Shown: in pieces, positions 1 to 64,000 of the stretch
How positions within the stretch are numbered: the stretch's first letter is position 1
How the letters are laid out: the number at the start of each line of letters is the position of its first letter
Source of the DNA: Arenicola marina
Taxonomy: Eukaryota > Annelida > Polychaeta > Arenicolidae
Assembly (NCBI GenBank): GCA_964019135.1
Contig: OZ025253.1
Coordinates: 441,501-505,500, forward strand
Length of the DNA stretch: 64,000 bases
Reading direction: 5' to 3'
Translations under genes and position numbers: made by a program
Notes under the pieces: model-generated
The model's input: the letters and a program-made list of their open reading frames with translations, nothing else
What the model was told of the DNA's origin: nothing
The model's database searches: none

Positions 1-3000
1 GTAATATAGCTGGGCCTAGGATTAGGAACCGCTTAATATAGCCGGGCCTAGGATTAGGAACCGCTTTATATAGTCGGACCTAGGACTAGAACCGCGTAAT
101 ATAGCCGGACCTAGGATTAGGAACCGCTTAATATAGCCGGACCTAGGATTAGGAACGGCATAATAAAGCCGGGCCTAGGAGTAGGAACGGCATAATATAG
201 CCGGGCCTAGGACTAAGAACCGCCTAATATAGCCAGACCTAGGATTAGGAACCGCTTAATATAGCCGGACCTAGGATTAGGAACCGCTTAATATAGCCGG
301 GCCTAGGATTAGGAACCGCTTAATATAGCCGGACCTAGGATTAGGAACGGCGTAATATAGCCGGACCTAGCATTAGGAACCGCTTAATATAGCCGGACCT
401 AGGATTAGGAACCGCGTAATATAGCCGGGCACAGGATTAGGAACCGCTTAATATAGCCGGACCTCGGATTAGGAACCGCGTAATATGGCCGGGCCTAGGA
501 TTAGGAACCGCTTAATATAGCCTGACCTAGGATTAGGAACCGCGTGATATAGCCGGGCCTAGGATTAGGAACCGCTTAATATAGCCGGGCCTAGGATTAG
601 GAACCGCTTAATATAGCCGGACCTAGGATTAGGAACGGCGTAATATAGCCGGACCTAGGATTAGGAACCGCCTAATATAGCCGGACCTAGGATTAGGAAC
701 CGCGTAATATAGCTGGGCCTAGGATTAGGAACCGCTTAATATAGCCGGGCCTAGGATTAGGAACCGCTTTATATAGTCGGACCTAGGACTAGAACCGCGT
801 AATATAGCCGGACCTAGGATTAGGAACCGCTTAATATAGCCGGACCTAGGATTAGGAACGGCATAATAAAGCCGGGCCTAGGAGTAGGAACGGCATAATA
901 TAGCCGGGCCTAGGACTAAGAACCGCCTAATATAGCCAGACCTAGGATTAGGAACCGCTTAATATAGCCGGACCTAGGATTAGGAACCGCTTAATATAGC
1001 CGGGCCTAGGATTAGGAACCGCTTAATATAGCCGGACCTAGGATTAGGAACGGCGTAATATAGCCGGACCTAGCATTAGGAACCGCTTAATATAGCCGGA
1101 CCTAGGATTAGGAACCGCGTAATATAGCCGGGCACAGGATTAGGAACCGCTTAATATAGCCGGGCCTAGGATTAGGAACCGCTTTATATAGTCGGACCTA
1201 GGACTAGAACCGCTTAATATAGCCGGACCTAGGATTGGGAAGCGCTTAATATAGCCGGACCTAGGATTAGGAACGGCGTAATATAGCCGGGCCTAGGATT
1301 AGGAACGGCGTAATATAGCCGGGCCTAGGAGTAGGAACGGCATAATATAGCCGGGCCTAGGACTAAGAACCGCCTAATATAGCCAGACCTAGGATTAGGA
1401 ACCGCTTAATATAGCCGGACCTAGGATTAGGAACCGCTTAATATAGCCGGACCTAGGATTAGGAACCGCGTAATATAGCCGGACCTAGGATTAGGAACCG
1501 CGTAATATAGCCGGGCCTAGGATTAGGAACCGCTTAATATAGCCGGACCTAGGATTAGGAACCGCGTAGTAAAAAACCGGACCAAGGATTAGGAACTGCT
1601 TAATATAGTCGGACCTAGGATTAGGAACCGCGTAATATAGCCGGGCCTAGGATTAGGAACCGCTTAATATAGCCGGACCTAGGATTAGGAACCGCTTAAC
1701 TTAGCTGGGCCTAGGATTAGGAACGGCATAATATAGCCAGACCTAGGATTAGGAACCGCTTAATATAGTCGGACCTAGGATTAGGAACCGCGTAATATAG
1801 CCGGGCCTAGGACTAAGAACCGCCTAATATAGCCAGACCTAGGATTAGGAACCGCTTAATATAGCCGGACCTAGGATTAGGAACCGCGTAATATAGCCGG
1901 GCCTAGGATTAGGAACCGCGTAATATAGCCGGGCCTAGGATTAGGAACCGCTTAATATAGCCGGACCTAGGATTAGGAACCGCTTAATATAGCCGGACCT
2001 AGGATTAGGAACCGCTTAATATAGCCGGACCTAGGATTAGGAACCGCGTAATATAGCCGGACCTAGGATTAGGAACGGCGTAATATAGCCGGGCCTAGGA
2101 TTAGGAACCGCTTAATATAGCCGGACCTAGGATTAGGAACCGCGTAATATAGCCGGGCCTAGGATTAGGAACCGCTTAATATAGCCGGACCCAGGATTAG
2201 GAACCGCGTAATATAGCCGGGCCTAGGACTAAGAACCGCCTAATATAGCCAGACCTAGGATTAGGAACCGCTTAATATAGCCGGACCTAGGATTAGGAAC
2301 CGCGTAATATAGCCGGGCCTAGGATTAGGAACCGCTTAATATAGCCGGACCTAGGATTAGGAACCGCGTAATATAGCCGGGCCTAGGACTAAGAACCGCC
2401 TAATATAGCCAGACCTAGGATTAGGAACCGCGTAATATAGCCAGACCTAGGATTAGGAACCGCTTAATATAGCCGGACCTAGGAGTAGGAACGGCATAAT
2501 ATAGCCGGGCCTAGGACTAAGAACCGCCTAATATAGCCAGACCTAGGATTAGGAACCGCTTAATATAGCCGGACCTAGGATTAGGAACCGCTTAATATAG
2601 CCGGACCTAGGATTAGGAACGGCGTAATATAGCCGGACCTAGGATTAGGAACCGCTTAATATAGCCGGGCCTAGGATTAGGAACCGCTTAATATAGCCGG
2701 ACCTAGGATTAGGAACGGCGTAATATAGCCGGACCTAGGATTAGGAACCGCCTAATATAGCCGGACCTAGGATTAGGAACCGCGTAATATAGCTGGGCCT
2801 AGGATTAGGAACCGCTTAATATAGCCGGGCCTAGGATTAGGAACCGCTTTATATAGTCGGACCTAGGACTAGAACCGCGTAATATAGCCGGACCTAGGAT
2901 TGGGAAGCGCTTAATATAGCCGGACCTAGGATTAGGAACGGCGTAATATAGCCGGGCCTAGGATTAGGAACGGCGTAATATAGCCGGGCCTAGGAGTAGG

Positions 3001-6000
3001 AACGGCATAATATAGCCGGGCCTAGGACTAAGAACCGCCTAATATAGCCAGACCTAGGATTAGGAACCGCTTAATATAGCCGGACCTAGGATTAGGAACC
3101 GCTTAATATAGCCGGACCTAGGATTAGGAACCGCGTAATATAGCCGGACCTAGGATTAGGAACCGCGTAATATAGCCGGGCCTAGGATTAGGAACCGCTT
3201 AATATAGCCGGACCTAGGATTAGGAACCGCGTAGTAAAAAACCGGACCAAGGATTAGGAACTGCTTAATATAGTCGGACCTAGGATTAGGAACCGCGTAA
3301 TATAGCCGGGCCTAGGATTAGGAACCGCTTAATATAGCCGGACCTAGGATTAGGAACCGCTTAATATGGCTGGGCCTAGGATTAGGAACGGCATAATATA
3401 GCCGGGCCTAGGACTAAGAACCGCCTAATATAGCCAGACCTAGGATTAGGAACCGCTTAATATAGCCGGACCTAGGATTAGGAACCGCGTAATATAGCCG
3501 GGCCTAGGATTAGGAACCGCGTAATATAACCGGGCCTAGGATTAGGAACCGCGTAATATAGCCGGGCCTAGGATTAGGAACCGCTTAATATAGCCGGGCC
3601 TAGGATTAGGAACCGCTTAATATAGCCGGACCTAGGATTAGGAACCGCGTAATATAGCCGGACCTAGGATTAGGAACGGCGTAATATAGCCGGGCCTAGG
3701 ATTAGGAACCGCTTAATATAGCCGGACCTAGGATTAGGAACCGCGTAATATAGCCGGGCCTAGGATTAGGAACCGCTTAATATAGCCGGACCCAGGATTA
3801 GGAACCGCGTAATATAGCCGGGCCTAGGACTAAGAACCGCCTAATATAGCCAGACCTAGGATTAGGAACCGCTTAATATAGCCGGACCTAGGATTAGGAA
3901 CCGCGTAATATAGCCGGGCCTAGGATTAGGAACCGCTTAATATAGCCGGACCTAGGATTAGGAACCGCGTAATATAGCCGGGCCTAGGACTAAGAACCGC
4001 CTAATATAGCCAGACCTAGGATTAGGAACCGCGTAATATAGCCAGACCTAGGATTAGGAACCGCTTAATATAGCCGGACCTAGGAGTAGGAACGGCATAA
4101 TATAGCCGGGCCTAGGACTAAGAACCGCCTAATATAGCCAGACCTAGGATTAGGAACCGCTTAATATAGCCGGACCTAGGATTAGGAACCGCTTAATATA
4201 GCCGGACCTAGGATTAGGAACGGCGTAATATAGCCGGACCTAGGATTAGGAACCGCTTAATATAGCCGGACCTAGGATTAGGAACCGCGTAATATAGCCG
4301 GGCCTAGGATTAGGAACCGCTTAATATAGCCGGGCCTAGGATTAGGAACCGCTTTATATAGTCGGACCTAGGACTAGAACCGCTTAATATAGCCGGCCCT
4401 AGGATTGGGAAGCGCTTAATGTAGCCGGACCTAGGATTAGGAACGGCGTAATATAGCCGGACCTAGGAGTAGGAACGGCATAATATAGCCGGGCCTAGGA
4501 CTAAGAACCGCCTAATATAGCCAGACCTAGGATTAGGAACCGCTTTATATAGTCGGACCTAGGACTAGAACCGCTTAATATAGCCGGACCTAGGATTGGG
4601 AAGCGCTTAATATAGCCGGACCTGGGATTAGGAACGGCGTAATATAGCCGGGCCTAGGATTAGGAACGGCTTAATATAGCCGGGCCTAGGAGTAGGAACG
4701 GCATAATATAGCCGGGCCTAGGACTAAGAACCGCCTAATATAGCCAGACCTAGGATTAGGAACCGCTTAATATAGCCGGACCTAGGATTAGGAACAGCTT
4801 AATATAGCCGGGCCTAGGATTAGGAACCGCTTAATATAGCCGGACCTAGGATTAGGAACGGCGTAATGTAGCCGGACCTAGGATTAGGAACCGCTTAATA
4901 TAGCCGGACCTAGGATTAGGAACCGCGTAATATAGCCGGGCCTAGGATTAGGAACCGCTTAATATAGCCGGGCCTAGGATTAGGAACCGCTTTATATAGT
5001 CGGACCTAGGACTAGAACCGCTTAATATAGCCGGACCTGGGATTGGGAAGCGCTTAATATAGCCGGACCTAGGATTAGGAACGGCGTAATATAGCCGGGC
5101 CTAGGATTAGGAACGGCGTAATATAGCCGGGCCTAGGAGTAGGAACGGCATAATATAGCCGGGCCTAGGACTAGGAACCGCCTAATATAGCCAGACCTAG
5201 GATTAGGAACCGCTTAATATAGCCGGACCTAGGATTAGGAACCGCGTAATATAGCCGGACCTAGGATAAGGAACGGCGTAATATAGCCGGACCTAGGATT
5301 AGGAACGGCGTAATATAGCCGGGCCTAGGATTAGGAATGGCATAATATAGCCGGGCCTAGGATTAGGAACCGCTTAATATAGCCGGACCTAGGATTAGGA
5401 ACGGCGTAATATAGCCGGACCTAGGATTAGGAACCGCTTAATATAGCCGGACCTAGGATTAGGAACCGCGTAATATAGCCGGGCATAGGATTAGGAACCG
5501 CTTAATATAGCCGGGCCTAGGATTAGGAACCGCTTTATATAGTCGGACCTCGGACTAGGACCGCTTAATATAGCCGGACCTAGGATTGGGAAGCGCTTAA
5601 TATAGCCGGACCTAGGATTAGGAACGGCGTAATATAGCCGGGCCTAGGATTAGGAACGGCGTAATATAGCCGGGCCTAGGAGTAGGAACGGCATAATATA
5701 GCCGGGCCTAGGACTAAGAACCGCCTAATATAGCCAGACCTAGGATTAGGAACCGCTTAATATAGCCGGACCTAGGATTAGGAACCGCGTAATATAGCCG
5801 GGCCTAGGATTAGGAACCGCGTAATATAGCCGGGCCTAGGATTAGGAACCGCTTAATATAGCCGGACCTAGAATTAGGAACCGCTTAATATAGCCGGACC
5901 TAGGATTAGGAACCGCTTAATATAGCCGGACCTAGGATTAGGAACCGCGTAATATAGCCGGACCTAGGATTAGGAACGGCGTAATATAGCCGGGCCTAGG

Positions 6001-9000
6001 ATTAGGAACCGCTCAATATAGCCGAACCTAGGATTAGGAACCGCGTAATATAGCCGGGCCTAGGATTAGGAACCGCTTAATATAGCCGGACCCAGGATTA
6101 GGAACCGCGTAATATAGCCGGGCCTAGGACTAAGAACCGCCTAATATAGCCAGACCTAGGATTAGGAACCGCTTAATATAGCCGGACCTAGGATTAGGAA
6201 CCGCGTAATATAGCCGGGCCTAGGATTAGGAACCGCTTAATATAGCCGGACCTAGGATTAGGAACCGCGTGATATAGCCGGGCCTAGGACTAAGAACCGC
6301 CTAATATAGCCAGACCTAGGATTAGGAACCGCGTAATATAGCCGGACCTAGGATTAGGAACCGCTTAATATAGCCGGACCTAGGAGTAGGAACGGCATAA
6401 TATAGCCGGGCCTAGGACTAAGAACCGCCTAATATAGCCAGACCTAGGATTAGGAACCGCTTATTATAGCCGGACCTAGGACTAAGAACCGCCTAATATA
6501 GCCAGACCTAGGATTAGGAACCGCTTAATATAGCCGGACCTAGGATTAGGAACCGCGTAATATAGCCGGGCCTAGGATTAGGAACCGCTTAATATAGCCG
6601 GACCTAGGATTAGGAACCGCGTAATATAGCCGGGCCTAGGACTAAGAACCGCCTAATATAGCCAGACCTAGGATTAGGAACCGCGTAATATAGCCAGACC
6701 TAGGATTAGGAACCGCTTAATATAGCCGGACCTAGGAGTAGGAACGGCATAATATAGCCGGGCCTAGGACTAAGAACCGCCTAATATAGCCAGACCTAGG
6801 ATTAGGAACCGCTTAATATAGCCGGACCTAGGATTAGGAACCGCTTAATATAGCCGGGCCTAGGATTAGGAACCGCTTAATATAGCCGGACCTAGGATTA
6901 GGAACGGCGTAATATAGCCGGACCTAGGATTAGGAACCGCTTAATATAGCCGGACCTAGGATTAGGAACCGCGTAATATAGCCGAGCCTAGGATTAGGAA
7001 CCGCTTAATATAGCCGGGCCTAGGATTAGGAACCGCTTTATATAGTCGGACCTAGGACTAGAACCGCTTAATATAGCCGGCCCTGGGATTGGGAAACGCT
7101 TAATGTAGCCGGACCTAGGATTAGGAACGGCGTAATATAGCCGGGCCTAGGATTAGGAACGGCTTAATATAGCCGGGCCTAGGAGTAGGAACGGCATAAT
7201 ATAGCCGGGCCTAGGACTAAGAACCGCCTAATATAGCCAGACCTAGGATTAGGAACCGCTTAATATAGCCGGACCTAGGATTAGGAACAGCTTAATATAG
7301 CCGGGCCTAGGATTAGGAACCGCTTAATATAGCCGGACCTAGGATTAGGAACGGCGTAATATAGCCGGACCTAGGATTAGAAACCGCTTAATATAGCCGG
7401 ACCTAGGATTAGGAACCGCGTAATATAGCCGGGCCTAGGATTAGGAACCGCTTAATATAGCCGGGCCTAGGATTAGGAACCGCTTTATATAGTCGGACCT
7501 AGGACTAGAACCGCTTAATATAGCCGGACCTAGGATTGGGAAGCGCTTAATGTAGCCGGACCTAGGATTAGGAACGGCGTAATATAGCCGGGCCTAGGAT
7601 TAGGAACGGCGTAATATAGCCGGGCCTAGGAGTAGGAACGGCATAATATAGCCGGGCCTAGGACTAGGAACCGCCTAATATAGCCAGACCTAGGATTAGG
7701 AACCGCTTAATATAGCCGGACCTAGGATTAGGAACCGCGTAATATAGCCGGACCTAGGATAAGGAACGGCGTAATATAGCCGGACCTAGGATTAGGAACG
7801 GCGTAATATAGCCGGGCCTAGGATTAGGAATGGCATAATATACCCGGGCCTAGGATTAGGAACCGCTTAATATAGCCGGACCTAGGATTAGGAACGGCGT
7901 AATATAGCCGGACCTAGGATTAGGAACCGCTTAATATAGCCGGACCTAGGATTAGGAACCGCGTAATATAGCCGGGCATAGGATTAGGAACCGCTTAATA
8001 TAGCCGGGCCTAGGATTAGGAACCGCTTTATATAGTCGGACCTCGGACTAGGACCGCTTAATATAGCCGGACCTAGGATTGGGAAGCGCTTAATATAGCC
8101 GGACCTAGGATTAGGAACGGCGCAATATAGCCGGGCCTAGGATTAGGAACGGCGTAATATAGCCGGGCCTAGGAGTAGGAACGGCATAATATAGCCGGGC
8201 CTAGGACTAAGAACCGCCTAATATAGCCAGACCTAGGATTAGGAACCGCTTAATATAGCCGGACCTAGGATTAGGAACTGCTTAATATAGCCGGACCTAG
8301 GATTAGGAACCGCGTAATATAGCCGGACCTAGGATTAGGAACCGCGTAATATAGCCGGGCCTAGGATTAGGAACCGCTTAATATAGCCGGACCTAGGATT
8401 TGGAACCGCGTAGTAAAAAACCGGACCAAGGATTAGGAACTGCTTAATATAGTCGGACCTAAGATTAGGAACCGCGTAATATAGCCGGGCCTAGGATTAG
8501 GAACCGCTTAATATAGCCGGACCTAGGATTAGGAACCGCTTAATATAGCTGGGCCTAGGATTAGGAACGGCATAATATAGCCGGGCCTAGGACTAAGAAC
8601 CGCCTAATATAGCCAGACCTAGGATTAGGAACCGCTTAATATAGCCGGACCTAGGATTAGGAACCGCGTAATATAGCCGGGCCTAGGATTAGGAACCGCG
8701 TAATATAGCCGGGCCTAGGATTAGGAACCGCTTAATATAGCCGGACCTAGAATTAGGAACCGCTTAATATAGCCGGACCTAGGATTAAGAACCGCTTAAT
8801 ATAGCCGGACCTAGGATTAGGAACCGCGTAATATAGCCGGACCTAGGATTAGGAACGGCGTAATATAGCCGGGCCTAGGATTAGGAACCGCTCAATATAG
8901 CCGTACCTAGGATTAGGAACCGCGTAATATAGCCGGGCCTAGGATTAGGAACCGCTTAATATAGCCGGACCCAGGATTAGGAACCGCGTAATATAGCCGG

Positions 9001-12000
9001 GCCTAGGACTAAGAACCGCCTAATATAGCCAGACCTAGGATTAGGAACCGCTTAATATAGCCGGACCTAGGATTAGGAACCGCGTAATATAGCCGGGCCT
9101 AGGATTAGGAACCGCTTAATATAGCCGGACCTAGGATTAGGAACCGCGTGATATAGCCGGGCCTAGGACTAAGAACCGCCTAATATAGCCAGACCTAGGA
9201 TTAGGAACCGCGTAATATAGCCGGACCTAGGATTAGGAACCGCTTAATATAGCCGGACCTAGGAGTAGGAACGGCATAATATAGCCGGGCCTAGGACTAA
9301 GAACCGCCTAATATAGCCAGACCTAGGATTAGGAACCGCTTAATATAGCCGGACCTAGGATTAGGAACCGCTTAATATAGCCGGGCCTAGGATTAGGAAC
9401 CGCTTAATATAGCCGGACCTAGGATTAGGAACGGCGTAATATAGCCGGACCTAGGATTAGGAACCGCTTAATATAGCCGAACCTAGGATTAGGAACCGCG
9501 TAATATAGCCGGGCCTAGGATTAGGAACCGCTTAATATAGCCGGGCCTAGGATTAGGAACCGCTTTATATAGTCGGACCTAGGACTAGAACCGCTTAATA
9601 TAGCCGGCCCTAGGATTGAGAAGCGCTTAATACAGCCGGACCTAGGATTAGGAACGGCGTAATATAGCCGGACCTAGGACTAGGAACCGCCTAATATAGC
9701 CAGACCTAGGATTAGGAACCGCTTAATATAGCCGGACCTAGGATTAGGAACCGCGTAATATAGCCGGACCTAGGATAAGGAACGGCGTAATATAGCCGGA
9801 CCTAGGATTAGGAACGGCGTAATATAGCCGGGCCTAGGATTAGGAATGGCATAATATACCCGGGCCTAGGATTAGGAACCGCTTAATATAGCCGGACCTA
9901 GGATTAGGAACGGCGTAATATAGCCGGACCTAGGATTAGGAACCGCTTAATATAGCCGGACCTAGGATTAGGAACCGCGTAATATAGCCGGGCATAGGAT
10001 TAGGAACCGCTTAATATAGCCGGGCCTAGGATTAGGAACCGCTTTATATAGTCGGACCTCGGACTAGGACCGCTTAATATAGCCGGACCTAGGATTGGGA
10101 AGCGCTTAATATAGCCGGACCTAGGATTAGGAACGGCGCAATATAGCCGGGCCTAGGATTAGGAACGGCGTAATATAGCCGGGCCTAGGAGTAGGAACGG
10201 CATAATATAGCCGGGCCTAGGACTAAGAACCGCCTAATATAGCCAGACCTAGGATTAGGAACCGCTTAATATAGCCGGACCTAGGATTAGGAACTGCTTA
10301 ATATAGCCGGACCTAGGATTAGGAACCGCGTAATATAGCCGGACCTAGGATTAGGAACCGCGTAATATAGCCGGGCCTAGGATTAGGAACCGCTTAATAT
10401 AGCCGGACCTAGGATTTGGAACCGCGTAGTAAAAAACCGGACCAAGGATTAGGAACTGCTTAATATAGTCGGACCTAGGATTAGGAACCGCGTAATATAG
10501 CCGGGCCTAGGATTAGGAACCGCTTAATATAGCCGGACCTAGGATTAGGAACCGCTTAATATAGCTGGGCCTAGGATTAGGAACGGCATAATATAGCCGG
10601 GCCTAGGACTAAGAACCGCCTAATATAGCCAGACCTAGGATTAGGAACCGCTTAATATAGCCGGACCTAGGATTAGGAACCGCGTAATATAGCCGGGCCT
10701 AGGATTAGGAACCGCGTAATATAGCCGGGCCTAGGATTAGGAACCGCTTAATATAGCCGGACCTAGAATTAGGAACCGCTTAATATAGCCGGACCTAGGA
10801 TTAAGAACCGCTTAATATAGCCGGACCGAGGATTAGGAACCGCGTAATATAGCCGGACCTAGGATTAGGAACGGCGTAATATAGCCGGGCCTAGGATTAG
10901 GAACCGCTCAATATAGCCGTACCTAGGATTAGGAACCGCGTAATATAGCCGGGCCTAGGATTAGGAACCGCTTAATATAGCCGGACCCAGGATTAGGAAC
11001 CGCGTAATATAGCCGGGCCTAGGACTAAGAACCGCCTAATATAGCCAGACCTAGGATTAGGAACCGCTTAATATAGCCGGACCTAGGATTAGGAACCGCG
11101 TAATATAGCCGGGCCTAGGATTAGGAACCGCTTAATATAGCCGGACCTAGGATTAGGAACCGCGTGATATAGCCGGGCCTAGGACTAAGAACCGCCTAAT
11201 ATAGCCAGACCTAGGATTAGGAACCGCGTAATATAGCCGGACCTAGGATTAGGAACCGCTTAATATAGCCGGACCTAGGAGTAGGAACGGCATAATATAG
11301 CCGGGCCTAGGACTAAGAACCGCCTAATATAGCCAGACCTAGGATTAGGAACCGCTTAATATAGCCGGACCTAGGATTAGGAACCGCTTAATATAGCCGG
11401 GCCTAGGATTAGGAACCGCTTAATATAGCCGGACCTAGGATTAGGAACGGCGTAATATAGCCGGACCTAGGATTAGGAACCGCTTAATATAGCCGAACCT
11501 AGGATTAGGAACCGCGTAATATAGCCGGGCCTAGGATTAGGAACCGCTTAATATAGCCGGGCCTAGGATTAGGAACCGCTTTATATAGTCGGACCTAGGA
11601 CTAGAACCGCTTAATATAGCCGGCCCTAGGATTGGGAAGCGCTTAATACAGCCGGACCTAGGATTAGGAACGGCGTAATATAGCCGGACCTAGGAGTAGG
11701 AACGGCATAATATAGCCGGGCCTAGGACTAAGAACCGCCTAATATAGCCAGACCTAGGATTAGGAACCGCTTAATATAGCCGGACCTAGGATTAGGAACC
11801 GCTTAATATAGCCGGGCCTAGGATTAGGAACCGCTTAATATAGCCGGACCTAGGATTAGGAACGGCGTAATATAGCCGGACCTAGGATTAGGAACCGCTT
11901 AATATAGCCGGACCTAGGATTAGGAACCGCGTAATATAGCCGGGCCTAGGATTAGGAACCGCTTAATATAGCCGGGCCTAGGATTAGGAACCGCTTTATA

Positions 12001-15000
12001 TAGTCGGACCTAGGACTAGAACCGCTTAATATAGCCGGACCTAGGATTGGGAAGCGCTTAATATAGCCGGACCTAGGATTAGGAACGGCGTAATATAGCC
12101 GGGCCTAGGATTAGGAACGGCTTAATATAGCCGGGCCTAGGAGTAGGAACGGCATAATATAGCCGGGCCTAGGACTAAGAACCGCCTAATATAGCCAGAC
12201 CTAGGATTAGGAACCGCTTAATATAGCCGGACCTAGGATTAGGAACAGCTTAATATAGCCGGACCTAGGATTAGGAACCGCTTAATATAGCCGGACCTAG
12301 GATTAGGAACGGCGTAATATAGCCGGACCTAGGATTAGGAACCGCTTAATATAGCCGGACCTAGGATTAGGAACCGCGTAATATAGCCGGGCCTAGGATT
12401 AGGAACCGCTTAATATAGCCGGGCCTAGGATTAGGAACCGCTTTATATAGTCGGACCTAGGACTAGAACCGCTTAATATAGCCGGACCTAGGATTGGGAA
12501 GCGCTTAATATAGCCGGACCTAGGATTAGGAACGGCGTAATATAGCCGGGCCTAGTATTAGGAACGGCGTAATATAGCCGGGCCTAGGAGTAGGAACGGC
12601 ATAATATAGCCGGGCCTAGGACTAGGAACCGCGTAATATAGCCGGACCTAGGATTAGGAACGGCGTAATATAGCCGGGCCTAGGATTAGGAACCGCTTAA
12701 TATAGCCGGACCTAGGATTAGGAACCGCGTAATATAGCCGGGCCTAGGATTAGGAACCGCTTAATATAGCCGGACCTAGGATTAGGAACCGCGTAATATA
12801 GCCGGGCCTAATACTAAGAACCGCCTAATATAGCCAGACCTAGGATTAGGAACCGCTTAATATAGCCGGACCTAGGATTAGGAACCGCGTAATATAGCCG
12901 GGCCTAGGATTAGGAACCGCTTAATATAGCCGGACCTAGGATTAGGAACCGCGTAATATAGCCGGGCCTAGGACTAAGAACCGCCTAATATAGCCAGACC
13001 TAGGATTAGGAACCGCGTAATATAGCCGGACCTAGGATTAGGAACCGCTTAATATAGCCGGACCTAGGATTAGGAACGGCGTAATATAGCCGGGCCTAGG
13101 ATTAGGAACCGCTTAATATAGCCGGACCTAGGATTAGGAACAGCGTAATATAGCCGGACCTAGGATTAGGAACCGCGTAATATAGCCGGACCTAGGATTA
13201 GGAACCGCTTAATATAGCCGGACCTAGGATTAGGAACCGCGTAATATAGCCGGGCCTAGGACTAAGAACCGCCTAATATAGCCAGACCTAGGATTAGGAA
13301 CCGCGTAATATAGCCGGACCTAGGATTAGGAACCGCTTAATATAGCCGGACCTATGATTAGGAACGACGTAATATAGCCGGACCTAGGACTAAGAACCGC
13401 TTAATATAGCCGGACCTAGGATTAGGAACCGCTGAATATAGCCGGACCTAGGATTAGGAACCGCGTAATATAGCCGGACCTAGGATTAGGAACCGCTTAA
13501 TATAGCCGGACCTAGGATTAGGAACCGCTTAATATAGCTGGGCCTAGGATTAGGAACGGCATAATATAGCCGGGCCTAGGACTAAGAACCGCCTAATATA
13601 GCCGGACCTAGGATTAGGAACCGCTTAATATAGCCGGACCTAGGATTAGGAACCGCTTAATATAGCCGGACCTAGGATTAGGAACCGCTTAATATAGACG
13701 GACCTAGGATTAGGAACCGCGTAATATAGCCGGGCCTAGGATTAGGAACCGCGTAATATATCCGGGCCTAGGATTAGGAACCGCTTAATATAGCCGGACC
13801 TAGGATTAGGAACCGCTTAATATAGCCGGACCTAGGATTAGGAACCGCTTAATATAGCCGGACCTAGGATTAGGAACCGCTTAATATAGCCGGTCCTAGG
13901 ATTAGGAACCGCTTAATATAGCCGGACCTAGGATTAGGAACCGCGTAATATAGCCGGAACTAGGATAAGGAACGGCGTAATATAGCCGGACCTAGGATTA
14001 GGAACGGCGTAATATAGCCGGGCCTAGGATTAGGAACGGCATAATATAGCCGGGCCTAGGATTATGAACCGCGTAATATAGCCGGACATAGGATTAGGAA
14101 CCGCTTAATATAGCCGGACCTAGGATTAGGAACCGCGTAATATAGCCGGACCTATGATAAGGAACGGCGTAATATAGCCGGACCTAGGATTAGGAACCGC
14201 GTAATATAGCCGGGCCTAGGATTAGGAACCGCTTAATATAGCCGGGCCTAGGATTAGGAACCGCTTAATATAGCCGGACCTAGGATTAGGAACGGCGTAA
14301 TATACCCGGACCTAGGATTAGGAACCGCTTAATATAGCCGGACCTAGGATTAGGAACCGCGTAATATAGCCGGGCCTAGGATTAGGAACCGCTTAATATA
14401 GCCTGGCCTAGGATTAGGAACCGCTTAATATAGCCGGACCTAGGATTAGGAACCGCTTAATATAGCCGGGCCTAGGATTAGGAACCGCTTAATATAGCCG
14501 GGCCTAGGATTAGGAACCGCTTAATATAGTCGGACCTAGGACTATAACCGCTTAATATAGCCGGACCTAGGATTGGGAAGCGCGTAATATAGCCGGACCT
14601 AGGATTAGGAACGGCGTAATATAGCCAGGCCTAGGATTAGGAACGGCGTAATAAAGCCGGGCCTAGGATTAGGAACGGCATAATATAGCCGGGCCTAGGA
14701 TTAGGAACGGCGTAATATAGCGGGCCTAGGATTAGGAACCGCGTAATATAGCCGGACCTAGGATTTGGAACCGCTTAATATAGCCGGACCTAGGATTAGG
14801 AACCGCGTAATATAGCCGGACCTAGGATTTGGAACCGCGTCATATAGCCGGACCTAGGATTAGAAACCGCTTAATATAGCCGGACCTAGGATTAGGAACC
14901 GCTTAATATAGCCGGGCCTAGGATTAGGAACCGCTTAATATAGCCGGACCTAGGATTAGGAACCGCTTAATATAGCCGGACCTAGGATTAGGAACCACGT

Positions 15001-17526
15001 GATATAGCCGGGCCTAGGATTAGGAACCGCTTAATATAGCCGGGCCTAGGATTAGGAACCGCTTAATATAGCCGGACCTAGGATTAGGAACGGCGTAATA
15101 TAGCCGGACCTAGGATTAGGAACCGCTTAATATAGCCGGACCTAGGATTAGGAACCGCGTAATATAGCGGGGCCTAGGATTAGGAACCGCTTAATATAGC
15201 CGGGTCTAGGATTAGGAACTGCTTAATATAGCCGGGCCTAGAATTAGGAACCGCTTAATATAGTCGGACCTAGGACTAGAACCGCTTAATATAGCCGGAC
15301 CTAGGATTGGGAAGCGCTTAATATAGCCGGACCTAGGATTAGGAACGGCGTAATATAGCCGGGCCTAGGATTAGGAACGGCGTAATATAGCCGGGCCTAG
15401 GAGTAGGAACGGCATAATATAGCCGGGCCTAGGACTAAGAACCGCCTAATATAGCCAGACCTAGGATTAGGAACCGCTTAATATAGCCGGACCTAGGATT
15501 AGGAACCGCTTAATATAGCCGGACCTAGGATTAGAAACCGCTTAATATAGCCGGACCTATAACTAGAACCGCTTAATATAGCCGGACCTAGGACTAGAAC
15601 CCCTTAATATAGCCGGACCTAGGATTGGGAAGCGCTTAATATAGCCGGACCTAGGATTGGGAAGCGCTTAATATAGCCGGACCTAGGATTAAGAACGGCG
15701 TAATATAGCCGGGCCTAGGATTAGGAACGGCGTAATAAAGCCGGGCCTAGGATTAGGAACGGCATAATATAGCCGGGCCTAGGATTAGGAACGGCGTGAT
15801 ATAGCCGGGCCTAGGATTAGGAACGGCGTAATATAGCCGTGCGAAGGATTAGGAACGGCATAACATAGACGGGCCTAGGATTAGGAACCGCGTAATATAG
15901 CCGGACCTAGGATTAGGAACCGCTTAATATAGCCGGACCTAGGATTAGGAACCGCGTAATATAGCCGGACCCAGGATTAGGAACCGCGTAATATAGCCAG
16001 GCCTAGGATTAGGAACGGCGTAATAAGGCCGGGCTAGGATTAGGAACGGCATAATATAGCCGGGCCTAGGATTAGGAACGGCGTAATATAGCCGGGCCTA
16101 GCATTAGGAACCGCGTAATATAGCCGGACCTAGGATTTGGAACCGCTTAATATAGCCGGACCTAGGATTAGGAACCGCGTAATATAGCCGGACCTAGGAT
16201 TTGGAACCGCGTCATATAGCCGGACCTAGGATTAGAAACCGCTTAATATAGCCGGACCTAGGATTAGGAACCGCTTAATATAGCCGGACCTAGGATTAGG
16301 AACCGCTTAATATAGCCGGACCTAGGATTAGGAACCACGTGATATAGCCGGGCCTAGGATTAGGAACCGCTTAATATAGCCGGGCCTAGGATTACGAACC
16401 GCTTAATATAGCCGGACCTAGGATTAGGAACGGCGCAATATAGCCGGGCCTAGGATTAGGAACGGCATAATATAGCCGGACCTAGGATTATGAACCGCTT
16501 AATATAGCCGGACCTAGGATTAGGAACCGCGTAATATAGCCGGACCTAGGATTAGGAACCGCTTACTATAGCCGGACCTAGGATTAGGAACCGCGTAATA
16601 TAGCCGGACCTAGGATTAGGAACCGCGTAATATAGCCGGGCCTAGGATTATGAACCGCTTAATATAGCCGGACCTAGGATTAGGAACCGCGTAATATAGC
16701 CGGACCTAGGATTAGGAACCGCTTAATATAGCCGGACCTAGGATTAGGAACCGCGTAATATAGCCGGGCCTAGGATTATGAACCGCTTAATATAGCCGGA
16801 CCTAGGATTAGGAACCGCGTAATATAGCCGGACCTAGGATTAGGAACCGCTTAATATAGCCGGACCTAGGATTAGGAACCGCGTAATATAGCCGGACCTA
16901 GGATTAGGAACCGCGTAATATAGCCGGACCTAGGATTAGGAACCGCGTAATATAGCTGGGCCTAGGATTAGGAACGGCATAATATAGCCGGGCCTAGGAT
17001 TAGGAACCGCTTAATATAGCCGGACCTAGGATTAGGAACGGCGTAATATAGCCGTGCTTAGGATTAGGAACCGCTTAATATAGCCGGACCTAGGATTAGG
17101 AACCGCGTAATATAGCCGGACCTAGGATTAGGAACCGCGTAATATAGCCGGGCCTAGGATTAGGAACCGCTTAATATAGCCGGACCTAGGATTAGGAACG
17201 GCGTAATATAGCCGGGCTTAGGATTAGGAACCGCTTAATATAGCCGGACCTAGGATTATGAACCGCTTAATATAGCCGGACCTAGGATTAGGAACCGCTT
17301 AATATAGCCGGACCTAGGATTAGGAACCGCTTAATATAGCCGGACCTAGGATTATGAACCGCTTAATATAGCCGGACCTAGGATTAGGAACCGCGTAATA
17401 TAGCCGGACCTAGGATTAGGAACCGCTTAATATAGCCGGACCTAGGATTAGGAACCGCGTAATATAGCCGGGCCTAGGATTAGGAACGCTAAATATAACA
17501 AGGCCTAGGATTATCAACCGCCTGAT
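1..17526. repeat. 32-bp satellite array, about 547 copies
   Basis: A 32-bp unit with the core CCTAGGATTAGGAACCGC followed by a TAATATAGCC segment is repeated without interruption from the first base. Common variant positions are GGACC/GGGCC, CCGCTT/CCGCGT/CGGCGT and GATTAGG/GAGTAGG/GACTAAG. One 31-bp variant (GGACTAGAACCGC) recurs. Higher-order repeats are visible: the sequence at base 1 returns at 704 (703 bp, 22 units including one 31-mer) and at 2784. A rare variant GTAGTAAAAAACC occurs at 1566, 3231, 8410 and 10426, the last two exactly 63 units apart (2016 bp). Copies from about 13.3 kb on are more mixed. Because the first visible coding exon of the gene looks internal, this array probably lies in an intron. 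Confidence 0.95.
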
Positions 17527-18716
17527 TATTATTATTATCTTTATTCGTATCGACCATTAAAGAAAACGATACACAGTAAAAAGCAGTTGACATAAAAAAT
17601 CATTCAAGACGTACAAATAAAACGCAGGATGCAATTCAATTCCTCAGCCGACATAAAATTATCATAACGGCAGGCGTCTCTCTCTTTCAGAATAGTTTGT
17701 GCAAAAGCACCAAAAGCTTTATCTTGATGGGTAAGCGATTCGTTAAGACGCTCAGTGCATAAACGTTTAAAAAATAGACCCTTTGCACTATTACAAACGT
17801 CGTCTATCTGCATTTTTTTCTTTCCTAAAATGTGTCTTAAGCTTGAAGATAGGGGAGTGCAAGTACCATTTGTAGCGATCTTGACTAGAAATTTGACTAA
17901 TTGATGGTCACTAGTATATGCGACATTTACGAATTTTAACATACGGTATGAAATTTGATCTTCAATGGTCAGACATTGCGCTATTAATGGGAGTAACCTG
18001 CCGTGCGTACATGCTGGCGATTTTAAAACCTTTCTAATGCATACTCTCCAGGAGGTGATAAATTTACTTACATCCTTGTGCTGCAGGTCCCATAGACAAC
18101 ATCCTTAAAACGAAGTACAATATGAATTAAAAAGCGTATATAACGACTCAATACATCGCATGTGCCATAATTGGCTAAAACGTAATTAGTGCGGCGGATC
18201 ATGTCATATGATGCCTTCCTAAAAACGTCACTCGAGGCGTTAGGTCCTATTAAATGGCCTAGGTGTATACCACTACGTACAACATCTACCGGAACATCGT
18301 TGAAATTAAAGCATACATCTTCATTTTTGCTAAAATTAATCAGCTTGCACTTCGACGGGTTAAACTCGAGACAGAAATCCTTTGCAGATTTATTACAAAT
18401 ATTGCACATCATTTTCAAGGCATGTAAATTGGGAGCCAAAAGGCTAACGTCATCTACGTAAGTAAAAGCTCCACAAAATAAATGGCCAACCATGCAGCCG
18501 TATCCTGACGTTTTAAGACGTAAAAGCAGCTCATCTATATATATACCAAATAAAATCGGGGATAAAACTGTTTAACGCCGTTGCAAGTGGAGAAGTATGC
18601 AGAACGCTCGTCGTTCCAGTTGACATTAAGCTCCTGTTTAGTGTACATATAGAGACGACATTTGATATACAATGGATGCACCCCCTCTTTGGAGCAGTAA
18701 ATGAAATAGCTTATGT
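17527..18716 (-). mobile_element. 5'-truncated LINE inserted in the 32-bp array
   Basis: About 1.2 kb of non-satellite sequence splits the satellite. On the minus strand it reads as the 3' part of a non-LTR retrotransposon: a reverse-transcriptase segment, then the long C-terminal region, then a 3' tail ending in AATAAAG and ATAATAAT repeats at 17527-17545. The 5' end is lost. The left flank ends ACCGCCTGAT and the right flank resumes with GTAATCGGGCC, so the target was a 32-bp unit of the type that fills 18.7-19.8 kb. The clade is not assigned; CR1/L2/Jockey-like is a guess from the C-terminal style. Confidence 0.85.
17604..18700 (-). pseudogene. LINE reverse transcriptase / C-terminal remnant
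   Basis: The fragment around 18068-18493 carries the RT catalytic box AFTYVDDVSLLAP followed by the usual ALKMMCNICNKSAKDFCLEF and FNPSKCKLINFS stretches. Just upstream, in another frame, VLSPILFGIYIDELL is readable, which is the RT block before the YVDD box. The segment at 17604-17942 is the downstream C-terminal region (LKFVNVAYTSDHQLVKFL). The pieces lie in different frames, so the ORF has at least two frameshifts and is dead. It has no relation to the host gene and lies antisense to it. Confidence 0.8.
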
Positions 18717-19775
18717 AATCGGGCCTCGGATTAGGAACCGCCTAATATAGCTGGCCCTAGGATTAGGAACCGCCTGATGTAACCAGGCCTAGAATTAGGA
18801 ACCGCCTGATGTAACCAGGCCTAGGATTAGGAACCGCCTGATGTAACCAGGCCTAGGATTAGGAACCGCCTGATGTAACCAGGCCTAGGATTAGGAACCG
18901 CCTGATGTAACCAGGCCTAGGATTAGGAACCGCCTGATGTAACCAGGCCTAGGATTAGGAACCGCCTGATGTAACCAGGCCTAGGATTAGGAACCGCCTG
19001 ATGTAACCAGGCCTAGGATTAGGAACCGCCTGATGTAACCAGGCCTAGGATTAGGAACCGCCTGATGTAACCAGGCCTAGGATTAGGAACCGCCTGATGT
19101 AACCAGGCCTAGGATTAGGAACCGCCTGATGTAACCAGGCCTAGGATTAGGAACCGCCTGATGTAACCAGGCCTAGGATTGGGAACCGCCTGATGTAACC
19201 AGGCCTAGGATTAGGAACCGCCTGATGTAACCAGGCCTAGGATTGGGAACCGCCTGATGTAACCAGGCCTAGGATTAGGAACCGCCTGATGTAACCAGGC
19301 CTAGGATTGGGAACCGCCTGATGTAACCAGGCCTAGGATTAGGAACCGCCTGATGTAACCAGGCCTAGGATTGGGAACCGCCTGATGTAACCAGGCCTAG
19401 GATTAGGAACCGCCTGATGTAACCAGGCCTAGGATTGGGAACCGCCTGATGTAACCAGGCCTAGGATTAGGAACCGCCTGATGTAACCAGGCCTAGGATT
19501 GGGAACCGCCTGATGTAACCAGGCCTAGGATTAGGAACCGCCTGATGTAACCAGGCCTAGGATTGGGAACCGCCTGATGTAACCAGGCCTAGGATTAGGA
19601 ACCGCCTGATGTAACCAGGCCTAGGATTAGGAACCGCCTGATGTAACCAGGCCTAGGATTAGGAACCGCCTGATGTAACCAGGCCTAGGATTGGGAACCG
19701 CCTGATGTAACCAGGCCTAGGATTAGGAACCGCCTGATGTAACCAGGCCTAGGATTAGGAACCGCCTGATGTAAT
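18717..19775. repeat. Homogeneous 32-bp sub-array (GATGTAACCAGG variant)
   Basis: About 33 copies of a 32-bp unit related to the left satellite but with GATGTAACCAGG in place of TAATATAGCCGG. Copies are nearly identical. Units are all GATTAGG from about 18.8 to 19.15 kb. Then GATTGGG and GATTAGG alternate regularly to about 19.57 kb, giving a 64-bp dimer. The first two units (18717-18780) are intermediate between the two families. The homogeneity suggests more recent expansion than the left array. Confidence 0.93.
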
Positions 19776-19858
19776 CACCCAATAATATAATAGCGATAAA
19801 AGATGTGCACGCATGGTATGTAATTGACTGCTTGCACGACGGTATTTTTTTTATTTAG

Positions 19859-20056
19859 CTGTACTTCGGTATGTTAGGTTTGTGGTTTTCGTTTCGAAGG
19901 TGCAGCGTTGTTCGGTTATGTCGGACTTTATATCGGGTAAGCAGTCAGACGCCAACAGCAACGACTCGATGGGAGAGCTAGGCAGCCACAGCGACGACTC
20001 GGCCTCCAACAGCGCCACGGACAACGGCGAGAAGATGTCCTTCTCTGAGCACCTCT
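19859..20056 (+). CDS. PHC: Polyhomeotic-like gene, exon A (acidic Ser-rich segment)
   Basis: First visible coding exon. The proposed start follows a strong 3' splice site (T-rich tract ending ATTTAG at 19853-19858), and the frame is open from there. If this were instead a first exon, the ATG at 19918 would serve. The segment reads GKQSDANSNDSMGELGSHS and onward, rich in Ser, Asp and Asn, and ends GEKMSFSEHL. It ends in phase 1 at CTCT followed by GTAAGT. The first T of the split codon is completed by CG at the start of the next exon, so the phases agree. I do not recognise this stretch as a named domain; in PHC proteins the region before the FCS finger is poorly conserved. The intron that follows is mostly a minisatellite starting at the donor itself. 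Confidence 0.7.
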
Positions 20057-21345
20057 GTAAGTAGGACAGCCGGGGCTGTGAGTCTGTGAGTAGGACAGCC
20101 GGGGCTGTGAGTCTGTGAGTAGGACAGCCGGGGCTGTGAGTCTGTGAGTAGAACAGCCGGGGCTGTGAGTCTGTGAGTAGGACAGCCGGGGCTGTGAGTC
20201 TGTAAGTAGGACAGCCGGGGCTGTGAGTCTGTGAGTAGGAAAGCCGGGGCTGTGAGTCTGTGAGTAGGAAAGTCGGGGCTGTGAGTCTGTGAGTAGGACA
20301 GCCGGGGCTGTGAGTCCGTGAGTAGGACAGCCGGGGCTGTGAGTCTGTGAGTAGGAAAGCCGGGGCTGTGAGTCTGTGAGTAGGAAAACCGGGGCTGTGA
20401 GTCTGTGAATAGGACAGCCGGGGCTGTGAGTCTGTAAGTAGGACAGCCGGGGCTGTGATTCTGTGAGTAGGACAGCCGGGGCTGTGAGTCTGTGAGTAGG
20501 ACAGCCGGGGCTGTGAGTCTGTGAGTAGGACAGCCGGGGTTGTGAGTGTGTGAGTAGGAAAGCCGGGGCTGTGAGTCTGTAAGTAGGACAGCCGGGGCTG
20601 TGAGTCTGTAAGTAGGAAAGCCGGGGCTGTGAGTCTGTGAGTAGGAAAGCCGGGGCTGTGAGTCTGTGAGTAGGACAGCCGGGGCTGTGAGTCTGTAAGT
20701 AGGACAGCCGGGGCTGTGAGTCTGTGAGTAGGACAGCCGGGGCTGTGAGTCTGTGAGTAGGACAGCCGGGGCTGTGAGTCTGTGAGTAGGACAGCCGGGG
20801 CTGTGAGTCTGTGAGTAGAACAGCCGGGGCTGTGAGTCTGTGAGTAGGACAGCCGGGGCTGTGAGTCTGTGAGTAGGACAGCCGGGGCTGTGAGTCTGTG
20901 AGTAGGACAGCCGGGGCTGTGAGTCTGTGAGTAGGACAGCCGGGGCTGTGAGTCTGTGAGTAGGACAGCCGGGGCTGTGAGTCTGTGAGTAGGACAGCCG
21001 GGGCTGTGAGTGTGTGAGTAGGAAAGCCGGGGCTGTGAGTCTGTAAGTAGGACAGCCGGGGCTGTGAGTCTGTAAGTAGGACAGCCGGGGCTGTGAGTCT
21101 GTGAGTAGGACAGCCGGGGCTGTTAGTCTGTAAGTAGGACAGCCGGGGCTGCGAATCTGTAAGTAGGACAGCCGGGGCTGTGAGTCTGTGAGTAGGACAG
21201 CCGGGGCTGTGAGTCTGTATGTAGGACAGCCGGGGCTGTGAGTCTGTAAGTAGGACAGCCGGGGCTTTGAGTCTGTAAGTATGACAGCCGGGGCTGTGAG
21301 TCTGTAAGTATGACAGTCGGGACTGTGAGTCTGTAAGTAGGACAG
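20057..21345. repeat. 29-bp minisatellite seeded on the exon A donor site
   Basis: About 44 tandem copies of a 29-bp unit, GTGAGTAGGACAGCCGGGG then CTGTGAGTCT. The array begins at the 5' splice site of exon A. Exon end TCT plus GTAAGTAGG at 20054-20065 is identical to the TCT-GTAAGTAGG joint found inside about a dozen units; most others have TCT-GTGAGTAGG. Each unit therefore holds a near-consensus donor. Reading past the true donor meets TAG at once, so use of later donors would truncate the protein. Long antisense ORFs here are by-products of a stop-free repeat. Confidence 0.95.
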
Positions 21346-21659
21346 CCTGTTGGTTGAGCAAGGGCATCTAGGAATATGTGCAAACTTGTTCCTGTAAGTG
21401 AGTACTGCTGGATGTTTGTTGTGAACATCCAGTTTTACCACTGTAATGCCGTTAATCCCCAATCAAATTAAGTGTACATGAGCGAAAGCTTCTATAAACC
21501 GTTATATCTTGACCTGATATAAGCTGTCACACTGGACCTATAAGTGGAGGATACATCAACCCTCGAACCACGTTTTTCTTACTGGTGGCTAGATCTTTGC
21601 ACAGGGTTAGAAAGTATTCAATTCATTCCTGTATGACCTCTTTTTGCTTGCTTTTGAAG
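21346..21659 (+). other. Unique 3' end of intron 1 with a short hairpin
   Basis: Non-repetitive intron tail between the 29-bp array and the FCS exon. It contains a perfect 9-bp inverted repeat, CTGGATGTT at 21408-21416 and AACATCCAG at 21424-21432. It ends with a T-rich tract and the acceptor TTTTGAAG at 21652-21659. No coding potential seen. Confidence 0.6.
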
Positions 21660-21955
21660 CGTCGATGGACCTTCCCAAACTCAAGTGCGAGTTTTGCGGC
21701 AAGATGGCGTTTGCCAAGCATTTCCGGCGGTCCAAGCGGTTTTGCTCGACCGCCTGCGCCAAGCGCTACAACGTGGGTTGTTCGCGCCGCATGGGCCTCT
21801 TCCAGCGCACCAAGAGGGTCAAGGCCGTGGTGGTGGCGGGCGTCATCAAGAAGCGGGTGTGTGGCGGCGGCCTCAGCCACATGGCCCTCAAGAAGGGGTG
21901 GAAGCGGGGCCAGGAGGGCCGCGTGTCCACGGGGCCCATTCAGAGGAGTCCAGAG
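21660..21955 (+). CDS. PHC: Polyhomeotic-like gene, exon B (FCS zinc finger)
   Basis: Encodes about 98 residues beginning SMDLPKLKCEFCG. The FCS-type zinc finger is complete: CEFCG, then KRFCSTACAKRYNVGC, giving the Cys-x2-Cys and Cys-x3-Cys ligand pairs of the PHC/SFMBT/L3MBTL group. In Polyhomeotic proteins this finger binds nucleic acid and lies upstream of the SAM domain in the Polycomb repressive complex 1 subunit. A basic tail (RRMGLFQRTKRVKAVVVAG) follows, as in PHC relatives. The acceptor is TTTTGAAG (phase 1) and the donor is GAG/GTGAGA (phase 0). A 22-bp minisatellite starts about ten bases after the donor. Recognition of the finger is secure; orthology to one vertebrate PHC paralogue is not claimed. 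Confidence 0.92.
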
Positions 21956-21965
21956 GTGAGACCTA

Positions 21966-22291
21966 CTCAGACTGCGAGGCGTGGTCCGTCAGACTGCCAG
22001 GCGTGGTCCGTCAGACTGCCAGGCGTGGTCCGTCAGACTGCCAGGCGTGGTCCGTCAGACTGCCAGGCGTGGTCCGTCAGACTGCCAGGCGTGGTCCGTC
22101 AGACTGCTAGGCGTGGTCCGTCAGACTGCGAGGCATGGTCCGTCAGACTGCGAGGCGTGGTCCGTCAGACTGCGAGGCGTGGTCCGTCAGACTGCGAGGC
22201 ATGGTCCGTCAGACTGCGAGGCGTGGTGCGTCAGACTGCGAGGCATGGTTCGTCAGACTGCGAGGCGTGGTCCGTCAGACTGCGAGGCGTG
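21966..22291. repeat. 22-bp minisatellite in intron 2
   Basis: About 15 copies of a 22-bp unit containing GGCGTGGTCCGTCAGACTGC followed by CAG or GAG. Early copies have CCAG and later copies CGAG, so variants are segregated by position. The array starts about ten bases past the exon B donor. A 60-bp non-repetitive stretch (22292-22354) separates it from the next array. Confidence 0.93.
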
Positions 22292-22354
22292 GTCAAAAGC
22301 CTTCAAAGCTATTTTCGGTGTATCAAGAAAACTTTCTATCATTGTTCGGTGCCC

Positions 22355-23150
22355 GTGATCTCGATTGTCGGGTGACTGGGGCTCAGTGCCCGTGAGCTCG
22401 GTTATCGGGTGACTGGGGCTCAGTGCCCGTGAGCTCGGTTATCGGGTGACTGGGGCTCAGTGCCCGTGAGCTCGGTTATCGGGTGACTGGGGCTCAGTGC
22501 CCGTGAGTTTGGTTATCGGGTGACTGGGGCTCAGTGCCCGTGAGCTCGGTTATCCGGTGACTGGGGCTCAGTGTCCATGAGCTCGGTTATCGGGTGACTG
22601 GGGCTCAGTGCCCGTGAGCTCGGTTATCGAGTGACTGGGGCTCAGTGCCCGTGAGTTTGGTTATCGGGTGACTGGGGCTCAGTGTCCGTGAGCTCGGTTA
22701 TCGGGTGACTGGGGCTCAGTGCCCGTGAGCTCGGTTATCGGGTGACTGGGGCTCAGTGCCCGTGAGCTCGGTTATCGGGTGACTGGGGCTCAGTGCCCGT
22801 GAGTTTGGTTATCGGGTGACTGGGGCTCAGTGCCCGTGAGCTCGGTTATCCGGTGACTGGGGCTCAGTGTCCATGAGCTCGGTTATCGGGTGACTGGGGC
22901 TCAGTGCCCGTGAGCTCGGTTATCGAGTGACTGGGGCTCAGTGCCCGTGAGTTTGGTTATCGGGTGACTGGGGCTCAGTGTCCGTGAGCTCGGTTATCGG
23001 GTGACTGGGGCTCAGTGCCCGTGAGCTCGGTTATCGGGTGACTGGGGCTCAGTGCCCGTGAGCTCGGTTATCGGGTGACTGGGGCTCAGTGTCCGTGAGC
23101 TCGGTTATCGGGTGACTGGGGCTCAGTGCCCGTGAGCTCGGTTATCGGGA
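22355..23150. repeat. 37-bp minisatellite in intron 2 with 296-bp higher-order repeat
   Basis: About 21 copies of a 37-bp unit, GTGACTGGGGCTCAGTGCCC then GTGAGCTCGGTTATCGG. Variant units (TCCATGAGC, GAGTTTGG, TATCCGG, TATCGAG) recur in the same order; for example GTGTCCATGA occurs at 22571 and 22867. This defines a 296-bp block of 8 units that has been duplicated. Each unit has a donor-like CC-GTGAGC. Confidence 0.93.
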
Positions 23151-23331
23151 GGCTGGTGCCCATGAGTTCGGTATGTCGTTGTGATGCTGTTACAGCGATG
23201 TCATCGTTACATTATTACATTAACGATGACGATGTCATCGATTAAGGATGGCATTAATATGGTGGCTTGATATCGCCAACAGCTCGCCTACAATATGTGA
23301 GAAGTGAATGTTGTTCCGCTTCATCCTGCAG
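23151..23331 (+). other. Unique 3' end of intron 2 with hairpin
   Basis: Short non-repetitive tail before exon C. It contains a perfect 10-bp inverted repeat, GTCATCGTTA at 23200-23209 and TAACGATGAC at 23221-23230, around an 11-base loop. The acceptor is TTCATCCTGCAG ending at 23331. Confidence 0.6.
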
Positions 23332-23631
23332 ACCTCTGTCCTGGCGGCCGTGACTGGCTCGCCCGGCCGGCGGGGTGGTGAGGAGCTGGGTGAAGCCGAG
23401 GAGACCGGGCCCCTGGGCGGCCTGCCCATGCCGTCGGGAGACCCCAGCGCCCCCAGCGGGGAGACCACCACCACCCCTACCACCAGCAGCGACTCGGAGC
23501 GCAGCTCCTCGCCCAGCGGCCAGGAGGAGAGCTCACCACCTCGCTCACCGCCCGAGCTGGAGCGGGTGGAGATGGACACGGACCCCACCCCCACCGCCCC
23601 TACCCCCCGCAGACCTCTGCAGCAGTGGTCG
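23332..23631 (+). CDS. PHC: Polyhomeotic-like gene, exon C (Ser/Pro/Glu-rich linker)
   Basis: Exactly 100 codons, phase 0 at both ends. It reads TSVLAAVTGSPGRRGGEE, then a Thr/Ser run (GETTTTPTTSSDSERSSS), then PPRSPPELERVEMDTDPT and APTPRRPLQQWS. It ends on the Trp-Ser that opens the SAM domain; the next exon supplies VQEVYDFI, recreating the WSVxxVxxFI start seen in PHC SAM domains. In PHC proteins the FCS-SAM linker is disordered and variable, consistent with this composition. The last 51 bases of the exon, including the donor TCG/GTAAGC, are the first copy of a 72-bp tandem repeat that then fills the start of intron 3. The first two repeat donors (23632 and 23704) would both give in-frame proteins. 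Confidence 0.88.
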
Positions 23632-25460
23632 GTAAGCGCCAGACTGGTTGTAGACCCCACCCCCACCGCCCCTACCCCTCGCAGACCACTGCAGCAGTGG
23701 TCGGTAAGCGCCAGACTGGTTGTAGACCCCACCCCCACCGTCCCTACTCCTCGCAGACCCCTGTAGCAGTGGTCGGTAAGCGCCAGACTGGTTGTAGACC
23801 CCACCCCCACCGCCCCTACCCCTCGCAGACCACTGCAGCAGTGGTCGGTAAGCGCCAGACTGGTTGTAGACCCCACCCCCACCGCCCCTACCCCTCGCAG
23901 ACCACTGCAGCAGTGGTCGGTAAGCGCCAGACTGGTTGTAGACCCCACCCCCACCGCCCCTACCCCTCGCAGACCACTGCAGCAGTGGTCGGTAAGCGCC
24001 AGACTGGTTGTAGACCCCACCCCCACCGCCCCTACCCCTCGCAGACCACTGCAGCAGTGGTCGGTAAGCGCCAGACTGGTTGTAGACCCCACCCCCACCG
24101 TCCCTACCCCTCGCAGACCACTGCAGCAGTGGTCGGTAAGCGCCAGACTGGTTGTAGACCCCACCCCCACCGCCCCTACCCCTCGCAGACCACTGCAGCA
24201 GTGCTCGGTAAGCGCCAGACTGGTTGTAGACCCCACCCCCACCGTCCCTACCCCTCGCAGACCACTGCAGCAGTGGTCGGTAAGCGCCAGACTGGTTGTA
24301 GACCCCACCCCCACCGCACCTACCCCTCGCAGACCGCTGCAGCAGTGGTCGCTAAGCGCCAGACTGGTTGTAGACCCCACCCCCACCGCCCCTACCCCTC
24401 GCAGACCCCTGTAGCAGTGGTCGGTAAGCGCCAGACTGGTTGTAGACCCCACCCCCACCGTCCCTACCCCTCGCAGACCACTGCAGCAGTGGTCGGTAAG
24501 CGCCAGACTGGTTGTAGACCCCACCCCCACCGTCCCTACCCCTCGCAGACCACTGCAGCAGTGGTCGGTAAGCGCCAGACTGGTTGTAGACCCCACCCCC
24601 ACCGTCCCTACCCCTCGCAGACCACTGCAGCAGTGATCGGTAAGCGCCAGACTGGTTGTAGACCCCACCCCCACCGCCCCTACCCCTCGCAGACCACTGC
24701 AGCAGTGGTCGGTAAGCGCCAGACTGGTTGTAGACCCCACCCCAACCGCCCCTACCCCTCGCAGACCACTGCAGCAGTGGTCGGTAAGCGCCAGACTGGT
24801 TGTAGACCCCACCCCCACCGCCCCTACCCCTCGCAGACCACTGCAGCAGTGGTCGGTAAGCGCCAGACTGGTTGTAGACCCCACCCCCACCGTCCCTACC
24901 CCTCGCAGACCACTGCAGCAGTGGTCGGTAGGCGCCAGACTGGTTGTAGACCCCACCCCCACCGTCCCTACCCCTCGCAGACCACTGCAGCAGTGGTCGG
25001 TAAGCGCCAGACTGGTTGTAGACCCCACCCCCACCGTCCCTACCCCTCGCAGACCACTGCAGCAGTGGTCGGTAAGCGCCAGACTGGTTGTAGACCCCAC
25101 CCCCACCGCCCCTACCCCTCGCAGACCACTGCAGCAGTGGTCGGTAAGCGCCAGACTGGTTGTAGACCTCACCCCCACCGCCCCTACCCCTCGCAGACCC
25201 CTGTAGAAGGGGTCGGTAAGCGCCAGACTGGTTGTAGACCCCACCCCCACCGTCCCTACCCCTCGCAGACCACTGCAGCAGTGGTCGGTAAGCGCCAGAC
25301 TGGTTGTAGACCCCACCCCCACCGTCCCTACCCCTCGCAGACCTCTGCAGCAGTGGTCGGTAAGCGCCAGACTGGTTGTAGACCCCACCCCCACCGTCCC
25401 TACCCCTCGCAGACCTCTGCAGCAGTGGTCGGTAAGCGCCAGACTGGTTGTAGACCCCAC
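23581..25460. repeat. 72-bp minisatellite spanning the exon C/intron 3 boundary
   Basis: About 26 copies of a 72-bp unit (24 codons). Each copy has a C-rich tract ending CTACCCCTCGCAG (acceptor-like), then ACCACTGCAGCAGTGGTCG (exon end), then GTAAGCGCCAGACTGGTTG (donor and intron start). The first copy is the real end of exon C, with CTCTGCAG where most others have CACTGCAG. Because the unit is a multiple of three and has few stops, long ORFs run through it on both strands; these are not genes. A few copies have CCCCTGTAG, which puts a stop in the coding frame, the first at 23764. Confidence 0.96.
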
Positions 25461-25540
25461 CGAACCCACGCGCGTCGCGCGGAACCTGCATTCTGTTGTA
25501 ATCTAATAGAATATTAGTACAATAGTATAGAACTGACGAC

Positions 25541-28500
25541 GATAGCCCATTGTCTGTTGACGGTCCTCACACAAGTACTTACACGTGATAGCCCATTGTC
25601 TGTTGGCGGTCCTCACACAAGTACTTACACGTCATAGCCCATTGTCTGTTGGCGGTCCTCACACAAGTACTCACACGTCATAGCCCATTGTCTGTTGACG
25701 GTCCTCACACAAGTACTTACACGTAATAGCCCATTGTCTGTTGGCGGTCCTCACACAAGTACTTACACGTCATAGCCCATTGTCTGTTGGCGGTCCTCAC
25801 ACAAGTACTTACACGTCATAGCCCATTGTCTGTTGACGGTCCTCACACAAGTACTTACACGTGATAGCCCATTGTCTGTTGACGGTCCTCACACAAGTAC
25901 TCACACGTCATAGCCCATTGTCTGTTGGCGGTCCTCACACAAGTACTTACACGTGATAGCCCATTGTCTGTTGACGGTCCTCACACAAGTACTTACACGT
26001 GATAGCCCATTGTCTGTTGGCGGTCCTCACACAAGTACTTACACGTGATAGCCCATTGTCTGTTGGCGGTCCTCACACAAGTACTTACACGTGATAGCCC
26101 ATTGTCTGTTAGCGGTCCTCACACAAGTACTTACACGTGATAGCCCATTGTCTGTTGACGGTCCTCACACAAGTACTTACACGTGATAGCCCATTGTCTG
26201 CTGGCGGTCCTCACACAAGTACTTACACGTGATAGCCTAGTGTCTGTTGACGGTCCTCACACAAGTACTTACACGTCATAGCCCATTGTCTGTTGGCGGT
26301 CCTCACACAAGTACTTACACGTGATAGCCTAGTGTCTGTTGACGGTCCTCACACAAGTACTTACACGTCATAGCCCATTGTCTGTTGGCGGTCCTCACAC
26401 AAGTACTTACACGTCATAGCCCATTGTCTGTTGGCGGTCCTCACACAAGTACTCACACGTGATAGCCCATTGTCTGTTGACGGTCCTCACACAAGTACTT
26501 ACACGTCATAGCCCATTGTCTGTTGGCGGTCCTCACACAAGTACTTACACGTGATAGCCTAGTGTCAGTTGACGGTCCTCACACAAGTACTTACGCGTCA
26601 TAGCCCATTGTCTGTTGGCGGTCCTCACACAAGTATTCACACGTGATAGCCCATTGTCTGCTAGCGGTCCTCTTCAAGTACTCACACGTCATAGCCCATT
26701 GTCTGTTAGCGGTCCTCACACAAGTACTCACACGTGATAGCCCATTGTCTGTTGACGGTCCTCACACAAGTACTCACACGTGATAGCCCATTGTCTGTTA
26801 GCGGTCCTCACACAAGTACTCACACGTCATAGCCCATTGTCTGTTGACGGTCCTCACACAAGTACTCACACGTGATAGCCCATTATCTGTTGGCGGTCCT
26901 CACACAAGTACTCACACGTGATAGCCCATTGTCTGTTAGCGGTCCTCACACAAGTACTTACACGTCATAGCCCATTGTCTGTTGGCGGTCCTCACACAAG
27001 TACTCACACGTGATAGCCCATTGTCTGTTGACGGTCCTCACACAAGTACTCACACGTCATAACCCATTGTCTGTTGACGGTCCTCACACAAGTACTTACA
27101 CGTGATAGCCCATTGTCTGTTGGCGGTCCTCACACAAGTACTTACACGTGATAGCCCATTGTCTGTTGACGGTCCTCACACAAGTACTCACACGTCATAG
27201 CCCATTGTCTGTTGACGGTCCTCACACAAGTACTCACACGTCATAGCCCATTGTCTGTTGGCGGTCCTCACACAAGTACTTACACGTGATAGCCCATTGT
27301 CTGTTGAGGGTCCTCACACAAGTACTTACACGTCATAGCCCATTGTCTGTTGGCGGTCCTCACACAAGTACTTACACGTGATAGCCCATTGTCTGTTGAC
27401 GGTCCTCACACAATACTTACACGTGATAGCCCATTGTCTGTTGGCGGTCCTCACACAAGTACTTACACGTCATAGCCCATTGTCTGTTGGCGGTCCTCAC
27501 ACAAGTACTCACACGTCATAGCCCATTGTCTGTTGACGGTCCTCGCACAAGTACTCACACGTGATAGCCCATTGTCTGTTAGCGGTCCTCACACAAGTAC
27601 TCACACGTCATAGCCCATTGTCTGTTGACGGTCCTCACACAAGTACTCACACGTGATAGCCCATTGTCTGTTGGCGGTCCTCACACAAGTACTCACACGT
27701 GATAGCCCATTGTCTGTTAGCGGTGCTCACACAAGTACTCACACGTCATGGCCCATTGTCTGTTAGCGGTCCTCACACAAGTACTTACACGTGATAGCCT
27801 AGTGTCTGTTGACGGTCCTCACACAAGTACTTACACGTGATAGCCTAGTGTCTGTTGACGGTCCTCACACAAGTACTTACACGTGATAGCCCATTGTCTG
27901 TTGGCGGTCCTCACACAAGTACTTACACGTGATAGCCCATTGTCTGTTAGCGGTCCTCACACAAGTACTTACACGTGACAGCCCATTGTCTGTTGGCGGT
28001 CCTCACACAAGTACTTACACGTGATAGCCCATTGTCTGTTAGCGGTCCTCACACAAGTACTTACACGTGATAGCCCATTGTCTGTTGGCGGTCCTCACAC
28101 AAGTACTTACACGTCATAGCCCATTGTCTGTTAGCGGTCCTCACACAAGTACTTACACGTCATAGCCCATTGTCTGTTAGCGCTCCTCACACAAGTACTC
28201 ACACGTGATAGCCTAGTGTCTGTTAGCGGTCCTCACCCAAGTACTCACACGTGATAGCCCATTGTTTGTTGGCGGTCCTCACACAAGTACTTACACGTGA
28301 TAGCCTAGTGTCTGTTGACGGTCCTTACACAAGTACTTACACGTGATAGTCTAGTGTCTGTTGGCGGTCCTCACCCAAGTACTCACACGTCATAGCCCAT
28401 TGTCTGTTGACGGTCCTCACACAAGTACTTACACGTGATAGCCCATTGTTTGTTGGCGGTCCTCACACAAGTACTTACACGTGATACCTTAGTGTCTGTT

Positions 28501-29754
28501 AGCGGTTCTCACACAAGTACTTACACATGACAGTCTAGTGTCTGTTAGCGGTCCTCACCCAAGTACTCACACGTGATAGCCCATTGTTTGTTGGCGGTCC
28601 TCACACAAGTACTTACACATGACAGTCTAGTGTCTGTTAGCGGTCCTCACACAAGTACTTACACGTGATAGCCTAGTGTCTGTTAGCGGGCCTCACACAA
28701 GTACTTACACATGACAGTCTAGTGTCTGTTAGCGGTCCTCGCACAAGTACTTACACGTGATAGCCTAGTGTCTGTTAGCGGTCCTCACACAAGTACTTAC
28801 ACGTGATAGCCTAGTGTCTGTTAGCGGTCCTCACACAAGTACTTACACGTGATAGTCTAGTGTCTGTTAGCGGTCCTTACACAAGTACTTACACATGATA
28901 GCCTAGTGTCTGTTGGCGGTCCCCACACAAGTACTTACACATGACAATCTAGTGTCTGTTAGCGGTCCTCGCACAAGTACTTACACGTGATAGCCTAGTG
29001 TCTGTTAGCGGTCCTCACACAAGTACTTACACGTGATAGCCTAGTGTCTGTTAGCGGTCCTCACACAAGTACTTACACGTGATAGCCTAATGTCTGTTGG
29101 CGGTCCTTACACAAGTACTTACATGTGATAGCCTAGTGTCTGTTGGCGGTCCTTACACAAGTACTTACACGTGATAGTCTAGTGTCTGTTAGCGGTCCTC
29201 ACCCAAGTACTCACACGTGATAGCCTAATGTCTGTTGGCGGTCCTCACACAAGTACTCACACGTGATAGCCTAGTGTCTGTTAGCGGGCCTCACACAACT
29301 ACTCACACGTGACAGTCTAGTGTCTGTTGGCGGTCTTCACACAACTACTTACACGTGGCAGTCGAGTGTGTGTTAGCGGTCCTCACACAAGTACTGACAC
29401 GTGATAGCCTAGTGTCTGTTAGCGGGCCTCACACAAGTACTTACACGTGATAGCCCATTGTCTGTTGGCGGTCCTCACACAAGTACTTACGCGTGATAGC
29501 CTAGTGTCTGTTGACGGTCCTCACACAAGTACTTACACGTGATAGTCTAGTGTCTGTTAGCGGTCCTTACACAAGTACTTACACGTGAAAGTCTAGTGTC
29601 AGTTAGCAGTCCTCACACAAGTACTTACACGTGATAGCCTAGTGTCTGTTGGCGGTCCCTACACAAGTACTCACACGTGATAGTCTAGTGTCTGTTAGCG
29701 GTCCTTAAACAAATACTCACACGTGATAGTCTAGTGTCTGTTAGCGGTCCTCAC
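25541..29754. repeat. 46-bp minisatellite in intron 3, about 91 copies
   Basis: Unit GATAGCCCATTGTCTGTTGG, CGGTCCTCACACAAGTACTT, ACACGT. Positions after ACACGT alternate between GAT and CAT, so units carry either the E-box CACGTG or the ATF/CRE-like ACGTCA. Variants are polarised: the left part has GCCCATTG, while from about 28.5 kb GCCTAGTG and TCTAGTG dominate. It shares its core TGTCTGTTGGCGGTCC with the 43-bp array to its right, so the two are related. Bases 25461-25540 are a short unique spacer. Confidence 0.95.
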
Positions 29755-31508
29755 AAGAGTCCTGACTGGCTGCCTTCTGTCTGTTGACGGTCCTCACACG
29801 AGTCCTGACTGGCTGCCTTCTGTCTGTTGGCGGTCCTCACACGAGTCCTGACTGGCTGCCTTCTGTCTGTTGGCGGTCCTCACACGAGTCCTGACTGGCT
29901 GCCTTCCGTCTGTTGGCGGTCCTCACACGAGTTCTGACTGGCTGCCTTCTGTCCGTTGGCGGTCCTCACACGAGTCCTGACTGGCTGCCTTCTGTCTGTT
30001 AGCGGTCCTCACACGAGTCCTGACTGGCTGCCTTCTGTCTGTTGGCGGTCCTCACACGAGTCCTGACTGGCTGCCTTCTGTCTGTTGGCGGTCCTCACAC
30101 GAGTCCTGACTGGCTGCCTTCTGTCTGTTGACGGTCCTCACACGAGTCCTGACTGGCTGCCTTCTGTCTGTTGACGGTCCTCACACGAGTCCTGACTGGC
30201 TGCCTTCTGTCCGTTGGCGGTCCTCACACGAGTCCTGACTGGCTGCCTTCTGTCTGTTAGCGGTCCTCACACGAGTCCTGACTGGCTGCCTTCTGTCTGT
30301 TGGCGGTCCTCACACGAGTCCTGACTGGCTGCCTTCTGTCTGTTGGCGGTCCTCACACGACTCCTGACTGGCTGCCTTCTGTCTGTTGACGGTCCTCACA
30401 CGAGTCCTGACTGGCTGCCTTTGTATGTTGGCGGTTCTCACACGAGTCCTGACTGGCTGCCTTCTGTCTGTTGACGGTCCTCACACGAGTCCTGACTGGC
30501 TGCCTTCTGGCCGTTGGCGGTCCTCACACGACTCCTGACTGGCTGCCTTCTGTCTGTTGACGGTCCTCACACGAGTCCTGACTGGCTGCCTTCTGTCCGT
30601 TGGCGGTCCTCACACGAGTGCTGACTGGCGGCCTTCTGTCTGTTAGCGGTCCTCACACGAGTCCTGACTGGCTGCCTTCTGTCCGTTGGCGGTCCTCACA
30701 CGAGCCCTGACTGGCTGCCTTTGTCTGTTGGCGGTCCGCACACGAGTCCTGACTGGCTGCCTTCTGTCTGTTAGCGGTCCTCACACGAGTCCTGACTGGC
30801 TGCCTTCTGTCTGTTGACGGTCCTCACACGAGTCCTGACTGGCTGCCTTTGTCTGTTGGCGGTCCTCACACGAGTCCTGACTGGCTGCCTTTGTCTGTTG
30901 GCGGTCCTCACACGAGTCCTGACTGGCTTGCTTTTGTCTGTTGGCGGTCCTCACACGAGTCCTGACTGGCTGCCTTCTGTCAGTTGGCGGTCCTCACACG
31001 AGTCTTGACTGGCTGCCTTCTGTCTGTTGACGGTCCTCACACGAGTCCTGACTGGCTGCCTTCTGTCTGTTGGCAGTCCTCACACGAGTCCTGACTGGCT
31101 GCCTTCTGTCTGTTAGCGGTCCTCACACGAGTCCTGACTGGCTGCCTTCTGTCTGTTGGCGGTCCTCACACGAGTCCTGACTGGCTGCCTTCTGTCTGTT
31201 GGCGGTCCTCACACGACTCCTGACTGGCTGCCTTCTGTCTGTTGACGGTCCTCACACGAGTGCTGACTGGCTGCCTTCTGTCCGTTGGCGGTCCTCACAC
31301 GAGTGCTGACTGGCTGCCTTCTGTCCGTTGGCGGTCCTCACACGAGTCCTGACTGGCTGCCTTCTGTCTGTTAGCGGTCCTCACACGAGTCCTGACTGGC
31401 TGCCTTCTGTCTGTTGGCGGTCCTCACACGAGCCCTGACTGGCTGCCTTTGTCTGTTGGCGGTCCGCACACGAGTCCTGACTGGCTGCCTTTTGTCTGTT
31501 GCAGGTCC
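29755..31508. repeat. 43-bp minisatellite copying the last 3' splice site
   Basis: About 40 copies of a 43-bp unit, CCTGACTGGCTGCCTTCTGT then CTGTTGGCGGTCCTCACACG, AGT. The final copy is the genuine acceptor: CCTGACTGGCTGCCTTTTGT, CTGTTGCAG, then exon bases GTCC at 31505-31508. Units thus repeat a branch-point-like CTGAC, the pyrimidine tract and the first four bases of exon D. Most have TTGGCGG or TTGACGG where the true site has TTGCAGG. Some have TTAGCGG, which is a shifted AG, and one (near 31071) has GGCAG. Confidence 0.95.
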
Positions 31509-31696
31509 AGGAGGTGTACGACTTCATCAACCACCTGCCAGGATGCGCTATGTACGCCGAGGAGTTTAACCGACAGGAGATCGACGGTCAGGCCCTCATG
31601 TTACTGAAGGAAGACCACCTGATGACCACCATGAGCATCAAACTTGGACCTGCACTCAAGATTTGCGCCAAAATCAACACCCTCAAAGATGACTAG
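31505..31696 (+). CDS. PHC: Polyhomeotic-like gene, exon D (C-terminal SAM domain)
   Basis: Last coding exon, 63 codons and a TAG stop at 31694-31696. It reads VQEVYDFINHLPGC, then EIDGQALMLLKEDHL, then IKLGPALKI and ends INTLKDD. With the WS supplied by exon C this is a complete SAM domain of the Polyhomeotic class, close in spacing and motifs to PHC1-3 and Drosophila Ph. The Ph SAM forms head-to-tail polymers that cluster PRC1 on chromatin; the EIDG and KLGPALKI motifs of the family fold are present. The acceptor is CTGTTGCAG. The stop lies a few residues after the last SAM helix, the usual C-terminus for PHC proteins. Confidence 0.95.
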   Translation, partial: VQEVYDFINHLPGCAMYAEEFNRQEIDGQALMLLKEDHLMTTMSIKLGPALKICAKINTLKDD

Positions 31697-32003
31697 AAGA
31701 CGCTCGCCCTCTGCCTGACAAGTGACGAGCCGTCTGGGTCCACTCTGGGTTGGGGCTGGGCGTGAGGGGCGCAGGTCATTGCCCCGCCCTCTCCCCTACC
31801 CACCAACACACACACAATCTCGCTCTTTACCGTCATGTATTCACTCGGTTGACCCAGCAAGGACTGCCCCTCATATGTGTCCGTACTCGAAATTTATCAA
31901 TTTAATTTCAATGCCGCTGATGTAGTATGATCAAAAGTTGAAGATCCGTCTTTAAAATGGCTGCTAACATGTCGGTGTTACGATTCGTTTTAAAACTGGT
32001 TCC

Positions 32004-33535
32004 CTGATGTAGTGTGATCACATTCTAAGAATAATTCGTAAACTGGTTCCCTGATGTAGTGTGATCACATGCTAAGAATAATTCGTAAACTGGTTCCCTG
32101 ATGTAGTGTGATCACATGCTAAGAATGCTTCATAAACTGGTTCCCTGATGTAGTGTGATCACATTCTAAGAATAATTCGTAAACCTTTTCCCTGATGTAG
32201 TGTGATCACATGCTAAGAATAATTCGTAAAACTGGTTCCCTGATGTAGTGTGATCACATTCTAAGAATAATTCGTAAACTGGTTCCCTGATGTAGTGTGA
32301 TCACATTCTAAGAATAATTCGTAAACTGGTTCCCTGATGTAGTGTGATCACATTCTAAGAATAATTCGTAAACCTTTTCCCTGATGTAGTGTGATCACAT
32401 GCTAAGAATAATTCGTAAACTGGTTCCCTGATGTAGTGTGATCACATTCTAAGAATAATTCGTAAACTGGTTCCTTGATGTAGTGTGATCACATTCTAAA
32501 AATAATTCGTAAACTGGTTCCCTGATGTAGTGTGATCACATTCTAAGAATAATTCGTAAACCTTTTCCCTGATGTAGTGTGATCACATTCTAAGAATAAT
32601 TCGTAAACTGGTTCCCTGATGTAGTGTGATCACATTCTAAGAATAATTCGTAAACTGGTTCCCTGATGTAGTGTGATCACATTCTAAGAATAATTCGTAA
32701 ACTGGTTCCCTGATGTAGTGTGATCACATGCTAAGAATGCTTCGTAAAACTGGTTCCCTGATGTAGTGTGATCACATTCTAAGAATAATTCGTAAACTGG
32801 TTCCCTGATGTAGTGTGATCACATGCTAAGAATAATTCGTAAACTGGTTCCCTGATGTAGTGTGATCACATGCTAAGAATGCTTCATAAACTGGTTCCCT
32901 GATGTAGTGTGATCACATTCTAAGAATAATTCGTAAACCTTTTCCCTGATGTAGTGTGATCACATGCTAAGAATAATTCGTAAAACTGGTTCCCTGATGT
33001 AGTGTGATCACATTCTAAGAATAATTCGTAAACTGGTTCCCTGATGTAGTGTGATCACATTCTAAGAATAATTCGTAAACTGGTTCCCTGATGTAGTGTG
33101 ATCACATTCTAAGAATAATTCGTAAACCTTTTCCCTGATGTAGTGTGATCACATGCTAAGAATAATTCGTAAACTGGTTCCCTGATGTAGTGTGATCACA
33201 TTCTAAGAATAATTCGTAAACTGGTTCCTTGATGTAGTGTGATCACATTCTAAAAATAATTCGTAAACTGGTTCCCTGATGTAGTGTGATCACATTCTAA
33301 GAATAATTCGTAAACCGTTTCCCTGATGTAGTGTGATCACATTCTAAGAATAATTCGTAAACTGGTTCCCTGATGTAGTGTGATCACATTCTAAGAATAA
33401 TTCGTAAACTGGTTCCCTGATGTAGTGTGATTACATGCTAAGAATAATTCCTAAACTGGTTCCCTGATGTAGTGTGATCACATGCTAAGAATGCTTCGTA
33501 AAACTGGTTCCCTGATGTAGTGTGATCACATGTTC
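32004..33535. repeat. 47-bp tandem array in the 3' UTR, about 32 copies
   Basis: Unit CTGATGTAGTGTGATCACAT, then TCTAAGAATAATTCGTAAAC, then TGGTTCC. Each unit has the perfect palindrome TGTGATCACA. A degenerate copy (CTGATGTAGTATGATC) precedes the array at about 31917. Variant order repeats: TGCTTCATAAACTGG appears at about 32126 and again 754 bp later, so the second half is a duplicate of the first. Confidence 0.93.
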
Positions 33536-33699
33536 GAACGGATTTATAAACATGTTTCTCTGTACGTGGCATGATAATGTTTTGAAATTACTTCATGGAC
33601 CTGTGTTTTGGTATTATAGTGTACTCACATGTTAAAGATCCTTCATAAAAAGCTTCATCGTAAGTTAAGGATTCTTTATTATGATGTACTCTGAAATAG

Positions 33700-33935
33700 C
33701 TTTACTTGTTCAGTCTGTGTTGGCCTTGGGTTTACTAGTTCAGTCTGTGCTTGCCAAGGCTTACTTGTTCAGTCTGTGCTTGCCAAGGCTTTACTTGTTC
33801 AGTCTGTGCTTGCCAAGGCTTTACTTGTTCAGTCTGTGCTTGCCAAGGCTTTACTTGTTCAGTCTGTGCTTGCCAAGGCTTTACTTGTTCAGTCTGTGCT
33901 TGCCAAGGCTTTACTTGTTCAGTCTGTGCTTGCTT
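33700..33935. repeat. 30-bp tandem array in the 3' UTR, about 8 copies
   Basis: Unit TTTACTTGTTCAGTCTGTGC then TTGCCAAGGC, with the first two copies diverged. Its length is a multiple of three, so short repetitive ORFs appear on the + strand; they are not supported as coding. Confidence 0.9.
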
Positions 33936-34579
33936 GTATTCAGTACCCGAGATTATAATAGACGGGGGGGGGGGGTCGTTTATGACCGCTAGGGGAGGGG
34001 GAGCATTTTCTAAAGTGGTTTGATTGAGCCTATGATGTTGTTAGGTCAGGTGGCTCATGGTGTGGGGGTAAGGTATGACCGAATCCCTATCATTCTCTCA
34101 TCAGAGGACCTAGTATAGACTAATAGTGGTCGGAATATGGTCGTTTTGAGAAGAGAGCATTGGTCTGCTAGGGGGGGGGGGGCTATGGTTGATGCCCCGT
34201 ACGGATTTACCCTGGAGAATGTTTAGACAAGCCATAGACTTGCCTTCATGCTTGTTTTTAGGTTCTAGTATGTTGCAACCAGATCCTTGTGAAGCTTACA
34301 ATTTAATGAGTGTTCATTGTGTCCTCTGTGTACAGACTAAGCTACACACTGTATTTGTGAATCCTTGGTTTACCAATGCTTCGTTCGTAAATGTAAAAAC
34401 TATTGTTTATATCCTGGTATCGTTTGTATCTGTGACCACGTGGGTCGCTCGTATCACACGCGCAAGAAAACCGTTAAATGAATATTGTTCAGTTATAGTA
34501 ACATAATTTGCATCCATCAAATCGACTACATCGTCATTATATCGTAATCTTCAACTGGATCACTCCATTATGCTATGAT

Positions 34580-34585
34580 AATAAA
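34580..34585 (+). terminator. Candidate poly(A) signal AATAAA
   Basis: Canonical hexamer in TATGATAATAAACTTCATG, about 2.9 kb after the SAM stop codon. A T-rich stretch with TTATTATTTCG follows at about 34620. It is the first canonical signal seen on this strand after the stop. Confidence 0.5.
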
Positions 34586-34605
34586 CTTCATGTCTGACTC
34601 AGTAA

Positions 34606-36180
34606 ATACCTACATTTCTATTATTATTTCGTCGGAAATATGTGTTCTTAGACTGACTTAGATCTAGACGAGAATGTCAAGCGTAGCTTGAGAAGGGAGA
34701 CGAAAATCTGGGGATAAGTGCAACTGGAATATATATAGCGAGTGCCGACTATGTACATGCATTACTGACAGAGTATAGGCCGAAATGTCAGCGCGCCGTG
34801 AGTCATTTGGCGTATCGAAGCTTTATAATGGGATCGGCCATATTAATGTTTTTTTTTTTTTGCGTGCAAAGCACTGGTGTGATTTGAATGGTATTTGGCA
34901 CACATGACGTCAGTAATATTGGTACCTATTCCACGACATACAGGAAGTCTATCTGCATGTATGTAGGCACAGCGATCTTTCTCCATTTTTATTCGGGTCG
35001 AATTTAACCATCCAATAGCTCGAAAACTATAAATGTGAGGTGAAATCTGAGACCACACTTCCTCTCTCAGAAGAATACGTTGAGACAAACCGCGGATCTC
35101 TAGAGCCAATTTTAACGGAGCTACGAAGAAAAACATGATTCGTGACCTTGACCTTGTTGTGACCTTGACCTTGGATGCGTTACCTCGGTGAATATAGTCA
35201 TTCGCGTCCAAATACTAATGTCATGTAATGCGCAAGGCACCGTTTGTCTGACTTGTCCCATCACGGAGAAATGGAGGTTTTTTTTTCCCGCCAACATTCT
35301 CATAGGGTGCCATGTTAAAGTTTGGGAATTTTTGCACAAAAGCTATATGGGCGATTTGCTAAATTTTAAAGACCGTATCAAGGTACCCTCAGACCCAATA
35401 CGTGAAATAATTTGCAGTGTGATTAAATGTAAAAAATGTGAACGCTATAGCTATTTTTTTCGACTTTTGGTCTCCCAATGGTTAAGCGAATTTCAATTCG
35501 GTTCATATTTGACCATCGAATAACTCGAAAACTATTAACGAGAGGTGAAACGGAGTTACTGCTAAAAACATGTTTCGTGACCTTAACTTTGCTGTGACCT
35601 TGACATTTGACCTACATGGCCCATCTTTGAACTTAGCATGACAGTGGGCTGTGGCATTATCTTTGCAGAAAGAAAACTTTTTGCAAATTTTCAACAGCCC
35701 GTAGCGCGAAAACGTTTCATCCTACGTCAAATTTGATGCAAGTAAAGCGAAAGATTTTGACGAGCTGAGTATTTTGACATTAATTGCGGATCTCTAGCTG
35801 TAATATAAAGATACCTATATGACGTCACCGTGACGTTGACGTTTGAGGTACGTTGCCCATCTACGAACTTGACGTGATGATGGTCTGTCGGAATGTTTTG
35901 GTAAAAGGGGAGATCGGTATCTTTAGGCATTCGACAGATATGGCGCGACAACACAAACAGACTCAGACAAACAGAACACACCGACATAAGACGAAAATCT
36001 ACGATTTTAATAATGGCGCATATTCCGTTCACATCGTGGAAAAGACCCGACCGCATTGTTCTCATCCTCATCGCCAGATGGCGCGGCATAGAGATCACGC
36101 GAAGTGTTTTCCCACTCTGCCTTCCATTCATATAAAGGAATCTTGAATTGCATTGTAAAAGGGCATCGTCGCTCAAAAAA
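34606..36180. repeat. Old dispersed repeat with TGACCTTGACC motifs
   Basis: Two or three diverged copies of a unit of about 500-600 bp. Shared phrases are AACTCGAAAACTAT at about 35010 and 35525, and CATG(A/T)TTCGTGACCTT at about 35135 and 35570. A GTTGACGTTTGAGG relative lies at about 35838. TGACCTTGACC is doubled at 35142-35172. The short ORFs in this stretch are not conserved between the copies. Bases 34606-34840 show nothing recognisable. It looks like a decayed transposon family, class unknown. Confidence 0.5.
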
Positions 36181-36246
36181 AGGGGGACTCCAGGGACCCT
36201 CCCCTCATAACTCTCTAGCTCTATAAACAAAGGGGGCCTCCCTGAT

Positions 36247-36571
36247 CAGGGGCGGATCTCCCCCCCCCCCTTGGGAACTGAGTTACATTTCTAATAGAAA
36301 TGACATCACATCATTATGATACATGTGGTGACTTAAATATGCGACAACTTGAAACGGCATTGTCAAAATTTTCTCAAGATGACATGCTATCGGAGCAAAA
36401 ACACCGAAACGCATTTTTAAAATTCACATCGTCATTTGCACCGTGTTATTTAGAAGCAGTGTGGGTTGCACCTACAACATGTCACTTTGCGATGTACTTC
36501 ATCGTGAAGCCCGACTTTTACAGTTGCAAGCCCCCTAACCCCCCTCTTTAACCGCCGCTAGATCCGCCCTG
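36247..36571. repeat. Small inverted-repeat element with CAGGGGCGGATCT ends
   Basis: About 325 bp bounded by CAGGGGCGGATCT at the left and AGATCCGCCCTG at the right, which are inverted copies of each other (12 of 13). A poly-C run follows the left end. No clear target duplication is seen. A related end (GGATCCGCCCATG) occurs at about 54413. Probably a MITE; the CAGGGGCGG start would suit hAT, but this is a guess. Confidence 0.5.
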
Positions 36572-37088
36572 GATTCGGCATATGCTTTTGTGCCAGATTT
36601 TGATCGTACCACCAGAACGGCAATATGCGCGGTCGGTGGGGCTCTACCCACGGGAGGATCCAGGGGTTGGGGCGGGACGGGGGGGGGGGGGTGGGTACTT
36701 AGTACATTGTTGTGGGCGGGGGGGGGGGCGGGGTCCGCGGTAAAGCCCCCTCTTTTGCACCGCCAAAATCCCCTCGGTCGGGGCTTTTTACCGCCAAAAT
36801 CCGCTCGGAAGGGGCATCATTTTTTTTGCGGCAACCCGCTCTATGAACGCATATTTTCAGAGCCCCCCCCCCCCCCCCCCCACCCCCCTCGGTCGCAAGT
36901 TTTCGAATATCCGCTCTATAGGGGCATCTTTTTTATCACAAATGTCCGCTCCCCCTGAGGCATCAAGGCACCCGCGGAACCCCCCCACCAGATTTGTATA
37001 ACAGTGCCCCCCCCCCACCCCGGGGGGGCGGAGGTCCCGGGTCAGAGACAGCTAGTTCCTCACATTATCTCTGCCCCATATAACAGCC
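36572..37088. repeat. G/C-tract-rich low-complexity region
   Basis: Contains long G runs (about 36688 and 36720) and long C runs (about 36863 and 37008), with repeated phrases such as CCGCCAAAATCC and CCGCTCTATAG. A GGATCCAGGGG motif at about 36655 resembles the neighbouring small element. Possibly a second, degenerate copy of that class. No gene seen. Confidence 0.45.
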
Positions 37089-37163
37089 TACCTCACGGTT
37101 GACCTCAACGCTGCTGGTGTCACGAATCGTTTTAGTTTTTTTTTTTTAGATTGAATATTGTAT
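37089..37163 (-). repeat. Repeat R, fragment 1 (left of the 4.3-kb transposon)
   Basis: Matches the reverse complement of 60535-60613, for example CTCACGGTTGACC and TTTAGATTGAATATTG. Repeat R was later split here by the transposon at 37164-41491 and further on by the Gypsy element. The last five bases (TGTAT) are the target duplication of the transposon. Confidence 0.7.
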
Positions 37164-37179
37164 CAGGTCGAAGACGACC

Positions 37180-37290
37180 CTAGATCGAGGGTTATCGCTA
37201 GATCGAGGGTTAACCCTAGATCGAGGGTTATCGCTAGATCGAGGGTTAACCCTAGATCGAGGGTTAACCCTAGATCGAGGGTTAACCCTA
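37180..37290. repeat. 18-bp subterminal repeats of the transposon
   Basis: Six near-perfect copies of CTAGATCGAGGGTTAACC (GTTATCG in two of them) followed by a degenerate CTAGAAGGAGGG. The terminal inverted repeat itself contains the same GATCGAGGG core. That links the array to the element's ends. Confidence 0.85.
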
Positions 37291-38357
37291 GAAGGAGGGA
37301 AAACGGAAGTTGACACGTATCGTCACGTGCAAGGTCTTAGCAAAACACGACCACGTGCGAGGGCCTGCATAAGACAAGTAAAACTGTATATTATCTAAAA
37401 TCTTTAGTAACAAGATCGAAATTTTTGTTCATGTTTACAATATGTAGTAGAAATTAATTCATAGTTCTGCGAAAGAGCAGGATGTAACTTTGAAAACTGA
37501 TAAGTATATGTGATAACAGGCGTGCCGTGCCAAGATTTATGTTGTATGGAAAGCCATATATATCATAATGTATTGCCTTGAGGCTAACAGTTCATTCTAA
37601 CGTTGTTGAACTAACTTTAAAGTGCTTGCAATAGCACATGCCGTATCTGTTTTATAATTTATTAATATTTAGGTGACCTGAGAAATGGCGTCAACTAAAA
37701 GCTAGAGGCTTCGAAAAGGTGACTTAGTGTGATATAGACATACAGCAAGTTACATGTTCTGTTTTGCTTTCACGTTTTAAAAAGTTCAAGGGTTGTCTTC
37801 TTGCATATATATAAGAAACCATACATTTATTTGTGTTTTATTGATTTGGGTTCAAGTGCATCCAAATGTTTGTATTGGACTGTCCCAGGTGGTATAGCCT
37901 TAATTTCAATAATTTGTATTATAATTATTTAAACTTTGACATTGCTATCGCTTGTTATATATTTATATTTTGTTAGGTTCAATATACATAAGTATAATAT
38001 ATCAACATTAAAAGTACTTCCTTTGGCTTGCTGTTGTCAACTTTATTGATATAGGCATATACATACGTACGAAATAATTTTTTCAAGGTATATAAATGAT
38101 TCAGGATACGATGTTACGATGCAACAACAGTCATATTTTATGTTAGTGTATGTCTCATACCTGCTTGAATTAATACCTGGCTAACTGCATGAACTGCCTG
38201 ATACTCATAACTACATGTACATAGGGTACATTCACCAATCGCAACGATTAATATGGTCACTTGTTAATACTGTGCAAATCTCACACACGCATCAACACAT
38301 ATTTCAGGCATGGCAATATCTGGCGGCACCACACGGGACCAATCTAAATCAATGAAA

Positions 38358-40537
38358 TTATCGACCTCTAGAAATTAAATTATCGACAGCTACCTCTAGC
38401 TCACGATAGAAAGGGTGCGTGCGGCCCGACCATAGATTAGCAAACTTCGCTCTCCCTGCGTAGACAAATGGTGCCCTTGCACTTCGTGTACCTTCCCGGT
38501 ACATAAACAGGGCATCCAAGAACTCGAAGGCAATATCAGCCATGAAGTTGTAAGAGTCGTCTTTGACCTCTGTCATGACGAACCTAAGGAAAGCCGACGG
38601 GGAGTGGTTCGGATTACCGATGAGGAGCTGCTTGCGCACATACGGCACCAAGAGCTCCTTTGTTATGGCATTTCTGGCAATCCGACATAGTCCCATCCTT
38701 TATGGTGGTCAGCGACCCTCTTTGCTGATTTCAGAGCGTTTTCCGACCTGAAATTGAATAAGAGGACCATGTCTTTGCAGAAGACTTTCCAACACAGTTC
38801 TACAATCCCCTTGAACATATTGATCTCCATATGGCCAGGTCCTGGTTGCAACAGAACCCAGTCCTATTCCAGTTCGAACTGACGGCTTCCTGAGTGTGCT
38901 TCCTTCATGTGTGAATGTATTTGCGCCAACCCAGAGACGCTTTTGCTGCAAACAGTGCACATGTACGTACTCATGATTGTGCGGAGACACAATACATATG
39001 GAAGTCCATCACAGTAGACGGTGAGGCACTCTCTGGAGCCACCACCGTATCTCCGAATCCCGGCCTGTGCCCCAATATTCCGTAATACAATATTTACGGC
39101 ATCGTACGAACAGGGACTGATGAAAACAGGGTCCAAGAGTGACGATTGAATTGCGTCTGCTTCCTGCGTGGGCGAACAGCCCATGTTGCCAGCACCTGCC
39201 CGTGCGAGACTGACGTGCACCTGATTGGTGGTTTTGTTCGCCACCATTCGGTACGTTTTGGGGGTAAAATGAGGGGCGTTTTATTCCTCAAAAGTGTCCT
39301 TTCCATCAACCCCAAGGGCTTCTGCTTGTGAGGTATTTAGCTTTTTCTTGCAGATTGGGCAATTTATTTTGTTCTTGGGATCTTCCAACGGTCCAACGCG
39401 TCGTCTATTTGGTCGCGATACTTATTGACGCTTTCTACACATATTTCCCTCTGCTCATTGGCCACTTTAGCCAATTTATCCACGAGATATGGATACAGGT
39501 GTTGACGAAAATGTACATCACGCACTTCTGGCACTTTATCAACATATTTGACCGATTCTGTTTTGGGGGTGCGACTATTGCTAACGGCCCACACGCCTGG
39601 TTTTTTTCTAGCTCCCACTGCAAAGAACCATTCGCATCAGATTGGGAAAAGATAACCATTGTGATTATATGGCACTGGAATCCCCCCCCCCCTCCACTCC
39701 CAACTGCACGTGGCACGCTCTATGTAACACTCGGTTGTTGTCAAAAGCAGAAAATAGGTCTCCTGCTAATTCCAGATGTGTACCTCGGCCTAGGTTGCTT
39801 AACCACGTTTTCACAGATTGGTAAGACCCATGAGCACTGTTGTTTGCCAATGTATGAAGCGCTAACCTGCTGCCGGTTAAGCTGTACATCATTACTGACT
39901 CCCTGAAATGAAGGGGCATCACAAGCCTGGGCGCCGTTAGATTCATGATCGATTCTACCGTTTTACAGAGTTTGTTGTCAGTGTTAAATGACTGGTCCTC
40001 TGATTGCTGGAGAGATTGTGAGTTACTTTGTGCGACATTATTTACACCTTCTACAAACGACTTTATAACCCCGTTACGCTCCTTGACATATTCAGAAATT
40101 ACCATATTGTTCAAACATTCAATGTCTCTAGCAAGGGACAAAGACAGACTGTCTTGTCGAATTGCTTCATGTTCGTTGATCCCCAGGGCATATGCCAGTT
40201 GCTTTTTCCTTGTGGTGCTCAAATTGTCTAAATTTATGTCATCCAGATCAATAATAATGTTCTCAGTCTGCACGGCGACTGAATGATGTTGAAATTTAGC
40301 TTTCTTTGTCGCCACCGGATAACAAATGCTATCATATCTCAACGCGATATCCTCCTCATTAGCTAAATCAGGGTATCTGGTCGCCACCTCCTTGCAGCAA
40401 TCCGAGCAGCACCTGGCTTGTGAAACCGGTTGATTGGCTGCAAAACTCCTGCCGCATAGCTCTGCAAGTTTTCGTGCGACTGCCCGTGGTGCTCTAGATG
40501 TCAGCTGTGAACTACATCCCCCTTCACTGTGCAGCAC
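38358..40537 (-). pseudogene. Decayed zinc-finger protein of the 4.3-kb transposon (putative transposase)
   Basis: Fragments of one protein run along the minus strand. The N-terminal 290-residue part (40537 to 39665) has a Cys-rich patch (ARCCSDCCKEV) and ends near LFSAFDNNRVLHRACHV. A middle part reads PEVRDVHFRQHLYPYLV. A further part (38864-39247) has a C2H2 finger, CTVCSKSV then HSHMKEAH. The C-terminal parts carry WDWVLLQPGPGHMEINMFK and AHFRFVMTEVKDD-like helices ending PFYRELEVAVDNL. By memory the FDNN, PGPGHMEINM and HP.YxxxE features resemble uncharacterised transposon proteins (DUF6589-like) of cnidarians and lancelets; no family is certain. Several frameshifts or unrecognised introns separate the pieces, and no intact ORF remains. 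It serves only the element. Confidence 0.55.
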
Positions 40538-41496
40538 CTCGCTTGCACATCGTGCCCGGAATTTGGCATGCTGCCAATGCTAAAATGATGTCGGAAATTT
40601 GAAGATATTAATACACTAAGTAATTTGCAAATGATAGTTATGATGTTCTCAACAGCTGTATGATCCTGTATAAACAGGTACATTTTGAAGAACTTACTTT
40701 ACTGTAGCCCTACAAAAACCAGTGCGGGTGTCTCTCCTGCCCCCCCCCCCCCCCCCCCTCTGATTTATCGCGCTTGTGGTGTGGGCGCTTCAGCAACAAT
40801 TTATGCATAATCGCAATTATATTGATAACCGTACAAAAAATGTTGAGGGTTACTTGACGTTAAAATTTTTTTTGGGAAAAACTGAACTTATACACACCAA
40901 AAGCTCTAGAAGTTAACAAAATATATGAACTAGTTTAATTGCTGTTACATCACAGTTGTCAAAAACTAAACAATAAGTACAATAAAAGTACGCCACCTAA
41001 AATCCGATCATTGCGCATTATGACCGACACGGCATGCCATAATGTGAGCCTGATAACAACGTCTATATTTTCCAATCGCGTCAATGGATCTTAAATCGCG
41101 TCGACAGTTTTGTTGAAAATTTAACTCTGCATGTCGTATTAACGGTTTCATGCCCTCCAAGTTTAAATTCTGCCCTCCAAATGTATTTTATGCATGTAGC
41201 TGACCACAGTGGTGATGAACGTATTGTCGTAAAAAAATTTGTCATGTCACAAGGTCATGTAACTAGGTCATGACCTGTCCCTAATATCTTGAACTAACTT
41301 TAGAAACTTTTGGCGAATCAAAAGATTCGGTACAATTCGATATATGATATCTTTTGTAACGTGCCTCATAAACGGTTGAGCGGAATTAAATGAATATGAT
41401 GACGTCAGTCGACTTCCCTCGATCGAGGGAAAAGTACGCGGTTTACCCTCGTTCTAGGGATATCCCTCGATCAAGGGTCGTCTTCGACCTGTGTAT

Positions 41497-42412
41497 TATT
41501 GCTGCAGAATTTGAAAAATATGGACATTTCGCTGTCGAATTATGACACAATTAATGGAAGAGTTGAGCGAAAAAAAATAACATTTAATTCTGATGGTTAA
41601 ATTTGACGTGGGGCAGAGGGACCAACAACGTCACATGGGGCTAGCATTAGGCTACACGTGCTCACCTTGACATGTAGGAATATTGGCGCAAGTGCCCCCA
41701 GGCAAGCCCACTTCTCGAGGGGCACAACGGTGTCCATGCACAGTTCTTTAGACGTCAGTCGGGAATCGACTGTAGCTATTATCATGTGTGCGCATACAAT
41801 CATAGTGTTTACGTATTCTATATACCTTGTTATCTTCTGACATCAAGAAAGTGTGTCAACACTAAGTTGTTTCGGTTATATTTTCGCGAAGAAATGTTGG
41901 AGCATAGTCTTTTCGTATGCGTATGCAGCGCCACCTGGCGAGTCCCGCCATCATTTGAACCATTTGTAGCCTGGGTCCCAGACTTTGTGAATTACCCCTG
42001 TTACCTGTGACAGAGGGCGCTGCTGTTGTCCTTAAGTTCAAAGTGAGCGACTGACAAGCGGAGATTCCTATGCTAACGGAGCGGGGAACCAAGTTGCATT
42101 TACAGGTACCGGCATGCGCCAAAAACAAATATGGCGGACGGTAGATTATTACCTTTATCCTTGAAAAGTTCCAAAATGGAGCGCCATCATGCGGTAGCCG
42201 TCAGATGGCAGCACAACTTAAGACCAAATTTGGTCGCGACGCCTGGCGAAGCGATGCACTTTCGAGATAGGGCTGTACAGTCAATTCGGGATCTTATCGA
42301 GACCCCACGAGACAGGGATATCAACGGCCTGTACGTGCTGCCTACCTTCCGGTTGTTTGCCTTCACTCGCCTCACACACAAAATCGGCTAAAGCTGTCCT
42401 TGGAAGCACAAC
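41497..42412 (-). repeat. Repeat R, fragment 2 (between the transposon and the Gypsy element)
   Basis: The left part (41497-41625) and right part (about 42265-42412) match the reverse complement of 60080-60530. Examples are GCAGAATTTGAAAAA, GGTTAAATTTGACGTGGG, AGGGCTGTACAGTCA and GCTAAAGCTGTCCTTG. The middle, about 41630-42260, has no counterpart there and is either an insertion in this copy or a replaced segment. It shows no gene. A GTAGCCTGGGTCCCAGAC motif lies at 41968. It ends with ACAAC, the target duplication of the Gypsy element. Confidence 0.65.
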
Positions 42413-42584
42413 TGTATAATGATAAAGTAGTCAACGAAAGGCGCTACTTTTACATCATTTAATATCAAATCAAAAACATCCTTCAAAGATGGAAAAGACA
42501 AAAGTTCCTCCTCCCACATCCGTTACAACGCGTAGCCATGACGCTCAATGCCAGGTTTTGTCATAACGTCCTCGTTATTCCACA
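42413..42584 (-). repeat. 3' LTR of the Gypsy element
   Basis: 172 bp, the same sequence as the other LTR on reading through both. It begins (on +) TGTATAATGATAAAGTAG and ends TTATTCCACA. The polypurine tract lies directly beside it. Confidence 0.93.
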
Positions 42585-42599
42585 TCCCCCCTTCCCCCA

Positions 42600-45500
42600 A
42601 CGGGGAGGCCCGAAGTGCTAGGGCCGATGCGGCAGCTGTAGTCGTGGAAGGACCCACGGAGAGATGGAGAGAGGGCGCGGCGTGGACGGCGCTCTCGAGT
42701 GCTGCTGCGGGGTGGCTGGGGTGGGGAGGTGGTAGCAGGTGTGTCGGCCTTGGGCGACGCCGGCACAGTCTTGGTGGGCACGAGGTCATTGACAACCGGC
42801 ACGGCAGGAGGCGGCCCCTCGAGGACTGTCTCAGGGCAGACTACCCTCGAGTCCTCGGGATTATTCTGCCCGGGAGGAGCGACCTGCGGGTCGGTGACCA
42901 TGGGGGATGACGGAGCCGGGGTAAGGGGTAGGATTGTAGGTCGCGCATCGAAGGGTGTGTGCTTTCGTAGAAAGCGGCGGTTGCGTAAGGTGCACCTGCC
43001 CGATCCGTCCAAGCGAACGACATACTGATGGTGGTCACGTGACTCAACAATGCGGCCGGTTTTGTCCCAGCGCCGAGGATGATTGCCGGTCTGGTTCTGG
43101 ACGGATACAAAGTCTCCAACCGTAAGCGGTGGCAGGAGGTTGGTGTGTTCGTTGTAGCGTTCGATGGCCTTGATGTGACGGTGGGCGAGGGCTCGTTCTC
43201 GGTCCTCGGCCAGGGTTAGCCATTCCTTGCGGATCCGAAGCAGGCTGGGAAGATTGGGTATATGGTCGCGTAGTGTGCGCCCGTAGAGCAGCTGAGCTGG
43301 TGACAGCTCTAGACCCGGCAGGGGTGTGTTCCGGTATTGTAGGAGGGCTCTGGCGAAGCCGTCGGTGTCGAGCCCGCCGTTTGCTGACATGTTGGACATC
43401 AAGAGGCGCTTCGCCGTCTTGACCGCGGCCTCGGCTCTACCGTTGCTCTGGGCATAGTAAGCAGAAGAGAGGCGCCATGTCACGCCCCACTGCTGGAGGA
43501 ATCGCTGGACGTGATGGGAGGGAAATGGCTGTCCTCCATCTGTGGCTAATTCCGCAGGTGCGCCGTATATCCCAAACAGCGTGCGGAGTTCTCGGCACAG
43601 GGATTTTGAATCGGTATGTAGAGAGTCGCATTTGGCGATTGACAACCATCCTGTCTACCGATCGGCGTAGGCTAGGTAGCGATGGCCTTGTAAATCAAAG
43701 TAATCAGCGACAGCGAATTCGAACGGATAAGCTGGGGCAGGCGATGGCCTCATAGCTTCTGGGGCCTGTGATGGGGCGATCTTGTTGCAGGAGTGGCATT
43801 GTGCCCTGCGGGAGGAAATGGCAGAGTTCATCCCGGGCCAGAACACGCTGCGGGCGGCCCTGGCTTTCATGCCGGCGACACCCTGGTGGGCGGCGTGCAG
43901 GCCGTCGAGGGCCTCCTTTCTGAGGGACGGCGGGATGAGGACACGATCATTGTAGGTGCATATGCCTTCGTAAGAGCTGAGGTGGTCCCGGTAGCGCCAG
44001 TATGGGCGGATCTCCTCTGGTAGCTCATTCTCTGAGTTTGGGAAACCGTTGGTGATGGTGGTCGAGAGGCAGGTCATCGTGGCATCGGAGATGGAGGCCT
44101 CTCTGACGCGACCCAAAGTGATAGCAGAGGCGACGACGTCATCTGTATCATGAATGGCGTTTAGTGAAGCTAGGATGGATGAGTCACACTGACTGGCGAG
44201 GATGTCTGACTCAAGGCAATCAGTAGGTGAGGCTGCAACGCGGAGGGCATCGGCATGCGAGTTCCCTGTTGGGAGGCGGGAGCAGGCATCTGCGCTCTTC
44301 TGTGAGGCGCCAGGAATGTGTTTGATGTCGAAGGCGAACGGTAGGGTTTTCTCCTTTAGTCGGAATAGCCTGGGGTTTTTGATGGAATCTAGGCTCGAAT
44401 CACCAAGAATTTTAACGAGAAGTTTATGATCAGTGGCGATGAGCAGGTCCTTGCAACCCAGAACAAACATACGACACTTCTGCAGGCCGTAGGCAACGGC
44501 AAGTGCCTCACCCTCAGTAGGGGCGTAGCGGCTCTCAGCGTCCGTGGTGAACCGTGAACCGGCGAAAATTAGCCGCCATCCGTCGTTGCAACAGAGCGGA
44601 GCATCCGTCAAGGGGCAGTGGCAGTGCTTCTGAGTGAGTGTGAACCCCAGGCCTTTCTTGGACCAGTCCGTGGACAGGCAAGTGTAGCGAGTGCGCTCGA
44701 AGGTTTGTACACCTTTTTCGACCAATTTGATGATCTCCTGCCTGCTCTTCTCGAAACATGCGTCCAGGGCGCTATCCCAGTACCATTTTCCTGGTGTCAG
44801 GAGCTCGCGAAATGGCTGCATTGCCTCAGTTGTAAACAGGCTATAGGCAACTTGGTTTACCAGGCCGAACCAGGATCTAGCGTCGGTGATATTCGAAGGC
44901 GTGGGAAAGTTGCGAATTGCATCAAGGATTGCCGGCGATGGTTGGACGCCATGTTGCGTGACGGTGAATCCGGCGAATTCTATCTCTGGCCTGGAGAACT
45001 TAAATTTTGAAGGGTTGAATACCACACCGTTCTTTGCACATAGGGCGATGTAATCGACGGTGTGCCAGAAGGCGTTTTCAATGGAACTGTCCCAGAGGAG
45101 GCTGTCATCGATACACTTAGTTTTACGTTCTACGTCGGTTGTGATGTCGTCATAACACTTGGTGTAGCCGTCCCCTGCCACATGAGATCCTTGTGGAGCA
45201 CGTAGGTATCGATAGCGGCCCCATTCCGTGATGAAAGTGGTGGCGGCGCTAGCAGAGGGGTTGAGGCGCATCGAGTGGTAGCCGTTCCAGCAGTCCAGAG
45301 TCGTCATCCAGCAGTTGCGTGGGACCTGAGAGACCTGGTGGAAAGGAGCGGGTGTGTGATGGGTGAGCCTGTAGGTGGCTGTGTTGAGAGCCTGTAGATC
45401 AACTGTGCGACGAGGTGAGCCATCCTTCTTAGGTACGACGACCATGCGCGAGCACCAGATGGTAGGGGTGCCAGGAGGCACCGCTTCAATGATCCCAAGG

Positions 45501-47400
45501 CGGACGTCCCTGTCAAGGTCAGCCTTTACTTTTTCTTTCCAGTGGTGTGGCACTGGTATGGGTGTATGGTGAGCCATAGGTTTGGCGTCTGGGCGGAAGT
45601 GGATCTCTAGTGGGGCTCCAGTCATATGGGGCAAGGGCTGATGCCCGCATACGTTGAACGCGCTGCTTGCGTATCGTTTAAGAAGCCAGTTCTCTAGTTT
45701 GGTGATGTTGTCTGGATGTGGTGGGAAAGGCAGCTTGTCCGGTTTAGGAGGAGGTGCCTCGCGCGTCGGGCAATCACAGCTGGTGTTGGAAGCCGCAATG
45801 GTTGAGGGTGCTGCGTGAGGGAAGGTTTCCGATATGGCTCCCAGTTCCCTGAGGGCCTTCTCTGAGATGAACAGTCCCGCGACGTTGTCGGCGACGTAGA
45901 TCTGTTCACGTGTGGTTCGTCCGCTCAACGTGATGGCCGCGTAGAATACCCCTGTGATGCTCACAGATGATTGAGTCACACAATTGATGGTGTGTGAGGT
46001 GGGCACCAGCTCAAAGGGTTTGATGCCCATGGCCTGGGCAATATGAGGGCCGCATGCACACGTTTGGGCGCCGGTGTCAGCAATGGCTTCGACTTCTGTT
46101 TCGTGTACGGCCGATGACAGGGGCTTATTGTAAGCTTTGTGAGTATCGGCCATGGGACGTAGCTGCACTTTTACTTTGGGAAGGCATCGAGGCGTCCTGT
46201 GGACGAAGCGGTTTTCTTCTGATGTCCACTCCATATGTGGGACGACTATAGTTTTGTGGAGTCTTGAGGAGTGAGACAACACGTGGGTAGCGCGACGCCA
46301 GGCCTTAGAGTTTTGGCGAAGGCTGTCAGCGGTATACGCCTGGTCTTGGGGAGTGTTTAAGGATAAGATCCATGAGGACGAGGAGGGGATAGCATTTACA
46401 TCGCTCTTGATAGCCGGATTTGACGCATCCACTTTCTTCCTGCAGACAGTCGCGAGGTGTGCCTTGATGCCGCAGTGGTCGCATATTGAGTCCCGCGCCG
46501 GGCAGTGTAGGTGGCGCGGGTGATCAGTGCCACGGCCATGTTCTTTGCTGCCACATCCTGGACAACCGACTGGTTTCAGTGCCTCCCTGTTCTTGTATTG
46601 CTGGGGGCCGCGTGATTTTTTAGACTTCTTGTATGAGGATTGTTGAGCAGCTAATGTCGAATCCCCACCGAGTTGTTCTTTCGCGCGCTTGCCGTCCTCC
46701 AGTGCTTGAACGAGGTCGAGCTTCTCTTGGAAAGAGCCCAACTGTGACGATTTAGCCAGGATTTCCCCTTGGATGTCTTTGTCCACCAGGCCTACGGTGA
46801 GCTGGTCGGAAACCATCTCCTGTGAGTAATTGTTGACGACGCCACAAGCGTGGTTGCAGCATGTGAAGGAGAAGTTGCAGTGCTCCGCCTTGGCTTTAAG
46901 TTTGGAGACAAATTGTTGGACGGGGCAATCTGGCTCTTGCTGTAGGGCATAGAATTCTTGGCGATGCACCGATTGGTTTTTGCCTTTAACTGCGAGCCGT
47001 TTAATGTTTTGTGTGAGGGCTTCTTCGGACAGCGTGTCTATGGTGCCCGCGCCCACGTAGTTGAACAGCTCCAGCCTGAGGTCCTGGGAGCAACACGCAC
47101 GTAACTCTTCCGCCGCTGAGGCCGGTAGATCCGCCCTGCGCTTGTACAATTGCCACTCGTTGATGAAAAAAGCCCAGAATGACTCAGAGCAGCCCAGGTC
47201 TAATGATGGACGATCAGGGCGTTTGACAGACGTGGAGCCGGGTGCCGGGGGCGTGGTAGCTCTTTCCTGTTGCGTATGCTGAATCGTCAGGGTTTGGAGT
47301 AGCTGTGTGAATTGATCGGCCGTCAGGGTAATGGGGTTGGAGGGTGGTGTTGCAGCAGGTGTCCCCGAGGAAGTGTTTGCTTCCTCTTTATCGCCCATGA
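42600..47400 (-). pseudogene. Gag-Pol region of the Gypsy element
   Basis: Coding order along the minus strand, approximate positions: Gag from about 47.4 kb with a Cys/His nucleocapsid-type region at about 46.45-46.57 kb (CPGCGSKEHGRG, CDHCGIKAHLATVC); aspartic protease at about 46.1 kb (IADTGAQTC); reverse transcriptase at 44.9-45.6 kb, with the catalytic Asp pair (CIDDSLLW) at about 45.1 kb; RNase H at about 44.3-44.75 kb (DWSKKGLGFTL); integrase with HHCC zinc motif at about 43.8-43.9 kb (HAAHQGVAG, CHSCNK) and the core beyond it. RT before integrase places it in Ty3/Gypsy, not Copia. The region appears to carry about one break and otherwise looks intact, consistent with a recent insertion. 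Confidence 0.88.
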
Positions 47401-47506
47401 TGTGTGTGGGGTGCGTTAAACAGACCCGGATGCTTACGTGTATGGCGACGAGAGGACCGATGGGGGTGCTGAACAATCTGTGGACGTTATCCTGCCGACT
47501 GCGCCA

Positions 47507-47678
47507 TGTATAATGATAAAGTAGTCAACGAAAGGCGCTACTTTTACATCATTTAATATCAAATCAAAAACATCCTTCAAAGATGGAAAAGACAAAAGTT
47601 CCTCCTCCCACATCCGTTACAACGCGTAGCCATGACGCTCAATGCCAGGTTTTGTCATAACGTCCTCGTTATTCCACA
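47507..47678 (-). repeat. 5' LTR of the Gypsy element
   Basis: 172 bp, the same as the LTR at 42413. Bounded on the outer side by ACAAC and on the inner side by the primer-binding sequence. Confidence 0.93.
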
Positions 47679-47822
47679 ACAACTAACCACTGAAGTTCTG
47701 TGCATATCCGAATTATAACCATCCGAGTAGATTTATGTAATGTATGAGCAGTTAGGCAGTTGATAAACCAGTATGCGGTTGTCTCATGAGTGACTGTCAG
47801 TGTCAGGCCGACAGGCGATCTA
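47679..47822 (-). repeat. Repeat R, fragment 3 (right of the Gypsy element)
   Basis: Continues repeat R across the Gypsy insertion: CCACTGAAGTTCTG, ATCCGAGTAGATTTATG and TCATGAGTGACTGTCAGTG match the reverse complement of about 59960-60085. It ends where module M1 begins. Confidence 0.7.
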
Positions 47823-48786
47823 ATAGAGCTATACAGTTCTCGCGATCGGGCTGCGAGACTTCAGTTTTGGTGACAAACAAACACACGTGCTCCATGTTGA
47901 AGTATAAGCAGCTATAAGTCAATTTCTTTCCAGGTTTATGCTAAAGACTATGAGTACCATTTCACTAAACATGTCTATGGGAGATATACGTTAAAATATT
48001 TGGAGGCGATGATGCGCAGAACTTTGGGAATATACAAGGAAAAATCCGTCTTCAAAACACTCGAACGCTAAAAATAACGTTCTAAATTTAGCCCTGCACC
48101 CGGGCTTTCGCAAGTTCACAAAACAGCGAGTGACGTCACAGGGTTTCGCGTGCCTCCGCGGTAACAAAAATGGCGAGAGCAAGTGATCGACTTAACCATT
48201 CCGCTGTCAAAATGTGCAGTGCATAGAGTAAAAACACACGGGTGCGTCATTAAACCACATGGTAAAGATAAAATAAGACCAGTTGGATATTTTCGTATCA
48301 CTTTTGGATCACGAAAAGACCAAGTTTCTTCATTTTTGTAAGTTTTCTGTTTGAAGCGTTGCGCCAACGTTGTCACCGGGGAGAGTCCGTGCGACGTCAT
48401 AATGCCTCGTTTTCGTAGGAAATGCAAAAAAACGTTAGTTTCTCAGTCGTATTGTCCCGTCGTAACAAATATTCGTCATTGTGATGGCGCAAACAAATAA
48501 CAAATATGTCATCTATTAGTTTTGTGAAGCTATATTTCTTAAATATTCTTAATTATATCGCCAGGCCTTCCGCAATGGACCCACCCCTCGGCGCCTGGCT
48601 CTTGCGCAGGTAGTCTGGTTCCCAGTCTCACTCTTTGCGTAACATACACGTCACGCCTACGTCACAGATAGTCAGGATACCAGTGTGCGCAGAGATTCTA
48701 AACTCGTTCCGAACACGTGCTTCGTTTGTTTGTCCCCAAAATGAGTAAACCGGAAGTCTAAGCCAACGAGACTATATAGCCCTATG
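47823..48786 (-). repeat. Module M1, copy A (inverted relative to copy B)
   Basis: About 964 bp, the reverse complement of 54713-55677. It is bounded by inverted TAGGGCTATA-type ends (TAGAGCTATACAGTTCTCG at left, GAGACTATATAGCCCTA at right). Inside are the TTTTGGGGACAAACAAACGA motif near each end and the shared phrase GGAACCAGACTACCTGCGC. It has the form of a MITE-like inverted-repeat element. No credible coding sequence. Confidence 0.75.
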
Positions 48787-49256
48787 TGCTGCGCAGGGTT
48801 TTCCATGTCGTATGACGTAATAATAATCATGACGCGCGTGTCTGCGCGCGGTATCTATGGTTACGTAACAACGCTCCTTATATGGACTGAGCAGGTGAGG
48901 ACAATGGTGCTCCGTTTGTCGTAGAACCGTAAACATCGATGATTTGGCTCAAAATACAACGCTTCAACAGTCTCATCGAACGAACCACATGCATTATGGA
49001 GAGATAAATGTCTTATCTTTAACTATATTATGATTTTATAGTTAACAATGCCTGGACCAAAGCAAACAAGAAATAGTTTCATACCCACTCGATTCTTTAC
49101 GTACAAACCGCGCAGCTGGCCGGTTCCCAACACTAAAATGTTGACCATAATGAGTGCGCGTCACGCATTTGAAGCAAGGTACCAGCGTGATGCGCACTCG
49201 TTCTAAGAGCACGTGTTTTTTTGTTGGTCCCCAAAAGACCTAAACCGGAAATATTA
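48787..49256 (-). repeat. Module M2, copy A (inverted relative to copy B)
   Basis: About 470 bp matching the reverse complement of 55690-56125. Shared phrases (read on + here) include ATCTATGGTTACGTAACAAC, CTTTAACTATATTATGATTT and GCGCAGCTGGCCGGTTCCCA. It starts with a TAGCCCTA end and finishes at a TATTAGGGC joint with segment Y. Confidence 0.72.
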
Positions 49257-49726
49257 GGGCACTTCAGTTCTCGCGGGTTCTACTTCCGGCCTGGCATTTT
49301 GGGGACAAACAAACGAACACGTGTTTTTTGTTCAGTGCGCAGCCTGACTCGCCCCCTGCGTAACAATGGATAACGCGCGCAGAGGGCTGTCATACTAGTT
49401 ACGACATAGGACGCGGAACCAGGCAAACAAGGGGTGGGTTGCAATTCGTCTTTCGTGCATCCTAAATAAAGAACTTAACTTTTTCGTGTCGATATGTTGG
49501 TAGATGACACTTGAAACATGTCATTTTCCATAATACTGGCCACGTTCAGTAAACTAGGCGCACAACAGGTAGATGATTTCCCAATGTTTACACTGATCTG
49601 GAGTGATCGGGTGACAGGTATGGACAGCCTTTGCCGTCCGAATTACAGTTTTTTTCAATCCTGAATGCAACTACCATTCAACTAGGCAAATTTCAAAAGA
49701 ACAACGTTGTAAATTTACTGTGTTAA

Positions 49727-50621
49727 GGAGGTTCCCGGCATCACTGTGGCGCCATTTGGTGGACTGTGCCGCTGCGATCTGGCAATAAGCTGGTCCCGCC
49801 GCTCATACTCATACTTGTAAGTGAGCGAGCGAGCGAAGTTGGGCCGCGGAGCCAGGCTAATCTGGCGAATGCCCAATTGTCCACAGGGCGTCATCGTTTA
49901 GTTCTTGTTTATGTAACAAAGTCGCGAAACTGATGCGATGTAAAGGGAAATTGATAGGCAAACGCAAGTCCAAGCAAACTAAAGAACTTATTGGGATGTA
50001 TAAATATATCTTTGAACGAACTGGCAATAGAAACAAGCCGGCAAGTTACATATAGCGCTGACCATACAGGCACAGTAAATCAGTGGGAGAGGCGGGGGTG
50101 GGGGGGGGGGGTGTAGGGATCCCCTACATTATCGTAGGTTTATGTGCTTACACGTTTGGTTGCTTAAATGTTTTCATGTAAATTTGATAACACCAAGTAT
50201 CTTATTCAATCTTGTGAGTACTTGGCGTGTACTTCAGCATGTTTCCCATTCCGACCCTCAGAATCACCGGCACAATTCCCATGTTCAGAGTCATTTTACG
50301 AAAAAACGAGGCAAAAGACCCATATATTTTGTTCTCTTATTTGAGCAAACAAGGAGCAAGCTTGTTGCAGACAAATTTTTATTCACTTTGTCTGAGTCGT
50401 TTTTTTGTTGTTGAATATTTCGTGTCGAAATTCCAAAATTTTCCATTGACAGCCATTATAAAATTAGATGTGACCCCCTACCTATTCAACGTCATTTTGA
50501 CAGAAAAGTAGGTAGAAGACATATCTTTTTTATGTTATTTTATCGTTTAAGATAAACATTACTATAAGTTGAAATTTTTTCAAGAACTTTGTCTGAAAAA
50601 AATGTAATCTATGCATCTACC
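49727..50621. mobile_element. 895-bp insertion with TTAA target duplication
   Basis: Absent from copy B at about 56636 (TGTGCTAACATTATC). In copy A the joint is split into TGTTAA at 49721-49726 and TTAACATTATC from 50622. TTAA duplication is typical of piggyBac and Kolobok. The ends (GGAGGTTCCCGG and the complement of ATGCATCTACC) match poorly, so the class is open. The GC-rich left part contains a GCCGCGGAGCCAGGCTA phrase also seen, inverted and diverged, at about 54640. The AT-rich right part holds two diverged copies of a stretch ending ACTTTGTCTGA. Confidence 0.6.
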
Positions 50622-51982
50622 TTAACATTATCTTTATAAATTGCTTCAGTTCTGTTACATTCATAGTTTTGATTGGTATTTTGCAAAACAGTTTCATGAG
50701 AACCACAAAATAGACCCGTACTCTCACTTTTCCACAGTGTGAGCCATAGCTTACATATGCTTAGCGGGTTACCGGTATAATGCTTTGGATCAAATAGATT
50801 CTGTAGCATTTCTAAGTTAAACTGGTGCGGCAAACTTACTATCCAAGAAGTATATACATGTATGCAGTTGACTTCAGTCATACCTCACTTTAACGGGTCG
50901 TTTCAAATATGCTAGCAAAAATAGATAATCTATGCTTCCTCTTGATGAGAATGGTGGAATTAGGCCCTAATTTATAAAACAAAAAGTTTTATAGATTTTG
51001 ATAGGTGGACCCTTCCAAAAATTATTAATTTGTATAGCTGATGTGTCTCCTACGTTCAGCTTACTGATAGCTTTAGTTCTGCATAAATCTTTAATTGTAA
51101 CATTTCCTTTTAATTTTGATTAATTAAACTTCATTTTCTTTTGCTACTTTTGACACAAACACACAAGGAAACAAAAATTATTTTAAAATTGCGGCATCTT
51201 TAAATATATGGAGATTTTCATCAAGAACCTTAATTTAAACATACAGAATCAATATTCAAAATTCAGTGCATAACTTTTATGATTCAATACTTTTTTACAT
51301 TGCATAAACATGATGATAATAAATCCAAGTTTCTATTTGTCTCTTTGTATTGGATTTGCTTCTATCATATCAGTTTAATTGGGTTGACAACATATGGTAT
51401 AAAAATTAAATCTGCAGGTATTTCAAATGTTGCAGATACAAAAACTAATTTAGTGAAGGCACAAAGCATGAGATATTTTATACTTCATCAAATTCATAAC
51501 ATTTCCTTTTAAGGTTGTCCAATTAATTTTGATTAAATTACACCTTTCATAGCGACTTTTGTCCTGATGTCTATGCATGAAACATATAATACTTATAGAA
51601 ACTACAAACAACAAACTATTAAAAACATTGATAACAATTAACCCATGAGAAATTCAGTAATATGAAATATATTACTATATATATTATATATAGAGACATT
51701 TTTATTTGACCAGCATAAACAAAAAAAATCCCAATAAAGGGATCATCAATATATATTTTACATTTTGTTAGCTCAATTTCATCTCTTAATTCTCCTGCAT
51801 TCAAATATAGTAATGACAAGGGCACATTCCTTGGTTAATAAATCCTGTGTACCGTAATAAATATAACATAGAAGCTTTTTCAAACCTTTTAGTTGCTACC
51901 GGTATATTGTATTCGATTGTGTTCCATCAATTTGAATGAAGAAAATATAAATTTATAACTTTTAAAATAAAATAGGACATTA

Positions 51983-52543
51983 CCGTAATTTCCAGGGTAT
52001 AAGTCGCACCGGTGTATAAGTCGCACCTTCGGAGTGAGATTCGCCCGCGCTTTGACGCACTGTGGGCATGACGCTTTGATGCACTGTGGGCATGACGCCG
52101 CGGATGAAATAGCGTTATGTTACGGAAAAGATTCGATTTGTGAATGCAGACAACAGATAAACCATTGCAATTCATATTTATTCAATCATTTAATTATAAT
52201 TACTTTGCGGGAGGCATGTTGATATCATCGAGAGATGAAGAGATTGTGAAAGTGAATTTACAGCATCTCTATTTATATTACCATATATGCCCGCTTTAAC
52301 TATTGCGCGACCGGGCAATGGAACCACGCCACGCTTCTTCAGCTGGATGGGATTACGATAGGCGGGGATGGTGCATCGGTACATCTCCCGACTGGCCAAG
52401 TTGGGAGGGAGAGGGGGGTAGGGGGGGGGGGGGTCCCAGAGAGAAAAACTTCGACTTGGGCCATATATAAGTCGCACCGGTGTATAAGTCGCACCCCTCG
52501 ACCGCGAGGAAATAAGGTGCGACTTATACACCGGAAATTACGG
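51983..52543. mobile_element. 561-bp MITE, TA target duplication, AAGTCGCACC ends
   Basis: Ends are inverted: CCGTAATTTCC then GTATAAGTCGCACC at left, GGTGCGACTTATACACCGGA then AATTACGG at right, with TA on each side (51981-51982, 52544-52545). Subterminal copies of GTGTATAAGTCGCACC repeat inside both ends. Copy B at 58021-58040 shows the uninterrupted target GACATTATATGG. TA targets point to the Tc1/mariner/pogo group. Similar AAGTCGCAC ends are, from memory, widespread in animal genomes. No transposase is encoded. A GGTAGGGGGG poly-G run lies at about 52417. Confidence 0.85.
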
Positions 52544-52977
52544 TATATGGTTTAATAGGATATAATAATCATCAACTTTGTTCTACATTAAGTCCGCCCT
52601 GGGTGACAAATATTGTTCATGACATTGAGACCATTTTATTTAAATAGTGCTTCTGTTTAGGGTTGTAATGCAGTCTGTAGACTTTTTATTTTTTTTCATG
52701 GATATATTAAGTGATTTTATATTAAGTTTTCACCTGCAATGCACTGACGTCTACATTGAAATTAATGCTGCATAACTCTGTAATGATAAGATGTCATGTT
52801 GTCCTGAGGTCTATACATATGATATATATTAATAAAACAAGAAAACTACACTAAGAAAAACATCCATAATAACAAGTAGCACATGACACGAGTAACATTA
52901 AAATTTCTTAGCAGGTTTATATATATTTTTTTTCATTTAACCAGCATAAACATCACAAATAACAATAATATGATACT

Positions 52978-53158
52978 GTGATATCTCGGCCCAGGCCCGG
53001 TGGATGAAAGACACCAAGCGCCTCGGGCCAAATCGGAAGTTCCCTTTGGCCTAACGCGTAAGGTGTTCGCTCGGGATGCGAAAGGTCCCCGGTTCGAAAC
53101 CCGCCTCTGCGGGTAGAACTTTCGGCGTCCATTCGGGCCTGGGACCAGAAATACTACA
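52978..53158 (+). mobile_element. 181-bp tRNA-like SINE insertion
   Basis: Missing from copy B at about 58504 (ATGATACTAATCATC). It is flanked here by ATACT at 52973-52977 and 53159-53163. It contains a pol III A box (TGGCCTAACGCG at 53047) and B box (GGTTCGAAACC at 53091), plus a perfect anticodon-type stem TTCGC/GCGAA around a 7-base loop with GGG at the anticodon place. The T stem is imperfect and the acceptor stem is not convincing, so a functional tRNA gene is unlikely. Inverted GGCCCAGGCCC and GGGCCTGGGACC flank the tRNA part. Confidence 0.6.
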
Positions 53159-53745
53159 ATACTAATCATTAAGATATATGGCACATGTTGTTGCTTTTAT
53201 TCTTTTCTCTAACATTTAGCTACAGTTGTGACAAGAGCACCAAGACATATTGGTTTGCTAATAAATCCTGTGTGTTGTAATAAATAAACTGGTGTCGTAT
53301 AATCACTTTTTCAGACTTCTGCACAGTTGCTATAGTATAAATTATAACGTGTTCCATTATTTGCAAAAAACAGTTTACAACATTTAAAATATAACTGGAC
53401 ATTACAATTAAGTAGGCTATAATAAACTTTCTACTTTCTGTGATGACAAACATTATTCATGATATTGGCAGTTTTATGTAGTCTGTTAACTTTTTCATTT
53501 CTTCATAGATTTGGTTGACATTTGCATCCACATACTTTGTACTCTTGTCTACTTTATATTTACATATTTTGCAATGTTTTCTTGGTATGTTCACTTGATT
53601 GTTGACTTGCAAAAAAACTAGAATTTTAACAAATTGAAAAAAAAATTATCATAGATAAAAACATATGTAAAGGACATATCATTTCCCATATGCTCAGATC
53701 TATATCTATGTGCAATATATATCTCAGACAGATATGTAGGTACAT

Positions 53746-54712
53746 TGTACCTACATGTTATCGCCTTGTTATCGCGCCCTTGAAAACTTTCCCGCGGATA
53801 CGGAAGCATAGCGTCTTTCTCAGTGTTTTCTGTTGTATTTGTCCGTGGTTTCGCGCCCGTTTTTATATATTTAAGGATGTCCTACGATGGTGAGGCTAGT
53901 GCCAGGGGGATGGCTAAAAAAGGGTTATACAATGCTCTATAGATCAACACATTTTTTACCCCTAGCTAACAACAATGCTTTTCATAAATTTGGCAAAAAA
54001 ATAATTAAACCCTAGACCGGATAGAAAACACTTCCCTTATTTTTTCATTTCTTGGGGTAGGGGTGGGGAGGGGGTGTCCATAACAAAAAAAGGTTACATT
54101 AATCTGGCTCCCATATTAGATTAAGACAAATTCTTGCCCTCATATTACCCAATAAAAATAATATTGCTCCCATTGCAGCGCAAATTTTTGTGGCCCAAGC
54201 TAGAAATGATAGCCAAGAAATAGTCCTGCCCCCACCCCCAGCGTGGATACAGAAATTAGCAAAAGGGGATGGGGGGGAACTCCAATAAAAGCTTGCGACC
54301 GAGGGGGAGGGGGAGCACTACAAAAGAGCGGGGGGTCCACACCTCAGATGGCCTAACTTTTGCATTGAAAAACAGCATTCCTCCTCAAAAAGGGAGGGGA
54401 GGGTTCCCCCCCTGGATCCGCCCATGCCCCCCCCCCCTTTGTTTCGTCCTGCGTATTGTGGTTGGAGCATATTTACATAGGCAGAGCTATATATATAGGG
54501 AAAGTACGGCGTCCGATATTGGGAGAATCAGAGCGAAACGCATGCAAATGGTTGGGCCACGTGCGTTTGTTTTCACCTGCGCTCGGTTCGCCGCCTGGCG
54601 AGTATAGTGCGCATGACCGGAAGTCCATTTCTATGAATAACCTAGCCTGGTTCCGCGGTCCCAACTTCGCGTATGAGTTTGAGCGGCGGTACCAGGTTAT
54701 GAATAACCGACC
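53746..54712. other. Spacer between the two large repeat loci
   Basis: No gene seen. It includes degenerate G-rich low-complexity sequence at 54040-54440, with a GGATCCGCCCATG end motif like that of the element at 36247. At 54636-54710 a CCTGGTTCCGCGGTCCCAAC stretch is an inverted relative of 49795-49850. ORFs here are short and unsupported. Confidence 0.45.
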
Positions 54713-55677
54713 CATAGGGCTATAAAGTCTCGTTCGCCTAGACTTCCGGTTTACTCTTTTTGGGGACAAACAAACGAAGCACGTGTTCGGAACGAGTTTA
54801 GAATCTCAGCGCACACTGGTATCCTGACTATCTGTGACGTAGGCGTGACGTGTATGTTACGCAAAGAGTGAGACTGGGAACCAGACTACCTGCGCAAGAG
54901 CCAGGCGCCGAGGGGTGGGTCCATTGCGGAAGGCCTGGCGATATAATTAAGAATATTTAAGAGATATAGCTGCCCAAAACGGATAGACGACATATTTTTC
55001 ATTCATTTGCGCCACCACACAGACTAATATTTGTTACGACGGGACAACACGGCTGAGAAACGAACGTTTTTTTGCATTTCCTACGAAAACGAGACATTAT
55101 GACGTCACATGATTCTTCCCGAGTGACAACGTTGGCGCAACGCTTCAAACAGAAAACTTACAAAGAATGAAGAACTTTGTCTTTTCGTGATACAAAAGTG
55201 ATACGAAAACATCCTACTCGTCTTAATTTACCTTTACCATGTGGTTTAATGACGCGTCCGTGTGTCGTTACTCCATGCGCTGCATATTTTGACAGCGGAA
55301 TCGTTAAGTCGATCACTTGCTCTCGCCATTTTTGTTACCGCGGAGGCACGTGAAACTCTGTGACGTCACTCGCAGTTTGGAGAACTCGCGAAAGCCCGGG
55401 TGCAGGGCTAAATTTAGAACGCTATTTTTAGCTTTCGAGTGTAGTGAAGACGGATTTTTCCTTGTATATTCCCAAAGTTCTGCGCTCCATCGCCTCCATA
55501 TATTTTAACGTCTATCTCCCATAGCCATCTTTGGTGAAATGGTACTCATAGTCTTTAGAATAAACCTGGAAAGAAATTGACTTACAGCTGCCTATAGTTC
55601 AACATGGAGCACGTGTGTTTTTTTGTCCCCAAAATTGAAATCTCGCGGCCCGATCGCGAGAACAGTATAGCCCTATA
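54713..55677 (+). repeat. Module M1, copy B
   Basis: About 965 bp bounded by inverted ends TAGGGCTATAAAGTCTCG and CGCGAGAACAGTATAGCCC. Copy A at 47823-48786 is its reverse complement over the full length. The same TTTTTGGGGACAAACAAACG phrase stands about 35 bp inside the left end, and its complement stands near the right end. Looks like a non-autonomous TIR element. Confidence 0.75.
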
Positions 55678-56135
55678 TAGGGCTGTACAGTTCTCGCGGG
55701 TTCTATTTCCAGTTTAGGCCTTTTGGGGACCAACAAAAAAACACGTGCTCTTAGAACGAGTGCGCATCACGCTGGTGCCTTGCTACAGCTGCTTGACGCG
55801 CACTCTTGTAGTCAACGTTTGAGTGTTGGGAACCGGCCGGCTGCGCGGTTTGTGCGTGAACAATCGAATGGGTATGAAACTATTTTTTGTTTGCTTTGGT
55901 CCAGGCATGGCTAACTATGAAATCATAATATAGTTAAAGATAAGACATTTATCTCTCCATAATGCATGTGATCCGTTCGATGAGACTGTTGGAAGCGTTG
56001 TATTTTGAGGCAATTCATCGATGCTTATATTTCTGGACAAACGGAACACCATTTTCCTCGCCTGGTCAGTCCATATAAGGAGCGTTGTTACGTAACCATA
56101 GATACCGCGCGCAGACATGCTAGTCATGATGATTA
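55676..56135 (+). repeat. Module M2, copy B
   Basis: Begins TATAGGGCTGTACAGTTCTC and runs through CTGTGCGTTT-type and GTTACGTAACCATAGATACC phrases to ATGATGATTATAGGG. Copy A is inverted. Its right end is shortened compared with copy A, which continues to ATGACGTAAT and CCATGTCGTATGACG. Confidence 0.7.
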
Positions 56136-59105
56136 TAGGGCATGTCAGTTCTCGAGGGTTCTACTTCCGGCCTGGCATTTTGGGGACAAACAAACGAACA
56201 CGTGCTTTTTGTTCAGTGCGCAGCCTGACTCGCCCCCTGCGTAACAATGGATACCGCGCGCAGAGGGCTGTCATACTAGTTACGACATGAGACGTGGAAC
56301 CAGGCAAGGTGCGCGGCCGGCGAGGCAAACAAGGGGTGGGTCGCAATTCGTCTTTCGTGCGACTTAAATAAGGAACTGTTAACTTTTTCGTGTCGATATG
56401 TTGGTAGATGACACTTTGAGCATGTCATTTTTCATAATACTGGCCACATTCAGCAAACTAGGCGCACAACAGGTAGATGATTTCCCAATGTTTATACTGA
56501 TCTGGAGTGATCGGGTGACAGGTATGGACAGCCTTCGCCGTCAAAATTACAGTTTTTTTCTATCCTGAATGCAACCACCATTTAAATAGGCAAATTTGCA
56601 AATTTCAAAGGAACAATGTTGTAAATTTACTGTGCTAACATTATCTTTCTAAATTGCTTCAGTTCTGTTACATTCATAGTTGTGATGGGTATTTTGACAA
56701 ACGGTTTCATGAGAACCACAAAATAGAGCAGTACTGTCACTTTTCCATTTCCACAGAGTGAGCCAGCTTATATGTACTTAACGGCTTGCCGGTATAATGC
56801 TTTGGATCAAATAGATTGTGTAGCATTTCTAAGTTAACCTGATGCGGCAAACTTACTATCCAAGAAGTATATACATGTATGTAGTTGACTACAGTCATAC
56901 CTCAGTTTAACAGGTCCTTTCACATAAGCTAGCAAAAATAGATAATCTATGTTTCCTCTATATGGGATTGGTGGAATTAAGCTTTAATTTATAAAACAAA
57001 AAGTTTTTAGATGTTTATAGGTGGACACTTGTGTTGATGAAAAATATTAATTTGTATAGCTGATGTGCCTACGTTCAGCTTACTGATAGCTTTACTTCTG
57101 CATAAATCTTTAATTTCCTTTTTAACATTTCCTTTCAATTTTGATTAATTAAATTACCCTTTCTTTTGCTACCTTTGACATAAACACACAAGGACGCAAA
57201 AACTATTTTAAAATTGTGGCATCTTTAAATATATGGAGATTTTCATCAAGATTCTGCAATGTAAAACATACAGAATCAATAATAATTCAGTGTATAACCT
57301 TCACGATTCACTACTTTTTTTCTCATACATTGCATAAACATGATGATAATAAATCAAAGTTTCTATTTGTCTTTTTGCATTGGGTTTGCTTCTATCATAT
57401 CAGTTTAATTGGGTTAACAACATATGGTATAAAATAAAATCTGCAGGTATTTCAAATGTAGCAGTACAAAAACTAAGATAAGATACAAAACATAAGACAC
57501 CCTTATATATATAAGTATATCTTTTTCATACCGGTACTTCATCAAATTCATAACATTTCCTTTTAAGGTTGTCCAATTCATTTTGATTAAATTACACCTT
57601 TCATAGCTACTTTTGTCCTGATGTCTATACATGAAACATATAATAAAGAAACAAGAGAACAACAAACTATTAAAAATATTGATAGCACTAAACCCATAAG
57701 AAATTCAATAATATAATGAAATTGTGGCTGGTTTATATATAGAGACATTTCTATTTAACCACCATAAACATAAAAAATTCCAATAAAGGGATCATCAATA
57801 TATATGTTACATTTTGTTAGATCAATTTCATCTCTTATTTCTCTTGCATTCAACTACAGTAATGACAAGGGCACATTCCTTGGTTAATAAATCCTGCGTA
57901 CCATAATAAATATAACATATAAGCTTTTTCAAACCTCTCAGTTGATACAGGTATATTGTATTAGATTGTGTTCCATCAATGAGAATGTAAAAAGGATAAA
58001 TTTGTGACTTTTAAAATAAAATGGGACATTATATGGTTTAATAGGATATACTAATCATCAACTTTGTTCTACATTATGTCAGCCCGGGGTGACAAATATT
58101 GTTCATGACATTTGCAACTTGAGACAATTTTATTTAAATGGTGCTTCTGTTAGGGTTGTAATGCAGTCTGTAGACTTTTTTATTTTGTTCAAAGATGTAT
58201 TAAGTGACCTGCAATCCACTGACGTCTACAGTGGAATGAATGATGCATAACTCTGTAATGATAAGATGTCCCTTTTAGATTTTCCGACCTAATTTTGATT
58301 AAATTACACCTTTCTGGCACTGTTGCGCTAATGTCTATATATATGATATATATTAATAAAACAAGAAAACTACAAACTAAGAAAAATATCCATAATAACA
58401 AGTAGCACATAAGGACACGAGTAACATTAAACATTTTTGGCAGGTTTATATATATATATTTTCATTTAACCAGTATATATAAACATCACAAATAACAATA
58501 AAATGATACTAATCATCAATATATATGAAACATGTTGTTACTTTCATTCTTTTCTCTAACATTTAGCTACAGTTGTGACAAGAGAACCAAGATATTGCTT
58601 TGCTACTAAATCCTGTGTGTTGTAATAAATAAACTGGTGTCGTATAATCACTTTTTCAGACTTCTGCTCGGTGGCTATAGTATGTATTATAATGTGTTCC
58701 ATTATTTGAAAAGACCAGTTTACAACATTTAAAATATAACTAGACATTACAGTTCAGTAGGCTATAATAATCAACTTTCTACTTTCTGTGACAAAACATT
58801 ATTCATGACATTGGCTAATTCATCAATTTTCTTTAAATGTTCGAGAGTTTTATGCAGGCTGTGAACTTTTTCATTTCTTCATAGATTTAGTTGACATTTG
58901 GATCCACATACTTTGTACTCTTGTCTAATTGATATTTACATACTTTGCAATGTTTTATTGGTATGTTCACTTGAAACTAAAATTTGACAAATTGAAAAAA
59001 AATTAATCAAAGATAAAAACGTATGTAAGGATATATCATATCCCATATTCTTAGATCTATATCTATGTGTAATATATATCTGACAAAAATGTAGGTACAT
59101 TGTAC
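56134..59105 (+). repeat. Segment Y, copy B (lacks the three insertions of copy A)
   Basis: About 2.97 kb collinear with copy A. It preserves empty targets for the TTAA insertion (about 56636), the TA MITE (58030) and the SINE (about 58504). One difference on this side is a small gain GGTGCGCGGCCGGCGAGG at about 56307. AT-rich, no gene. Confidence 0.8.
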
Positions 59106-59700
59106 ACATTATTTGACAGCAAATATTTGCTAAATACAAAGGGCATGATTGAGGATTCTTATAATGTCACAATATTTAAGGTAATACAGTCAAGTGTTTC
59201 TTAAATTTCATAATGTTATTCCCATTCGAAGCTTTATTTAAATAAAGGTTAGTTATAATTTGTCAAAACCTTCAGGGTTGATTTCTTGGTTTGGACAAAA
59301 CTGTAATAAAAGCATTTGCGGTAAAATAACAATTATAAGTATTATTGAGCTCAAGTGGCTCTATCATATCTGCTCATAAAATCACCCATATGCGTCAGCA
59401 GTATGATTATAAGAAACATTCGATGTGTTCGTCAATTACCTACTTTGAAAAATATAAATCGATATGTCGAAACAATAGCAGTTACACTATTTTCGCGAAT
59501 TATGGTTTATTCCGCTTGTCATCTGTCATTCGGCCGTCGGCAACACCGTCAGGCCAGCGCAAATATTGGGTCTTCAGCGGGCTGTAGTGCGCCAAGTTTA
59601 CTGACCGCAGTTATTGATACGGCAAAATACAAGTTAAAAGTGTCGTTCAACAATATATTGTCACTAGATAGTTAACAGGTGCTTATTTAAGTTGCATACA
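59106..59700. other. AT-rich stretch without recognisable features
   Basis: Beyond the end of segment Y homology. Two overlapping short ORFs (59345-59675) have no recognisable motif and no counterpart elsewhere in the window. Nothing else seen. Confidence 0.4.
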
Positions 59701-60613
59701 GGTCTAGAAGGGACCCACCCTTTTCTCGCATCGCTCACCGCGCAGTTTGCCTGGTTCCACGTCCTAAATCGTGACTAGAATGACAGCGTTTTGATTCGTC
59801 AAGCAGGGAGCGAGTGAGCTGCGCAGTGAAAAATTAAGGTCGCATATAACGTCGTTGTCCCCAAAATCTGATCTCGTGAGGTATCGCACACATAAAACGA
59901 GATTCACTTGCATGCCCTATTACGTCATACGACATGGAAAACCCCGCGCAACACATTAGCTCGCCTGGCACTGACAGTCACTCATGAGACAACCGCATTC
60001 TAGTTTATCAACTGTCTAACCGCTCATATATTACATAAATCTACTCGGATGGTTATAATTCTGATATACGCAGAACTTCAGTGGCTAGTTGTGCAGTCAA
60101 GGACAGCTTTAGCCGATCTTCTGTATGAGGCGAGTGAAGGCAAACAACCGGAAGGTAGGCAGTAAGTACAGGCCGTTGATGCTACGCATTGACGTAGAGT
60201 ATAAGTATGCCTGTCTCGTGGGGTCTTGATAAGATCCCGTGGTGACTGTACAGCCCTATACCGCCAATCTCCGTACAGAGTAGCTTGCGATCTCCCGGCA
60301 GAGGGCGTTACGCTTGCGCCATAGTCCCTCTGTCCCACGTCAAATTTAACCATCAGAATTATCCTTCATACGCGAATATTTCGAACTATATTTTCGAGTG
60401 CGGTCGAGGTGAAAGGCGTGAAGCGCATTGAACTTTGACCCCCGTGTTATTTTGAAATGTTTTTTCGCTTAACTCTTCCATTGTAATCATTCTACAAAGG
60501 AATGTCTATCTTTTTCAAATTCTGCATCGAAAATTCAATATTCAATCTAATCTAAAAAAAACTCTAAAATCATTCTTGACCCCAATACCGTTGGGGTCAA
60601 CCGTGAGGTGGGC
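59701..60613 (-). repeat. Inverted copy of repeat R and adjoining module sequence
   Basis: From 60613 down to about 59920 it is the reverse complement of repeat R (37089-37163, 41497-41625, 42265-42412, 47679-47822), uninterrupted by either inserted transposon. From about 59920 to 59701 it continues as a diverged inverted relative of 49265-49440, sharing TTTGCCTGGTTCC, GTCCCCAAAAT and ACGTCATACGACATGGAAAA with the modules. It serves as the empty-site reference for the Gypsy element and for the 4.3-kb transposon. Confidence 0.7.
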
Positions 60614-61060
60614 GGTGACGTGGGGCAGAGGTAATGTGAGGAACGAGCTCCCTCTGCCGGCAGAGTGAGTGGCTTGTTGGGCAAGCTAGACTTATTGCCC
60701 TCGCGCAAGGAACTCGGATGGAGATTGCCGCATGCACTTAGTGACCCAGATTAATGGGAGAATCACGGCAAAACCACCAAAAGTCGCATATCACAATCAC
60801 AAGTGAAACGGAGGTCACGGATCACGAAAACAATCGTTTCCAATCACACATCATGGACTTACAGTTTTACCCAAATCACGATCACGAGAATTACTTCGAT
60901 CACGAATCCCGAAAATAAGCCTCCTCAGTTCCCGATCACGATAATAATTTTAGGTGCACTCGCGGATCACGAAAAAAGTATGGCGGATCGGCGGGGAGGG
61001 GAGGCGGGAGCGTATGGGGTGTTATAAGGACTGTTAAAATCGAAAATCCATCCCTCTCTT
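60614..61060. repeat. Region with clustered ATCACGA motifs
   Basis: Between about 60780 and 60985 there are several GATCACGA or GGATCACGAAAA motifs at irregular spacing. Examples are CACGGATCACGAAAACAATC, AATCACGATCACGAG and GCGGATCACGAAAAAAG. This may be a degenerate repeat or the end of a dispersed element. No gene is seen. Confidence 0.45.
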
Positions 61061-61389
61061 AAGCCAGCTGACCTCTCTCTCTCTTTCCCTGTCTCTAATG
61101 CGCCCGTTCCTGTCGTTTTCTTCCACCGCCACAACGCAAGTAGACCTATTATGGGATTGTGTCATCTCATTGGTTGGATTTGGAGAAACATTTTCGGCAA
61201 CGGTACGAATGTTTGAAGTCTTCATATATCATTATATATACATATATGTTAAAACATACAACACTCTTCGAATTTTATTAATGTACTTTTACATGCAGGA
61301 TACTTGTTACACCCTATCTCGTGAAACAAAAGTGCATTTAGCAACATTCCCTTCTAATTACCCAGATAGCATGCCAACAATAACTTAAC

Positions 61390-61700
61390 GTTAACTTATC
61401 GCTTGCAGTAGCATTAATTGAACGTTTTAAGACAAACGTTAATAAAATATGTTTTTGCTCATTGACTTAACGTTATTAATGTTTACTATTTAACGTTAAA
61501 TGCTAATCATTATCTAACAGTGGTTGAACAGTTATATCAATATCGTTATATTAATGTTTACTATTTAACGTTAGATGCTAACCGTAATCTCACCCTGGTT
61601 GAACCGTTTTATCAATAACGTTATATTAATGTTCAAATTTCAACATTAAATGTTAACCACTATCTAACCGTGGTTGAACCTTTATAATTATTTTGAAAAT
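61390..61700. repeat. Degenerate tandem repeat with TTAACGTTA motifs
   Basis: About three diverged copies of a unit of roughly 95-100 bp. Common phrases are ATATTAATGTTTACTATTT, AACGTTA(A/G)ATGCTAA and CTAAC(A/C)GTGGTTGAAC. Sequence from 61060 to 61390 and from 61700 to 62165 shows nothing recognisable; it is AT-rich. Confidence 0.6.
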
Positions 61701-62165
61701 TAAACCTCGTGTAATGCTCTTGAGTGCTCGTTATACAGTAGAAATAGTAATTAAGCCCAGGCGAAACATGTTATGTGCTCTTTTGTGACTTTTCCCAAGT
61801 GTTTACCAAGAAGATAGCAAATTTACCACTGATGTTTACAATGCCCTTATACTACCTTCATGGTTCAAGTTTGAAAAGGTCCGCAGCGAATGTTTAAGGC
61901 AGTGTCAGTGGCGATAAATAACACAAAATGATATACATGTATTATATTTACAAATATAAAACACTTCATGTTATACAACCGTTGATGTACTACAGGACTC
62001 ACAATAGATATGATCTCTAAACAAATTTTATCTCCATAATTTTGCCTTTTCATTTAGGTGCTTTGTTAACTATTTTCTCCGACCCTGGTTTGTTGTCAAA
62101 CTGTACTCTAACGTTAAGCTAACGATCTCGAAGCAATATTAAAATACCAACGGAGATGTAATGTT

Positions 62166-63395
62166 GCCACAACGATCTCGATGCAAACGTTTTTATGCGA
62201 ATTGTTATTTAATCTTGTGGAAACTTTCTTGATGCAAACGTTAATATATGCAAAGTGTTTTTTAATGTTGTGGTAAGGTTTTCGATGCAAACGTTAATAT
62301 GCGAATTGTTATCTAATCTTGTGAAAACTTTCTCGATGCAAACGTTAATATGCAAACTGTTATTTAGTGTTGTGATAACGCTCTCAATGCAAACGTTAAT
62401 TTGGAAACTGTTATTTAATGTTGTGGCAAGGCTCTCGATGCAAACGTTAATATACAAACTGTTATTTAATGTTGTGGCAACGCTCTCGATGCAAACGTTA
62501 AAATGTAAACTGTTATTTCATGTTGTGGCAAAGTCTTGATGCAAACGTCAATATGCGAACGGTTATCCAATGTTGTGCAAACGTTCTCGATGCAAACGTA
62601 AATCTGTGAACGGTTATCTAATGCTGTGGTAACGTTCTCGATGCAAACGGTGATATGCGAACGGTTATCTAATGCTGTGGTAACGTTCTCGATGCAAGCG
62701 TTAAAATGTAAACTGTTATTTCATGTTGTGGCAAAGTCTTGATGCAAACGTCAATATGCGAACGGTTATCCAATGTTGTGCAAACGTTCTCGATGCAAAC
62801 GTAAATCTGTGAACGGTTATCTAATGCTATGGTAACGTTCTCGATGCAAGCGTTAAAATGCTAACTGTTATTTCATGTTGTGGCAAAGTCTTGATGCAAA
62901 CGTCAATATGCAAACGGTTATCTTCTTTTTTTTGGCATCCGTCCGTCTGCGAAAGACGATGGATTTGCAGCTTTGTTTGGTTTAAGTTTTACGATTCGTA
63001 ACGCGGCATTTACGCTTATGACTGAATAATCCTATCTGTGATCGACAGAGCTTACCGCAGTCATCGCAACGGTGACCTGTCGATAGATCTTGGTTTTTGC
63101 TCGCTGGTGAACGGTTATCTAATGCCGCGGTAACGTTCTCGATGCAAACGTTAATATGCGAACGGTTATCTAATGCTGTGGTAACGTTCTCGATGCAAAC
63201 GTTAATATGCGAACGGTTATCTAATGCTGTGGTAACGTTCTCGATTCAAACGTTAATATGCGAACGGTTATCTAATGCTGTGGTAACGTTCTCGATGCAA
63301 ACGGTGATATGCGAACGGTTATCTAATGCTGTGGTAACGTTCTCGATGCAAACGGTGATATGCGAATTGTTATCTAATGTAGTAGTAACATTGGT
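62166..63395. repeat. 51-bp tandem array, about 20 copies, split by a LINE tail
   Basis: Unit CTCGATGCAAACGTTAATAT then GCGAACGGTTATCTAATGCT then GTGGTAACGTT. Fifty-one bases are 17 codons, so the array stays open on both strands in places and reads as a 17-residue repeat (SMQTLICERLSNAVVTF). A four-unit block of about 204 bp recurs (compare 62488 and 62693). Copies left of 62.5 kb are more diverged. The inserted LINE tail lies at 62924-63109. Confidence 0.9.
62924..63109 (-). mobile_element. 5'-truncated LINE tail inside the 51-bp array
   Basis: A 186-bp insertion flanked by AACGGTTATCT at 62913-62923 and 63110-63120; removing it restores a normal 51-bp unit. On the minus strand it reads CDDCGKLC, then GLFSHKRKC, then a stop. 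That is a Cys-Cys-His-Cys motif of the kind found at the very C-terminus of many LINE polyproteins. A short 3' UTR ending in an A run (the T run at 62925-62933 on +) follows. Everything 5' of this is missing. It is distinct from the LINE at 17527-18716, whose 3' tail differs. Confidence 0.75.
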
Positions 63396-64000
63396 AATTA
63401 AGTTTTATTTCAAAACAAAAATTCGACAACATGGTACATAAAAGCATATAACAGTCGTAAAGCGCGGTCACATCGAGATTGTTGTGGGCGGCTGAAAGGT
63501 AATACATGTTATAATTTCTCCGTATTTATTATATCAGGGGAATGTTGGGCATGTGCGTGGCAGGGCGGCAGCGGGCGGGGGGGGGATTAACTGTGCTTGG
63601 AGAGCATGTGGCGGGGGAGGGGGGGGGGGGGAGTTGCTTAATTTCTGGGCCTGTGTATCCTGCTGGTATTTTGCATATAGGTTAAAATCGCTGTTTAAAG
63701 CTACCTTATGCCAGTTATGGGGTCCTAGTGGTGAAGCATGTGGTTATCGGCACCTCGTTGCCATGGGCTACAGGTTGAAGGCCTGTTGATTGTTGAGGTC
63801 TCCTTCGTGGAGGGTCATATGGGTTGACCGATACTAGATGGATTATTTGAAAGTCCTTATCTACTTGGCATAAGAAACTATTACGGCCCCATTTATCTTT
63901 AAACAGAGTCCGTGCGTACTCCGTATATTACGGGTACAAAAATGGTAATTTTTTATCTTGGTGCGTAGAGCGTTGTTAAAAATTGCCCAAAGTTGTGGAT
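63396..64000. other. Terminal stretch without recognisable genes
   Basis: Contains two long G-rich tracts (about 63570-63585 and 63610-63635). The one ORF over them (63553-63789) is largely Gly from the G runs and is not credible. No repeat unit or motif was recognised to the end of the window. Confidence 0.4.

Follow-up and report, generated by a model that had tools for sequence, protein, structure and literature searches.

Can a gene's own splice junctions give rise to the minisatellites that fill its introns? The question is raised by a Polyhomeotic homologue of the annelid Arenicola marina, found in the window analysed here (a 64,000-nucleotide stretch of contig OZ025253.1, with positions counted from its first letter). 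The protein assembled from the rebuilt exons, whose phases join, carries an FCS zinc finger and a SAM domain. All features lie on the + strand. The coding part of exon A (19918..20056) runs from an in-frame ATG at 19918, in a frame that continues into exon B in phase 1. By exon reconstruction, exon B (21660..21955) encodes the FCS-type zinc finger, exon C (23332..23631) encodes a linker and ends within the SAM domain at W-S, and exon D (31505..31696) supplies SAM domain sequence and the stop. Using TRF, we found five arrays filling the three introns, with the coordinates and units that a preliminary description had reported.

Three of the arrays reach a splice junction. The 72-bp array (23581..25461, 26 copies) is the clearest: each unit comprises 51 bp of exon C, the donor GTAAGC and 21 bp of intron, and the donor GT is intact in 25 of the 26 units. 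The exon C end and donor claimed for this unit are thus solidly present. In the 29-bp array (20054..21347, about 45 copies) the unit does hold the exon A end, the donor and intron sequence, as claimed, but the exonic overlap is only 3 bp (TCT), which is weak by itself. The third is a 46-bp array grading into a 43-bp form (25541..31508, about 130 copies), whose final partial copy extends 4 bp into exon D. Since the 46-bp and 43-bp repeats have a common core they form a single array. The acceptor context is matched by 113 of the roughly 130 copies, and the AG occurs only in the real acceptor copy. Judged by their letters, the 43-bp units carry the pyrimidine tract and GTCC without a predicted working acceptor; the tract and first exon D bases had been correctly noted, but the acceptor AG is missing. 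The remaining two arrays, a 22-bp array starting at intron base 12 past exon B (21967..22294, about 15 copies) and a 37-bp array within intron B (22349..23156, about 22 copies), are junction-free. An origin at the gene's own splice junctions fits the 72-bp unit, which is its own exon end, but does not extend to all five arrays.

Tandem units that contain an exon-intron boundary are known from amphioxus as mirages, minisatellite-like copies of the donor or acceptor side described in Adh3, the globins BflGb6 and BflGb9, troponin C and PGBD5 (PMC3087553, PMC3902484). The annelid arrays are mirages in the same sense: the boundary lies inside the unit, solidly in the 72-bp case and more weakly in the 29-bp unit (3 exon bp) and the 43-bp unit (4 exon bp, no AG), and the unit lengths (29, 72 and 46/43 bp) lie within the published range of 10-72 bp in Adh3 and 150-160 bp in the globins (PMC3087553). 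They differ in their host, an annelid outside the cephalochordate range, and in their size of tens to more than 100 copies and kilobases, as seen in one assembly's sequence; unlike the amphioxus examples they are also frequent, with a donor-side bias, in the kinesin and myosin genes described below. COX1 from this assembly came closest to annelids, with Pilargis wolfi the best match at 91%, which pointed probably to Phyllodocida; the mitochondrial gene order nad3-nad2-cox1-cox2, with genes named from their reading frames, is likewise typical of annelids, and amphioxus was rejected as the source on both counts. We know of no earlier description of minisatellites at annelid splice junctions. None was found among open-access titles and abstract openings or in passages of PMC3087553, PMC3902484, PMC2206037 and PMC12783039. 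The nearest annelid case is intron 1 of earthworm metallothionein, which likewise contains long minisatellites, with fourth-exon duplications in one clone; the passages of that source (PMC12783039) do not state that a splice junction lies within the intron units. The duplication of DNA carrying splice signals also recalls the idea of Rogers that introns are gained when exon DNA holding AG/GT is duplicated in tandem (told in PMC3087553), and a potato case of such gain (PMC4974935). In the annelid, however, the introns pre-exist and the arrays lengthen them.

We searched the 867-Mb genome for copies of the units. The 72-bp unit matched 26 places and the 29-bp unit, searched as a trimer, 21 places, all inside their own arrays; neither was found at any other locus by this search, which skips very common words. 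Since neither unit turned up elsewhere, the two arrays were probably born in place, and an imported satellite is ruled out for them. Introner-like elements carrying splice sites are known, and one could imagine the repeats as a satellite or a mobile element that had landed in the splice sites. The finding of the two units only at the Polyhomeotic locus and the identity of the exonic part of the 72-bp unit with the gene's own coding sequence leave this idea with almost no credibility. It is also very improbable that the arrays encode repeats of the protein. The 72-bp unit does correspond to 24 codons, and the reading frame of exon C stays open as far as the third copy; that copy, however, contains an in-frame stop, and periods of 29 and 43/46 bp, like 8 of 10 donor-array periods in the gene sample, are not multiples of three.

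The preliminary description considered the position of these arrays unlikely to be due to chance. For this gene alone that does not hold: 3 of 5 arrays span a junction against 1.29 of 5 expected under uniform births (P(>=3)=0.088), the acceptor array having been added to the count by hand because TRF alone did not score it as spanning. Births might thus be random along genes, with selection purging exonic arrays and tolerating intronic or junction-crossing ones. Since introns are short and units measure 20-90 bp, many arrays would be expected to cross a junction even if no hot spot existed, about 1.3 of 5 in this very gene.

We drew a wider sample from splice-resolved introns of kinesin, myosin, dynein and CCT genes in the same 867-Mb assembly; eight chromodomain loci were left out of the sample. 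From the table matches we used 128 of 133 for kinesin (five small-contig rows with in-frame TAG/TAA were excluded), 76 of 77 for myosin, 71 of 94 for dynein (mainly exon-fragment copies were excluded) and 9 of 49 for CCT. The kinesin and myosin matches gave 71 adjacent pairs, with splice sites for 68 (two lacked sites and one lacked sequence); 58 introns were kept, with 2 second partners and 8 introns whose length mismatch exceeded 2 residues excluded. Dynein gave 47 pairs, of which 30 were resolved and 17 left out, and the 29 introns kept are a subset biased to short ones. For CCT, 5 of 6 pairs were resolved, 4 entering the donor-score comparison and 5 the coverage-gradient analysis.

Junction-spanning arrays were present in 10 of the 58 kinesin/myosin introns, 8 at donors and 2 at acceptors. 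Among the 23 arrays in these genes, the 8 donor-spanning ones compare with 2.0 expected in a random-birth model (P=0.00045); a second model expected 2.2 with uniform births and 3.3 with GC weighting. This roughly fourfold excess argues against random births, a reading that we find possible but less likely. Other results fit that reading. There was no acceptor excess in kinesin/myosin (2 observed, 2.2 expected), and the short-biased dynein introns showed no excess either (2 arrays at donors and 1 at acceptors, with 1.7 expected for each). With kinesin/myosin and dynein pooled, 10 of 38 arrays were donor-spanning, against 3.9 and 4.8 expected (p=0.015 and 0.0008). Donor and acceptor counts did not differ significantly (8:2, p=0.11; 10:3, p=0.09). 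A mechanism amplifying DNA at splice sites, with R-loops or transcription-linked repair as candidate causes, had been suggested for this DNA; our gene sample supports it in part, through the excess at kinesin/myosin donors, but not at acceptors or in the dynein subset. Nor is a gene with both donor- and acceptor-derived arrays unprecedented, as had been suggested, since reading the sequence of a kinesin locus of this genome (L014) revealed a second one.

The junction itself is not a peak of array coverage. Near copies occurred at 8 of 58 kinesin/myosin donors versus 12 of 52 points 60 bp inside the intron, which rules out such a peak. The 34 dynein/CCT introns showed no 5' gradient (donor, 2/34; +60, 3/29; middle, 4/29; 60 before the acceptor, 4/29), again as random births would have it. 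Among 92 arrays, units with a strong donor were 22:4 sense to antisense, and 15:0 at a higher cut, versus 109:92 in the non-array DNA of the loci used. The 10-kb loci alone gave 14:2 among 68 arrays (200 shuffles: mean 3.6, maximum 10). An informal comparison sets the 22 sense-donor units of 92 against roughly 12 expected by a hand estimate from rate and chance, more than random births would supply. Strong acceptors in array units were 6:2, which is not significant, and acceptor counts match random expectation; an acceptor hot spot was not seen.

Donors spanned by arrays are also stronger: the score was 9.79 at 10 spanned donors versus 7.26 at 81 others (p=0.0003), on generic splice-site matrices and with a scoring that favours strong donors by design. 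Spanned donors were richer in G and in GC (GC p=0.0015), with no significant difference in G-skew. This raises the possibility that minisatellites simply prefer DNA rich in GC and G, which in AT-richer introns is provided by islands at exon ends and strong donors. Consistent with this, units of the 10 donor arrays had a GC content of 0.61, whereas the remainder of the same introns had 0.43, and GC affected array births (p=0.0026). However, the donor effect persisted given GC (p=0.008; for array starts at 0-45 bp, p=0.023), and acceptor-side exon sequence is equally GC-rich (0.563 versus 0.558 on the donor side), yet shows no excess. GC thus accounts for part of the donor effect; as the whole explanation it appears improbable.

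The best explanation overall, to which we assign a probability of roughly 55%, is that these mirage minisatellites were duplicated in place and that tandem duplication occurs preferentially at the donor end of introns. Short stretches around a gene's own splice junctions would be duplicated in tandem, with births concentrated, to judge from kinesin/myosin, in the last tens of exon bases and the adjoining ~50-100 bp at the start of the intron. Being common and clustered there, births would make the donor end behave as a hot spot, and the donor-side excess would be mutational. Growth of the array may do no harm provided that splicing uses the outermost junction copy, because further copies then lie within the intron; on the donor side, the first donor is presumably the one used. 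The over-representation of strong donors may mean that they favour birth, or that a first donor must be strong to be selected dependably ahead of the transcription of its copies.

More tentatively, it is possible that the donor end is a general mutational hot spot, tied to transcription or early splice-site recognition at strong, G-rich donors, and that mirages arose independently in distant phyla, lengthening introns where DNA repair lets short duplications grow. In the literature examined, mirages have figured as an oddity in a handful of lancelet genes. Frequent, donor-biased examples in an annelid make it possible to ask statistically, within one assembly, why minisatellites start at splice sites. 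Mirages offer a route for intron lengthening and for the seeding of new splice sites, and gene annotators should be aware that tens of similar donors can lie within one intron.

Once duplicated, the junction stretches would expand through ordinary minisatellite turnover. In amphioxus mirages, cluster boundaries escape homogenisation (PMC3087553, PMC3902484). In the 72-bp array two columns set the exon copy apart from most of the others; at one of them the exon's base is found in no other copy, and at the other it is shared by the last two copies. In the 29-bp array, at the column that distinguishes GTAAGT from GTGAGT, the A of the first copy recurs in 9 of the 11 last copies and in 5 of the 33 between.

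TRF located five arrays among the exons of a single gene in the window, a Polyhomeotic homologue (PHC). Its exons, reconstructed by frame and homology, are A (from the ATG at 19918 to 20056), B (21660-21955), C (23332-23631) and D (31505-31696). Joined, they encode a 308-residue protein that carries an FCS zinc finger together with a SAM domain, the nearest solved structures to the latter being those of Polyhomeotic proteins; an alignment of eight proteins places the exon C/D junction within the SAM domain's conserved W-(S/T/N)-(V/I). The arrays have units of 29 bp (20054-21347), 22 bp (21967-22294), 37 bp (22349-23156), 72 bp (23581-25461) and 46 bp (25541-31475, plus a partial copy to 31508), and the 22-bp and 37-bp arrays are confined to intron B. 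The 29-bp array starts 3 bases upstream of the exon A donor, the GT of which is kept in all 45 units. Each 72-bp unit consists of 51 bp from exon C followed by the donor GTAAGC and 21 intronic bp, with the GT kept in 25 of 26 units. A common core runs through the entire 46/43-bp array, and the final copy crosses the exon D acceptor, aligning over 4 exonic bases; only one of the 113 copies matching the acceptor context has the acceptor AG, and that one is the real acceptor.

The preliminary description held three such arrays in one gene to be unlikely by chance. We modeled each array as a duplication starting anywhere in the intron minus its extra copies. With these uniform births, 1.29 of the gene's five arrays are expected to span a junction and P(≥3) = 0.088, a value obtained with the acceptor array entered by hand as junction-spanning, as the TRF call alone ends before the junction. 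Therefore, this gene alone is not a sufficient case for an excess over chance.

Kinesin and myosin exons found elsewhere in the same genome by family search gave 71 adjacent exon pairs, of which 68 were splice-resolved after sequence retrieval; 58 introns were retained. Arrays were present in 18 of these introns, amounting to 13,548 of 48,515 intronic bases, and crossed a junction (overlap of at least 3 bp) in 10, at eight donors and two acceptors. For 23 arrays, uniform births predict 2.0 donor cases (P(≥8) = 0.00045); the acceptor count agrees with the uniform-birth expectation and shows no excess in these introns. In a GC-dependent conditional model, 3.3 donor cases are expected and the donor effect has p=0.008. 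Array starts within 45 bp past the donor were also in excess (p=0.023; 0.0008 when pooled with dyneins). No excess was seen in the dynein subset, which has mostly short introns: its 15 arrays included two donor and one acceptor cases, against 1.7 expected for each. In the pooled kinesin/myosin and dynein set, 10 of 38 arrays spanned a donor, compared with 3.9 under uniform and 4.8 under GC-weighted births (p=0.015 given GC). At samples of the present size, plain random birth followed by tolerance is a possible account of these counts.

A strand test, which needs no splice annotation, was applied to loci with known gene strand; the set takes in dynein loci, including L060, chosen since the family search table already showed exon-fragment copies there. 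Of the 92 array units, 22 had a strong donor on the sense strand and 4 on the antisense strand (15 and 0 with a stricter cut-off); outside the arrays, the DNA of these loci has 109 sense and 92 antisense strong donors. When only the 10-kb kinesin/myosin loci are considered (such arrays are present in 18 of 20), the counts were 14/68 sense and 2/68 antisense; 200 dinucleotide shuffles gave a mean of 3.6 and a maximum of 10. Acceptors in array units (6 sense, 2 antisense) did not differ significantly. The table lists tandem copies of 22-28-residue exon fragments, spaced by about 80-95 bp, in dynein heavy-chain genes (G000:C1:2967129-2967821, C4:2513719-2514355 and C1:13759095-13759957).

We also asked, independently of TRF, how often 30-base windows recur as near copies elsewhere in the same intron. 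In the kinesin/myosin introns, this was the case for 8/58 windows at the donor, 12/52 at +60, 10/52 at +120, 7/52 at mid-intron, 4/52 and 3/52 at 120 and 60 bases before the acceptor, and 3/58 at the acceptor. Births in this sample cluster in the 5' part of introns, extending into the exon end. The junction itself as the peak is ruled out by the lower value at donors than at +60. The 34 dynein/CCT introns showed no gradient from donor to acceptor (2/34, 3/29, 4/29, 4/29, 2/29, 4/29, 1/34). Array-crossed donors (10 of 91) were stronger than the others (score 9.79 vs 7.26, p=0.0003), by a generic matrix and with a splice finder that itself favors strong donors. They were also GC-richer (0.62 vs 0.52, p=0.0015) and G-richer (p=0.002); neither G-skew (p=0.13) nor intron length minus arrays differed significantly. 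Transcription-linked repair, R-loops over a G-rich sense strand or composition could each contribute to a preference for birth at the donor end.

All genomic matches of the 72-bp unit (26) and of a trimer of the 29-bp unit (21) lie inside their own arrays; because the search skips very common words, this strongly suggests, but does not prove, that the units arose privately at this locus. Two columns distinguish the exon copy of the 72-bp unit from most of the array: in the first its T is common to the last two copies, and in the other its C is found in no other copy. In the 29-bp array, the A of the first copy recurs in 9 of the 11 last copies vs 5 of the 33 intervening ones. This pattern fits growth in the array middle from a local seed, as is described for the amphioxus globin mirages in PMC3087553.

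We infer that, after a short duplication over a donor, the first copy would stay where it was and the second, with its piece of exon, would come to lie in the intron. Further growth would be neutral provided that the first donor is selected, and a strong donor would favor this choice because the first copy is transcribed first. In acceptor arrays, the last copy would have to be selected though earlier AGs precede it, which should be harder. The acceptor AG is kept in the acceptor arrays of two sampled loci, L014 (a kinesin) and L019, unlike in the matched copies of PHC.

Donor- and acceptor-derived arrays in one gene are not unique to PHC. As read from its sequence, L014 has a 52-bp donor array, the repeated unit being the coding end VDRVFTAESTQQE plus its donor, and an array of about 23 bp repeating the acceptor TTACAG/GTGTTC ahead of another exon; behind the latter exon lies a 92-bp donor array, its splice sites resolved by script. 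Repeats at both 5' and 3' splice sites are reported for lancelet PGBD5 in PMC3902484. The COX1 gene on a mitochondrial contig from this assembly has in-frame TGA and was translated with table 5; Pilargis wolfi is its top match at 91%, with polychaetes leading the matches, which makes the source an annelid, probably of Phyllodocida. The comparison between the annelid gene and amphioxus mirages therefore spans phyla. At L014 1758-3302, a kinesin donor array is directly adjoined by an array of 317-bp period, apparently of next-exon copies (VFDEVQALAVSCVNGF), with the acceptor CAG replaced by CAT in the first copy.

Other repeats and elements lie near PHC. Two 32-bp arrays with related units (2-17521, which is 17.5 kb long, and 18713-19774) flank a stretch with an RVT_1 reverse-transcriptase fragment (18068-18571, minus strand). 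Minisatellites of 47 bp (31993-33531) and 30 bp (33699-33933) lie about 300 bp and 2 kb past the stop codon, where there is no known junction. An 18-bp array of ACCCTAGATCGAGGGTTA (37177-37292) is a near-palindrome with telomere-like words. Also on the minus strand are retroelement open frames with RT, RNase H and integrase zinc-binding domains (43655-47524) and a sub-threshold integrase core match (42575-43654). Protostome Mhc genes have mutually exclusive exons, and the four copies of each of two head exons (profile ~110-154 and 590-640) at a muscle-type myosin locus (G000:C4:367768-384767) are perhaps of this kind. Finally, kinesin frames on the small contigs G000:C390, C504 and C536 read through TAG and TAA; these contigs are possibly contaminants with a ciliate-like code.
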